Of a stretch of DNA of 64,000 nt, positions 1 through 64,000 are shown one piece after another. The notes under the pieces are model-generated. The model ran no database searches and was not told where the DNA came from. It saw only the letters and a program-made list of their open reading frames with translations. The stretch spans positions 3,100,001 to 3,164,000 of the forward strand of contig AP026541.1 in NCBI GenBank assembly GCA_026075535.2. Reading direction: 5' to 3'. The position numbers and the translations under genes were made by a program. This DNA comes from Tricholoma matsutake (Eukaryota > Basidiomycota > Agaricomycetes > Agaricales > Tricholomataceae). Every line of letters begins with the position of its first letter. Positions within the stretch are counted from its first letter, which is position 1.

Positions 1-2645
1 GGGGATACAACAATGTATGAATAAAGAAAGGAGATGAGTGGAAGGCTGCATTTGCCACGCATCGAGGATCCTTCGAGCCGCTTGTCATGTTTTTTGGGAT
101 GACTAATAGTCCCCCAACCTTTCAAAATATGATGAACGACATTTTCAAGGATGTAATAGACAAAGGCATGGTAATAATATTTATTGGCAACATTCTGATA
201 TTCATGGAGGATGAAGAAAATCATGAGGCGATAGTGCAGGAGGTGTTATGGAGGTTGGCAGAGAATGATCTATTTTTGAAACCAGAGAAGTGTGTGTTTG
301 GGGCAAGCGAGATTGAGTTCCTAGGATTATTGATCGGCCCTGATGGGATCAAAATGGATCCGATCAAAGTACAGGCAATCACAGATTGGCCTGCGCCCAC
401 CTGTGTCAAGGAGGTTCAAGCCTTCTTGGGACTCACAAATTATTATCGTCGCTTTGTGCATAATTTTTCTAAAATTGCTGCACCCTTACATAACCTTACG
501 CAAAAGGGAGCAGTGTGGAGGTGGGGAGAGCAGCAGCAGACAGCATTTGAGGAGTTGAAGAGAAAGTTTGTGGAGGGACCAATATTAGCCCCAGTAGATT
601 TCACATGCCCTTTGCGAGTGGAATCCGATGCATCCGATTTTGCTACTGGAGCAGTATTATCAATGCTGTGCAAAGATGACAAATGGCATCCTTGTGCATA
701 TTTGTCCCAAGGGTTGAATGATGTGGAGAGGAATTATGATGTGCATGACAAAGAGATGTTGGGGATAATACAAGCATTGGAGGTGTGGAGGCATTATTTG
801 GAGGGATGTACGCATCAGATTGAGATCTGGACGGATCATCAAAATCTGCAATACTTCATGTCCACTAAAAAGCTTAATCACCAGCAAGCACATTGGGCAC
901 TATTCCTATCGCGTTTCAATTTTCACTTGGTCCACAAAGTGGGAAGCTTAATGAGGAAAGCAGATGCATTATCCAGACGTATTGATCATAAAAGGGGGGT
1001 GGAGGAGGACAATAAGAATGTTACCTTGCTCAAACCCAAATACTTTTGCATTTGCGCTATGCGTCAAGGGCATCTATTAATAGATAGCTCAGAAATGGAA
1101 ATGTTGTCTAAAATTAGACAATGTTCAGAAATGGACGATGAAGTTGTGGAAGCCATGAAAGCTCTGAAGGGAGAGAAGAAAGGTAATATTAAAGGAGATG
1201 AATGGGCTGAGGAACAAGGGTTGGTGTTGTTTCGAGGAAAAGTGTATGTACCGAAGGATCAGGATTTGTGAAGGGAGATCGTCTGGTTACATCATAATAC
1301 ACCAACTGCCGGACACCCAGGAAGATGGAAGACGTTGGAATTAGTAATGAGAAATTATTGGTGGCCTGGAATTTCAAAGTATGTGTTGGGGTATGTGGAT
1401 GGATGTGATATGTGCATGAGGGGGAAGAAATTTCCAGAAAAACCTGCAGGAAAATTAATGCCGAACCCTATACCTAAAGTGCCATGGCGAGATATATCTG
1501 TGGATTTTATTACTGGATTACCCAAAGCTCAAGGGTACAATGCAATATTCATAGTATGTGACCGCTTCACAAAGGAGGTCCATATTATTCCTACTACTAC
1601 AGAAACCTCATCATTGGGCTTGGCCCACCTCTATCTAAATCAGGTATGGCGGTTACATGGGTTACCCGATACTGTTATCTCTGATTGCAGACCACAATTT
1701 GCTTCTGCATTTATGTGAGAACTGAACAACATATTGGGGATTCAAACTAAATTATCTATGGCATATCACCCGCAGACTGATGGGCAGACAGAGAGAATGA
1801 ACCAGGAGTTGGAGCAGTACCTACGTATGTTTGTCAACTACCGACAAACCGACTGGCCCGAATGGCTGGCAATTGCCGAATTTTCCCACAATAACAAATT
1901 CCATTCGGCTACTCATATGTCACCCTTTTTCGCGAATTATGGATATCATCCTCGCATGGGAGTAGAACCCAGAAGGGAAGTCAAAGTACAGTTGGTAGAA
2001 GATTTTGTATCTAAGATGCAAAAGGTACAAGAGGAAGCGGATGCGGCATTGAAGAAAGCACGTGATGACATGATGCGACACGCGGATCATACTCGAGCAC
2101 GCGCTCCAGAGTACAAAGTTGGTGACTTGGTGTGGCTAAGTACCAAGGACCTAAATATTCCATGACCTTCAAGGAAACTTATGGAGAAACAAGTTGGCCC
2201 ATATGCGATCTCTAAAGTGATCTCACCTAATGTGGTAGTGCTAAAATTACCCCAATCATTCAAGATTGATCCCGAGATTAACATATCCCGCCTATGCCCT
2301 TACTGCCCACCCACTATTCCTGGCCAACAAACTACTCCGCAACCTCCGATAATAGTAGAAGGTGCTCCAGAATATGTAGTTGAAGAAATTCTAGACTCAC
2401 ATCTTCAACGGAACAAATTGGAGTTTTTAACAAAGTGGAAAAACTATACCGACAAAAATAATTTGTGGGAACCTGAAGAGAATTATAAGCAAGCGTGTAA
2501 TGCGATCGCCCAATTCTTTAAACGTAATCCGAATGCTCCACATCGCATTGAGAGAATGGTGTATGAGGGGATGAAATTCCGGCCTTACCAAAATTTCACA
2601 GAGGGGACAGACGTAATATTTTCTCGCCTGGAAGTCGAGGCATAA
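1..2645 (+). pseudogene. Gypsy-A: decayed Ty3/gypsy chromovirus pol, 5' end outside window
   Basis: Polyprotein of a chromodomain Ty3/gypsy retrotransposon. The window starts inside reverse transcriptase. Order seen: RT (MFFGMTNSP near 90), RNase H (ESDASDFATGAVLS), integrase with an H/C zinc region (CDMCMRGK) and the DFITG start of the catalytic core, then a C-terminal chromodomain (about 2365-2530, ending near LWEPEENY). One reading frame runs throughout but is broken by TGA at 18, 1269, 1716 and 2163. By alignment with the intact Gypsy-B pol in this window, each stop sits where Gypsy-B has arginine. The RT box that reads YLDDILIF in Gypsy-B reads FIGNILIF here, so both catalytic aspartates are lost. 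The element cannot be autonomous. Identity is certain from domain order; the 5' LTR, gag and protease lie upstream of the window. Confidence 0.95.
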
Positions 2646-2656
2646 AAGGGGGGTAA

Positions 2657-3057
2657 TGTTAGGAAACCACCCCATTACCTAATAAAATTTCATTTTTATT
2701 TTATTATGTTGAATTACGCTACATGACGCCAAATGACGCTACACTTTGATAGTGTGAGAATTTTATTTCGCATGCATCAATATGTATGCGCATGTGCAAA
2801 TGCGTCGGTAACAACAATGTACAATATATGTAACATAGTATATAAACCCTAAATATATGCCTAGGGGACCCAGTTGTGTTCTCTTAGGTATTCCACCTAC
2901 ATTTTTGGTGAGAAAGGCCTATCTCAACAAACTCACCTATTAATAACCCCTTGCATCAAAACCATCAATTCCCCCATCACGAGCACGGATCCCACCCCCT
3001 TCTTTTAGAGAGAACCTGCACGGTCTTAGCTAGCAGATAGTGGGTGTCGCCCTAACA
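2657..3057 (+). repeat. 3' LTR of Gypsy-A
   Basis: Begins TGTTAGG and ends CCTAACA, a perfect 7-bp terminal inverted repeat of the TG...CA type. It directly follows a polypurine tract (AAAAGGGGGG at 2644-2653) a few bases after the pol stop, as expected for a 3' LTR. Length is 401 bp. The partner LTR lies outside the window, so the target duplication cannot be tested. Confidence 0.88.
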
Positions 3058-3895
3058 AAGCCGAAGTATACATTTTCATAAAAACATTTGTTGATCAAGT
3101 TTGCCCAAAATAGCACACTTGTTGGCATTTAAATTCTGTCTGTGAAATGTCATGGTGAGCCAGAAAACCAAAAACTGCTCTATGATCATGGTGCAACTAC
3201 TCTCAGTCTATGGGAAATAGATATTATTGCTTTGAGAAAAAAAATGGGAAGGATTGGTTCACTCCTCATATCTCAATGTCAGAAATATGTGATTCACCCC
3301 TCATAATGTAGCTTTTACCAACCTCAACCTCAACCAAAAATCAGGGAAAAATCAGAGGAATGTTTCTAATACTCAGATCATCAATTTGAAGATGGTTGGA
3401 GATGTTTTGGGGCTTAGAAAGTGTTATCAGTGTGGTGGTGAAACACTAGTACCATGGTAAAACACTCAGTAAGTGATAGTACTAGTTAGTTTCACAAATA
3501 ACGAGTTATGAGTCCATTATTATTCAGTCCTCTTTGTTCATCAGGTGTTTTGTTGCTGTCGATATTGATGATCAACAATCAATCAAATTGAAGTTGATTG
3601 ATAAGTAGGACTCGTAAAAACCCTTGAATTACCAAAAGAGAAGAAGGCCCAAGAGCATCATGCACATAAGAAAGCTCCCAAAACAAGGGATCACAACTTA
3701 ACCCCCCTCAGTCTACTCCCTCGACCCCAGCTGTCTCTCACAAATGAGCTCAGGGCACATCCATGGATTCCAAGTGAACACAATGAAGCACCGACCGCTG
3801 AACCAACTCCTAGATTTTTCAACCTGTTAACTTACAAGCTGCATGCCTTAGGTGACTACATCTGAACAATATGACTATTTGGTACAACTGACTAA
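3058..3895. other. AT-rich stretch without a recognisable gene
   Basis: No reading frame with coding character, no tRNA-like fold and no terminal repeats were found. It is the space between the Gypsy-A LTR and the 3.0-kb inverted-repeat element. Confidence 0.5.
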
Positions 3896-4824
3896 CACTG
3901 GCTGCACAGCAAGATACTTCTGGGGAGGTATCATGTCAGCATTGTAGAAGTATTCTTAATACTGTCTTCATACTCACCGAGAGATATTTTGCCAGTATTC
4001 ATACCAATCTAAGATCACTGTGGACCTAGCACAGTAGCAATTTCAGCCATTTAAGTGCCAAAACCTGAATTTTCTAACTTAAATGGATGAATTAATGGTG
4101 GATGAATTTGGAATGAATTTTCATCCCATATATTTCAGCCATCCAAGGGATGGAGTTCATATGTGTTACCTTACAAAATATTCTTAACCTAATGGGATGA
4201 ATTTTCATTTTACAAGGGGATGAAATGCAGGGGATGATTTTAATCCAAGATGAGGGTATGGATTTTCAACCATCTAACATATGAATTTTCATCCAAATTT
4301 TCAACAATTTATGGGATAATATTTCCTGCCACAAAGGTGTGAATAATAGGGTGTGTTTTCAGCCTGAGATAGGATTAAAATTTCATACTATTATGAGATG
4401 CTTTTAGTAGGCAAATTTCTTTCATTAAGGATTGAATTGACTGTTCCTTCCTCTGGCAGGTATTATTATTTTCAGTCAGAATGAGAGGATAATCTTCACA
4501 CATCAGGATTGCAAATATTAATTTTTCATCCCAAGAAAGGGGATTTTTCATCTGTGTTGTAATTGTTTACTCACAAGTCATTTTCAGCCCACCCTCAACA
4601 CATCACATGATGAATGTTGAACATCACGTCACATCATCAACCATAACCACCATGCCACCATCTCACCTCACCACGACCACCACCATCAATGATGACGATG
4701 CTCCCCCCTCTCTCCTCTCTCTTCCCACGACCCCAATGCCATCAACGCTGACTCCCACGACAACAAACACAACACCGGCAACACCACCTGTGGCCACAAA
4801 CGAGCCACCTCACTCACAACATGG

Positions 4825-5830
4825 CCCAAACAACGTGAATCGTCATTTGGGCCATAGTAAGTTTTTTTCTTCTATAATTCATGTTCATTTTACTAACTAA
4901 ACTATTACTTTATGTTTAGGGGAAAATGAGGCCTACAACACATGATGGGAATGACGGGAACAACAAATGACAAATGGGAGGGGCAGAGATGGGCAACAAT
5001 GATGATGATGGTGATGGTGACGGAAGAGGGGACGGCAGTGGGAGGCCCATATAGCGGGACCCACCAGGTAAGTACACCCTTATTTACCCGCCACATCACA
5101 CTGACGATGCCCCCACCTCCTTCCCCAGAGCTTGACAATGACATCCGAGAAACATCTGCCCCATGCCCACAAGCGATTGCTCATGGGGTGGATCATGGGT
5201 GCTCACTGCCAATGCCATCCATGCCCCACACCACGCCACTGCAGACGACACGACACCCACCCCCATGCCTATGAGCAACTGCTCATAGGGTGGGATCGCA
5301 GGTGCAGCCTGTCTACAATGACAGGGCGGGGAGGGGACAACACTGCCAGCACAAGCACCAGCAGGACAACGACAGGACACAGGGCGGGGGGGGATGACAT
5401 GACAATGGAGGGGATGACACCCACCCCATGCCTATGAGCACCTGCTCATAGGGTGGATTGTGGGCATCTACGGTGATGGAATGACAAGGGGGACAACACG
5501 ACAACAAGGGGGCATAACAACAACACCTGCAAATGAGCCCCACGACAACTGAAATGATGACATGCAACATGTATCATCGTTTCCCCATAAGTTTTTTTTC
5601 TTTTCTTTTTTTCTTATTTAATTGTACTAATAAACAATTCTACTTAGGGAAAAACTCGACCAGCTATGCTGAAAATGGGCACCCCAACCCCAACTGATGA
5701 TATGCGATGTGTATTGTCATTTGGGGCATGTAAGTTTTTTTCTTGTCTTTCTTTCTTATTCAATCATACTAACCATTAGATTAATTGATTTTTTAGGGAA
5801 ACAACTCGAGGAATCACCCCGAAAATGGGC
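4825..5830 (+). repeat. Repeated exon-intron-like cassettes (three copies)
   Basis: Three related blocks look like the end of an exon, a short intron and the start of the next exon. Introns: 4857-4919 (GTAAGT, TACTAAC branch-like site, TTTAG), 5586-5647 (first base of the donor changed, ATAAGT, then CTTAG) and 5730-5796 (GTAAGT, TACTAAC, TTTAG). Upstream flanks share TCATTTGGG-CAT and downstream flanks share GGGAAAA. The second and third copies lie about 140 bp apart and also share GAAAATGGGCACCCC downstream. A second intron-like type, starting after GGAGGCCCATATAG and ending CCTTCCCCAG, appears near 5064-5130 and 5930-5994. A similar block occurs at 52501-52570. No protein family was recognised. 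Confidence 0.5.
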
Positions 5831-6172
5831 ACCCCACACCCCGTGTGATGAACAAAGGAGGAAACCTGAGGGGTGGAGCGGGGAACAGACAGCGACAGGA
5901 GGGGATGGCGCTTGGAGGCCCATATAGGGCAGGTACGCACCCCACCCCTCTTTTACCCACCACCTCACGCTGACAACCCCCCACCTTCCCCAGGGCACGA
6001 CAAACCAGCACCCACCACACATCCATGAGCAACTGCTCGTGGGGTGGATCGCGGGTGCATCCTCTGATGATGGGGATGAGGGTGACAACGAGTGCAACCC
6101 AGCACCCAGCACCACCACCGAGATGACCAGGCCACAGCACCAGACCCCTCTGCTACAATCAACTGCTTGTAG
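5166..6172. repeat. Five dispersed hairpins (CCTATGAGCA type)
   Basis: Short inverted repeats at 5166-5186, 5268-5289, 5431-5452, 6023-6042 and 6153-6172. The best have perfect 10-bp arms (CCTATGAGCA / TGCTCATAGG) with 2-bp loops AC or CC. The fourth has one G-T wobble and the fifth pairs CTACAA with TTGTAG. The first four are followed by a shared GGGTGGAT(C/T) tail. The changes largely keep pairing. They are too few and too unevenly spaced to be a CRISPR array. Confidence 0.7.
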
Positions 6173-7184
6173 GGAGTAAGGCTGGTGTGTAGGAGGTGGA
6201 GATGACACGGCGAGGGGGACAGGGACAGGGACGATAATGATGGGGACATGATGGGACAATAGGCCAACAATGAGGCATCAGGGGTCTGGGGGATTTTTTC
6301 ACTTCTTTCGAGTAGATTTTGTATCTTAGTGGCTTGAAATTTACTCTGATACATGATGAAACTATTCTATCAATGGGATGAAAAAACATTATTGGCAGGT
6401 TCTTTCATTCCTCTTAAACCCCTGGAAAGTTGATGAAATTCAACCCAGGTAGAGGAGTGTTATTTATGCCCATATAAAGATGAAACCCATCCCATGGGAT
6501 GAATTTGGTGTGGGATGAACTGGGGACAAACTCTGGGAGGAATTCATACCATGGACTCATCCCTTACCTGTAGAAAAAAAACTTCTTTTTTCACTCCTCT
6601 TAGTGGTAGATTTTCATGCCAGCTCCTGATGAAACTTATTCCATTCTGGGGTTTATCAATACATGAAAACTATACCATAAATATATGATTTTACACTATT
6701 TAAAGGTATGAAATGTGGGATGGTTTTCCCACCATGTGGGTCTCATTGTGGATACTACTTGAGTACCTTCAGTACTGTCAAAATATGATATGATACTGTC
6801 AAAATACTTCTGGCAAGTCTGTTGACAATATTAGAAATACTGTCAGGGTACTTCCACAGTACTTCTCCAGCAGTATTGTGCCTTGCACCCAGTGTCATAC
6901 AGTCATACTCAACTCAAATCATGAGCTTTAGGATTTTTTCTCTGTAGGGGCACACTTTTAGCTAACACACCACCCGTAGGGTGAACTTGCACACCGTCTT
7001 GTCAAGCGCTTCTAAGGTAGATCTCATTCAGAATCAACTTGATCACATGAAATGAGTGACATTTTCCAAATCATAATTGCCATTTGGCTAGACAACATTT
7101 TGAAAATTGTGGCCCCACAGAAATGTTTCAAATGTCTTCCCTAAAGATATGTCACTTCACTTTCTCCAAATGTGGTGAGGCTGA

Positions 7185-7421
7185 TGTAGAAAGTGAATCC
7201 TAGTATAAACAACTCAGTCTCTGGATAAGTGACTGAGGTGATAAAGTAAACTACTGAAGATATATATACGTGTAATGCATAACAAAAGGATGTGTGTCAA
7301 AGGAAAAGAGACAAGGGGAAACTTAAACATGAACCGACCATGTGGATCAAAGGGAATGCTAAAAATAGCACACGCATCAAACGCATCAAAAGCATTATGG
7401 ACTCACGGTGCGATTCCAACA
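7185..7421 (-). repeat. Copia-A 3' LTR
   Basis: 237 bp. On the minus strand it begins TGTTGGAATCGCACCG and ends CTACA. It matches the other copy at 12183-12419. Confidence 0.95.
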
Positions 7422-7464
7422 CTCCTCCTCACTGTGGATACACTCCTCCTCGCATGGAATCCCA

Positions 7465-10400
7465 CTAACGAAGGCCAAGAGATGCATGAAGGACGGCGAA
7501 ATGTTTAGGTTCCAGGGCTTTAGTAAACATGTCAGCTACATTGTCACGGGTGTGGATGTAAGTGATAGCTAGATCACCCGACTGTACATGCTCGTGTAGG
7601 AAATGATATTTGATGTCAATGTGCTTAACACGTGAATGAAGTAATGGGTCCTCAGATAATGTCTTCGTAGTGTTGTTGTCGCAGAGGATGGTAGTAGGCA
7701 AGTTTTGATGAAAATCAATAGCGCATAGTAGCGTACACAACCAGATGCATTCCTTTGCGGTCTCAAACACCGCTATGTATTCTGCTTCACAGGTGGAAGC
7801 TGCCACTACCTTCTGTTTACGTGCTGCCCAAGACACTGCACCTGAGCCAAGAGAGCACATGTATCCCCCAATGCTGTGATGAGTGTCATGGCAATTAGCC
7901 CAGTCGGAGTCACTATAGGCGTGCAGGAGAATGGGGTTCTGTCCGCCCAGATAAAGCTTGAAGTCCCTAGTTCCCTTTAGATAATGTACTAGCCATATAG
8001 CAGCACTCCAGTGTTCTAAGGAGTACGAATCAAGGTATTGAGAGAGCTGTTGTACTGCATATGAAATGTTGGGACACGTAGATATTGCCAAGTACAATAA
8101 TCATCTGACAAGAGAGCGGTAGGGAAGCTTGGCCAGGGTGTTCATGGCATCCTGGGACATACATTGCAGATTGGAGTGCCGTAGTTTTGAACCAGGGTCC
8201 AATGGGGCAGAAACGGGGTGTGCTTCTTTCTGACCAAACTGTTCCACTATTTTGTCAATAAGAGCAGTCTGTGAAAGTGCAACAGTATGCATGTCTTGGT
8301 CCCATGAGACAGCAATACCCATAATAAAATGTGCCGTCCCCAATTCTGAGATAGTCCATACTTTGCGCATCTGGTTCTTGAAGCGCTCGTTTTCGTCCTT
8401 GGAGTCGGCAATGGTTAGATAGTTGTCGACATGGACAGCAGCAATAATTGTACCAGTGTCAGTTTTATGGTAATAGATACAGGACTCGCACGAGAGGTGG
8501 GTGAATCCCCAATTTAGCATCTGCACATTAAGGGTCTGATTCCAAATGTGCCCACTCTGTTTCATACCATATAAGCTGCACTGTAGTTGCCAAACCCAGT
8601 CCTCCTTGCCCTGCTCCTCGAAACCAGCAGGCTGCTGCATATATTGAATTTCATTGTCTGGAAGTAAGCCGTAAAGAAAGGCCATCTTTATGTCAACCTG
8701 TTGTGCGTCCCAGCCAAGTGAGGTGGCTATGTGTAAGAGAATCCGCCATGATTCCATGTGCACAGTCGGTGAGGTAGTTTTGGTGTAGTCCCTGCCATAA
8801 ATTTGTTCATTTCCTCTGAAGACTAGGTGTACCTTCCATCTAATAGGGGTACCCACCTCATTGCGCTTAATGTGGAAAATCGGTCTCCCACGCCTAATAC
8901 ATTTCCCTAGTGGAACCTCTGACCTAGGTATTACTTTGTATACCCCCATTTCTTTCAATGAGTTCAATTCCTCCAGATATCCACGCTCCCATTGCATTGC
9001 ATCAACAGATCTTCTGGCTTCATCCCATGTTTTCAGCTCATCCTCAAATTGAAGTGACTCCGGATCAAAATCTACCATTTCCGAGATCAGGGCCTGAAAT
9101 TGATGCACTTGATTGCCCAAATCAAGATTATGAAATGATTGTTGGAGTTCTTCCATGACATCACGATCATGATTGGAGGATTGATCCGTAATGTGATCCA
9201 ATCGTGCAGCCACAATAGCAGCCCGATGCTCCCACCGCGCCTCCTTTACACACGCAGCGCTCTCCAATGATTCTTGCACTGCAGCCACTGTTCTAGTAAT
9301 AGCAGGGCCACCATTGGGGTTTTTGTCTGTGGGTATTAGAACACGGGTAGATCGACAAATAGGCTGGGCAATGGGTGGCAGTGGCGGTGTCGTGAAACTA
9401 TTAGAGGGTGCATCAGGGAGAGTGAATTCATGAGAAGACTCAACATCATCGTCTTGCTGTAAAATAGGACCAAGGAATGTGGGTAGACTACCACTGGACC
9501 CAATATTATCATCCTCTCCTAATTCATCAATTGAAGGTGGTGAATAGCCTTCATGGCTCTCAAGAAAGCGGACATGATATGAAATATGAACCTTACGTGT
9601 TGCACAGTTATAACAGCAATATGCTTTTGATTTTGGCTCGTAGCCTATCAAGACGCATTCGATGGATCGTTCAAGTATCTTGGGATTATCCTTTCCTGGG
9701 ATAAGCACAAAAGCCCTGCAACCTATCTCCTGAAGATAAGAATAATCAGGTTTTCTCTCATACCATAATTCCCAAGGTGTTAGGCTTGCTAGTGAACAGG
9801 TCGTAGTCTTGGCATGCAAGTGGGCAGCTGTGAGGTAGAACTCGTCCCACAAATAAGCTGGCAGACCAGCATATATTTGCATAGTGCGTGCTTTAGCCAT
9901 AAGCATCCTATGCATTCACTCAACACGGCCTATGTGAGCCGAGGTGTGAGGTGCCGTGAAACGCTGATCAATACCACAAGTCTTCAACCACTCCTTCATT
10001 TTGTGCAATTTAAGTTCACCGTTATTGGTGATATAGGTCCCGACTTTGAGGCCAGTTTCGTTCTCCCAGGCAAGTTCCCAAGCTTTAAGTTCCGTGAAAG
10101 CATCATCTTTATTTTGCAATGGTATAGACCATGGGAATGAGGTGTAGTCATCTACTATATCCATGATATAACAGTTCCCCGCACACGACATTACTGAATG
10201 TGGTCCAGATAGATCCACCCACACCTTTTCCAGCTTCCTTGTCGCCTTATGGCCTGGTCCCTCCTGACATTTCTTGGGGACTGGAGACTTGGTCTGCTTG
10301 CCAAGGACACAGGAATCACATTTAGGTAATTTTTGTAATGAAGCAAGCGGCGCACCAGTGAAAGCGCCCTTCTTGGCCATATCCCAGAGTGCCTGGTAAT

Positions 10401-10959
10401 TTGCGTGACCCAGACGACAATGCCATGTCTCGAGAGTAGGGATATTGTGAACCATTAGCACGTGATCAGCCTGGGCCAATGCAATGTTGAGCGTGTAAAG
10501 CTTTCTAGATATGCGCAATCCACGAGCTATGAAGGCCCCGGAGGATTTATCAGTGAACCAGCATGTGTTACTGTCAAAATGTGTGACAGCATTAGAGTCA
10601 TCGGCCAGTGTGCCCACTGAGATCAGCCGAACTGCTGATTTTGGGATGTAGAAGGCATTATGTAAAATAATTGATGCGCCCCAGGCTATTCTTAGCTGTA
10701 TATCACCAACACCGACAGCATCAATAGATGAACCACTGACACCTCTGACAGAGCGAGGTGAAATGGGTCGTAAGGTGAGGAAGTCAGACTTGTCAGGGGA
10801 TATATGTACTGTAGCCCCAGAGTCAATAATAAAGGGGAGAGCATCTAAGGTGATGCATGAGCAACAAGTCTGTGAAAGGGGTTCCATGGTGAGTGCATTG
10901 TCAGGGATGGGTGATGTATGGTGTTTCCAGTCCACTGTAGTGGTGAGCTCCTCCTCCAC
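7465..10959 (-). pseudogene. Copia-A pol (protease, integrase, RT, RNase H)
   Basis: Read from 10959 downward in one frame. Protease active site FIIDSGATVH; pre-integrase region with LETWHCRLGH and a Cys pair (CDSCVLGK); integrase core (VWVDLSGP, DIVDDYTS); a stop at 9916 just after GRVE, where copia elements normally have VERLHR or similar; RT with MAFLYG and LYGMKQSG; a second stop near 8098 before YLAIST; RNase H (DSDWANCHD, STCEAEY) ending in DMFTKAL. The RT catalytic box reads HVDNYLT, so the second aspartate of the usual VDD is asparagine. Both the stops and the D-to-N change fit C-to-T or G-to-A mutation. Probably inactive. Confidence 0.93.
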
Positions 10960-11971
10960 AGCAACCCATCCTTCCTATTCCAGTGCATCCGAAAGGCAGT
11001 GGGTCATGAGCAAGCCCAGCAAATTCTGGTGCAGGTGGGGTAGGAATATCGGGGTTGACCATGACAGTGAAGGCACAACCATTAATGTCCTTCACGATAA
11101 TAGGAACCTTTGTAGTGCCAGCTGGTAAGGATTTCTTCTCATGGGTGGCCCTGCAAGCAGCGATCGACTCCTCGAGTGATTTCCCAGCCATACCACCACC
11201 AGGTTTAATGCAATATTGTTTCGTGTGGCCAAGTTTCCCACAGTTAGTGTTGGTGCAGATTGGTGCATTAGGGAGCTTGGAAGATTTGGACTGTGCGGTA
11301 AAAGCGGCATGGTTTTTGGAACCACCATGCTGATCATTCTCAAGTAGTGATTGTTCGTTCTCCAGAAATAATTTGATATCCTTCGAGCCATATGGAGCTG
11401 AGAGGGAAGAAGCGGCAATATCCTGTGAAATAATGGAGCGAGCATGTGGAAAATTATCACTAAGGGAATTAAGGAGAGCGATGCAACAAAGAAGATCGGC
11501 CTGTATATCACCCATGGCAAAAGCACATTCAATTAATGCGCAAATCTTTTCTGCCGTCTCGGGGAGTGGTGTGTCCTTTGTACACTGGATGGAAAGCGCT
11601 TGTTGTAAGAGCTGGACCTGCCAAACAGGGCCTTCCTTCTGGTGACGGTCCTGGAGAATTTTCCAGTTCGCATCAGGGCCTACTTTAATGTCCAGGAATT
11701 TATGCTCAGATGGAGAGATGCTGGATGTGATAAACACATACGTGAGGCAGAAATTCGCCTTCCAGTTGGCAAGCACTCAGAGTTCGGTAGAAGTGGGCTC
11801 AGGTATTCCGCCCATAACATACTCATAAACCCCGTTTAATGATAAAGCAATAATAATCTCCTCACACCATTCTTTGTAATTTGATTTAAGTTTGTCGAGC
11901 TTCTCCCCGGTATATTGCACAGAAAGTTTGATAGGGGAAACAGACGGGGGATCAACAGTATCGGTACCCAT
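10901..11971 (-). pseudogene. Copia-A gag with CCHC knuckle
   Basis: Starts at 11971 (MGTDTVDPPS), about 210 bases inside the 5' LTR. A TGA at 11777 interrupts it after EPTSTEL; the frame reopens at once (LANWKANF) and continues through a gag-like helical region to a zinc knuckle, C-x4-C-x4-H-x4-C (CTNTNCGKLGHTKQYC). The frame then runs out of phase with pol, with overlapping ends near 10960, so a one-base shift separates gag and pol. In many basidiomycete copia elements gag and pol are one frame, so I read this as a mutation, though programmed shifting is possible. Confidence 0.85.
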
Positions 11972-12171
11972 GATAGAAAACCGAGGTCAGTGGACGACGA
12001 GTGTGCAAAGGGAGATGAGAGAGACCCAATGGTAGAGCAGCCGGGTCTGTGAAAGACAAAGGAATTGATCCGAGATCAAAAAACGATCGGGGAAACAGAT
12101 CAGAAGGTATGATGAAGCAGAACGTCGAGTGGCTAGGATACTTTCTCCCGTTGTTCAAAGACAACAAGAAT

Positions 12172-12182
12172 GGCCCATAACC
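12172..12182 (-). promoter_or_regulatory. Copia-A primer binding site (half-tRNA type)
   Basis: Directly inside the 5' LTR the minus strand reads GGTTATGGGCC. This is complementary to the anticodon stem-loop of initiator tRNA-Met (GGCCCAUAACC), the internal priming mode known from Drosophila copia. Copia-B has the same site. Confidence 0.8.
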
Positions 12183-12419
12183 TGTAGAAAGTGAATCCTA
12201 GTATAAACAACTCAGTCTCTGGATAAGTGACTGAGGTGATAAAGTAAACTACTGAAGATATATATACGTGTAATGCGTAACAAAAGGATGTGTGTCAAAG
12301 GAAAAGAGACAAGGGGAAACTTAAACACAAACCGACCACGCGGATCAAAGGGAATGCTAAAAATAGCACACACATCAAACACATCAAAAGCGTTATGGAC
12401 TCACGGTGCGATTCCAACA
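12183..12419 (-). repeat. Copia-A 5' LTR
   Basis: 237 bp, TG...CA ends, followed on the minus strand by the primer binding site. Compared with 7185-7421 it retains CpG at most of the differing positions, while the 3' LTR mostly has TpG or CpA. Confidence 0.95.
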
Positions 12420-12689
12420 GCTGAGTCGCCATTAGGTTTGTGAGCATTGAATCTGGCTGCTGTGACCATGTTGTCACATCCAGAAGTTCTTGCTTCGAGC
12501 AACTTAATGGCAGCTTCCACAGTCAAGTTTTTCCTATTGTAAATTCATTAGCACCTGGAATACTATGGTTTAAATAACTCTGTGGGAAGGGATTTTTTGA
12601 TAATGTCCTGTTAAGAAACTTCAGCAGAAGTCTGTTGAAATGTCACCCATTTCACGTGATCAAGTTGGTTCTGAATGAGATCTACCTTA

Positions 12690-13075
12690 CCAGTGGACCA
12701 ACAAGAAGGACGCTATCAGACAAATAGCAAAGCATGAAAGACGCCACACCCGGCTATGCCGTGCCAAAGAGGCCACTGCTTCCCCTCGAAGAAGACATGC
12801 CCATCACGTTGCATTCTCTGATAACGACCCGATTCCATACAGTGGGGTGGATATGCACCATCACATAAGTGACTCCAAAATTTTTCGGCATCATCTTTTG
12901 GGTTTTGTTTACTTTGTTTACTTTTGCAGCTCACATTGCTGGGACTCCACAGAACTCCAAGGATCACCTTATCTCTCGGTTCCTTGGCCAGGAGTACGAT
13001 GGTGATGAAGTAGAATACACTGACGAAGACCGTCGTACGGTTCGCTACCCAACCTGGTAACACATTACACTACAT
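12690..13075 (+). pseudogene. Remnant of a CACTA/Plavaka-like transposon protein
   Basis: Translation of 12692-12890 gives QWTNKKDAIRQIAKHERRH and onward, and a second frame from about 12910 gives TFAAHIAG, KDHLISRFLGQEYDGDE and EYTDEDRRTVR. The phrase KDHL-RFLG-EYDGDE-FTDEDR is one I know from the C-terminal part of Plavaka-type (CACTA-related) proteins of Agaricomycetes, so the call rests on remembered family motifs. It is short, frameshifted and directly abuts MITE copy A. An in-frame TAA closes it at about 13060. Function is not expected. Confidence 0.45.
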
Positions 13076-13108
13076 GTCACGATTACAAATGACGATGTTG
13101 AAACCCCG

Positions 13109-13848
13109 ATGACGATGTCGAATTCACATCCTCACGTCCGACGTGCCCTCTCCGCAAGGCAAGAGAAGAAATTGGTTGACTATCTGGACGAAAGGTTTCT
13201 AGAACTTACGCGAGGCTACAAAAAGCGGTTAGTATACCTTAAACCTTTCCCCTGAAATGTCTGAGCAACTTCAACGCACTATACTTATGATCGACTTGTT
13301 ATAGCTCAGAACCAACAACTCACCTCCCAACGCTCTCTCATTACCTTGAATCTGCCCGTCAAATCCTATCTCTCATACTACAAATCCCACCCATCGATCC
13401 CTCCACCTCCCTTCGGATTGCTTATCTCCTCCGCCTCACGAACGATGTCCTGAGTTCAATCACCGGATATCCTCCCGATGCACATATATTACCTCGAGTC
13501 CTGGATTGGCTTGACGACTTGGACCAAGCCTGGCTGGCTGTCCTACAAGCACAAGTCTGGGACCCGAGTACAGGGGGAGTAGACCTGGTCATTGATGCAG
13601 CCGATGCTAGTGCGGGTGTCAAGTCATCCCCGCTGACACAGACGGAGAGTACGAGGTTGAAGAGCTTAATAGTGGGAGGTGAGGCGAGTTTGGAGGAGTG
13701 GTTGGAGAAAGGCAATTCGGATGAGCCAGGTGAAGATGAGTTGGAGACTAGGTTGAGGAAGCTCGGTTTGCAGGCTGATTTCGACGACCTGTTTGCGAGG
13801 ACACTGGATTTTCTTGGAAGCTTGGGAGGTACGATGGTTGTGGAGTGA
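13109..13848 (+). CDS. Conserved hypothetical protein (about 220 aa), one intron
   Basis: Proposed start ATG 13109 (MTMSNSHPHV). Exon 1 reads on to RGYKKR; an intron at 13228-13304 (GTTAGT...TATAG, 77 bp) keeps frame and joins to SEPTTHLPTL; exon 2 runs to the stop at 13848. The protein is soluble, helical and leucine-rich (SARQILSLIL, RIAYLLRLTNDVL, VLDWLDDLDQAW), with an acidic C-terminal third and no signal peptide or membrane segment. Codon use and CpG content match the host genes next door rather than the repeats. I recall similar unnamed proteins in other basidiomycetes but cannot give a function. The start is the first ATG in frame; another in-frame ATG two codons later is possible. 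Confidence 0.72.
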
Positions 13849-14062
13849 TTCTATGATAGGATAAGAGGCTTTCTGATTCGGTAGCACGTAAAATATCAAT
13901 GTTCGACGAAGCATAAAGCAGGGGCATATTGAATTCCAAGATCTGGAAAATATCAAGCTTCGAGGACTGTGTGCTACTACCGCTTTCTTTGTGTTCTCCG
14001 ACTGTCAGCTATAGTGAAGAAACGAAAACAAGTCAACTTTCAGCCATAATAAAGCAAAAATA

Positions 14063-14359
14063 TCACGGACCTCTCGACTTGGCTTTCTTCGGCGCACCCT
14101 TCCCTCTCTTCTTCCGGTCCTCAATATCCTGCTTTCTCTGCTCCTCATCTTCATCTACAAGCTCCAGCTCTGGATATTTCCGTGCAATTTGTGAGAGATT
14201 GATGACAGGAGGGTAGTATTTGACCATAGATGGGCCGCGTAGTCGTGTCCTTAGGTATTTGGCGCCAGTACGGATACTTTTGGGGTTATATGTTGTTTGG
14301 AAGATTGAACAACGCAAACGAGTCAGTTGTGCGAGACGAGATGGAATTACGGCTGTCAT
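14063..14359 (-). CDS. RSM27: Mitochondrial small ribosomal subunit protein mS33 (Rsm27 family)
   Basis: Component of the mitochondrial ribosome small subunit. The protein from MTAVIPSRLAQL (98 aa) contains the family signature: NPKSIRTGAKYLRTRLRGPS followed by MVKYYPP, then a basic C-terminus (KKRGKGAPKKAKS). Length fits the family (about 90-110 aa). Upstream in-frame methionines would add up to 32 residues, but the family normally begins just before the SRLAQL helix, so I chose 14359. It is transcribed away from SUV3, another mitochondrial gene, with about 113 bp between the two starts. No intron is needed. Confidence 0.88.
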   Translation of the reverse strand: MTAVIPSRLAQLTRLRCSIFQTTYNPKSIRTGAKYLRTRLRGPSMVKYYPPVINLSQIARKYPELELVDEDEEQRKQDIEDRKKRGKGAPKKAKSRGP

Positions 14360-14472
14360 TGCGATAGGGTGAAAGGGTTGGAATGTAGGATACATCGACA
14401 AACAAAATTTTTTGAGTTGAACCACGCTCCTGGGCGGAATGACAACAGGACTCAACGACTAAAACTCAATTA
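14360..14472. promoter_or_regulatory. Shared divergent promoter of RSM27 and SUV3
   Basis: Only 113 bp separates the two proposed start codons, so both genes must use overlapping upstream regions. No TATA box or named site was recognised. If RSM27 starts at an upstream ATG the gap would be only about 17 bp, which argues for the downstream start. Confidence 0.6.
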
Positions 14473-16858
14473 ATGCAGCGCTTGTCTACGTCTGTATACG
14501 TTCGCTGCAGAACCTCAATTTTTCGGTCTTCCAACCCAGATCAATGGTTAAACAGTACTGGACTAGTACCCATTTTTCGACGACATAGAGGCGGGGGTTA
14601 TACCAGAAAGCGAGTGCCACAGAAATGGACACCTCCGGACAAGAAGGAGGAGACAATCTACCGACCAAAAATTGACCCCGATAACATACCAGCCTGGGTT
14701 GAAGATGACGTTGTGCGGTGGGCGAAATTTCGGGACCTCCCTGCGCGTCTACAGTCCTTCGGGATCCCATCTGGCGATGTCGACCCTCTCCTTCGTAAGT
14801 TCGCTCAAGAAGTCCGCCGCGGTCGTCTTTCTTCCCCCGAAGCGGTCGATAAATACGGTCTCATCCGATTTGTCCAAAAACTCTCCAAAGATCGTTACCT
14901 TTCCGAAATGGACGTGATATATACCACTATGTTCTTCACATGGGCTTCAGACCCCTTGCGTCGATCTACATTAGAGATGATCGTATCTCCGGACACCGTC
15001 TCTTCAATCCAACGCCTCGCGCAGGCGGCCGATCGAAAGTACCCAGGAGAAGAGTACTCGGCTGCTCGCAAACTGAATCGGAAGGTTATTATGCACGTTG
15101 GGCCTACGAATAGTGGGAAGACCTATCATGCGCTAAGAGCACTAGCTGCTGCTCCATCCGGAGTCTACGCAGGTCCCTTGCGGCTGTTGGCGCACGAGAT
15201 TTGGGAGCGGTTGAATCTGGGTCAGATCGTGCCACTGGGAGTAGAGGACGAGGGTCACACGGCGACGTACCCAGCCACGCCTGTTCCAGATGTTGATTCT
15301 GCACTCGACTTGCAAGAAACTCCCCCCGAGGTCCGGAAGCTGGGGAACCCTAAATATGCGAGAGTATGCAATATGATCACGGGCGAGGAGCACAGGATTG
15401 TGTCTCCTGATGCCTCGCTGTTGAGTTGTACGGTAGAGATGGTATCCTTTCATCGGATGCATGATGTCGCTGTTATCGACGAGATTCAAATGATCGCGGA
15501 CGAGCAGCGAGGGAGTGGCTGGTCGAATGCTGTGCTCGGTGTCTGTGCGAAGGAGTTGCATTTGTGCGGGGAGGAGACAGCAGTTCCCCTGATAGAGGCC
15601 CTGCTCAAAGATACCGGCGACGAGCTTATCGTGACACGGTATAAACGACTTACGCCGTTGGTCGTGGAGAAGCAGAGCTTGGATGGGGATTTCAGCCGAG
15701 TGCAGAAGGGAGATTGCATCGTGACATTTCGTCGGTCCTCCATCTTTTCTATCAAACGCCAGGTCGAAGAACAGACGGGGATGCGATGTGTTGTCGTGTA
15801 TGGGAGACTTCCTCCCGAAATTCGCAGTCAGCAAGCAGCATTGTTCAACGACCCCAATAGTGGATTCGATGTCATGGTTGCTAGTGACTCGATTGGTATG
15901 GGTCTGAATCTGTACGTGCATCTTTGTTTCTCAACATCAGGCTCACTCCTACTTCTGTAGCAAAATCAAACGTGTTGTATTCGAAGCGGTCAAGAAATGG
16001 GACGGTGGAATGGAACGCGCACTCTCGACGTCCCAAGTCAAACAAATTGCAGGTCGAGCCGGTCGCTATGGTCTACACGGAGATCAAGCACCCGGCGGAT
16101 CGGTAACAACATTAAATGCGGCTGACCTGCCTTTCATCCGGCGCACAATAGATCTTCCTAATGAGCCCTTGCAATTTGCACGCCTCGGACACAACGCAGA
16201 GTCCTTCGTCGGCGTCGCGAACGCCCTGCCTCCCGGATCATCTACCGCAACTATCTATAAAGCTCACATATATATCTCCCGTCTGCAGCCGATGTATCGA
16301 TTCTCCATACCAGGCGACGCCGAATTCTCCACCATGTGCGAGTTCATCGACACGCGCGGGCGAGGACTGACTATGCGTGACCGTCAATTACTACTCATGG
16401 CACCCGTTCCATGGCGCGACAAGGCGTGTGTCGAAATTATAGGGAATATCATCCGAATGTACACCAACCAGATGAGCGTCAACCTTATGGAATGCTTGGG
16501 GAAAACGAATTATCTTAAAACGCTCACAGCCATCGAGGAGAAGATAGCGGCTGGTCATCCCCCACACGGCAAAGGATCAACACTGGAGAAGCTAGAAACG
16601 TTTCATAAGGTGCTGGTGTTTTATATGTGGATGAGCTACCGGAATCCGGTGTCGTTTCACCGCCATGAGGAGACACTAGATATAAAGACGCGGGTGGAGA
16701 AGGCATTGGACTGGACGCTGGAGGGAATGTCGAAAAATGTCCCGGCAGAGCAGATTCGGATGACATGGGAGAATACCAGAGCAAAGACAGACCTCGGGGA
16801 GATCGCGTACGCATCGAAACAAGAGGCAAAAGCATTATGGGCGGCTATTCCGCGATAA
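14473..16858 (+). CDS. SUV3: Mitochondrial ATP-dependent RNA helicase SUV3
   Basis: ATP-dependent RNA helicase of the mitochondrial degradosome. ATG 14473; one intron at 15912-15960 (GTACGT...TGTAG, 49 bp, phase 2) restores the frame, giving about 778 residues, close to fungal homologues. The basic N-terminus (MQRLSTSVYVRCRTSIFRSS) fits a mitochondrial presequence. Walker A GPTNSGKT at residues 210-217; motif II DEIQ at 336-339, which is specific to the SUV3 group; CIVTFRR, the VVVYGRLPPE segment and SDSIGMGLNL in RecA domain 2; motif VI QIAGRAGRYG just after the intron; SUV3 C-terminal region after that. No breaks. It shares a promoter region with mitoribosomal RSM27. Confidence 0.97.
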
Positions 16859-17176
16859 TCTAGATTCTAGGCTATATATGGGTAATACGATAGGACGCAT
16901 TGTTCTCGAATCTTATTGTTCCTCGTGAAATCGAGTCCGAGGAGCAGATTCAGAAGGATTCAGGTCGGAAGGCTATTGAGCGGTTGTTTGGCGCTATTTG
17001 ACAGTTTTCTTCGCGGCGGCTTATAACCTTCAGGCAGTTCAAAACCTTTCTTCCTTCAAACCAACCAACCCCGCTGTGCAGGAAACTTTCAACATTTTTG
17101 GGCAGGCTACCATACAATTTCTGAATCATATATACGACTTGCAAGCTACATTCTTTCAAAAGCGCATCCGTCAATC

Positions 17177-17650
17177 ATGTTCATCCCGAATTTCTTTACC
17201 ATCGCCACTGCCATCTTCTCCATCTTCACGCTTTCGAATGCCCAACCCACCAAAGCAAACCCCGCCATTACAGAACCTCGTAGCCTCCTAGGGCGACAAT
17301 ACCGAGACGTCCGTGTCCGCCATTCCTTCACAGCCGACAAGCTACCACTACGCCGATTCGATGTCGTAGTTGAAAGCGCTGAACACATCACTCGCTCAGG
17401 TAGATTCCATGCCATTCAGCGCAAACGCGCTGAACAACTCCCTGACCATGGTGAAAACCTTTTATCGAACCAGTCTCTCGGCCCTCCTCCTACAGTGCAG
17501 AATCCGATTCCCATACCACTCTCCTCTTCGACTCAACCCAACCCTAATCCGTCGGTCACATCGCTTGTATCTGCGCCGCGGCGTCGCGTGCGTCACGATG
17601 TCAAACGTTTGAAAGACCAGAAAACCGGAAAGAAAGCGGTCAAGGCATAG
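17177..17650 (+). CDS. Small secreted protein, no recognised family (157 aa)
   Basis: Starts MFIPNFFTIATAIFSIFTLSNA, a clear signal peptide with probable cleavage after NA at about residue 22. The mature part is about 135 residues, basic, without cysteines, with a Pro/Asn/Ser-rich middle (PIPIPLSSSTQPNPNPS) and a very basic tail. Dibasic pairs (RR, KR) could be Kex2 sites, hinting at a processed secreted peptide, but repeats typical of pheromone-like precursors are absent. Single exon. No function can be assigned. The region 16859-17176 between SUV3 and this gene shows nothing recognisable apart from its presumed promoter. Confidence 0.55.
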   Translation: MFIPNFFTIATAIFSIFTLSNAQPTKANPAITEPRSLLGRQYRDVRVRHSFTADKLPLRRFDVVVESAEHITRSGRFHAIQRKRAEQLPDHGENLLSNQSLGPPPTVQNPIPIPLSSSTQPNPNPSVTSLVSAPRRRVRHDVKRLKDQKTGKKAVKA

Positions 17651-17918
17651 TCATGTCCCGGTGACACCTATTTGCCCTTTAAGAACATTCAATCCGTTCG
17701 GATTCTTTCATAGGCGGTTTCGCTTATTTTAGTTTTCACTTTCTTGGGATCAGTCACCCGAATGAAGAACCGGATTCTTTTTAATGGCTCAGAACGTGAC
17801 TTGAACTATTACTGTAACATTACTATCCCGCTTCTTATACATAAGACTGTCCTTGAATCTTGCTCGTGTATTTTACACGTAAACTCGTTCAACGACGGTT
17901 CAGCGTTGCAGCATTCAA

Positions 17919-19819
17919 CAAGTTCTATGGTAGAGGGTGTGACGAGATTGATCCGTGTGACATCTCGCGTTGCTGACAAGACTTCCACGCGGGCAAAACC
18001 ATTTCGGATTGTACAACAGCGTATGCCCATCCGTCAGCATTTCGTCTCGAAACTCAGGATTTTTCAGAGTTTAAATGCAGAAAAATGCCTTTATAAGAGG
18101 AGAGGAGAAGTGGAACATGGAACAGTATACTGCTTCGAATAGAATACTTAGAATAAATTCGACCGCAGCCTAATTTGTAGTGCCTAATATACACCAGGGA
18201 TAATGGCATACGGCACCTTTTTTGCCCAAACTTCCCACTCTTCTCCAAACTGCGACTTCAACACTTCATCCTCCGTGGCTGTCCTGATTGCTATCCTCAA
18301 CAGTCCAAAAACGCTCATAGCGATCACGGTAAGTAGCGCGAGCCTCCCAACAATGTGGTTCCAAACCTCCGACTCCATCACCCACGACCCTCGCGCGACG
18401 TGATGTAGCATTATCCCCGCGAACGAAATGAACAACGCGCTATACGAGGGGTGCCTCACAATCCCGTACGGGCCAGTGGTAACGAGTCTGTGATGTGAGC
18501 GGACGGAGAGCTCGAATGTGAAATGGGCGCCGAGTGCGCGATAGCAATAAATCCGGAGGAACCCGCCCAGAAAGGTTATAAGTGCACCGATCGCTGACAG
18601 CGGGGAAAGTTGCATCCTTGCCGCAGAGGTGGGGTTGAGAAAAAAGACAGAAAGTGCATCTTCAGGGTCTGAGAAGAAAGCTATGGACTGGAATTTAGAT
18701 CCTTCGGTGGTAGTCAAGTTAAAGATGATTATTGCGATTATTTCGATGAATCCAAGCATCATGAAGCTATACTGTTGGGAGAGCATTTGTAAATTCCACA
18801 TTCGATCTCCCAAGAGCATACGATAATTACCTTCGTGAGAGGTATAACGTGCGTAACTCGGAAACGACCCTCCGTTTTCACAGCGATCGACTCGTTCTCT
18901 TTCGTTGCAGGAACGCGAGGAGGTGTTAGGGTGTTGTGAAAACCGATGATGGCTGCGAGGAGGAATGGTATTTTGGCCAGCGACATTTGAGTTCAAAATG
19001 CTATTCAGTGCACAGTTGTTGGGAATAGAAGTTGATAAAATCAAGTGAGTTGAAGTCGACCTTATATACTCTACATACCGTAGGTCCGTAACATACGAGA
19101 TCAAGAACTGTATATCCCGATACACAAGTAACTTAGGACCTGAGTAATGGCCGGGCTCCCAAGTGCCGGATTGACACCTAGCATTCAAGACGGCACTCCC
19201 TAAAATTTCACGCTTGAGTCGTGGTTAAAACGTTAACTTGCCAGAGTTACGGACAAATGAGGAAGCTATTCAAAACCTCCCTCTCATATTAGCAACAAGT
19301 GAGTCAGTAAGGTTGGTTACCTACCAGAAGAGCTTATCCTTCTGTATTCTTGAGTCCATAATTCGAGCGAAACCAACCTAATTGGCAACAACGCTAGATC
19401 GAGCCGTAGCGGATTGGGAGCCTCCCTCCCCGCCGGATCAATGTGCTAATGCGTGAGATTGATACCAGCTGATACCGCTAATAGCTCTTAGCCGCTATGG
19501 CAATCTGGAGTGAGTTGCTCGATTTTCAAGCCCCGAGCTCAGTACCTGGCAGGACCCCGTGTACATCCGGCTATAAGGGACTGATATGCGACACTAATGA
19601 CCGTCTCGAATCATACGAAAGGCAAAAATACATGCAAGAATGCCAATAATCAGTATGTATTTCATAGGATCAACAAATTGTATCAGTATGTGGTATGTAC
19701 GAGTCTGGTGATTGCCTAATGCGAGCTTCAAAAGTTCTAGAGCATGTTATACATTTGGTATCGGTTGCAACGAAAGATGCTATGGACGTCACTACAAAGG
19801 AGATTTCGAGGCATGGCTT
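17919..19819. repeat. Left arm of a ~1.9-kb inverted duplication (ICMT gene copy 1)
   Basis: The reverse complement matches 28911-30812 along its length. From about 18020 to 19450 I see no differences, on either strand. Nearer the inner end (19450-19819) there are substitutions and small indels, for example GACGTCC against GATGTGC and an 8-base segment absent here. At the outer end similarity runs through ACCATAGAACTTGT, which in the right arm is interrupted by MITE copy B at the TA. The spacer between the arms is about 9 kb. Confidence 0.95.
18184..18986 (-). CDS. STE14: Isoprenylcysteine O-methyltransferase, copy 1
   Basis: Methylates the C-terminal prenylcysteine of Ras-type GTPases and farnesylated pheromones at the ER membrane. 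Start at 18986 (MSLAKIPFLLAAIIGFHNTL); a 59-bp intron at 18772-18830 (GTAATT...AACAG) joins LTK to YSFMMLGF, giving about 247 residues. Several hydrophobic segments are followed by the catalytic signature LVTTGPYGIVRHPSY and the C-terminal EEWEVWAKKVPYAIIPGVY, hallmarks of the ICMT/PEMT fold. A longer intron-less reading from an upstream ATG exists but lacks family similarity in its N-terminus. The coding part is the same as copy 2 at 29748-30550. Basidiomycetes often carry several ICMT paralogues; which copy is expressed cannot be told here. Confidence 0.9.
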
Positions 19820-20100
19820 CAAGCATCAGGAAAAAAGGTGATAGCAATGTAGAGCTATGTAGCCTATGTAGTAATTATAGCCCGGTAGTCTTCCCCCAAA
19901 AATATAGTTCACTGTAGCTGTGTGCCAATGATTTATAGTACTATCAAACAGTACAATGACTACATTGGGCACTGCAATAGATACATAGCCAACATACGCT
20001 CAATGGAACACTATTGTGGCGATGTCCTTCACAACATCAGGAGTCGATGGTTCACCTACCCAAGCATCAACAGATATGTTATGTCGCATGCACAGTTAAC

Positions 20101-20929
20101 TAGTGTTTGAAGGTCCAGTCTGGTCCAGTTTTTGACTTCCAAATGGGGCAACCGGCAACCGCAACTGGTCTAGGACCAACCCAGATATTGGAGGACCACA
20201 ACTGGACCCTTTAGGACCAGTCCTAATCAGTCCATGGACTGAAAAAAGACTGGTTTGGACCAGTCTTTTGTCATAAAATTTATTGTGCCAAATAACCCAT
20301 ATGTATCTCAACAAATATAACCATTACCTCAGATACATTATATTCATGGATAGAGATTGTAATACTCTGTATACTGATCCAACATTTAAGCAATTCCATC
20401 AAGATTTGACTGAGATATGGCCAAAACCGAAAGGACATGCATTCAAGTTGTGGTTTTTAGTTTGTAATTTGTAGTTTGTAGTCACACTCATTTGGGTTGT
20501 TATATGAATAAAATCACATGGTAAAGATAATTAGGTGTGTTGTTATGATGTCATATAGCTGTACAAAAAAAATTATAGCTCAGGTAATTAGCAATGCAAT
20601 CAAAGTTGTTCTGATACAACAAAATACTCATACAAACATGTTTTTGGTCATATCTCAACCAATTCTTGACTGTTTTTGGTGATCCAGGGACAAAAAATGA
20701 AGTAAGTATGTGTGGGAGTAAGGTCCAACATACATTGAGATGAAAGACCAGCTGCAACTGGTTTAAACTGGTTTTTCATCGGTCCTACTATATCTTTCAA
20801 AACGAAAGACCAGCAACTGGACTGAAAAAGACTGGTCCATAAATAGACCACTGGTCCAGTCCTAATTGGTCCAGTTCAATTCAGTTTCAGTCTTTTTTTT
20901 GGTCCTACAGACTGGACCTTTAAACACTA
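20101..20929. mobile_element. hAT-type MITE (829 bp) with 8-bp target duplication
   Basis: Terminal inverted repeats TAGTGTTTGAAGGTCCAGTC and, reversed, TAGTGTTTAAAGGTCCAGTC. It is flanked by a perfect 8-bp duplication CAGTTAAC (20093-20100 and 20930-20937), diagnostic of hAT-like integration. The subterminal 200 bp at each end carry many copies of GGACCAGT / ACTGGTCC and AAGACTGG, the kind of repeated site that hAT transposases bind. The middle (20300-20720) has no coding frame of note, so it is non-autonomous. Confidence 0.92.
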
Positions 20930-20937
20930 CAGTTAAC

Positions 20938-21948
20938 CCACATCACCCTCCTATACAATCTGGATGAGAAACTATGCCTTCAACTGCCTACATCTCATGA
21001 CTAGAATTTGACACTGCCTTTATGTACATCTTCCATCCCTCAACAAATCCACAAATTTACATTAGTTTCAGATTTGCTATATGTTCTTACTCCTCCAATG
21101 TGATCCACTGATTCTATCAACTGCTCTCTATGGATGAAACTTACTGCATCACTTGCAACTCACTTTGATGTAACTGCCCAAACAATTTGTCAGCTCATCC
21201 CAAAGGATTCTCAATTTATTCAGTATGGCCGGGTATACCAGCTTGAAGGTGGAGATGTTATGAATGCTTGTGAGCTTAACCCACCCCAATCTGATAGCTG
21301 TGACATGTCATTTGTCTGGGTATGTGTTGATGTATCTGATATGGTACACATTGACATATTTCTATTTTAGTATCAGCTTTTGGTTGATAAATTTGCTCAT
21401 CAATGACGCTGAATGTCTGAGTTTGAACTGCATGACTTCTTATCATCTGCATTCCTGAGTCACAAAATGACTGAGTCCAGCCCCAAATGCTTGTCTATGC
21501 ACTTATCAAGTCAGTTAAACTAATCGACCCCACTGCAGATGGGATCAAATAGTATGAAGACTTTGGATCCATGGAATTCATCAACCTCAACCAGGTGAAA
21601 TGTGTCATTGGATGGATCATGAGAAATATACTGTATATGAAATTCATACCTTAAGTGTTTGGAACATTGCAGCTGGAAATTCATCCCAAATTCATCCACC
21701 CTTAATTCAGCCATATATGTTATGAAATCTGGGTTTCCCAAACTAAACAAATGAAAAACATGCCCTGCCAGGTCCACAGGGTTAGTTTGTACTCCTTCAC
21801 TTTCAAGCCTAGTTCCAAGTGCCTTCAAGGGTGCTCTGGCATTGAAAAAAAAAACCCGGGGTTGATTTTTTTGGTAAGGCCAATTCTGCTGGACTAACTA
21901 ACTTACCTAATCAGGAACACTTATATATATAGTAATATGACCTCATCA
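20938..21948. other. Gene-free stretch with repeat fragments
   Basis: No intact gene. 21541-21720, read on the minus strand, resembles the GGATGAATTTGGGATGAAT subterminal repeats of the 3.9-6.9 kb element. 21785-21815 carries the phrase TACTCCTTCACTTTCAAGCC found again at 28755-28930. GCTGGACTAACTAAC near 21888 recurs near 28693. Part of this stretch is probably the 3' tail of the older element described next. Confidence 0.45.
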
Positions 21949-22432
21949 TCATTGGTGCTTCCCTCCGTGTCCTCGCCTGGATGCCTCACAAGTGATGCAC
22001 ACCCAATTCTGTGGCTCTAGCTCAAGTTCTACACATTGTAGATGATACTGGACATATAAAGGGAGTCAGAAAATTCATCAGCGCTCATAATACGCTGTAC
22101 TTACCCACTGAGTCTCGCAACCAGCTTGTTTGCACTCGAGTACCCCATTCAATGAACTGTCAAGGACTTGCCCGCATAAACACCCATTCAGTGCATCTGC
22201 AAGTTTGTGTGGAACCCTTTTGCACTTTGACCCAGGAATTTCAATTTCCATTGCCGCCGCCACCTGTATGTGATTTGCATTGTTCACGCTGCCTTCATTT
22301 GCACCGCTACTTTCACTCGGTTGGTTGTTCTGTTGAACATAGTAAGTATATCTCCACTGATAAAGCTAATGACAGGACTCATACTGTCATTGATTGACAG
22401 TTCCAAATATCATACAATTGGAACAGCTTCTA
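21949..22432 (-). pseudogene. 3' end of an older copy of the 5.9-kb element's gene (PHD-like exons)
   Basis: On the minus strand, LADALNGCLCGQVLDS and ECKQAGCETQW are followed by a GTAAGT...GTAG intron and then LELEPQNWVCITCEASRRG to a TGA at 21949. This is the same Cys/His finger, with the same intron position, as the C-terminus of the plus-strand gene ending at 28134 (GCETEW, intron, APRNWTCPSCK). The upstream part of this older gene continues on the far side of the 5.9-kb insertion at 28345. Broken by the insertion and by stops. Confidence 0.75.
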
Positions 22433-25400
22433 CAAGGGGGTGGCAGAATGGGAATCCTGAACCACCGGTAGGGGGGAGGGGGGGTCTGGCAGAGGCCAAA
22501 AAAAATAATAATCTTGAGCTTGAATTAGGCTCTCCGCTACTGTTTGAGCAGATCTATTACTCTTTTTATGCTTCAGAAGCATTCAATGTAGTCCGAAGCT
22601 CCGAATAGACAGTTAATACCTAATAGTTACTAGATAGAAGTATTTTTTTTTCACTGGCATTTGTTCAACGCGTCGAAGAAAAGGTACTTATTGATATAAT
22701 TAAGCATTTGAACATATAGGCTAATGGGGAGAGTAGTAAAGCCAATGAGTTCACTGAGGAGAGCACATTACAATGTCCAGAATATACTGCAGACATTCAT
22801 GTTGGGACTGGTGGCAGAAAGAATCTTGACATTCATAAAGGGTCTAAGGCATGTCAAGCCAAATGCAATCAAAAAAAAGCTTCAGTCTGGCCTAAGTCCA
22901 AGGGACAGACCAATCGTTCATTACATACATTCTTCAAAGTGAAAGCCCCACTAAATCCACCACTTGTTGCAGCACCGTTGCCTATTCACGCTCCAAAGAT
23001 TCTGTCCAAGCTCTTGACACTCAAGAGCAATGATATACCAATGAAACCAATGGAACCTGGTCTGGAAGAATTGATCTATCCTTTGATGAGTACCACAGGG
23101 CCAGCATTCGATGTCTGTCAAAATGCATCAGAACTTCTCTCTAATCTTTGTAGAGAGATGAATCAAATCCCACCGGAAAATCCACCTGCAACTGGAGAAA
23201 ATTGTCTACATCCTTTCAGAGGAGATCCAGCTGCGTCTGTCCATCAAGATGCTGATGATTGGGAAGATCTTTTGAATCCAATGTTGAAGCAAGTGTTTGG
23301 CTGGGGAGAGGAAGAAATGCACAATTCTGTGAAAGAGATGATGTGCCATGGTAGATATGGGCTGGATGGATTTGTTGCATTCCTGGATTACTTCGTGATG
23401 CACTGGGGTTTAAAAGGCAGGATGCTTGAGTCAAAGGTCATGGCAGTGATAAGAGAGCTGGAAGCTAGGTGCATCACTGCATGAGACAAAATGTAAAATG
23501 AAACTCTTGACACTTATGATAAACCCACAGATATCCACGACAACTTGGTCCGATACTTCCTGAGGTAATTGATATTGATCAAATTGATAACCTAACAGAT
23601 AATGTGGAACTTGAATGGTACATTCCAGCTGTTCCCGAGCCCATGGAATTGTGTATGGTAGTACAATCCAATGACCAGCATGGGTGTGTTGGAAATCTTG
23701 TTACATTCCTGTCCGGAAAGAATCAGCATACTTCCTATTCCTTTGGCCTTCATAGCAAGCAAATGATTCCATGGAACTACCACTCCATTGATGACAAGTT
23801 CTATCTGCAGGCAAGGTCATGCTCAAAGCAATTGGTGGATGAGAAAAGTGCTTGCCTTGCATGCAGGACTCTGAAGTCAACCCCCCTCTACCAGGGCATT
23901 ATCCATCGAATGGAGCATGGTGTTCACAAAAACATGCCTCTTATGTATCATAGAGTAGGGGGTCTCATTGTGGCTGTCAGATGGAAGATCGATCAAGTGC
24001 AGCAGATGCATTTGACAAAGCTAAACACTGGTTGGAAGCTCTTGGGGAAAGTGGTGATGTTGGAGGACCACAAGCAGTGGATTTTGGCGGTTGCGAGCGG
24101 CAGGGTCGATCATGTTGCATCACTCATGCAGGCAGGTTTGACGCATCATGCAGGCATTCGGAGCTTGATCCAGCAGTATGAACAAGCAGCAAACAAACTA
24201 TACAAGCCCAAAGGTTATATGGAAGATGATCTCATGTGCTCTATTGTCATGTTGCGGCTTGGTGGTGCACATGTTGCAGATTTCGCACACAGATCATTAT
24301 CATTACCAAGTCTCACAACTATCAGACAGAATACCATCATACGACCGCTTATCGTCTTGCCATCTTTGCCTACAGTTGCAGAGGTTGAGAAAAATATCAT
24401 GTCTTGTTTTGATGCCCTCTCTAGCCTTGAAGATGATACTCCCTCAACCCATTTCCTTCAAAATCTGACATCTGTCTGCCACCAGGTTTTAATGCTCAAT
24501 GAACTAGCAACTGAGAAATGGCTGCGGTGGGACGATTTGACTGACAAGTTTCAGGGTACATGCAGAGAACATAACTCTAAAAATTCTTCAATGTTCTCGT
24601 CTGTTGGATATGTTATGTGATGCCCTCGATGATAGCAAGGTTCACTTAGTGAGTGAGGTATGTGCTCCATTGTTCTCCAAGTCTCTGACAGGTTTCTGGA
24701 TTCTGCAAGCTAACAGTGATCAATTTTTTTTTCTAGGCAACAGTTGCCACATTGGGTGTTATCTCTGAAAATCCCCGTGAATACAGTATTTGTCTGATTA
24801 TGTTTTCTGGTACCTGCAAGTGGGAAACAGGTGTACAACATGCTAAATTAATCCAGATGCTTCTCATGGCAAGTGACAACCAGAGAAAACATGGTGGGCT
24901 TACCTACCACACAGTTTGCATTGCATCAGATGGAGAATCAAAATGTGGCGACACACTTGTCTGTCTCACCATGAACTCCACCTTATCGTCAGATTCTCAG
25001 ATCTACAAACAAGTGAAGGGCCTCAAAATCATGAACCTTCTTGTTGGTCCCAATGATATAACATCCGACAAAGATTTCAAGCATATTTTCAAGCGCCAGC
25101 AGAATCTCATGATGTGCAACAAGGGAATCATCATAGAAGGTTTCTGTATCACTCCCTCAATTCTTTGTGTACATCTTCAGTCCAATGGTGTCTCATCATT
25201 TTGACTCAGAGCTCTCCTCAATCCAAATGATCGGCAAGATGTTGTCCTTGGCTACTCCCTGCTGAGAGAAATCTGGTCACTCCCTGCTTCACCAGCTGGC
25301 TCTGATCCTGTGTTCGTGCAAACCCATCAAGCTTTATATGTTTATGGACAGTTCACACGCAATCTTATGATGCCATATATCTGCATTGATCTCGATCTTG

Positions 25401-28344
25401 ACAAGCAGCTTATCCAGCTGAGTACAGCAGCGCATTTGGCACTCTACCTCTATAGTGATAATTCAGCATGCACAAAGTTCATGCCCACTCAATCCTATGT
25501 CAACATCATGCTGATGGTCAAAAATGTCTACTTTTGCATTGCCAAGTTCAAGATTGATATGCCCCATGGATATTTCTACATTATTTTACTTAGGACAGAC
25601 CGTTTAGAGCTCTTTTTTGGACTAGTTCAAACATCAGTTGGTCCTGACAACAATGTTGATACAACGCAGTTGGGAAGTCACACATCAGGCCTCACAGAAG
25701 TTGCAGTTATACTAGCTTGTCATCCTGAATGGGACTGCCCTCCTCGATGGTTGAAGCTCCCTGTCATCTCCAAGGAGTCTGGCAAGATCACTTCCAAGGC
25801 AGATCACATCAACCCAGCCTCTTGGCACGGCACTGTCAAAGTTTCGACAGTCAAAAACCTGCTGGATTCTTGGTCGTCAGAGAGCTATCAAAATTGCTCC
25901 AGAGGCTTGCATGGCATTTGAACATCTCAGTAGCAGTCCTGACATCGATATTCTATCTCCACTTGGTGACATTCTGGTCAACATTCAAGATGCGGATGAT
26001 GAGTATGACTGCTCTGAGTTGATGGACATGTATGGTGGTAGTCCAGATGCCCCCTCATTTGAACCTGTGATTGGAGTCATTACTCCAGATAGCTTGTTGT
26101 CTCATATGCCTTACACTCACAAAGGAGATATGGAAGATGCAATCACTGAAGAAGTTCCTCAAAGTGCAACGATCACATCTGAGATCATCATAAATGGACA
26201 GAAGATGGCCAAAGCCAAGGCTATATGACACAGGATGATGTATCGGACAAACCGCTCTTCGACCGATCAGTTGAAACACGTACAGCAAATAGCATGTTTT
26301 AATGCTGTTCCTTCATCTGGGCTTGACTCAGACATAATCTCACCCTTGGTTCCCCTTGTCTACACATTGGCAACCCGATTGCCACCCTTGTACAATGTGA
26401 AGGTCAGATATTTCTTGCCATTGCTCAAATTAACTGGTTACATTTTGCATCCGACAACAATCTCAATGAGATTCATCTACCTTCCAGCAACTGTGGAAGA
26501 TGATCCGATGAAAGAGTATGACTGGTGCTGGTCTCTGCAAATGGACTTCACTTGTGATGGTGTCCCTGGTCACTTTGCTCATCCAATCAATCCCTTGATA
26601 TCAGTCCGCACACCTGGAAAACCAACCTATCTCCTTCATAGTTCTTTTTTAGTATCCCTTGCCTCTAACTTGTATGAGGAATTATCACTGCATGACCATC
26701 ATGATATACCAGCTGTAAAATGCTCACTGTTTTTTCCCTATTGCCACGAGGGAAAAGCCTGCTTTGTATGTCAAGAGGATGAGGCTGGGTATATCAGCAA
26801 TGAGACTTCTGACTGTTCACTGTGTGGGCTGAGAGTTCAGCTGAATAAAGCAAATGGACAGCGGATTCTGGAACACATGGGTGCACATATCATGTTTGAC
26901 AGTACTATTGACAGAAACTCCCAGGAGTTGTGTGATCTATGCCTCTGGCCATCACCAATGTGCAGGCTTACCCTCAAAAAGGGATGTGGTTCTGCAGCGG
27001 GCTATAATGTTGATATCAACACATCAACCTGTATTAATGTGATTTGGTTCAACTATGCTACAGCAGCACACCCATCAGAATCATCCCCTTGTTCAAATGT
27101 CCTAACAATTTGCCCCCTGTGTCCTCCCAGGAGCCCTGCTGTTTGGACTTACAACCTCCGTACTCATTTCCATGGCCGGCACAAGCTTATGCCCACTCAA
27201 TTTCCTCTCAACACACAGCTCTTGGAATCAGAAAAACATGGTATGCATCGGATCTGGGAGGCACACTTCAAGCTTCCAAAGTCTCGCAACTTGAAGAATA
27301 AACAACGACATGCACTTGCACTGTCTGAAGCACATAGCTCTTGAGCCACACTCCAGTCAGTATTCAGATATCAAGCTGCTACATTATTGACATCATGAAC
27401 ATGCACAGGAATGTTAAGGAAGATGATGATGTTTCATCTGATGGTGAGCCCCTTAACAACGAGCCAGATGATGTGTACAGGCAGTCTGGTGATGAGGAAG
27501 ATGACCATGAAGGGCAAGATGATGACCATGAACAGGACAATGATGACCATGACCAAGACTTCCTTGGGGTAAGGGAACTGGGTGCTATCAGTAGCGATGA
27601 GGAACAAAACCTCTCACCCTCACCTGTCAGAACTCAGCCGCCAAGCCCTGGACAATCACAAATCCATCCCATTGCCTCTGAGTCACCTGTTACATACCAA
27701 GTTGAACCTGCACAGCTGTCACCAGGAACAAGTGAAATTCCACCTCCTCTGTCTCATCAAATCGAGCATCCTGAGCAGGATTCAAGCCTTCATGACACAA
27801 CCGTTGCATCAACTGTTCAGGACTCATTCATAGAAACTCGCAGGGGTCGTGTGCGTAAGGCTCACATGTTCCAGCTGAATGCATGTATATGCAGCTCAGA
27901 AGTATCTGAGGTGGAAATCAAGGAAGGTGACACCATGATGCAGTGCAAAGTGCCAGGATGCGAGACAGAATGGGTTAGTACATCATTTTGACATGGTTTC
28001 TGTTTCACTTACTAACTAACTTTTATCCTCAGTACCATTGTGCATGTATGTCATACAATTTCGCTCCAAGAAATTGGACATGTCCTAGTTGTAAAGGCAG
28101 TAGTACAACTGCAAAGTGCAGACATGCAGTATGAGTTACTGGTTGGCACCAGTGTTGATATTTGAGCCATAGTAGCGCTCAAATGTAGCAAATAGAAGAT
28201 AATAGTCAAATAATAGTTCGTTGAAAACATGTGCACATGACCAAAATTACTATATATGGAAGGAGGGGGGGGGAGGGGGTCCTCTGGCTGGCTGAAAAAA
28301 AAATCTGAGTGGATATTGGATTTTCCTGTTCTGCCACCCCCTTG
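22433..28344 (+). mobile_element. 5.9-kb TIR DNA transposon, P-element-like candidate
   Basis: Both ends carry the 16-bp inverted repeat CAAGGGGGTGGCAGAA (22433-22448) and TTCTGCCACCCCCTTG (28329-28344). The flanking 8-mers are AGCTTCTA and AGCTTGGA, six of eight matching, consistent with an aged 8-bp target duplication. Just inside both ends are G-rich then A-rich runs. The sequence on either side is a minus-strand relative of the element's own gene, so it inserted into an older family member. The single gene inside is broken, so this copy is probably dead or mobilised in trans. The superfamily is an inference from transposase motifs and duplication length. Confidence 0.75.
22720..28134 (+). 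pseudogene. Broken transposase-like gene: zinc finger, RNase H-like core, Cys/His modules, PHD-like finger
   Basis: Plus-strand gene in pieces, belonging to a long protein family I know from many Agaricomycete genomes without a named function. In order: N-terminal Cys/His region (CPEYTADIHVGTGG, HKGSKACQ; from 22720); helical block (MYHRVGGLIVAVRW, YKPKGYMEDDLM, RLGGAHVADFAHRSLSLPSL; 23604-24590); core with ASDGESKCGD, TSDKDFKHIFKRQQN and DRLELFFGLVQ then NNVDTTQLGSH (24750-25900), which resemble the D, D-x-H-x-x-K-x-x-R-N and LE-x-F-F-G-x-x-R motifs of P-element/THAP9 transposases; Cys modules CSLCGLRVQ and CPLCPPRSP (26800-27200); acidic linker; PHD-like finger (27880-28130, split by an intron). 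Stops and shifts near 23482, 24600, 25201 and 25919 break it, some possibly unrecognised introns. The intron at about 24658-24737 is convincing. Confidence 0.7.
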
Positions 28345-28741
28345 AGCTTGGAATTCTGCACAGAATCCAAATCAGCCCACATTTTGCAGTCTTTGGCAGC
28401 CTCTTCCCTTCCCACTCTCACCACACTGCCCGGGTCTTCCATTCCTCCCCAAAACTCACCAATGTCCTCTTCTTCGGCATCCTCTTCTTCGTTGAAATCA
28501 CCCCCCTCTGCATTGTCATATGGAAAGACATTCAAGGCATATGTTTTTTCACTCGCTTTCTGGTGCTAGAGGCCTTCCTAAAGCTGTAACACTCTCCATA
28601 CTGTCTGTGGATACTAATAATATATTTTAATGTACTCAATTTGGTGTTCCGAGGTCCTGTTCCGGAGGTGTCCTTTTTTTTTTCACAGCCTGCGGCTGGA
28701 CTAACTAACCGGGCACCGGTACGGGATTCCCGGGCCGGCAC
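28345..28741 (-). pseudogene. Upstream part of the older element's gene (acidic linker)
   Basis: The minus strand reads an acidic segment (NAEGGDFNEEEDAEEEDIGE, then FWGGMEDPGS) ending at SVQNSKL, exactly at the insertion point of the 5.9-kb element. On the far side (22432) the minus strand continues with EAVPIV and then the PHD-like exons. An acidic linker before a PHD-like finger is the same order as in the plus-strand gene (EEDDHEGQDDDHEQDNDDH). Upstream of about 28741 nothing further of this gene is recognisable. Confidence 0.6.
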
Positions 28742-28754
28742 TTTGAGTGCCTTA

Positions 28755-28930
28755 GCTCGTACCCCTTCACTTTCAAGTCATGTCCCGAAATCTTCTTTAC
28801 CTTCGCCTACAAGAAGTGCACCTTAGTTCATACTCCTTCATGTTCCAAAATCTTTGTTGGTTTCGTCTACGAGAAGTTCTTACACCCTTAACTCATACTC
28901 CTTCACTTTCAAGCCATGCCTCGAAATCTC
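28755..28930 (+). repeat. Degenerate ~65-70 bp tandem repeat, about three units
   Basis: Units start near 28755, 28825 and 28890, each with a CTCATACTCCTTCACTTTCA-like phrase, then an AAATCTTCTTT-like phrase and CTACAAGAAGT. The last unit runs into the inner edge of the right inverted-duplication arm. One more copy of the phrase is at 21785. Confidence 0.55.
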
Positions 28931-30812
28931 CTTTGTAGTGATGTGCATAGCATCTTTCGTTGCAACCGATACTGAATGTATAACATGCTCTAGAACTTTT
29001 GAAGTTCACATTAGGCAATCAACAGACTCGTACATACCACATACCGATACAATTTGTTGATCCTATGAAATACATACTGATTATTGGCATTCTTGCATGT
29101 ATTTTTGCCTTTCGTATGATTCGAGACGGTCATTAGTGTCGCATAACCGTGTATCAGTCCCTTATAGCCGGATGTACACGGGGTCCTGCCAGGTACTGAG
29201 CTCGGGGCTTGAAAATCGAGCAACTCTCACTCCGGATTGCCATAGCGGCTGAGAGCGGTCTATTAGCGGTATCAATTTCACGCATTAGCACATTGATCCG
29301 GCGGGGAGGGAGGCTCCCAATCCGCTACGGCTCGATCTAGCGTTGTTGCCAATTAGGTTGGTTTCGCTCGAATTATGGACTCAAGAATACAGAAGGATAA
29401 GCTCTTCTGGTAGGTAACCAACCTTACTGACTCACTTGTTGCTAATATGAGAGGGAGGTTTTGAATAGCTTCCTCATTTGTCCGTAACTCTGGCAAGTTA
29501 ACGTTTTAACCACGACTCAAGCGTGAAATTTTAGGGAGTGCCGTCTTGAATGCTAGGTGTCAATCCGGCACTTGGGAGCCCGGCCATTACTCAGGTCCTA
29601 AGTTACTTGTGTATCGGGATATACAGTTCTTGATCTCGTATGTTACGGACCTACGGTATGTAGAGTATATAAGGTCGACTTCAACTCACTTGATTTTATC
29701 AACTTCTATTCCCAACAACTGTGCACTGAATAGCATTTTGAACTCAAATGTCGCTGGCCAAAATACCATTCCTCCTCGCAGCCATCATCGGTTTTCACAA
29801 CACCCTAACACCTCCTCGCGTTCCTGCAACGAAAGAGAACGAGTCGATCGCTGTGAAAACGGAGGGTCGTTTCCGAGTTACGCACGTTATACCTCTCACG
29901 AAGGTAATTATCGTATGCTCTTGGGAGATCGAATGTGGAATTTACAAATGCTCTCCCAACAGTATAGCTTCATGATGCTTGGATTCATCGAAATAATCGC
30001 AATAATCATCTTTAACTTGACTACCACCGAAGGATCTAAATTCCAGTCCATAGCTTTCTTCTCAGACCCTGAAGATGCACTTTCTGTCTTTTTTCTCAAC
30101 CCCACCTCTGCGGCAAGGATGCAACTTTCCCCGCTGTCAGCGATCGGTGCACTTATAACCTTTCTGGGCGGGTTCCTCCGGATTTATTGCTATCGCGCAC
30201 TCGGCGCCCATTTCACATTCGAGCTCTCCGTCCGCTCACATCACAGACTCGTTACCACTGGCCCGTACGGGATTGTGAGGCACCCCTCGTATAGCGCGTT
30301 GTTCATTTCGTTCGCGGGGATAATGCTACATCACGTCGCGCGAGGGTCGTGGGTGATGGAGTCGGAGGTTTGGAACCACATTGTTGGGAGGCTCGCGCTA
30401 CTTACCGTGATCGCTATGAGCGTTTTTGGACTGTTGAGGATAGCAATCAGGACAGCCACGGAGGATGAAGTGTTGAAGTCGCAGTTTGGAGAAGAGTGGG
30501 AAGTTTGGGCAAAAAAGGTGCCGTATGCCATTATCCCTGGTGTATATTAGGCACTACAAATTAGGCTGCGGTCGAATTTATTCTAAGTATTCTATTCGAA
30601 GCAGTATACTGTTCCATGTTCCACTTCTCCTCTCCTCTTATAAAGGCATTTTTCTGCATTTAAACTCTGAAAAATCCTGAGTTTCGAGACGAAATGCTGA
30701 CGGATGGGCATATGTACGCTGTTGTACAATCCGAAATGGTTTTGCCCGCGTGGAAGTCTTGTCAGCAACGCGAGATGTCACACGGATCAATCTCGTCACA
30801 CCCTCTATCATA
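28911..30812. repeat. Right arm of the ~1.9-kb inverted duplication (ICMT gene copy 2)
   Basis: Reverse-complement match to 17919-19819. No differences seen from about 29280 to 30700, which covers the gene and its near flanks; the inner 370 bp are several percent different, with an 8-base insertion (near 29146) and other indels. Ends at a TA where MITE copy B is inserted; after the MITE the shared phrase GAACTTGT continues. Confidence 0.95.
29748..30550 (+). CDS. STE14: Isoprenylcysteine O-methyltransferase, copy 2
   Basis: Second copy of the ICMT gene, in opposite orientation to copy 1. ATG 29748, exon 1 of 52 codons, 59-bp intron 29904-29962 (GTAATT...AACAG, phase 0), exon 2 to TAG at 30548, about 247 residues. 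The catalytic TTGPYGIVRHPSY and terminal IIPGVY motifs are intact, so both copies appear functional. The promoter-side flank beyond about 470 bp upstream differs between copies, and the 3' side here carries MITE copy B about 260 bp after the stop, so the two could be regulated differently. Confidence 0.9.
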
Positions 30813-31238
30813 AGATAGAATCTCATTCAGAACAAATGTGATCACGTGAAATGCGTGACATTGGACTAGATCATAGTTGGCAGTCATTTTGATGACACTT
30901 TTGAGACTTCTGGCTGCACAGAGTTGTTGAAAATAATTTTTATTGATGATCTGTTACTTTAAATTCTCCAAAGGTGTTGAGGCTGAGGAGTCATTAGGTT
31001 TGCAAGTGCTGGTGACCATGTAGTCACAATGTCAAGTTCCCGCTTCCAGAAACCTAATGGCAACTTCTACAGTCAAGTTTCTCCTATTTTAAAAACAATA
31101 TAACCTGGACATGTATGATTTAAATAGCTTTGTGGAAATGGATTTTTTTAAATGTGCTGTGAAGTGAATTTAGCAGAAGTCTATTCAAATGTCACACATT
31201 TCACGTGATCACGTTTGTTCTGAACGAGATCTATCTTA
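30811..31238. mobile_element. TA-flanked MITE copy B (428 bp)
   Basis: Terminal inverted repeats of about 50 bp: TAAGATAGAATCTCATTCAG on the left and, reversed from the right, TAAGATAGATCTCGTTCAG, both ending near GTGACATT. TA on both sides. The left arm of the inverted duplication has the same flanks joined as ACCATAGAACTTGT with a single TA, an empty site. Homologous to MITE copy A at 7014-12689. No coding capacity. Confidence 0.93.
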
Positions 31239-31826
31239 GAACTTGTGGGACTCTGCGGGACTGACAAAAACTTCTTTGTGTGGCGTTATGTTTTCACTCG
31301 AACACATCGGATCAGACACGGGACTACAGAAAAAACGAATGGGGAATAAGAACTTCACGTACATATGTACTATGTAGCTTATTTTTCCCGGTCTTGTCGG
31401 AATAGGAACTTTGTAGATTGTCAGTCAGGGAAGAACTATTAGATATTAGAGGAGATGGGACTAGAGGGGGGAACACTTGATGATGAGAACGAAGCAAGGA
31501 GCACGTTTATGACGCTCTAGACTTAATTTATGTAAATGTCAGTGTTCATCCACTGATGGTAGTGCTTCACAGCTTTGCCTCGCTGCAATATCAATGCAAT
31601 ACTGTCGTGATTGAACACCTGCTATATCTGAATATAGCAATCAATACCACGGCCTCAGATTTTGCCGGCTAAAGACTAGTTGTGGTGAGAAACACAAGGG
31701 AAGAGATCATGCAGCGAGTTACTATTCATTGGTGTTGTCGGGATGGTCCATTCACCCTTGTCAATGTAGACAATCGTAGAGCAAAGTTGAAGGAGGCGAA
31801 GTTGTTCAGCGTAATTCGGGGACTCA
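31239..31826. other. No gene recognised
   Basis: About 590 bases between MITE copy B and the stop of MSW1. Presumably contains the 3' end region of MSW1. No coding frame, RNA gene or repeat was identified. Confidence 0.5.
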
Positions 31827-33229
31827 TCAACTGAGCCCAAGCCTAGCTCTAACCTCGCGCATCGTGACTTCCGATCGTTCCCTGGCCTTTTCAGCACCGT
31901 CCATCGCTACTTGATTCAAATACGTATTTTCATGCCGAATCTTCTCGAATTCGGCGCGTGGGGTCTTGATCATCTCATCCACGGCCTCTGCGACGTCAGC
32001 TTTGAGATCGCCATGACCCTTCCCTTCGTATCTCCGTGCAACGTCGGTTACATGCTCGTCCGTGCAAGCAGCAAGTATTGTGAGAAGGTTGGAAGTTCCT
32101 GGGCGGGCGACGGGGTCATATGTGATTCCTGCGATGGAGTCTGTGACTGCACCGCGGATTTTAGTGCGGATTTGTGCTGTGGTGTCGGTGAGAAGTATAC
32201 GCGACTGTACGTCAGGAAAAGATTTGGACATTTTGGATGTTGGGTCTTTTAGTGAGAGTATCCGTCTCGATATCGCTAGAAACAAACTCCTGAGCAAGGG
32301 GGATTGTGTTTAGCGAACAAATGCGACGCGTACTATGGATTTGGGAGGGCAGAGGAAACATTGGCGTTGCAGACTTGAATGTGCGATTGAATAGATCTGC
32401 AAGGTCTCGAGAAAGTTCCAGGTGTTGGGTCTGATCTTCGCCAACTGGAACATGTGTTGCCCTGCACAGGAAATGAGTCCGCATCGGCAGACGGCCAATG
32501 TGGAACTAACTGATAGGCTAGAATATCGGCTGCTTGTAATATTGGGTATGTGAAGAGGCCGACATGTAGCAGAGATTCATCCACTTCTGATTCGTCATTC
32601 GCGTTTCGGGACGTAGCTAAACGCGCCTAGACGAAGATGAGAAGATGAGTCGTTCCCCGTCTGAATGACATCTCTCAGCACCTTCCATGTCGTCATCCGG
32701 CGCAGCTTGCCTACTGGGGTGATACAGCTCAAAATCCATGCGAGTTCAGTGTGTATTGGATTCTGGAAGTGATATATTAGCGAGAATCGCAATATTTTCA
32801 AATATAACACAGACATGGTCTTGATGGAATAACACGGATCGCTTCGGGTCTATACCGATTGCCAGTAGAGTTGCCAGCATGGAGTTCCTGGAAGCCGAAA
32901 GGACAGTGGGATTTTGAGGCAGCGTCAAGGCATGCCACCCAACGATTGAAAAGAATAATTCATCTTTTTGCGCAGCATCATTCTGTAGTTTAACCCAGTT
33001 TGACAAGGCGCCTAGATAATTGCCTAGCTGATCGTTTCATGTCAAGAATCGCGTGGACGGAAGTCACAGGATGACTTACATGAGGCACTCCTGTAGGTTG
33101 GATGCCAGAGAATATCACCCGTTGAAGATTTCTTTCCTTTATATTCTGACCATTGGATGCTGTTCGACACGTTGAACACCACCTTATGTGGTTTTGGAAG
33201 GAGTAACGACGGCGCAGAGGATTGAACAT
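31827..33229 (-). CDS. MSW1: Mitochondrial tryptophanyl-tRNA synthetase
   Basis: Class I aminoacyl-tRNA synthetase that charges mitochondrial tRNA-Trp. Six exons fit a continuous protein of about 378 residues, matching the family: 33080-33229, 32815-33027, 32682-32762, 32511-32626, 32334-32461 and 31827-32275, with introns of 49-58 bp. Start [11 protein letters not shown] gives a basic mitochondrial presequence. The HIGH-type signature PTGVPHLGN lies at residues 45-53 across the first intron; [10 protein letters not shown] and [12 protein letters not shown] follow, then [16 protein letters not shown], and KMSKS at residues 244-248. One donor (GTCTGT, second intron) is weak but conserved sequence on both sides supports it. 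Divergent from NAA35. Confidence 0.95.
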
Positions 33230-33354
33230 GACAAGCAGTGCACAGCCACAATCTGGTATCTTAGTAATACTGTTGTTTTTACGTAACCTTACTCGAATTC
33301 AAAATCTGAGAAATTGCCTCTGCGCACCAGCTTTTTGTGTTCCCAAGGCGCCGA
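33230..33354. promoter_or_regulatory. Shared divergent promoter of MSW1 and NAA35
   Basis: 125 bp between the proposed start codons of two divergently transcribed genes. No TATA box recognised. If NAA35 has an upstream coding exon the gap would differ. Confidence 0.55.
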
Positions 33355-36165
33355 ATGCAAAACGATTCGTTCATAGACCAGGTCGATTTGCCTGGTGCAG
33401 GGTTCAACTTCCAAGATGTCACAGATATTTTTATCGAGGCGGCCAATGGTACGTGCTCACAATTCAATCCCATCATAGCCCTTCATTGTTTTGCTGCTAT
33501 ACAAGATATGGAACCGGGAGAGTTTATTTTCATGGATGATTTCACACTGTATGATGCGATGAGCGCATTTGAGGTGAGCAGGCATAAATGACTGAGTGCG
33601 GTTCTGCTAAGCAATAGCAAAGATCGGTGAACCTCGGTTAGATAGTGGAATTGTGTCAGGAGACCAAAACCGCCCAAAGTTCAATCCACAGACTCCCTTG
33701 CTGCCGGAGGAACTATGCTGGATATTAGACAGGTGTTTCTCGTATGACGTGAGTGAGTACCAACCCTCCTTCGCACACTCTCGTCAATAACCGCTCGTAG
33801 ATGGAGTGGCATGCAGGAAATCTTCTTTCGCACACTGTATTCACTCTGCTCTATGTCCATCGGTTGGCTGAGACCGAATTCGACCTGGTATCCTCCCCAT
33901 CCAGGAAGAATGACCAGTCGCGTCCCATGGAACTCATATACATTGTTCTGAGAGCCTACGTCATGGGTCTGCTCAAATGTTGTGATCTTACATGGCGAGA
34001 ACTTTCAAAGGGTGGAGTTCAGGACGTTGGTATCCCTCCACTATACTCGGTGTCAGACACTGAAGGTCATGTAGGCTGAAGACTGGCAAAGCGAGAAATG
34101 TGATGTTTCTCTTCTGGAAGGCGTTTCGACCGATTACATTCTATCTAAACTTGAAGAAGCTAGCAATTGGCTCTTGAACACCTCGAAATGTATCGCACTT
34201 GCCGTCTCCCTATTAATTGCATCCTAAATGGTTTTCATTTTTAGTGCCCGTTCTTTGGCGCAACGCCTTGTGTGCTCGTATTTTGCTACGAAAGGTCTCA
34301 CATGTAGCTTGTTCGCTGTCCTTGCTTGACAAGTCATTCCATAGACCATCTTGCAACTCATGCAGATGGAGGTCTTCTCTGATCAAGCTCAATTTCAAGA
34401 CCTCATCAACGTGGCTCACGGGCATCTAACAATCACCCGCACCCATCCTTCACCTGAACCTGGGCCTGACTCGCCTGTACACCTCGTCTTCGACTCGACC
34501 TTTGCGCGACACCTGAACACATTGGTTCCCCTACGCATAATATCCGCACCTACACTTGAAGACACCTGGAAAAGGATAGATGCTCTTCTCGACGGCTGGC
34601 AGGAGCTCAGTCTACTCTCGCAAGCCACTGACATATCAACATGGGATGTAAGCTGTTATTCGACGCGAAATGTGCCTTTCCTGAGAGTCTACTAGATAGT
34701 CGGTAACCTTCGCGTCTGGCTACCTGACTCGCTGCCACCGACGCCGTACATACGCTCGCTGATGCAGGTACACCTTTCCTTTGATCACCTCTCTCCGTAT
34801 TAATGAGAAATTACATTGTAGTCAACATTTCACGATGGACTTCTCGTTCTGAATAAATACTCCTTTGCATGGCTAGTTGACCGCTTTTTCTTCGAAACAC
34901 TTGGGGTCAGTTACGACCATATCGTCAAAATGGTGAAGCGGTACCTTCCTGATACTGATGCCTTTGCTCGGGCGGAGCCCTTCTTACACAAGGCACGTCA
35001 CAATGTGCACACGCTATATGTTCGTTTCGCTAATTTATTCTTGCATGTTTCCTGTACTTAGCTGATTACACCCCGGATTAGAGGACATTTTCTAAATTCT
35101 CCGCGGAGACGGCGTCACTTGGCGAAATCTTTGTTGGACTGGCACGCCTTGTACGACGTATTTTTCGAAGTTGCTAACTGGCTCAAGGAGACTGTAGGTG
35201 ATTCGCAGCGTCTCTTGTAGCCACTTGTTTATATTTTCTTAGGATTTGCCGAAAGATGATATCGTCATGCAGCTGCCTAATGTTGTTTTAGTCTGGAGAC
35301 TATCCGCTATCAGGGAAGTGATATTATCGGGGTTCCAGCTAGAGTTATTCGCGTTGGAGGAAAGGCCAGTGGCGTATTGGTATGGCACGCAGGTTCTGGA
35401 TACACACTTGTCATGCCTGGACAACCTGCTGCGCGTTGTGCCAAAAGGTACGCTGCAGACAGATCATGCAAATATTTCTCCCTTACAACTAGCGCAATAG
35501 ATTCTATGGCATACCGGGAAATGGAGTTTCAATTTCAGCTACTTACGGCTCTTCAAGCGATGCTTACGGCGGTGTTTGTGGTATATATTTTTTGTTATTT
35601 GCATTTAGTCTCGATTTTAAAACCAATATGATAGTCCTCCATGTCTCTAATTACCTTCTCATGGAGCCATCTACGACCCACTTTTTACCGACGCTACAAA
35701 TGGGCTTTTCGTCCAGCATATGACAATATTGACACGCCGGTCGTGGGGCACCCTGAGCTCCATGGGCTAATGCAAGCATGTTCCGAGGCATTGCAGGTGA
35801 AATTATCCGTGCGCTACCCACATATTTTCTTCTTCATAACAGTATTGACTAGGATGAACAATTTTCGCCTTCTGGTGCAGTAGAAATGGCAGAGATGATC
35901 CTTCTGGCTCTGCTAGAGTCCGGGTCTGCAGGTGGCTGGGCTGGGCAGTGGGAGAAAGATAGGGCGAGGGTCAGTGCTACTATCCGTTCTTCTACGTAAC
36001 TTTATCCTCACCTCCATTCGTATTCAGCATATCCGGAGTCTGGTGTGTGCATGTGAACGCCTCCACGACCTGCCCCCCTCTGTTAGTCATCTGGAGTACT
36101 TCAATGTGGAGCGGCTGAAGTGGGATTCCGGAGTACACCCATGGTTTCCTTCAGTATCTGCGTAG
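33355..36165 (+). CDS. NAA35: NatC N-terminal acetyltransferase auxiliary subunit (NAA35/Mak10)
   Basis: Auxiliary, ribosome-anchoring subunit of the NatC complex. The gene has many short introns. Conserved pieces in order: DVTDIFIEAAN | DMEPGEFIFMDDFTLYDAMS (33355-33570), IGEPRLDSGI and PPEELCWILDRCF-like text (33625-33750), MEWHAGNLLSHTVFTLLYVH (33801), ELIYIVLRAYVMGLLKCCDL, WRELSKGGVQD, then EDWQSEKCDVSLLEG (34080 on), LVFDSTFARHLNT, YSFAWLVDRFFFETLG (34850), RRRRHLAKSLLDWHALYDVF (35120), a region ending VLDTHLSCLDNLLRVVPK (35440), MAYREMEFQFQLLTALQAML (35507), FYRRYKWAFRPAYDNIDTP (35695) and LKWDSGVHPWFP near the proposed stop at 36165. Estimated length about 680 residues. Not every junction was fixed: those near 34200-34360 and 35000-35240 are uncertain. 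Confidence 0.85.
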
Positions 36166-36978
36166 GTGGACTATATGAAATCAGTCAGGTCGCTCAATTT
36201 CTGCTCTAATCCTACATTTAAATGTCGACTTTGGATTTGGTACAGCTTAATTGGACCAGATTATGACAATTTTAGTCACTGGTGTGCTTTCGCGATGCGT
36301 ATCCCGAAGCTGGAGAGATCCGTGTATCCGTTCGTGCGTACGATAGGGCTACCAAGCCAGTCGCGGTATGAAGTAAAGTGTGGCTTGATGCCGTTCCTTG
36401 AAATTGCAACCTTACCTCACGACTACTCTAATGAGACCATTTCGCCGAGCGGCAGCACCACCAACAGAAGGGTTAACATTAGCAGCCAGTGGCAAAGAAC
36501 GTCTCCGTATATGCCAACGACTGCATACCTTTTTGTCATCCAGCTCTGAATTCAAACCGTGTTCTGTTCTGTATGTGCCGATTCGCAGTTAAATCAGTGA
36601 CTGTGGATACTAGTAGGCACCGAGAGACTAGAGAAGTGACTTTGGAAGCCCTAAACTGTCCATGATGAGAGCACTGAGGCCGTGGGGTCCGAGCAAAAGA
36701 ATCGGATGTACACTAACTTCGATTGCCTCTGCAACAGAACTGTTAGAAGCTGATCTGAATAAAGACTCACTGGCGACTGGCACTGACGACTCGGATCATT
36801 TCCCGCAAAATGTCCTGGAATAATTGCAACTTTAGCAAATGCACTTGTCAGAAACTTGAACAGTTTCCTCGTTCGTGGATGCTACTACGTCTGACCTAGC
36901 TTCCTATTGAATTGTACATCATGCGACGAGTTTCGCCGAACGCGGCGGATCGGAACCCGAACTCTGTGGAAGTTCATC
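36166..36978. other. No gene firmly recognised
   Basis: Several short plus-strand frames are open (for example 36398-36592) and the base composition is host-like, so a last NAA35 exon or a small gene is possible. I recognised no family motif. Confidence 0.4.
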
Positions 36979-38371
36979 ATGCTCAAACAAACTACAGCAC
37001 GTTCCACAGCGCACGCAAGCCCCTACCACCCTTCAGTCACTCTTTTCGAATCCAAAGATCCCGAGACCACTCCGCCAGACTCACCTAGACGGTCGAAACG
37101 TATTAAATTGGAAACAGCACCAGCTACAGAAGCAGTCAATGTCGCAGATCCCAAGTCTAAGAGTCCACGCAAGAAAGCGGTTACATCCTTAGATTCACGA
37201 CCCAAACAAGCCACTAAATCTCCCAGAAAACCTAAGCCAATACAGCAGTCACTCGAGGTACCTCATCCTGCTCCACCGCAATGGCGAGAAACGTATGACA
37301 CGATCAAACAAGTGCGGTCTCGGGTCGTCGCACCTGTTGATACCATGGGTTGCGATCAAGCCCAACACAAGGAAGAGGACCCGAAAGTGAGCATGGCGCG
37401 TGTTTTTGCTCTCTGAATGTCGTTGACGCGTCTCGTGAATAGAATCAGCGATTCGCAACCCTTATATCTCTCATGTTGTCTTCGCAGACCAAAGATGAAG
37501 TTACGGATGCTGCTGTTTCCAAATTGCGAACTGCCATTGGGGGAAGCTTGACTGTCGATGGTATCTTAAATGCAGACGAGACCACGATATCAGAAGCCAT
37601 TGCAAAAGTTGGATTTTGGCGGCGTAAAACCGAGTACGTAAATGCAATCTCCCAGATCATGTGTGCATACCTTACGGTTACCTCGACAGGTATATAAAGA
37701 AGACGGCACGACGTCTTCGTGATGATTTTGACTCTGACGTCCCTAAGACCGTGGACGAACTGTGTTCTCTGCCAGGTGTAGGGCCCAAGATGGCGTTTCT
37801 GCTTCTACAAGTAGCATGGAATTTGTGAGAATATAGAATTCCGTTCGTAAGATCCTTCTGACGATAGACAGAAATGTGGGAATCGGTGTAGATGTCCATG
37901 TTCACCGCATAACTAACCGATTGGGGTGGCATAAACCGCCCACCAAGACACCCGAAGCGACGAGGTTCGGGAACTTTGATGGCGTAACAGTGCTGCTCGA
38001 CTGACGGGACATACAGGTTGAATCTGCAGTCGTGGCTTCCAACGGAACTTCATCGCGACGTAAACCACATGCTCGTTGGATTTGGGCAGGTATGTTGTAC
38101 GTACTTCTCGCGTCCCCATTGATCACATCTTGGATAGGTGATCTGTCTTCCAGTAGGGCCGCGGTGTGATTTGTGTGACCTCAGTACGAGCGGCCTCTGC
38201 CCAAGTGCCAAAAAGAATCCAACGTCCAAAGGACGCAAGGCCGTTGTGACTGCGTCCACGTCACCAGAACCTGGATCGCTCCCAAGAATCGAGATCGAGC
38301 TAGAAGCAGATGAAGGAATGCCTTCAAATTCTTCCGTCGAACTTTCTGACGTGGTTGTCGAAGGCTCATGA
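36979..38371 (+). CDS. NTH1: Endonuclease III-type DNA glycosylase/AP lyase (NTH1)
   Basis: Bifunctional base-excision repair enzyme for oxidised pyrimidines, acting in nucleus and mitochondria. Six exons (36979-37386, 37443-37633, 37690-37824, 37872-37964, 38017-38089, 38138-38371) give about 377 residues. The first 120 residues are a disordered basic region ([18 protein letters not shown], nuclear-targeting type). Helix-hairpin-helix LPGVGPKMA at 227-235 with the catalytic lysine K233; catalytic aspartate D252 in [14 protein letters not shown], 19 residues later as in the human enzyme. The iron-sulfur cysteines are C303, C310, C313 and C321, spaced x6, x2, x7; the last gap is two residues longer than the usual x5. 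A further upstream start, out to about 36925, would lengthen the N-terminus. Confidence 0.94.
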
Positions 38372-39031
38372 TACCGTACTGGGACTGTGTTCATAATTTG
38401 GGATTACATTTCTACTAGCCAATGGAATGCTTGGATCGATATTTACAGTGGGGTAGGAATAATGCAGCCTTCAGCATATCGTTACCCCATGATGTTCGTG
38501 CAGTCGTCATCGCTGCATCCCTCTCTGGAGTCTGAGTGCCCTGTTCGCCTTTCGGACGTGCCAACACCATGTGTCGACTACCAGTCGAGCAGAACATCTC
38601 GTTCACTGACAAACCACGATATGAAGCCTGGTTCTGACTTTATCTTCGTGCGATGCTTGAGTCTAGGTTGCTGGGGCTCTTTAAACTTGACATTCCGGAG
38701 ATAGCATAGCGGGAATTGGTCTAGGTGAAGTGTGGCAGGGATCAGCGGTCTAAAATGTGTTCAGCGACATGCAGCATGATGATCCCTGGGAAGGAGACTA
38801 ACGCTTATGGTTGAGAAGTCAATCTTTGCTGCCGAGATCCTCGAAGAGCTAGACTCTGCGTCTGTTATCAGAGAGGGCAAATTGTTAGTTCAGCAACTGC
38901 TCACTGGTACGGTCTGGTAATAGGTGACTGTCGCGGCTTATCATTCCACGAGTGTTGAGAGTGAACAACATGGTACCCGAGTATACGCGTCCAACACAGT
39001 ACAGTACAGCATCAGTTACTGTACGGACAAT
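38372..39031. other. No gene recognised
   Basis: About 660 bases between NTH1 and the DUF6534 gene. May hold a last small exon of the DUF6534 gene. No RNA gene or repeat seen. Confidence 0.4.
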
Positions 39032-40058
39032 TTAGAGCGAGACTTGAAGACGGAAGAAATATAAATTACTGTGACTCTCCGGATAAACAACGAATGTGAT
39101 GAATGCGGTACAGGCAACCACGGACGTAGCCAAGCCTGTTTGAATAGCCATGATTGATACTCTTCGTATCAAACTACCAGATACCATTGTCAGATATATT
39201 CATGACGTAGAACACGATTACACCGACCTGTGAGTTTCTCGGGCACAGGTTCCAGCCCTTAGGCTAGTATAAAGTTGCCAGACGAGTAGTGCCGTGAGCG
39301 AGACGTCCGTTGTAGCAGCTCCTCCGAGACCCAATCTACCCCATTGTCAGCAAAAGTCATTGCGAGATATGTCACAAGTTATACATTATAAACGGAATGC
39401 CTTTCTCCCGATCTGGGACCAAATGCGCAAAGGTCGTAGCTGCAGCTAGATATGTTCCGACGAGCTATTGCACCAAATGCATTAGATTCAGCTTAGGAGA
39501 CGAGAACAGTAGACGAACCGAGGCTACCATGAGGACGATAATTATCCCCGCTAGTATACGATGCGAACATCTGAGAGAATGTCAGAAGGGCATCGGACGG
39601 AAATAATCTCTGCTCACATTCTCCAATAACGGTAAACCATGAAGGACTGCACCAGGAAAGTAGTGGTGCCGGTCAGGACAACGACTACCACCATCGGCCA
39701 GTATTCTCGTGACGGTACAATAGCATTACGTCTCCCTAAAAACTAATTAACACAGAGAAGCGCAAGGGAACATTAGATAGGCTGCACCCCAGAAGACGAC
39801 GGTGTACTGAGAAGAGCGATGTCCGAGTCAGTTAAATTTATCAATGCAAGTCGCACAGCTGACCATGTAAACGAGTGCACAGATTGCAATGGTGGCCAAT
39901 GAGTCCATGATGAGGTTGAGAATCACAGCACCCTTGAGGATCTTGCTGTCGGTCTTTGAACGACGACTGTTCCGAAAGTAGTGGTAGACTTGAACCGATT
40001 CCAATGTGTACAAGATTAAATTGATGTAGGTTCCTATTAGCTGGACACTGCGAATCAT
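39032..40058 (-). CDS. DUF6534-type multispanning membrane protein
   Basis: Member of a large basidiomycete family of seven-helix membrane proteins without a known role. Pieces on the minus strand: MIRSVQLIGTYINLILYTLE with VYHYF (start 40058) and ILNLIMDSLATIAICALVYM; after an intron beginning GTCAGC, YTVVFWG; then EYWPMVVVVVLTGTTTFLVQ followed by SFMVYRYW (about 39700-39610); ILAGIIIVLMVASVRLL (about 39560); LGLGGAATTDVSLTALLVWQ followed by LYTSL (about 39310); and, after another intron, LIRRVSIMAIQTGLATSVVA running to SNLYFFRLQVSL and TAA at 39032. The pattern Q-S-F-x-x-Y-R-Y-W, the A-x-x-D-x-x-L-x-x-x-L-x-W-Q-L helix and SLIRR-x5-QTG-x-T match the family. Several junctions are not resolved, and the C-terminus may continue in another exon. 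It could be a young pseudogene. Confidence 0.65.
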
Positions 40059-40517
40059 TGAGCTTTAGTGGCGCTCAGCGTGGCTCGAGTCTGAGGAAGC
40101 CATACCCTAAGTTGGTGGTGCGAAACATGGAACGACGCGGTGAACGATGGAAGAAAGCTGTAGCAAGGCGTTCATTATGTGTATGTTTGAGACTGGTGTA
40201 TAAAAATATTCCGTTAAATCGGACTAAGTAATCTGAGTAGTAGAAGCGGACTCAATTTGAACTCTTTTGAATTGGGGGACGCGGGGGGCGACGCGGGGGC
40301 CGGACTCGGACACTACTCGGACTCGGAGGCCGGTGAGATCTTGACACGCTATATATAGAGTTCAGGTTCGGAGCCGCGCAGCTTATGCGAATGGTGTTCG
40401 GGAAGTATGGGCACTGAGCCGAACGAGTTCGCTGTGCCCGAACTTCCCCGCGCCACTCGTCAATAGGCGTGTTTCGTGAGCGTATGTGAGTATGCACCGT
40501 TCCGCTTTGTCAACTTT

Positions 40518-40541
40518 ATGTAAATAAAATATTATTTACAT
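40518..40541. repeat. AT-rich perfect hairpin
   Basis: ATGTAAATAA and TTATTTACAT form 10-bp arms around a 4-base loop. It lies between a GC-rich patch (40270-40350) and the gene fragment starting near 40561. Role unknown. Confidence 0.6.
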
Positions 40542-40560
40542 ATGTAAACTTTTGTCTCAA

Positions 40561-41176
40561 ACCTCCAGTGCGATCGGCAAGCGTATAGGTTTCGAGAGAG
40601 ATGTCGAGACGTGGAAAGCCTTCCATGTTCCTGAAGGTTTCAGACCTTCGCCAACAGCAAGTTCCTCTGCATCATCACCGGAAAGTGTCATGAAAAACGC
40701 CCGCAAATAAAAGGCTCAAGAGCTTGAGAAACTCAAGGATGCAGTATTTGCCTTATAGCATGAAGGCTTTGCAGGTGAAGGGCATCAAGCCTGAGGTCGC
40801 CGTGTATCAGTCTACAGAAGACTCCCCATCTGAATCGGCTGTCGTTCAGACGCGAATGGGAAATGGTTACGTGGGTTATGTAGGAGACGTTAACTATGAA
40901 GAAGGTTCTTCGAAAGTCATCCTAGCAATGCTTCGTCTATCAGACGGTCCCCTGCAATCATCCACCCCACAAACAAACTTGCCAGAACTCGAACCCGTTG
41001 CAGCAAATGAGAAGGGGACCAACGACAACGTGAAGTCCGATCTGAAAACAAACCGAGGATTCGTGATGCTTTTGTCGGTTGAAAATGAAGATCGAATTGG
41101 TTCACGAAGAGCTACGCCCCTCTATTCGTGCAAAAATACAGTGGAAACAAGCGCTTACGTTTTCATCTGCGGTTAA
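40561..41176 (+). pseudogene. Fragment 1 of a fungal hypothetical family
   Basis: Frame 1 (40570-40720) reads AIGKRIGFERDVETWKAFHV then PEGFRPSP and stops at TAA; a shifted frame from 40724 reads YLPYSMKALQVKG, SESAVVQTRMGNGYVGYVGD and NYEEGSSKVILAMLRL. The second part is a relative of fragment 2, 530 bp downstream (PSYSMKVLHVSG, SPAVQTRVGRGYFAYIGDVN, EEGSTK). I recall similar YIGDVN-EEGS proteins as unnamed, expanded genes in basidiomycetes. No promoter or full-length frame was found, so this is probably broken. Confidence 0.45.
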
Positions 41177-41252
41177 AATGCTTGACTCGCCGGTGTCCTA
41201 GTCACAGATCCTGGAGTCTCGTCCTCGAAGTGCACGGGTATTATCGAAGCTT

Positions 41253-41687
41253 GTGGAGTCTGGAGGGTCCGCCGTTGTTGGCACCATGTTTCCGACACGT
41301 CATGGAAACAGGGCTCGTACCATTCGCACGACATTTGCTCTCAATCCTTCCGACGGAATGGTGAAGAAGAACCCTTCGTTAGTGCCGTCGTACAGCATGA
41401 AAGTTTTGCATGTTAGTGGGCTTTGTCCCGGCGACACGATATACCTTCCATCGGAAAATGCTCGTTTGCAATCGATGATCTTTCTGCCCGTCGCGATTAC
41501 CGATCGGTCTGAATCGCCTGCAGTTCAAACACGGGTCGGACGTGGTTACTTCGCTTACATCGGTGATGTCAACGCAGAGGAGGGATCGACAAAGTTATTC
41601 TACCCATGCTTGGCCTGTTGGACTCTCCGAACGTACCGAACGTTGAGACTTCACAGGGAACCAGTGCTGTCAAGGCCAGATTGGTGA
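41253..41687 (+). pseudogene. Fragment 2 of the same hypothetical family
   Basis: 145-codon frame with TMFPTRHGNRARTIRTTFAL, MVKKNPSLVPSYSMKVLHVS and SPAVQTRVGRGYFAYIGDVN then AEEGSTK. After EEGSTKL the frame shifts away from family sequence (expected PMLGLLDS is present in another frame near 41605), indicating a one-base indel. It keeps more of the family than fragment 1. The two lie in tandem and probably arose by duplication. Confidence 0.45.
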
Positions 41688-41870
41688 AACCCAAACCACG
41701 CCCACTTGAGCATTACATTTTGATGGCAAATTCTCGGGTTATAAAGACGAGTCCGAGGTAAGATAGGCGACATGCAAATCCAGCACCTTATGTAATCGCT
41801 TATAAATAAGCTCCCACGGCCAAATCTTGATGTTACGAAAAACATTTACATTTGCAACCAAGATTTTACC

Positions 41871-43128
41871 CAGACTCCAACCCAGCCATCGAGAGGAAAA
41901 AGAGAAAAATACGATGTTTTATATCAGTACATAGATTTTGTGTTTAATCTGATCACCCCATCACGTGTTTCATCTGACAAACCTTTTTTTTTTCACTATT
42001 TCCTTCGATGACTGCCAAAACTTGCAGTGGTGGCTTGGTTCTGTTTGGTTTCTCGGGATGGAATGACATCACTCCGAGAGCGAAGTTACACTTCTACTTG
42101 CTTTTAAAATGCCCATCCAGTCAAAACCACGGGAACACACAATGCTCAACAACAACGAGGATTGATACTGATGATATTATAGGATATAGGGAAGTGGAGA
42201 TACCAGCTTGTTGTGACCCCGGAACTGCTTCTAAATGATGATAGGTTTGCAATTGAGGTCCTGTGGGGGAAGTATTTCATGGATAAGCTCATCAACATTT
42301 TGCTCGACAAGGCACATGTTATTAAAGAGTGGGGCAGCACCTTCAGAACCGACTATTTAAAGATTGGGCCCATCCGTTATAGGTTTCCACAGATGATCCC
42401 ATTCCATCTGGGATCAGCAACAGTCAGCAAGCAATTAGAGCCTGAACTTGTGAAGAATCTACATCTTCATGTTGCCTTGTTGGCAGTGATGCGTCGCAAT
42501 ACAGATAGGCCCAATATTTTCCTTGTGGTTGAGCAAATGAAACATCCCATGAACTCTTATGAAGATCTCGCATTCATTATCAAAAAGAACTTAGGGCCCG
42601 AAGACACAAGTTTTTGGTGTTCTTTAATTCCCGAGGTGAGGCACAAGCAGGTGCCGAGTTCTTGAGAGCTCGTCTTTCACCCGAGCTACGCAACAAAGTC
42701 AAGTGGTTTCATTTGGGCATGACAGATCAATTCAGAGAAGATGAGATGATGCACTGATTATCAGTGAATCACTTGGCGAAGGATCAACTGATGCTGCAGG
42801 AATGGTGAGTCTAAAAGCTTCGAAAGTTGAGATCATCATCACTGGGGCATGACAGTAATTGTGTCCCGCAGTTACTAGACATGTATCTTACTCTATGTAG
42901 AATTCTCTGCTCTTCGGGTTTGCCATGCAGACATGTTTTTGATGCTACAGCCAAACAAGACCAAGCCGCCACTGCAATTTTTGGCAGTCATCGAAGGAAA
43001 TAGTGAAAAAAATGAGGTTTGTCGGATGAAACATGTGATGGGGTGATCAGATTAAACACAAAATCTATGTACTGATATAAAACATCATATTTTTCTCTTT
43101 TTCCTCTTGTCGACTGGGTTGGAGTCTG
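41871..43128. mobile_element. Mutator-like (MULE) element, 1258 bp, ~178-bp TIRs, 9-bp target duplication
   Basis: Long terminal inverted repeats 41871-42048 and 42951-43128 start CAGACTCCAACCCAG at both ends and stay alignable through ACATAGATTTTGTGTTTAAT and CTTCGATGACTGCCAAAA. Flanked by a perfect 9-bp duplication GATTTTACC (41862-41870 and 43129-43137). Long TIRs with a 9-bp duplication are the usual mark of Mutator-like elements. The interior holds no MULE transposase but a piece of a RecQ-type helicase, so it looks like a Pack-MULE-style carrier moved in trans. Confidence 0.88.
42199..42805 (+). pseudogene. RecQ-type DEAH helicase fragment inside the MULE
   Basis: Reads QLVVTPELLLNDDRFAIEVL, then ILLDKAHVIKEWG, TFRTDYLKIGPIRYRFPQ, IPFHLGSATVSKQLEP, RRNTDRPNIFLVVEQMKHP and, after a frame change near 42640, AEFLRARLSPELRNKVKWFH and GMTDQFRED. 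This spans motifs II to about IV of a RecQ-like superfamily 2 helicase. The DEAH box reads DKAH, so the catalytic glutamate is lost. The N-terminal Walker A part and the C-terminus are absent. Similar RecQ-like helicase genes are repeated in some basidiomycete genomes. Non-functional fragment. Confidence 0.8.
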
Positions 43129-43226
43129 GATTTTACCTGCCAAAATAACTTTCCACATCTGCCAAATTTCAGACTTGCAAATACTCTCTATTGCCAAACA
43201 TCTAGAGTAGGCAGAAGATCAATGCA

Positions 43227-43531
43227 TGTTGGAGCAGACTATATACGCTGCACAGGGGAAGAGACAACACGTTCCTTACAACCTACCTGGGGTTTAGTTA
43301 GACTTACAGCTAGGGTTAGCAGAGGTAAGAACACTGTATTCCTACTATGGTACAGGTTCTCCTTATATACATAATATTAAGGATGTCACATGACTCGGGA
43401 ATGTGTTTACCGCATGTATGCGCAGTAAGCGCAGTAACATGCGTATGCTGCATGTATCGCCTCATGTATACATGTGTATGCTGCATGTATTGCCTCATGT
43501 ATACAGCATGCATCAGGGATTAATTTCAACA
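43227..43531 (-). repeat. Copia-B 3' LTR
   Basis: 305 bp, TGTTG...CAACA ends. On the minus strand it is preceded by the polypurine tract GAGGGGGGG (43532-43540). It carries several ATGTATAC / GTATACAT-type short palindromic phrases (43400-43510). Confidence 0.95.
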
Positions 43532-43563
43532 CCCCCCCTCAAACTGTACAGCGCTCTAAGCAG

Positions 43564-46500
43564 CTAAGTTTGAATCTCGAAAGTAATTCCGAGAGAGTCT
43601 CTAAATTTCCTGAATAGGACGGCGCCAAGGTTCTTTGTGAACATGTCAGCCGGATTATCACTTCCAGGAATGAAAACGACTGTGACTTTGTCATTTTCTA
43701 TGCATTCGCGGGTGTAGTGGTAGCGAATGTCTATATGTTTGGTCCTTCTTTCCTGAACTGGATTTGATCCAATAAAGATGGATCCTTGATTATCAGCGCA
43801 GATTGGTACGCGCTTCAGTGTATATCCAAGTTCCTGGAATAAGGACTCTATCCACACTATCTGCCGACAAGTGTCGGAGAGAGCCATGTATTCGGCTTCT
43901 GTGGATGACAGTGCTACAGTTTTTTGTAAACGGGACTGCCAGCACACAATGCCACTCGCCAGAGTAGCAAAGTAACCCATTGTAGATCGGCGCTTGACTG
44001 TGTCAGCTGCCCAATCAGAATCTGTGAAGGCCTGTAGCCCCTCAGATTTCTCTCCATCATAGACTATACTGTACTTCTGGGTTCCCACCAGATAGCGCAT
44101 TATGTACATTGCTTTGTCTAGATGTTCTTGGCTAGGATTAGCCGAGAATTGCGACATCTTGATTACCGTGTAAGCGATATCAGGTCGCGTTCCGAGCATC
44201 AGATACAATAAAGATCCGATCACAGACTGATATTTTGATCTAAGCGCCGCATTTGGCGTCGCTGTGTTCTCCGACGGTTTGTAGCCAGTCGGGAGCGGAG
44301 TGGGGGCAATCTTGGCATTTGTCATCTCGAACCTCTCAAGCACTTTGGCGAGATATTCTGTTTGATCGAGTTTGACTTTTGCAGCGGTCTGGGTGACGCG
44401 CATGCCTAAGAATTCCGTGACTTTTTCAGTACTATGGCACTCCCAATGCTTCAGGCAAGCATTCTTCTTTTCATCCACAAGTTTCTTGTTCTTGCCCATG
44501 AACAAGCCATCATCAACATAGACTAGCGCAATAACGATGCTGCCTGTCTTAGGATCCTTGTGTATGAAGATGCCGGCATCGGAGCTGGCACGCATGAACC
44601 CAATGGTGCGCATAAATGCCTCTAGCTCTCTCCACCATGCTAGTGAAGCCTGTTTAAGGCCATACAATGCTCGGCGTAAGCGCATTACTTTGCGCTCTTT
44701 ACCCTCGAGTTTGAAACCCTCAGGTTGATCCATATAGATCTCCTCATCAAGTTTGCCGTATAAAAATGCGGTTTTTACATCTAGACCGGTCATATACATG
44801 CCTTCTAGAGACGCAAGGGCAAACATGAGGCGTACGGTCTCGTAGCGGACTACTGGTGAGAAAATCTCATCAAAGTCAACGCCTTCGACTTGTGAAAAGC
44901 CTTTGGCCACGAGTCTGGCTCATTTTCTTCCATCCGATTTCACAGAGAAAACCCATCTATTTTTGATCGTTTTTCGATCATGTGGAAGATCGACGATGTC
45001 ATAGACTTGTCGCTTGCGAAGAGCCTCTAACTCTTCACGACAAGCCTGTTTCCACTCAAGTTGCTGCTGCCGGGGTAGGCGCGCAATATCGCGAAATTGG
45101 TTTGGAACTAGGCTTTTTCTGCTTGATGGTGTGACTGCTTTTGACAACAGCCAGCGGATAAGCTCATCTCCACCTTCCTTGGTTATCTTTTTAATATAAC
45201 CTGCTTCGTCCGGTTCCCCCATTGGGTGATCATGTTCTTGATTATTGGAATCGGGCACACTCTCATGGGGTGCCGAACTCGGTCCAGTAACCGGTTCTTG
45301 CTGTTGAGGTCGTGGTCGTGTTCAGTTATGATCCGAATCTTGACCCACAGACTTCTTCCAATATCGATCACGTGCAATGTCTCTCTCTATGTCAGAGGGG
45401 AGTCGCTGTTCTCCATAGGTATTGCCGGGATGGTTTGGGATTTTCCTCTGCCTGCCTGATCGATGGGGCAATTGCTGCCATTCCTGTTGATCTTCACGTC
45501 TTGGACAAAAGTCCTCAGTGCTAACTGGAGGCGGCGGAGGAGGAGCATTAGTCGCATCGTCATGCGCCTTTTGCTCGCTTGGTAAATCATCATCATCATC
45601 TTCTGATGATGGAGGAAGGGGTGGATTTTGTGGCGGTATAGGGTCATCGCCATCCATTCCAGATGAGTGGTCGTCATCTTCTGGTTCTGGTGGAAAATCA
45701 CCAAGGTCTGTCTTGGCAGGAGTTTTAGCTCCGGGACAGCATGGGAACATCGTTTCATCAAATAGTGCCGTAGCACCAATGAATATTGCGCCGTTTCGTC
45801 GCATGAAACGATATGCTTTAATGCCATCTTCTACTCCAAGGTACGTCATTAGCTCCGATCGAGGAGACAATGTTGTTGGACGTTTTTCCTTTGGTAGATA
45901 GACATAAGCACCGCAACCGAAGACCTTCAGATTGTTTAGATCTGGGCGGACCTTTGTCAGGTCCTCAAAAGGTGTCAGCCATTTGAGGCGCCTTATTGGG
46001 GTTCAGTTGTATAAATGTGTTGCATGTTCTATGCAAAATTCCCACCATGATTGTGGTAGACAAGCGGTGAATCGCAGGGTTTGCGACTTTTCCATTATTG
46101 TCCTTATAGCGCGCTCTGCGCGCCCATTCTGTTGATGAACGTGGGGTGCAGACATCTCTATTTTGATGCCTAAATCCTTGAGCTGTTTTTGTAGCTCACG
46201 ATCCTTGAACTCCCCCCCTGGATCGACATGCCAGCGCTTGATTGTAGCGCCATATTGGGTCTTAGCCATCGCTTGAAATTGTCTAATCGCTGCAGCAGCG
46301 TCAGATTTCTTTCTGAGACATTGGACCCAAATATATGACGTTTTGTCATCCAGAAATACAATGAAGTATTTATGTTTGTGGTACGATAGTACCGGGAGTT
46401 CCTTTAGGTCGGAATGTATTAATTCAAAGGATTTGTCAGCTCGTGAGTCTGACTCGGGAAAAGATTTTGAGGTCATTTTCCCTTCTGCACACCCTGGACA

Positions 46501-48429
46501 TATAATTTTGTCTTTAGGAATAATTAAATTCCTTGGGAATTTTATGGTGCTTTTAGGCATTTTCCCTAGCGCCTCTTTGGATGGGTGTCCAAGTCGCCTA
46601 TGCCAAGTCAAGTAGTCAGCGACATAAATGGTCGTGACATTAACCTTTTTGGTGCTCAATATATGAGTCCGAGCCCAATAGATTGTGTCATTCCTCCTTA
46701 GAGGGACACAATGCATGATTGGGTTTCCATGCTCGATGAATGAAATGTATGCGGAGGAACCACGCACATCACTTCCGTCTTGTAAAAAGACCCCCATTGA
46801 CATCAATCGAGTATTAATGTTGGGTATGTAGTAGACGGGGTATAGTCGCGTTTCACACGTCTCTGACTTCCCATTACATACTACCTGGTGTCTAATGAAG
46901 ACTGCTCCTTTTCCTACTATATGAGTAGTACCAGTGGCCGTTTGGACCAAGGTAGAGTCCTTTCTCGGTAAAGGCTCATAAGAAGCGAAATCTTTCATTT
47001 CACCAGTGAAGTGTTTTGATGCGCCTGAATCCATGATCCAGTCGGCACCTTTCTTACAATCTCCCTTTGCACACATAGCACATATATTAAGATTTACATA
47101 ATTCCATGATACATTTAATAGCGGTAAAATTTCACATGAAAAGTTCGCTGTATTCATAGGAATTTTAATCTTAGTGCTTGTGGCAGGGAAAAGGACTGAC
47201 CTGTCATCATACGCCCCTGTATCAAGGGGTTCATCGACGAGCATTTCGTCGATGGCTTTCCACACTTCCTCGTCAGTTACTGGAGGTTCAGATCCGAGGG
47301 AGACGGTATCGTCTTCTACCTCCTCGATCGTTGCCTCGGTTTCTGGCTCTATCCTCCTTCTCTTACCTTCTTGCACCGTAAGGTGCTCTTCCAGCGGTCG
47401 CAGGTTTTTTGCGCTGCGCGGAAGTTGCATGCACTCGAGGGTGTCTCGAGCTTGCTGGTATTCGGTGTAAACCGAGCGAGAAGAGGAGGCCGCGCCCGTG
47501 TATGCCTGTGCAGGCGGTCGGCGGCGAGGATCCCTTGTGGGAGTGTGTTCGCATCGCTCGATGCGCTGTATGAGTGGCATTGGCGGTATGATGGTGCCAT
47601 TACCATTTATGGTGGTAAAGGCGTTGGAGGCGAGGTGGGTATGTTTCTCCTTTGGCTTCTCCTCCTTAGTCTTTCTGTCCCCACGTCGTCCACGTTTTCG
47701 GGACGAGTCTCCGTTGCTGTTTTGCCCTTCTTTGGGCTGCCATTTGGGGTTTCCCCCCTTGCGCTTAACAGCGGAAAGTTTGTTGGCCTGAGGCTGGCCA
47801 GCGGGCTTTCCAACTGCTGTGCGCCTTGAGGCTTCAGCAACAATGGAGTCCTTGACATGTTTAAATGTCAAGGTGCTAGTGGCGGTCGTGTTAAGGACCG
47901 TTGCAGACAATGAGTCGTACTCGCGCAGCATCGCAGCAAGTAGAATCATCGCCTGTACTAGCTCGGGGATGGCGACATTAGCAGCCGTGAGGCGCTCGAA
48001 TTTGTCTGCCATTCTCGCAATCTCTGGTGCGGGGTTCGCAGCCGGGATCTTGATTGCTATTGCGGACCTAAAGTCCGAAAAGACTTGGGAGGGGCCGTCC
48101 ACACCATAATCGGTGCGGATGAGATCCCACACCTCCTCAGCAGTGTCCTTTGTGTTGGCACACTGCCGAATGGAGGGGGCCAGGCGGAGCACTAGGCTAC
48201 CAATAGCCTGGTCATTTTTGTTGCTCCAGGTCTGGAGCTTGGCATTAGCGTCCGCTACCAAGGTAGCGTTCGTCGCCGTCAAAGGAGGCGCCGGGGGCGG
48301 TTTTTGCTCCGCCCCGCTAGTTATTTGCCAGAGGCCCTGAGACCTGAGCCACACCTTCATTGAGTCGGCCCATAGAATGTAATTTGATCCGTCGAAAGTT
48401 TGAACGAGTTTTTCAAGAGTTGAAGACAT
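43564..48429 (-). pseudogene. Copia-B gag-pol, one frame with three TGA stops
   Basis: Probable start MSSTLEKLVQTFDGSNYILW at 48429. Order: gag with a UBN2-like domain; protease WIMDSGASKHFTG; pre-integrase LTWHRRLGHPS and CPGCAEGK; integrase core (HSDLKELP, DDKTSYIW, GAT-KRWHVDPGGEFKD, HVHQQNGRAERAIRT); a stop at 46003 after HLYN; a basic linker with a second stop near 45322; RT start NRWVFSVKSDGRK with a third stop at 44920 directly before ARLVAKGFSQ; RT box ALVYVDDGLFMG intact; RNase H (FTDSDWA, STEAEYMALSD, ADNQGS) and DMFTKNL. All three stops are TGA and there is no frameshift, so only three base changes silence the element. Confidence 0.94.
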
Positions 48430-48666
48430 GATTCTGTGGTGGCAGCTGTTAAAAGCGCTCAATCAGTCTTTTTACTCAATAAAACACGTTTAACGTTCTC
48501 AGGAGAAAACACTCCTTCAGAGTGGTTAACCCTAGTCAACCTAGGTTTTATATGCAGCTCGCAGGGAGCGCAATGCAGCTCACGAAGAGCGCAAGGTTAT
48601 AATTTGGAGACGATGAAGTCAACGTCGTTCGCAGCTAATTAAAGCGCGTTCGCGACGTGCCCAGCA

Positions 48667-48678
48667 GGGCCCATAACC
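48667..48678 (-). promoter_or_regulatory. Copia-B primer binding site (half-tRNA type)
   Basis: Minus strand GGTTATGGGCCC directly follows the 5' LTR. It is complementary to the initiator tRNA-Met anticodon stem-loop, as in Copia-A. Confidence 0.8.
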
Positions 48679-48983
48679 TGTTGGAGCAGACTATATACGC
48701 TGCACAGGGGAAGAGACAACATGTTCCTTACAACCTACCTGGGGTTTAGTTAGACTTACAGCTAGGGTTAGCAGAGGTAAGAACACTGTATTCCTACTAT
48801 GGTACAGGTTCTCCTTATATACATAATATTAAGGATGTCACATGACTCGGGAATGTGTTTACCGCATGTATGCGCAGTAAGCGCAGTAACATGCATATGC
48901 TGCATGTATCGCCTCATGTATACATGTGTATGCTGCATGTATTGCCTCATGTATACAGCATGCATCAGGGATTAATTTCAACA
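48679..48983 (-). repeat. Copia-B 5' LTR
   Basis: 305 bp, same ends and length as the 3' LTR at 43227-43531. Confidence 0.95.
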
Positions 48984-50630
48984 ATGCATGCCTATTTCAC
49001 TTCAGCAACTGGTTAGACAGTGAAGTGTAGTGGCTATGGTATCTTTCTGCAGCTGGATTAGTAATCAAGTTACCATGTGATTGGTCACGTGCATGGCCAA
49101 ATGTCAGCGTCAAGAATTTTTTAAATGTGCAAAAAAGCATCAGAAATGATAAATAATGACTTTAGCATAAAAAAATAAATTTAGATTTGGGAGGCCCTCT
49201 CCTATCCAACTACTACATATTTTAAAAAATCAACTCCTAGGAATCATTCATAGGCTTCTTTGGCAGCCTTCCTAGGACTCCAAATGAAATTTCTTGAAAT
49301 GTGGCAAGAGGAGAAGTGGTTGCAGAAGGCTTCAGTTTTGGCTTACATAAACAGGTGATGGATTTGCATGTTGCCTATCTTACGACTCGTAATCTCAAAG
49401 ATTCCCACAGTTCAAGAACCTGAGGAAGAGAAGGAGGTAGAACATAAAGTAGAGAATAGCATCAAACCACTTTCTCCACAGCCATAGATGTACATAGCAC
49501 CATGTCCCAACTTCCCATACCTTCACCCCCGCAGATGAGACAAAAAACCAGCACGACAACAGTCAGAAAAACACAAAAAGAGCTAGAAAACACGGACGAA
49601 CTGAACACCGACGTAGTATGGTCGAAAGAACAAGCTATCGCATTTCTAACATCAAAAGAATACTTAATACCCGGTAAATCTGTTGATCTTCAAACCTTAT
49701 CTCACGTACTGCTACAGTTTGGGAATGCGGCTGTCAAAATGCCGAAAGCGCTGACAGACAGAATAAGAGCAGTCGTGTTCCTGTTGATCGAAGCAATCTC
49801 ACAACAGATGGCCGCCAAAATCACCGCAACAGTCAAAATGCAGCTCCAAGAATACATTGAAGTGTTCACCGCCAATGTAGAAACTATGCGTGACACAGTC
49901 AAACACATAACCGGAGCAGCAAGAGAAATAACAGGTAAAATGGATGATTTCAAAGACGGCTTCCAGGAATCGGCGGAACAACTAGCATAGGTAACACAGG
50001 ATCTCACCAAAACCACCAAGAACGTGGTCATGGTGACGGCGACAATGATGCCCCATAACAACATACACAACAATCAGTTATAACAAGGGGAGAGATAGCC
50101 GATAAACAGATATTGATTCAGAAAAACCCAAACACCACTGACAACGCCCTAGACACCCTCACAGAAAAAACCTTGTAGCAAAGGTGAACACAACCTTAGA
50201 CCTCATGGGAATCAAAGCAGTCAACAAACTACTGGAAACAACATTTGTTGGAGCAAAGAAACTATGCAATGGAAATGTACTCTACCAACTGAACACCAGA
50301 GACACAGCGATCTGGTTAAAACAGACAGATGTACAGAACACCTTCATAGCAAACTATGGCGGCACATCCAACATTCAAAACAAACTATACTATGTCATAG
50401 CTGAGTTTGTCCCCACCACTTTTGATGCTGGGTCCAGCTACATACACACAAAGGTAGAAGAAGACAGCACATTAGGTTCTAACACCATAGGATATTCAAA
50501 CTGGCCCATCTATGTGCCAACAACCAGAAAGTGGCCCACATAGTATTTGGCTTCAATAACCGAAATGGAGGCAACATGGTGATAGAGGCTAGCATGTTCA
50601 TAGAAGGAAAACATGTGAATGTACATAAAA

Positions 50631-51246
50631 TGTTACAATTTTCCTTGTAACTCATGGAACCCGACCAACCCGACACACCTGACAATCCCCTCCAGACAGG
50701 AGGCACTCCCTGACTCATGCCTGAGGCATGCCCTTGACACCAGACACACCCATGATGCATGTTGATGACATGCACTCAATCCCCTTCCCGTGGAAGGCAC
50801 CCTTGATGCATGGTGACTCCATGCACCTGAACCCGCTCCCACATATGCTGTGATACAGCGACCCCTTGACATCGGGTCCATCACATCGGATGCCTCATGC
50901 TAGGCATGAGGCTTATTGTTTCTGTTCTTACTTGATACACATCTATCTTTCCGATTGGATGAAGGACCTCCCTCTTAGTATAAGTACTGTGACTTGTAGT
51001 AGGGATGTCCTTAATTTAGATCTAGGCAATCTACAGTCTTAACTCGTAACTCACAAACTTACTTGAAACCACTAAGGAAGCCCCTTAGTATGTGAACCCA
51101 ATGACTCTATGCAGAAGGCCTGCTAGAGTGCACTACCCATCTTATGTCAGATGCTCCGAGTAAGACTAGTGCCAAATGACTCATCGAGAAAGCACCTTGT
51201 TGAACAACATTGACTAGATTGAGTAGTTGAGGCTTTGCCCTTAACA
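50631..51246 (+). repeat. Solo LTR (gypsy type) inside LINE ORF1
   Basis: 616 bp, starts TGTTACAATTTTCC and ends GCCCTTAACA with a TGTTA/TAACA inverted repeat, flanked by the 5-bp duplication TAAAA (50626-50630 and 51247-51251). No internal element sequence remains, so it is the product of LTR-LTR recombination. Its first third carries seven short hairpins. Orientation is given as the LTR reads on the plus strand, but a solo LTR alone cannot prove it. Confidence 0.9.
50689..50912. repeat. Seven-hairpin array in the solo LTR
   Basis: Perfect short inverted repeats at 50689-50703 (CCTCC/GGAGG), 50717-50729 (ATGCC/GGCAT), 50756-50774 (TGCATGT/ACATGCA), 50784-50796 (CTTCC/GGAAG), 50807-50825 (TGCATGG/CCATGCA), 50847-50859 (GCTGT/ACAGC) and 50892-50912 (GCCTCATGC/GCATGAGGC). 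Loops are 3-5 bases. Several are preceded by a CCCTTGA phrase. The arms differ between units, so pairing rather than sequence is what the units share. Confidence 0.8.
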
Positions 51247-52139
51247 TAAAATGCTCACGGAACTGCAAAGATGCTTAAAATGCCAGAAATTCAGACACTA
51301 CATACTGGACTGCAAGGCAAGTACAGATACCTGTGCACTGTGCGGCAGGGCACTGGACAGCACAGTGCAACATCACAGACACATCAACATTTTGCTGCAC
51401 TAACTGCACAGATACAGGAGCCAAAGGACATGGAGCAGCTGATAGGAACTGTCCAACCTTCAAAGCAGAAAAAGAGAAGATCCAAGTGTGAGTCCCAGAA
51501 AATAAGTACAAAATCTTCTCAACTGCTGTACCACACACATGGAAATTACTGAATGAACTGGATATGCACACAGACTACCACCACCAACAACATCGACAAC
51601 ATCAGAACACAGGATGGAACACCCACCCTGAAGACACAAGGAATCAACAAGGCTTCATGAATGATTGGCAGATGGTATGAAGACAGGGCAGACCCCACCC
51701 CCACTCCATATGACTGATTACAAAGTAGGTACAGAAACAACCCAACAGGAGCTAATGGCATACTGGCAGACAACGGCTGGCCTACAAGGCCAGTACAGTC
51801 CACCATAGATAACTTCGTCAGCACCAAATGAGGGAACAGTCAACAAGGGCAACAAGAAGGATACAACAACCTGGAACAACAAAACACACCAGGGGGAGAC
51901 TGGAACCCAGACAAACAAGACACAGAACCAAGGATGGGAACAATGAGACCACCACCGAACAGGGAACTCACACCCCTCAAATATGTCTGAAAACTGGGAA
52001 CAAGAACAATACCAGAGACTGATACAAATCTGACAGCAAAACATCAATAAGTCCCTAAAAAGCCAACATGACCTGCTAAAATAGAAGGACTCATCCTTAT
52101 ATACTGATGTTACTGCCACCAGAGATGAGGTTTAAGTGG

Positions 52140-52740
52140 CATTGCAGCACAGATTTCAACATCCACTGTGGTAAGCTTTGATTTTGAAAGTCAGTCTGCT
52201 ATTAGATTTGAAACCCATTCTTCTAAGATAGTTTGAACCAAAAAGGAAATACAAGAGTGAGGATGATGATGGTAAGAATATCCACATTCAGCATAGGAAA
52301 TGCTTACAAACGCCACTCAATATCAGTAGTATCTGCCACACCTATCAGTATTGAGCCCAATATTCAACATTCAACATTCACAATGCATAGTAACTGAGCT
52401 TGAGCTCATGCATAACTACATGTCCTCTCTTCCTTATACAACCACCACCACTCCATCAATCCCCACTACCATGACTCTCATTGGCCCAAACGATGGCAAC
52501 TGTTAGGTATGTTTTTTGTTGTTCATTACCTGTTTTTTTACTAGCTAATAATTGGTTTTGTTGTCTTCTAGGTTTCTCTAACTCTAGGTTTACTACCAGT
52601 GACAACAACATGACAGGCACCTAACAGACTATGTGGGTGCCAGCTCATCACACCACCACCACCACCTTCTTCAATGACACTGCCAGATCCACCACCTTGC
52701 AGCCTCAACCCATGCCCATAATGCCCACAATACACAATAG
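52140..52740 (+). repeat. Foreign repeat block within the LINE, with an intron-like cassette
   Basis: Between LINE ORF1 and the end of the endonuclease region (MMLPPYIPTL, 52792) the sequence has no LINE similarity. It includes GGCCCAAACGATGGCAACTG followed by GTATGTTTTTTG...CTTCTAG (about 52517-52571), resembling the cassettes at 4825-5830. CAC/ACC-rich coding-like text follows. Probably an insertion that replaced part of ORF2. Confidence 0.45.
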
Positions 52741-52791
52741 CCAACAACACCAGAGAGGACCTGTTTCATGGATAAGGAACAACATGAAGAT

Positions 52792-55700
52792 GATGCTACC
52801 CCCATACATTCCAACACTATGATTGCACAGTATGTTGACAATGTGTTCTGTACAGAAGGACTTATGGATGTGGTAATAAGGTGTAACACAGAGGATGTGA
52901 TGTGACTGGTCAAGACAGACCACTACCTGATCATCACACAAATTGATATACATGCACTAAAGACCATGTGGAAACCGAGACAAAACTTTAGACTAACTGA
53001 TTGGACAGAGTTGGTGAAAACATTGAAAGACAACCTCACTAACATCCCCCCACCCACGGAAATAGAAATGAATGAAACAATACAAAAAGCTATCGAGAAA
53101 CACGTCGAGCTGACAACACCAAGCCCATACTAGAAGAGATGGTGGACAAAGAAACTAGTGAGCAAGAAGAAAATGCAACAACTCAGAGGAAGATTGAAAT
53201 ACCACTGACAAACCCAGTACATGACAAATACTGACACCAACCCAACTGCTACTCAGAAATGATATGAAAAGCAAAAGCAGAACACTGGGTCAAATGGCTG
53301 GAAGGCCTTGACAAATCCAGCATCTGGGAGGCAAGTAGGCTAGTAACATCACCAGCGACTGATGCAGGAAAAGCAAGGATTCCAATGCTACAAGTCAAAG
53401 ACCTGGTAACAAAAAGAGTGGTAAGAGAAGCAGTGGATAATAGTGGCAAAGGTCAACTGTTCTATGAAACCTTCTTCCCACCACCGAATCCAGCACCAGC
53501 AGCAGTACCACATGACTACCAATACCCACCACAACAATGGACATTCATGAATGTCACTGACAAACAGTCTATAGTGCATAGCATGGGTTACCTGTGGGTA
53601 AGTGATGGGTATGGGCTAATTAGCATGTAGCCTTTGTTTTTGTGATTCTAATGCACTAATTTTTATACCAAATGGTCAAGAATTGACCTAGATATGCTCA
53701 TTTTAAATTTTAGCACCATAGCACAATATCTGATCTCACCCTGCTCCAATCTTTCCAAAAAGTCACCCCAAAACTCCAAAACCTTGGATTTTGGATAATA
53801 TTTTGGAATGATTGAGGCAGGGTGAGATCAGATGTTGTGCTATGGTGCTAAAACTTAAAATGATCATATCTAGGTCAATTCTTGACCATTTGGTATAAAA
53901 ATTAGTGCATTAGAATAACAAAAACAAAGGCTACATGCTAATTAGCCCATATCCATAACTTACCTGCAGGTAACCCATGCTATGCACTACAAACAGATAC
54001 ACCAGGTGATCAAAAAGATGAAGCCATACAAAGCCACCAGAAGTGGAACAGTATCAAACTTGGTCCTCATACATGCCAGAGAAGAGCTTGTCCCACACTT
54101 AGCCCCTCTACCAAGCTATGATCAGGTTAGGTTACTACCCACAAGGGTGGGGACTCACAGAAACCCTGATCCTGAAGAAGCCAGGAAAACTGGACTACAC
54201 ATCCCCAGCAGCATGGCACCCTATAGTACTCTCAGATGGAATAGCCTATCTGCTCAACAGCTGCCAGACAGACAACATTGTTACCATGTGCAAGAAGTAT
54301 GACTTACTCATGGCCAACCATTTTGGAGCAAGACCAGGATGCACCACAACTGACTCCATACACATGCTAATGAAGACTGTGAAAGATGTGTGGCATAAAG
54401 GGCAAGTCATATCAACCTTATTCCTTGATGTTAAACCCAGTGTAGAACCGGCTCATACACAACATGAGAAAGAGAGGTATACCCCAAGAATACATGGACT
54501 GGATGAAGAAACACCTTGGAAACTGACAGACAACCCTATCATTTGACGATTACCAAACAATCATCTTTGTGGTACTGAACAGTTTGGACCAGGGAGATCC
54601 TTTCTCAGGAATCTGTTATCTGATATACAATACTGACTTACTGAAGATCCCAACTCTCAGGACAGGTGAACAGATCTTATTATTTGTATATGACACGGTC
54701 ATAATAATCATCAGCAAGGACTTCTTCCAAACTCACACAAAGATATGAGACATCATGAACTGAGTCAGAGGCATATTTGAATGGGCCAAAGATCACAATT
54801 GTGAGTTTGGCATTGGATAGTTCCAACTACTCAACATTACAAAGAGATTAGTCCCACACTCTTTGAATCCCAGGAAAAGAATTCCAGTGCCAAGATGAGC
54901 ACTAATACTCAGTAATCAACACATACCATTGAAAGAAACAGCAAGATTCCTAGGAGTGATAGTAGACAACAAACTGAACTGGAAAGGACAGTGTGCAGCA
55001 GCTCTTGCAAAAGGACAAGACTGGCTGATCCAATTTGGCAGGCTAGCCTGAAAATCTTGAGGAATAAATGCAAGATACATATGGCAACTATATCTATCCA
55101 TCGCAGTCCCCCACATGCTATACACCACAGCAGAATGTAGGCAAAAGAATGAAAGACAGAAAAGCCAAACAGGTAACAGTGAACAAACTAGCATTGATAC
55201 AAAGGTGAGTGGCACTCATGATAACAGGTGCAATGGAAACTACCATGACTGACATAGCAGAAGTCATGGTGAACCTAATCCTGTTCAACCTATTGGTCAA
55301 TAAGTACAGACAATGGGCAGCCATTCACCTCACAACACTACCTGCAACCCACCCCCTACACAAACCAGTCATAAACATGGCAAGCAGACTAGTAAAGCAA
55401 CACCCAACCCCACTTCATGACCTCATGCACAGATACAACATCAAACCACAGAACATTGAAACCATCAAGGTGGTATGATTCGACACAAGGGGGAAACCAA
55501 AAATCAAAGCCAACATCACAAACAGCATCAACATCGCAATAACAGATGAACACCACAATAACCCAGATGTAAAGGTATTCACAGATGGCTCAGGAATGGA
55601 AGGGAAAATAGGTGCAGCAGCAGTCCTGTACAGGAATGGGAGGATAAAAACCAAACTATGATACAAACTGGGCTCACAATGCCACCATATGGTATACAAA

Positions 55701-56713
55701 GGGGAAGGAGTAGATGCAATCTTGGGAGCCAAACTAATCTCCAAGGAGTGGGTAATACAGTCAGCCATAATCTACATTAACAACCAAGCTTCCATTTTGG
55801 CTACACAACTGACAAAACCCAATCCAGGTCACTACATCTTCAATGTGTTCCATGAGAATATTGAAGCACTAAGGAAGAAGCACCATGGAATACACATCAC
55901 TGTCCAATGGATACCAGGACACAAAGGAGTAGATGGTAACAAACAAGCTGATGAACACACAAAGAAAGTTATAATGGAAGGAGGCAGCAACACACAAGAA
56001 CTGCCCAAGATCCTCAAGAAAACTACCCCACAGCAAGTCCACAATGTGAGAAGTTGAAGCACAATGCCCAAAAGGCATGGCAAAAATCACCACAGTATAC
56101 AAGGATGAAGAAGACAGACCCCACTGCCCTATCAAACAAATACACCAACCTCATCACAGATCTACTGAGAAAGATAGCCAGCATACTGTCACAGCTAAGG
56201 ACAGGGCACACACCACTAGCTAAGCATGTACACCATATCAGGAAACCTGACTCACCAATCTGCCCAGCTTGCCAATAGAGCAAAGAAACAGTGCAACACT
56301 TTATGCTACACTGCACTGCACTGCACACTGAGACACCAGGCAAACCTTATGCAATAGCACAGGTGGCAGAGATATCAATATCACAAAACTATTTACAACA
56401 GCCAAGATGCTACCAGCACTATTTTGATATATCACTGCAACTGGCTGATTCCACAACACATTCAGAGACTTACTGTCACCAGAGGAAAGACAACAAGGGG
56501 GCAGGGAAAGAGATAGGGGAGGACACAGCATGCATGACATACACTGCACATGGTCTCAGCACCACTTATTTCAGCGCCAACAGCACTTCAAGAACCACTT
56601 TGTGGTCTCTCCAAGCAGATGACAAAGAAAACTATTATGGGGAGGAGAAGGATAACATTGCACACCACTGTATATTTACTCTCTCACATATGGTCCACCA
56701 CAAAAGAGAATAA
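52792..56713 (+). pseudogene. LINE ORF2 remnant (endonuclease end, RT, RNase H)
   Basis: End of the endonuclease (MMLPPYIPTL, DNVFCTEGLMDV, VKTDHYLIITQIDIHA), RT approach (AEHWVKWLEGLDKSSIWEAS; MKPYKATRSGTVSN after the fold-back), RT proper (LILKKPGKLDYTSPAAWHPI then VLSDG; ANHFGARPGCTTTDSIH; STLFLDVK; a degraded catalytic region near 54690), RT thumb with CRQKNERQK-like text, RNase H (FTDGSGMEGKIGAAAVLY, WIPGHKGVDGNKQADEH) and the terminal CPACQ...H-x4-C motif at about 56260-56320. Stops near 55479 (KVV*FDT, usual arginine) and 56276 (CPACQ*, usual glutamine) fit C-to-T changes, as do histidine-for-arginine substitutions (AWHPIVL). Confidence 0.85.
53572..53989. mobile_element. Fold-back/MITE insertion (418 bp, ~170-bp arms)
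   Basis: A near-perfect inverted repeat: the left arm begins TAGTGCATAGCATGGGTTAC and the right arm ends with its reverse complement. The arms stay nearly identical past AATTGACCTAGATATG to GATCTCACCCTGC, leaving a central spacer of about 70 bp. CAAACAG occurs just left of the left end (53563-53569) and directly right of the right end (53990-53996), which looks like a target duplication. The LINE reading TDKQ | IHQV is continuous across the insertion. Confidence 0.85.
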
Positions 56714-58439
56714 ATGGGGGAAAAAAAGGCTTTCCTTTAGTCAGGTATGGCACACCCAGCCCACAGTATCCACACTATGATATGCAGCACCTCCAATCTG
56801 ATGATGTCTCGGCACTTCATACACATGTGTCCAATTATGGATATTCATTGGTACTTCCTATGTGAGTGACACTGAGTGGTAGTGCCAATGATTTAATCAA
56901 CAACATGGCACTTACATTGTTGTATGTATATGGCCAACCTTAAACTATGGCTCACCAAGGCCAAGTAACGGCCTCTGTAGCAAGCTTATAGTATGCCTAA
57001 TTTAGCACTGAATGGGTGACATGAGTAGCAAATGACTAGCTACATGTGGCAGCTGTCAGCCACTGATGGATTTACAACCTACAAAGGGGGCAAAGGAAGG
57101 ATCCAACCCTTGTGACAGCAATCTTGCAAAGGATCCTGCAGTTGCAACATAGAAGGATGGCGAAGACAAAATGTACAATCTGTTATTGAAAGGCTCAGAG
57201 TCTACAATCTGGCTTGCTCATTTGCACTATAATCTGGTTCCTGGGCAAGCATGCAATAGACCGCTGGGTGAAAAGATCATGATATACATGCTGGAAGATG
57301 GATTATTGGTAGAGCTTTGAATTCCTGTTATCGACAAAAGCTAATGAGACCGACAGAGTCATGTGCACATCTCACCTTACTGCATCAATACAGTTATATC
57401 ATACAAGTGTGGGTGGCTGCACCGTGTTTCTGACAAGAACAAAGTAAAGTGCTAGGAATTTGAACAGTAAGGTGTTACATGTTATAGCAGTAGATCTTTG
57501 TAAACTACATTTGTGGTCATGTTGTCATCATTAGAATCATCAAACAGTGCTCACGAGTGATAATGATGATGAACTCGTGACAAAGCTGTATACAATTGGC
57601 CATGGGCAAAAACTTCAGTTTGGAGGTCAGTGATGGATCTGTTGAGTGTGAGTCCAGAGCAGCCATTGAAGATATGCTAGTTGCAAAGGATATTGGATGC
57701 AATGTACAGTCCAGCTTGAGTAAGAGGGAGTGAACTGAAAACAAATTCAAGGTATGCATTGAGCTTTACCTAGGAGACCAGTACAGTTGTCTATCACTTG
57801 TACCTGAATGTAGCAGTTGTGGAGGTGTTTGACAACCAACTGAGCACTCTTGACTAATCCTTTTCTAATCGAAATGTTGCACATCATGGAACAAACTGTA
57901 AGTCTGGCCCCACAGACTCACAACATTATGACAAGTTAATTTACCTATGCCACCATTACACACTTCCATGGCACCAGCACAGACACACACATTGCCAATG
58001 CAACCACCCTCGCCACCAGCACAGCCACCTATGGTGCATAAACAACTCACCAACACCAGATATACCAATGTCTGTGTTACAGTGAGTTATGGCCACCCTA
58101 TGCCGCCAACACACTCCCATGGTGCTGGCACAGCCACACACATTGCCGACACAATCACCCTCGCCACCGGCGGATACAACAACAACACACTGGCAACATA
58201 CATCCTGGCAACAGCACCATACATTCTTATTACCCTTCTATTTACATCCAGCAGTGCTGACATTACCCTATTGATGTGGTACCTTCCCAATATGTGACTA
58301 TGCCCAATGCGGCCTTCCTAAATCACACACAACACCTGATGTGGCCTTTTACTTACACGGTCGATCTTTTCACACATATTACTTACATCTTTATTTCCTT
58401 ACCTTCATTCCTACTTCCATGCAATGAAGGTATAGTAAT
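56714..58439. other. No gene; weak direct repeats
   Basis: TG/CA-rich, CpG-poor sequence without a convincing coding frame. A degenerate ~150-bp direct repeat occurs at about 57948 and 58099 (TATGCCACC... against TATGCCGCC..., both with CACACACATTGCC and CACCCTCGCCACC). Confidence 0.5.
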
Positions 58440-59480
58440 TCCTTATCCCCTTATTTTTTGTAGTGGCTTCTGGTTCCTACTTCCATGCAACAAAGATAAT
58501 TTGATCCTGTCTTTTAGTAAGCCTAAGTCTAGTGTAGGCTGCCAAACTCGGCATCCTTCCACAAACACATCCTTCTTTGAGGTTAAGCTTGTGGCTTGGG
58601 ATTTCATTGTGATTGAGCAGTGTGAGAAAGTCAGGGGAAGCATTTGGATGGTTAGTGATCATTTGATCATTTTCTTTAATGACATCAGCACTGAAGTAGG
58701 TGTCTGCAAAGATGTGAAAGTGGAATATGAGGGCAAAACAAAGATGACATATGTTGTTGTTGTGGCAGGCAATCTAATATCTTTTGATTGAATCCATTGA
58801 TGTAGATGTTGCGGGGGCTTAGGAAGGCATGTTTGAGTGATTTCACCGGGTTGGTTATGATATCATTTGGATAAAGAAAGTCTGCTGCTTGGTCAATGTG
58901 TGAAATTTGTTTGAGAATGTTTACAGATGTTTGAGCATGGTGAAAATCTTCCCCGATGGAATCAATGAAGGCGGTGTATTTAGGATCTTGGGCACCTCTG
59001 TGAAAAAACTGTAGTGGACAAATCTGGAAGGAAGGCCAGAGATGGGAGGACTTGATGGATGTGAGAAGAGCAACTGTGGGGCTGTTGCCTTTGACGATGG
59101 GTGTGACTTGATGAAAATCTCCCAAGCAAATGAGTGGAATACTGCTGAAAGGTTTCTTTGAGTGTTTGAGAAGACAGCAGATGTTATGTATGGCATCAAA
59201 GTCAGCAATGTTGGCTGCCATGGCTTCTTCCCAGATGATTGCAGTGGCAGATGTGACAAGGTCTGCATGGTAGGTGTATGGATGGATCAAGGATTGAATG
59301 TTTGTATGGTCATGTCATGAAAGATTAGTAGAATGGCAGGGGGAATGCAGAGATACCTACTTCTTTGACTGGGATCCAAAATAAACTATGTGCAGTATGG
59401 CCTCGTTCATGAAGAGGAGCAATGAGGGTGCTTGTTCCAATGATCAGCACAATGTCTCGGGATCTGCCACCTCCACCTGC
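58440..59480 (-). pseudogene. Helitron PIF1-type helicase fragment
   Basis: C-terminal part of a Helitron Rep-helicase, truncated. On the minus strand: LIAPLHERGHTAHSLFWIPV (about 59440), a probable intron near 59360-59300, IHPYTYHADLVTSATAIIWE then EAMAANIADFDAIH (Walker B DE is WE-E here), PLICLGDFHQVTPIVKGNSP, an FH-RGAQDPKYTAFIDSIGED block, LYPNDIITNPVKSLKHAFLS, and after a frame change YFSADVIKENDQ and LLNHNEIPSHKLNLKEGC (58690-58560). This order is typical for Helitron helicases. The Walker A half and the Rep nuclease are missing. A 516-bp plus-strand frame over the same bases is its antisense shadow. Confidence 0.82.
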
Positions 59481-59619
59481 ACTTTTCCTTTTGCCTTCTT
59501 TTTGGGGGAGGTGCTCCCCTCAGCCTCTTCAGGCTCCACCTCCCCAGCTTTCTGCTTCTTCTCCACCTTCCTGGTGGCAGTTGCCTTCTTACTCTCCACT
59601 ATAAGGGCAACCTAAGCCT

Positions 59620-59700
59620 CTAGCAAAGGGAAATCCGAAGTTAAAATTATACTACATAATACAGGCATTGGGGGCGCACCTAGCAAAGGGAAATCCGAAG
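59620..59700 (+). repeat. Pair of 21-bp direct repeats, 60 bp apart
   Basis: The phrase TAGCAAAGGGAAATCCGAAG, preceded by C, occurs at 59620-59640 and 59680-59700, just before the Gypsy-B LTR. It may be a small tandem duplication; no insertion with proper ends was found between the copies. Confidence 0.6.
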
Positions 59701-59724
59701 AGAAAACTCTAAGGATCCCCTTGC

Positions 59725-60028
59725 TGATGCCCAGTATATGTGAAGATGACAAAAATCAAATATAACCTAAAAATAGAAAAAGGCGGAGATAGGCGGATCA
59801 AGGCCGCCGAATGACATCATACCAAGGGGTATGTGTCGGAAGGGGTACTCCGCCTCTAAATATAAAAGTGTCAACATATACAAACATGATAGCAAGGGAA
59901 AATTAGTAATAAAATCCGGAAAAATCATAGAAAATGAAGAATAGAAGGAAATGAGGTGGGGAAAAATATGGGACGAACATAAAAAATAGGAAAAACACAC
60001 AGGGCACCCCCTTAGTCCCCTTACATCA
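59725..60028 (-). repeat. Gypsy-B 3' LTR
   Basis: On the minus strand it begins TGATGTAAGGGG right after the polypurine tract TTAGAGAGGGGG (60029-60040) and ends GGGCATCA, so TGATG/CATCA form the ends of a 304-bp LTR. The left boundary is inferred from these ends alone because the other LTR lies outside the window. Confidence 0.7.
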
Positions 60029-60066
60029 CCCCCTCTCTAAGATGCATCGCCCCGATGCATTCGAAA

Positions 60067-63000
60067 TCATATACGACCAAAGTCTGTGACTTGAATGCGA
60101 CGCGGTGCAGCAGTGTGCTGTCGGTGGAATTCCTTGATTAACTGAGGGGCATTTACATCAGACTCTTCGACCCATGAGTTCTCCTCATACCCATAACCCT
60201 TCCAATGTACCAAATACTGGAGTTTTCCTCGACGCAAATGGCTGTCCAAGATTGACTCGACTTCATATTGGGGTTCTCCCTCGATCACTGTAGGTGGTGG
60301 TGGTGGGTGTGAATGGCATCCCGGGAACGGATCTGGGGGAGCTGGAAGCAATTTGACGACATGGAAGACGGAATGGAGTCTGGACATGGAGGCTGGGAGG
60401 CGTAGACGATAGGCATGTGTTCCAACGCACTTGACAATGGGGAAAGGTCCCAAGAAGCGATGAGCAAGTTTCTTGGATGGACGTGTAGTGGAGATGTCAC
60501 TGGAGTCAAGATAAACTCGATCACCAACCTTGTACTGAGGGGTTAGGGAGTGGCGCTGGTTGTAAAATCGCGCCATGTCGTCCTTCGCCTTAGCTAAGGC
60601 TGCCCTTGCCTCCTCCAAGCTATCCCTCATGCGTTCTGTGAACTCATTCACTGTCTCGATGTGTGAGGGAGTTTGGCGAGGTTCAAATCCCATGCGTGGA
60701 TGTCGTCCAGTGTCTAAGAGGAAAGGGGTCTGTTGAGTGGAAGCATGGACATGGTTGTTGTACCCAAACTCGGCCAAAGGAAGGAGATCATCCCAATCGT
60801 CCTGGCGTTCATTGACAAAGAGGCGGATGTACTGCTCCAGTTCCTGGTTGACTCGCTCTGTCTGGCCATCAGTTTGTGGGTGATAAGCAGTTGAAGCAAG
60901 GAGTTTGATCCCCAGGAGTCGGTACAGCTCACGAGTGAACTCTGCCATGAACTGAGGGCCACGATCCGAGAGGAAGGCACCAGGAAGTCCATGTAACTTC
61001 CACACGTGGTGGAGGTAGAGTCGAGCGGCACCTAGGGCACTGACAGTGGTGTGAGTGGGAATGAAGTGAGCGCATTTTCCCACTGAGTCAACTGTGCACA
61101 TCACCGCATCAAACCCATTTGACTCTGGCAATTCCACCACAAAGTCGACGCTGACGACATCCCAACGACTCTCTGGAACAGGAAGAGGGTGTAGCTCACC
61201 AATAGGCTTGCGACGAGGGACCTTGGTGCGTAAGCAAAGGTCACAAGTGCGACAATACTGACCAATGAGCCGTGACATTTGTGGCCACCAATAGTTCCGT
61301 GAGGTGAGCTCCAAGGTCTTCCAGCGTCCGGGGTGGCCAGCAATCTGTGAGTCATGGTGTTGGGATATGATGCGCCGGCGAAGGTCTGGGTCATTGGGAA
61401 CATAGATGCGATCCCTGAAATACAACAAGTCCTCCTTTTCAGCCCACTCTGCCGCACGTAAGGAAAGGGTCGATCCCTTCCTCAGTTCTTTAACAGCTCG
61501 GGCGACAACATCCTCATGTAAACCGCTACGGTTTGCGTGACAAATGTCACGTAGAATGTCCCGCTCCTCGCCCTGGGGTACGATGCCTTCCAGTGCCCGA
61601 ATGGTGAACAGGTCTGGCTGCAACAGCACAATGTTTTGGTTGTCACCGCTGCCATCCCCATGGTCTGCATGTCGGGATAGGGCATCGGTCTTCCCCATGC
61701 TGCGACCCGGACGGTGGTGCAAGGAGAAGTCGAATCTAGATAGATACAGGGACCAACGAGCTTGACGACGGTTCAATTTCTTGGCCGTCATAAAGTACTC
61801 GAGATTCTTGTGATCTGTCCAAATTTCCACCTTGTGTTGGGCACCTTCGAGGAAGTGTTGCCACTCCTCAAGCGCACGCATTATCGCCAACATCTCCTTG
61901 CCATGGATCTTGTAATTTTGCTCTACAGCACTAAGGCTTTTGGAGTAGAATGCAACAGGATGCCACTTCTGGTCCTCCGGAGACTGCTGAGACAACACGG
62001 TGCCCGTCACAAAGTCAGAACTGTTGGCTTCTACATGAAAATGACGCAAATTGTCAGCAAAGGTAAGAATGGGAGTGGAAGTGACCATCTCCTTAAGCTT
62101 TTCGAATGCCTCCTGTTGTGCATTATCCCACCTCCATGCCTCCTTTCCTGTCAAGTCGAACAGCGGTCGTGCATGATGTGAGAAATCCTTGATAAAACGC
62201 CGATAAAAATTGATGAAGCCCAGGAAAGACTGCACCTCCTTCTTGTTCGTGGGCGTAGGCCAAGCTGTGACCCCATTTACCTTGATAGGATCCATCTCCA
62301 CTTGACCCTCCGAGATAATCAGGCCGAGGTACTCGATCTTGGTCCTTTCGAACTCGCATTTGTCCTGACGAAGGTAGAGTTTGTACTGTCGAAGTCGCTC
62401 TAGGACGAGGCGCGTGATGCGACGGTGCTCTTCAACCGTGCGAGTGAAGATGAGGATGTCGTCGAGATAGATGCAGACAACGCCTTCAAGGATGAGGTCA
62501 TGGAAGATGTCGTTCATCATGGTCTGAAAGGTGGCAGGGCTATTAGTAAGGCCAAAGAACATGACAAGCGGTTCAAAAAGACCACGGTTGGTACGAAAGG
62601 CTGCCTTCCACTCATCTCCCTCCTTTATCCTCACATTATTATAGCCCCAACGGACATCGAGCTTGGTGAAGTATCGGGCTCCACGGAGCTGGTTTACGAG
62701 TTCGGAGATGAGGGGTAGTGGGTAGCGATTTTTGACCGTGATGTTGTTGAGTCTTCTGTAGTCTTGAACCGGTCGAAGTGAGCCATCCTTCTTCTTGACA
62801 AAGAAAAAGGGAGAGGCCATGGGTGACTTCGATGGTCGAATACGTCCAGAGGCCAGGTGCTCGTCGATGAACTGGTCAAGCTGCCGTTGTTCCTCCGGAG
62901 AGAGAGGATAGACCTTGCAGGATGAAGGGGTTGCGCCGGGGGTGAGTTCGATCGCGTGATCCCATGGCTTATGTGCAGGAAGAGAGTCGAATGACTCCTT

Positions 63001-63939
63001 GGAGAACACGTCTTCAAACTCATGGAGATGAGGGAGTAAGGAGTTAGTAGAGGATTTAGCAGCATTGTTTTTGTGGAAGGCCTCGGCGAGGCGTTGGGAT
63101 ATGTTCGATGTGGCACACACCTCATGCGATGAGCGAATCGCAGTGTAGAAGATCCGATCACCCTCCTCCACTTCCTCTGGGTCCTCATCATCATCATCTG
63201 AGTCCGGCATTAGATCAGGAACCCCTTCCAATTCCACTTCAGGTATAGGCAGGGGTCCAGCACGACACTTCTGAGTTCGTCGTATTGCCGCCTTCTGTCC
63301 ACGACGTTCTTGCCTGGCTTCTGTGAAACACGTCCGACAGCGGGATGGACATCGGCTCATGGTAACCTCCCCAGTGCGCCAGTCGACCTCTGGGTTATGG
63401 TCTCGAAGCCATGGATATCCCAAAATCGCCTTTTGCTTTCCTAATTGAGTGACAGCAAAAAGGGCACGCTCACTATGATCTTTGTAACGGAGAACCAGGT
63501 CTGCAACCTCTCGGATGGCACCAGCTTCATTTGGGGATCCATCCACATTATATACAGGTATCGGACGTGAGAGTGAGCGAGTATTTAGACGATGTTGTTG
63601 TACCAGATGGGAATCGATGAAGAGACCAGTCGCACCAGAGTCCAGGAGCACAGAGACACCGAGTATCTGTCCAGTGTCGGTCGTCTGCAGTTCGATGGCT
63701 AGGTTTAAGGAATGTGCAGAGGGAGTGGATGCCACAATATACTTGCGTGGTAGTTTACGCTCCCATGATTTAATTTTGGGACGTGGAGTAGAAGGAGAGA
63801 TGGGGAGAGCAGGTACGTCTTTAGCCAACTTCGAAGGGTCAGAGAGGGGAGCAGTCACAGAAATGGATTCATTCTCCAGGGATTCAACTGACAAGACTTC
63901 AAAGCGGTTATGGACAGGCAGTGAGGGTGTACAATTCAC
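60067..63939 (-). CDS. Gypsy-B pol: intact chromodomain Ty3/gypsy polyprotein
   Basis: Uninterrupted 1290-codon frame. Protease with VLLDSGATGLFID; RT with FVKKKDGSLRPVQDYRRLNN, FFGLTNSPATFQ and the catalytic YLDDILIF; RNase H (VEANSSDFVTGTVLS, KEMLAI, WTDHKNLEYF); H2C2 zinc region (HHDSQIAGHPG, CRTCDLCLRTK); integrase core (VDFVVELP, LSDRGPQFMAEF, YHPQTDGQTERVNQELEQY); GPF/Y module (RFLGPFPIVK); C-terminal chromodomain (YEVESILDSHLRRGKLQYLV then HWKGYG) that would target insertion to modified histones. In RNase H the first catalytic Asp position reads EANSSDF where Gypsy-A has ESDASDF. The frame opens without a strong ATG at its head, and gag ends in an overlapping frame just upstream, so frameshift expression is likely. 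Confidence 0.95.
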   Translation of the reverse strand: MNCTPSLPVHNRFEVLSVESLENESISVTAPLSDPSKLAKDVPALPISPSTPRPKIKSWERKLPRKYIVASTPSAHSLNLAIELQTTDTGQILGVSVLLDSGATGLFIDSHLVQQHRLNTRSLSRPIPVYNVDGSPNEAGAIREVADLVLRYKDHSERALFAVTQLGKQKAILGYPWLRDHNPEVDWRTGEVTMSRCPSRCRTCFTEARQERRGQKAAIRRTQKCRAGPLPIPEVELEGVPDLMPDSDDDDEDPEEVEEGDRIFYTAIRSSHEVCATSNISQRLAEAFHKNNAAKSSTNSLLPHLHEFEDVFSKESFDSLPAHKPWDHAIELTPGATPSSCKVYPLSPEEQRQLDQFIDEHLASGRIRPSKSPMASPFFFVKKKDGSLRPVQDYRRLNNITVKNRYPLPLISELVNQLRGARYFTKLDVRWGYNNVRIKEGDEWKAAFRTNRGLFEPLVMFFGLTNSPATFQTMMNDIFHDLILEGVVCIYLDDILIFTRTVEEHRRITRLVLERLRQYKLYLRQDKCEFERTKIEYLGLIISEGQVEMDPIKVNGVTAWPTPTNKKEVQSFLGFINFYRRFIKDFSHHARPLFDLTGKEAWRWDNAQQEAFEKLKEMVTSTPILTFADNLRHFHVEANSSDFVTGTVLSQQSPEDQKWHPVAFYSKSLSAVEQNYKIHGKEMLAIMRALEEWQHFLEGAQHKVEIWTDHKNLEYFMTAKKLNRRQARWSLYLSRFDFSLHHRPGRSMGKTDALSRHADHGDGSGDNQNIVLLQPDLFTIRALEGIVPQGEERDILRDICHANRSGLHEDVVARAVKELRKGSTLSLRAAEWAEKEDLLYFRDRIYVPNDPDLRRRIISQHHDSQIAGHPGRWKTLELTSRNYWWPQMSRLIGQYCRTCDLCLRTKVPRRKPIGELHPLPVPESRWDVVSVDFVVELPESNGFDAVMCTVDSVGKCAHFIPTHTTVSALGAARLYLHHVWKLHGLPGAFLSDRGPQFMAEFTRELYRLLGIKLLASTAYHPQTDGQTERVNQELEQYIRLFVNERQDDWDDLLPLAEFGYNNHVHASTQQTPFLLDTGRHPRMGFEPRQTPSHIETVNEFTERMRDSLEEARAALAKAKDDMARFYNQRHSLTPQYKVGDRVYLDSSDISTTRPSKKLAHRFLGPFPIVKCVGTHAYRLRLPASMSRLHSVFHVVKLLPAPPDPFPGCHSHPPPPPTVIEGEPQYEVESILDSHLRRGKLQYLVHWKGYGYEENSWVEESDVNAPQLIKEFHRQHTAAPRRIQVTDFGRI

Positions 63940-64000
63940 TCGCTGCGAATAGGAAAATCCTGCTCCTCTACAACTTCCAGCTTAACCTCCTCTGCAACTT
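63936..64000 (-). CDS. Gypsy-B gag, C-terminal end (partial)
   Basis: The minus strand from the window edge reads VAEEVKLEVVEEQDFPIRSE then TGA at 63936-63938. The acidic end and position directly before pol fit a gag C-terminus. The pol frame is open from an in-frame TAA near 63980, so the frames overlap by roughly 40 bases and pol lies in the -1 frame relative to gag. Only about 20 codons are visible. Confidence 0.5.
   Translation of the reverse strand, partial: VAEEVKLEVVEEQDFPIRSE

Follow-up and report, generated by a model that had tools for sequence, protein, structure and literature searches.

Positions 22433..28344 of the window, by which we mean the whole stretch of 64,000 nucleotides of Tricholoma matsutake contig AP026541.1 that was analysed, raise the question of whether mushrooms harbour mobile relatives of the P elements, which have been studied best in animals, and whether such relatives are new. 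We conclude that this TIR-bounded interval is almost certainly a cut-and-paste DNA transposon belonging to the P superfamily, in a copy that no longer functions.

Ends of the element and novelty of the family

The first-pass annotation had proposed that the element is closed by 16-bp terminal inverted repeats (TIRs), and CAAGGGGGTGGCAGAA was indeed found without any mismatch both at 22433-22448 (+) and at 28329-28344 (-). Allowing up to 3 mismatches, the two element ends were the sole matches in the whole window, at a threshold loose enough that shuffles gave a mean of 0.49 matches and 10 of 100 shuffles attained 2. Beyond the perfect 16 bp, the left TIR (22433..22454, +) and the right TIR (28323..28344, -, from the pattern search and the sequence) agree at 20/22 positions as counted by eye. 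No convincing subterminal inverted repeat was found in the window copy. Immediately internal to each TIR, the + strand carries a G-rich run (22471-22485 and 28262-28279) that may represent a quadruplex-forming or binding site.

The family numbers 369 predicted proteins at E<=0.001, and those of the 120 listed that are named at all are nearly always called "hypothetical" or "uncharacterized". The claim that it is undescribed stands only in part. The listings of the literature searched contained no description of such a P-like family apart from the "P-Fungi" label in annotation tables, but because those tables use "P-Fungi" as a transposon class (available portions of PMC12387193 and PMC8594854), P-like elements in fungi are already catalogued. 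The family is probably not new but part of the same lineage as this repeat-library class, a point that concerns novelty and not mechanism. In favour of this identity, the available portion of PMC12387193 applies the label to 10 copies in a repeat table of Pleurotus ostreatus (46,557 bp, ~4.7 kb each), and both groups consist of elements several kilobases long that are assigned to P and occur in a fungus of the agaricomycetes, as far as a comparison by label goes. Against it, the label is also put on a little Daphnia DNA in the part of PMC8594854 at hand, which blurs its coverage, and the passages on Pleurotus ostreatus give no account of ends, duplications or domains. The present work contributes the element ends, target duplications and empty sites, together with an unusual domain layout.

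The protein is predicted to share the core of P element transposases

One large gene had been claimed within the element; it is present on the + strand at ~22.7-28.1 kb, in several exons or broken frames, but is not intact in this copy. An AF2 model of a homologue, read together with column counts, shows an RNase H core whose D-D-E triad is carried by strands beta1 and beta4 and by the C-terminal helix. The first catalytic Asp position (24498..24500, +) reads AAT, hence Asn, in the window, and is Asp in 17/18 family rows with a letter. The second (IASDGE, 24929..24931, +) is D in 35/35 rows with a letter, and the catalytic Glu (25607-25609) of the DRLELFFG motif (DRLELFFGLVQ, 25598..25630, +) is E in 39/39. 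Moreover, the DKDxKHxxKRxxN motif (SDKDFKHIFKRQQN, 25064..25105, +) holds the D(2)H signature described for the P superfamily in the available text of PMC8230255. D and H of D320xxH323 were present in 41/41 rows, immediately past strand 316-319 according to the model and the column counts, and the signature directly follows beta5 in the model. Both motifs on which the first-pass annotation had based its P-type assignment are in place, with D/H and E invariant in the rows with a letter.

The structure prediction that it had suggested also came out in favour of a transposase: the homologue that was modelled shares 58% identity with the window protein, and its predicted RNase H core is folded like that of the P element. 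When the model was compared with solved structures, the closest fold was the P element transposase, by a wide margin, and the stretch aligned with 6pe2 took in the predicted insertion domain. Among the predicted relatives listed, the longest measure about 1,000-1,190 aa and have a split RNase H core (D-D-E) broken by a helical insertion domain. In this respect the family resembles the Drosophila P element transposase (PDB 6p5a, 6pe2) and THAP9, with which it shares the split D-D-E, the D(2)H after beta5, a helical insertion domain that follows beta5 and precedes the Glu-bearing helix, and, upstream, a long helix followed by a helical region. The elements are also alike in their short TIRs, 8-bp duplications and an internally deleted copy, and they differ in size, the mushroom element being about 5.6-6.0 kb and the P element 2.9 kb.

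Profile searches gave PF21787 over its cut-off in P0013, the sole protein seen above it, and at E<=0.01 in 7/41 homologues, not in the other 34. Matches to PF21789 in the window ORFs and homologues scanned stayed below threshold, with an E of 0.079 at the DRLELFFG region. The P element GTP-binding model PF21788 had no match listed in any protein scan of window ORFs or homologues, and the family profile found nothing at E<=10 among PDB sequences, P element included. Over this genome PF21787, PF21788 and PF05485 gave no match, which says little because these models were equally silent in 14/14 control genomes.

We considered whether the element could instead be a KDZ/Zisupton-type transposon. 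These are common in basidiomycetes, 8-bp duplications are also made by Zisupton (available part of PMC12730594), and this genome is rich in KDZ transposases, PF18758 being found at no fewer than 165 places (150 of 831 candidates scored), many of them with internal stops. However, their transposase is a different one: the KDZ model PF18758 was in the scanned library, yet matched no window ORF or family homologue in the Pfam scans, and the wide margin of the P element fold and the invariance of the P-type D(2)H motif speak against this reading, which we regard as very improbable. We give as little weight to a transposase of Transib/RAG-like or hAT-like type whose likeness would stop at the layout of an RNase H core with an insertion domain.

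Target-site duplications and empty sites indicate that the family was mobile

The P-type transposon reading was followed through the 161-Mb genome, where the CAAGGGGGTGGCAGAA-type end occurs at 727 sites with <=2 mismatches, against 98 for a reversed-pattern control. From the 100 of these 727 matches that were listed, 13 inverted pairs spaced by under 10 kb, the window element among them, were chosen by eye. Their 8-bp flanks agreed at 8/8 in nine pairs and 7/8 in two; the window element scored 6/8, and L020, which has TIRs but no duplication, 2/8. By comparison, 154 mismatched flank pairings reached at most 5/8; a shifted register never gave 7/8 for the 13 pairs, and none was exact at 6, 7, 9, 10 or 11 bp. 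Two of the nine exact pairs, L009 and L010, may be a single insertion that was duplicated later, since they are 97.6% identical and carry the same duplication. The genome-wide search proposed in the first-pass annotation therefore recovered TIR-bounded copies with exact 8-bp duplications, and the empty sites that it had advised looking for were found for both L059 and the window element. In addition, L015 (201-9417), a copy spanning 9.2 kb between its TIRs and flanked by an exact duplication, seems, by eye, to contain a nested LTR retrotransposon.

The empty sites are the strongest evidence of mobility. For the joined flanks of L059, 40/40 scored candidates (of 140 found) match over bases 1-298 of 300 with 91-96% identity, and the three L059-type empty sites that were read each have a single ATATGCAT. 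For the window element, the joined flanks recovered three places (L065-L067), aligned across 297-300 of the 300 bases with 92-93% identity. In these three, as in L068 and L069, which are partial relatives only (likeness of L069 stops soon past the junction), the sequence at this point is AGCTTCTACCTC(G/A)GAATTC, and the right flank of the window element is the same minus CTACCTC. This explains why the window flanks had been described as near-matching: the left duplication AGCTTCTA (22425..22432), identical to the 8-mer at the junction of all five related element-free places, and the right one, AGCTTGGA (28345..28352), agree at 6/8. As the element-free junctions carry the CTACCTC missing on the right, both flanks must at first have borne AGCTTCTA, an exact duplication that was later damaged, AGCTTGGA being its remnant after a 7-bp deletion, as read by eye.

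Considering the matching ends of the copies, the 8-bp target duplications and the still-empty sister sites, the family was mobile. A host gene lying between chance inverted repeats would fit relatives without detected TIRs (L062, L064), but such an immobile gene is ruled out by the empty sites, and the exact duplications (none in controls) and hundreds of end sequences leave it practically no likelihood.

Other copies and TIR subfamilies

Transposase matches in this genome amount to 88 segments at E<=0.001, a count of segments and not of loci. Seven transposase loci were inspected with their flanks (the window and L059-L064), and both ends were found in four. Besides the window element, these are L059, 5945 bp long; L061 (6003 bp), with ends of the type CAAGGGGGAACC.. 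and CCCATGGG as its duplication; and L063 (5627 bp), where the ends are CAAGGGGTACCCGGGATG.. and TTGTACAT is duplicated. The other three had no convincing TIR pair, with one TIR-like end (3 mismatches) in L060, a chance-level candidate only in L062 and none in L064. These loci, together with L020 and its missing duplication, count against the P-type transposon reading, as does the lack of profile matches to PF21788, PF05485 and PDB sequences. Outside the L063 element, a second inverted pair (AGGACCCCC.., L063 928-7583) has an exact 8-bp flank repeat, CCCCTCTT, and is possibly another transposon hosting the inserted P-like element.

The L063-type end occurs 44 times versus 0 in the control, and the L061-type end 57 times versus 1, although many of the latter are at 2 mismatches and may be other sequences. 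We picked by eye, from the matches listed, 10 TIR pairs of these two types, and 8 of them showed an exact 8-bp duplication in the tested register, including one (C8:7581771-7587161) that encloses a transposase match. The ninth pair (L083/L084) scored 0/8 as tested and became exact, by eye, after a one-base shift for an apparent 1-bp loss in the left end; the tenth (L091/L092) has flanks agreeing at 6/8 within a longer palindrome. Copies of 0.8-2.7 kb, which we take to be non-autonomous, resemble the four full elements in blastn mainly at the ends. The exception is L018, which corresponds to the window element minus its middle (bases 1-276 and 3724-5912 kept, 84-85% identical).

Accessory modules and decay of the window copy

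The family differs from P element/THAP9 on both sides of the core. The THAP domain was not detected: PF05485 gave no match in 7 window ORFs and 10 homologues (E<=1), 41 homologues (E<=0.01) or 9 long homologues (E<=0.1), many of which are without their N terminus. Instead, a conserved Cys/His-rich domain (23685..23864, +) lies N-terminal to the long helix. Its positions, numbered on the ORF, are kept in most rows with a letter (C55 23/23, H69 19/24, H77 24/24, C100 24/24, C111 24/24, C114 23/23). Downstream, AF2 model mda7e13f761a6 (whole-model pLDDT 71.1, pTM 0.41, with higher pLDDT in the Cys/His-rich part) has a 47-residue helix and then further helices. Fold comparison of the Cys/His-rich domain gave no clear match, and the domain may be a diverged THAP.

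Further upstream, a C2HC-type zinc-finger-like motif was read by eye at 22765..22854 (+), its second Cys being Tyr here and Cys in L059. On the other side of the core, a long C-terminal extension that also distinguishes the family from P element/THAP9 carries two C2H2-like motifs (26814..26891 and 27111..27182, both +, by Cys/His spacing) and a PHD-finger-like motif (27881..28098, +, as 27881-27973 and 28033-28098 around an inferred GT..AG intron). Pfam gave no match to the C2HC-, C2H2- or PHD-like motifs in window ORFs and long homologues, so these labels are a reading of Cys/His spacing. The PHD-like motif is legible whole in the window and for its first half in L059 and L063, and it is also found in homologue P0157, named PHD-type by UniRef. 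Among 34 long homologues, the spacing patterns were seen upstream for C2HC in 4 (P0136 doubtful), C-terminally for C2H2 in 7, and for the PHD-like motif in P0157 only; most listed homologues stop before this C-terminal region.

Besides the Asn in place of the first catalytic Asp and the Tyr in place of a zinc-finger Cys, the window copy has an in-frame TGA interrupting the transposase core (25202..25204, +) and a second one at 26226..26228 (+), both read from ORFs and sequence, and its frame changes near 25.9 and 27.3 kb. With such lesions, active transposase would not be expected from this copy.

An inverted duplication of 1.9 kb, 98% identical (17926-19822 and 28908-30812), flanks the transposon region with its arms, and the 346-aa ORF in each arm matches families of isoprenylcysteine/phospholipid methyltransferases. 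Two copia-type retrotransposons (43227-48983 and 7185-12419) have direct repeats, probable LTRs, that are 99.3% and 96.6% identical, and an open Gypsy-type polyprotein of 1304 aa with a chromodomain lies at 60070-63981. In a repeated flank, a short ORF (22078-22365, -) has a Cys spacing resembling the PHD-like end of the transposase, and is perhaps the remnant of an older element into which the window element inserted.

Proposed mechanism and implications

The suggestion that this long, unnamed mushroom protein family is a transposase is supported by the predicted fold, the TIR-bounded copies and the empty sites, all favourable. The ends, duplications, empty sites, deletion derivative, predicted fold and conserved triad come from the data above; the biochemistry, a possible need for GTP and what the accessory modules do are our inference. 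By analogy with the P element, transposase subunits would pair the element ends via the TIRs, the element would be cut out and its 3' ends joined to two target strands 8 bp apart, and repair would then yield the 8-bp duplication. The N-terminal zinc-finger-like motif, the Cys/His-rich domain, the long helix and the C-terminal C2H2-like and PHD-like motifs might serve end binding, dimerisation and perhaps chromatin-steered target choice, and transposase-less copies could be mobilised in trans.

Our tentative proposal, to which we give slightly less than even weight, is that the family is a fungus-specific branch of P in which an unrelated Cys/His-rich zinc domain stands in place of the THAP end-binding domain, a C-terminal PHD-like finger was gained that may steer integration by reading chromatin, and TIR subfamilies (CAAGGGGGTGGCAG.., CAAGGGGGAACC.., CAAGGGGTACCCGGG..) diversify alongside the transposase.

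Hundreds of predicted proteins could be renamed P-type transposases, and the repeat annotation of mushroom genomes would gain. Comparison with a fungal branch whose DNA-binding modules differ would separate what is essential in these elements (split RNase H, insertion domain, 8-bp spacing) from the exchangeable parts, and makes the generality of GTP dependence across the P superfamily a testable question.
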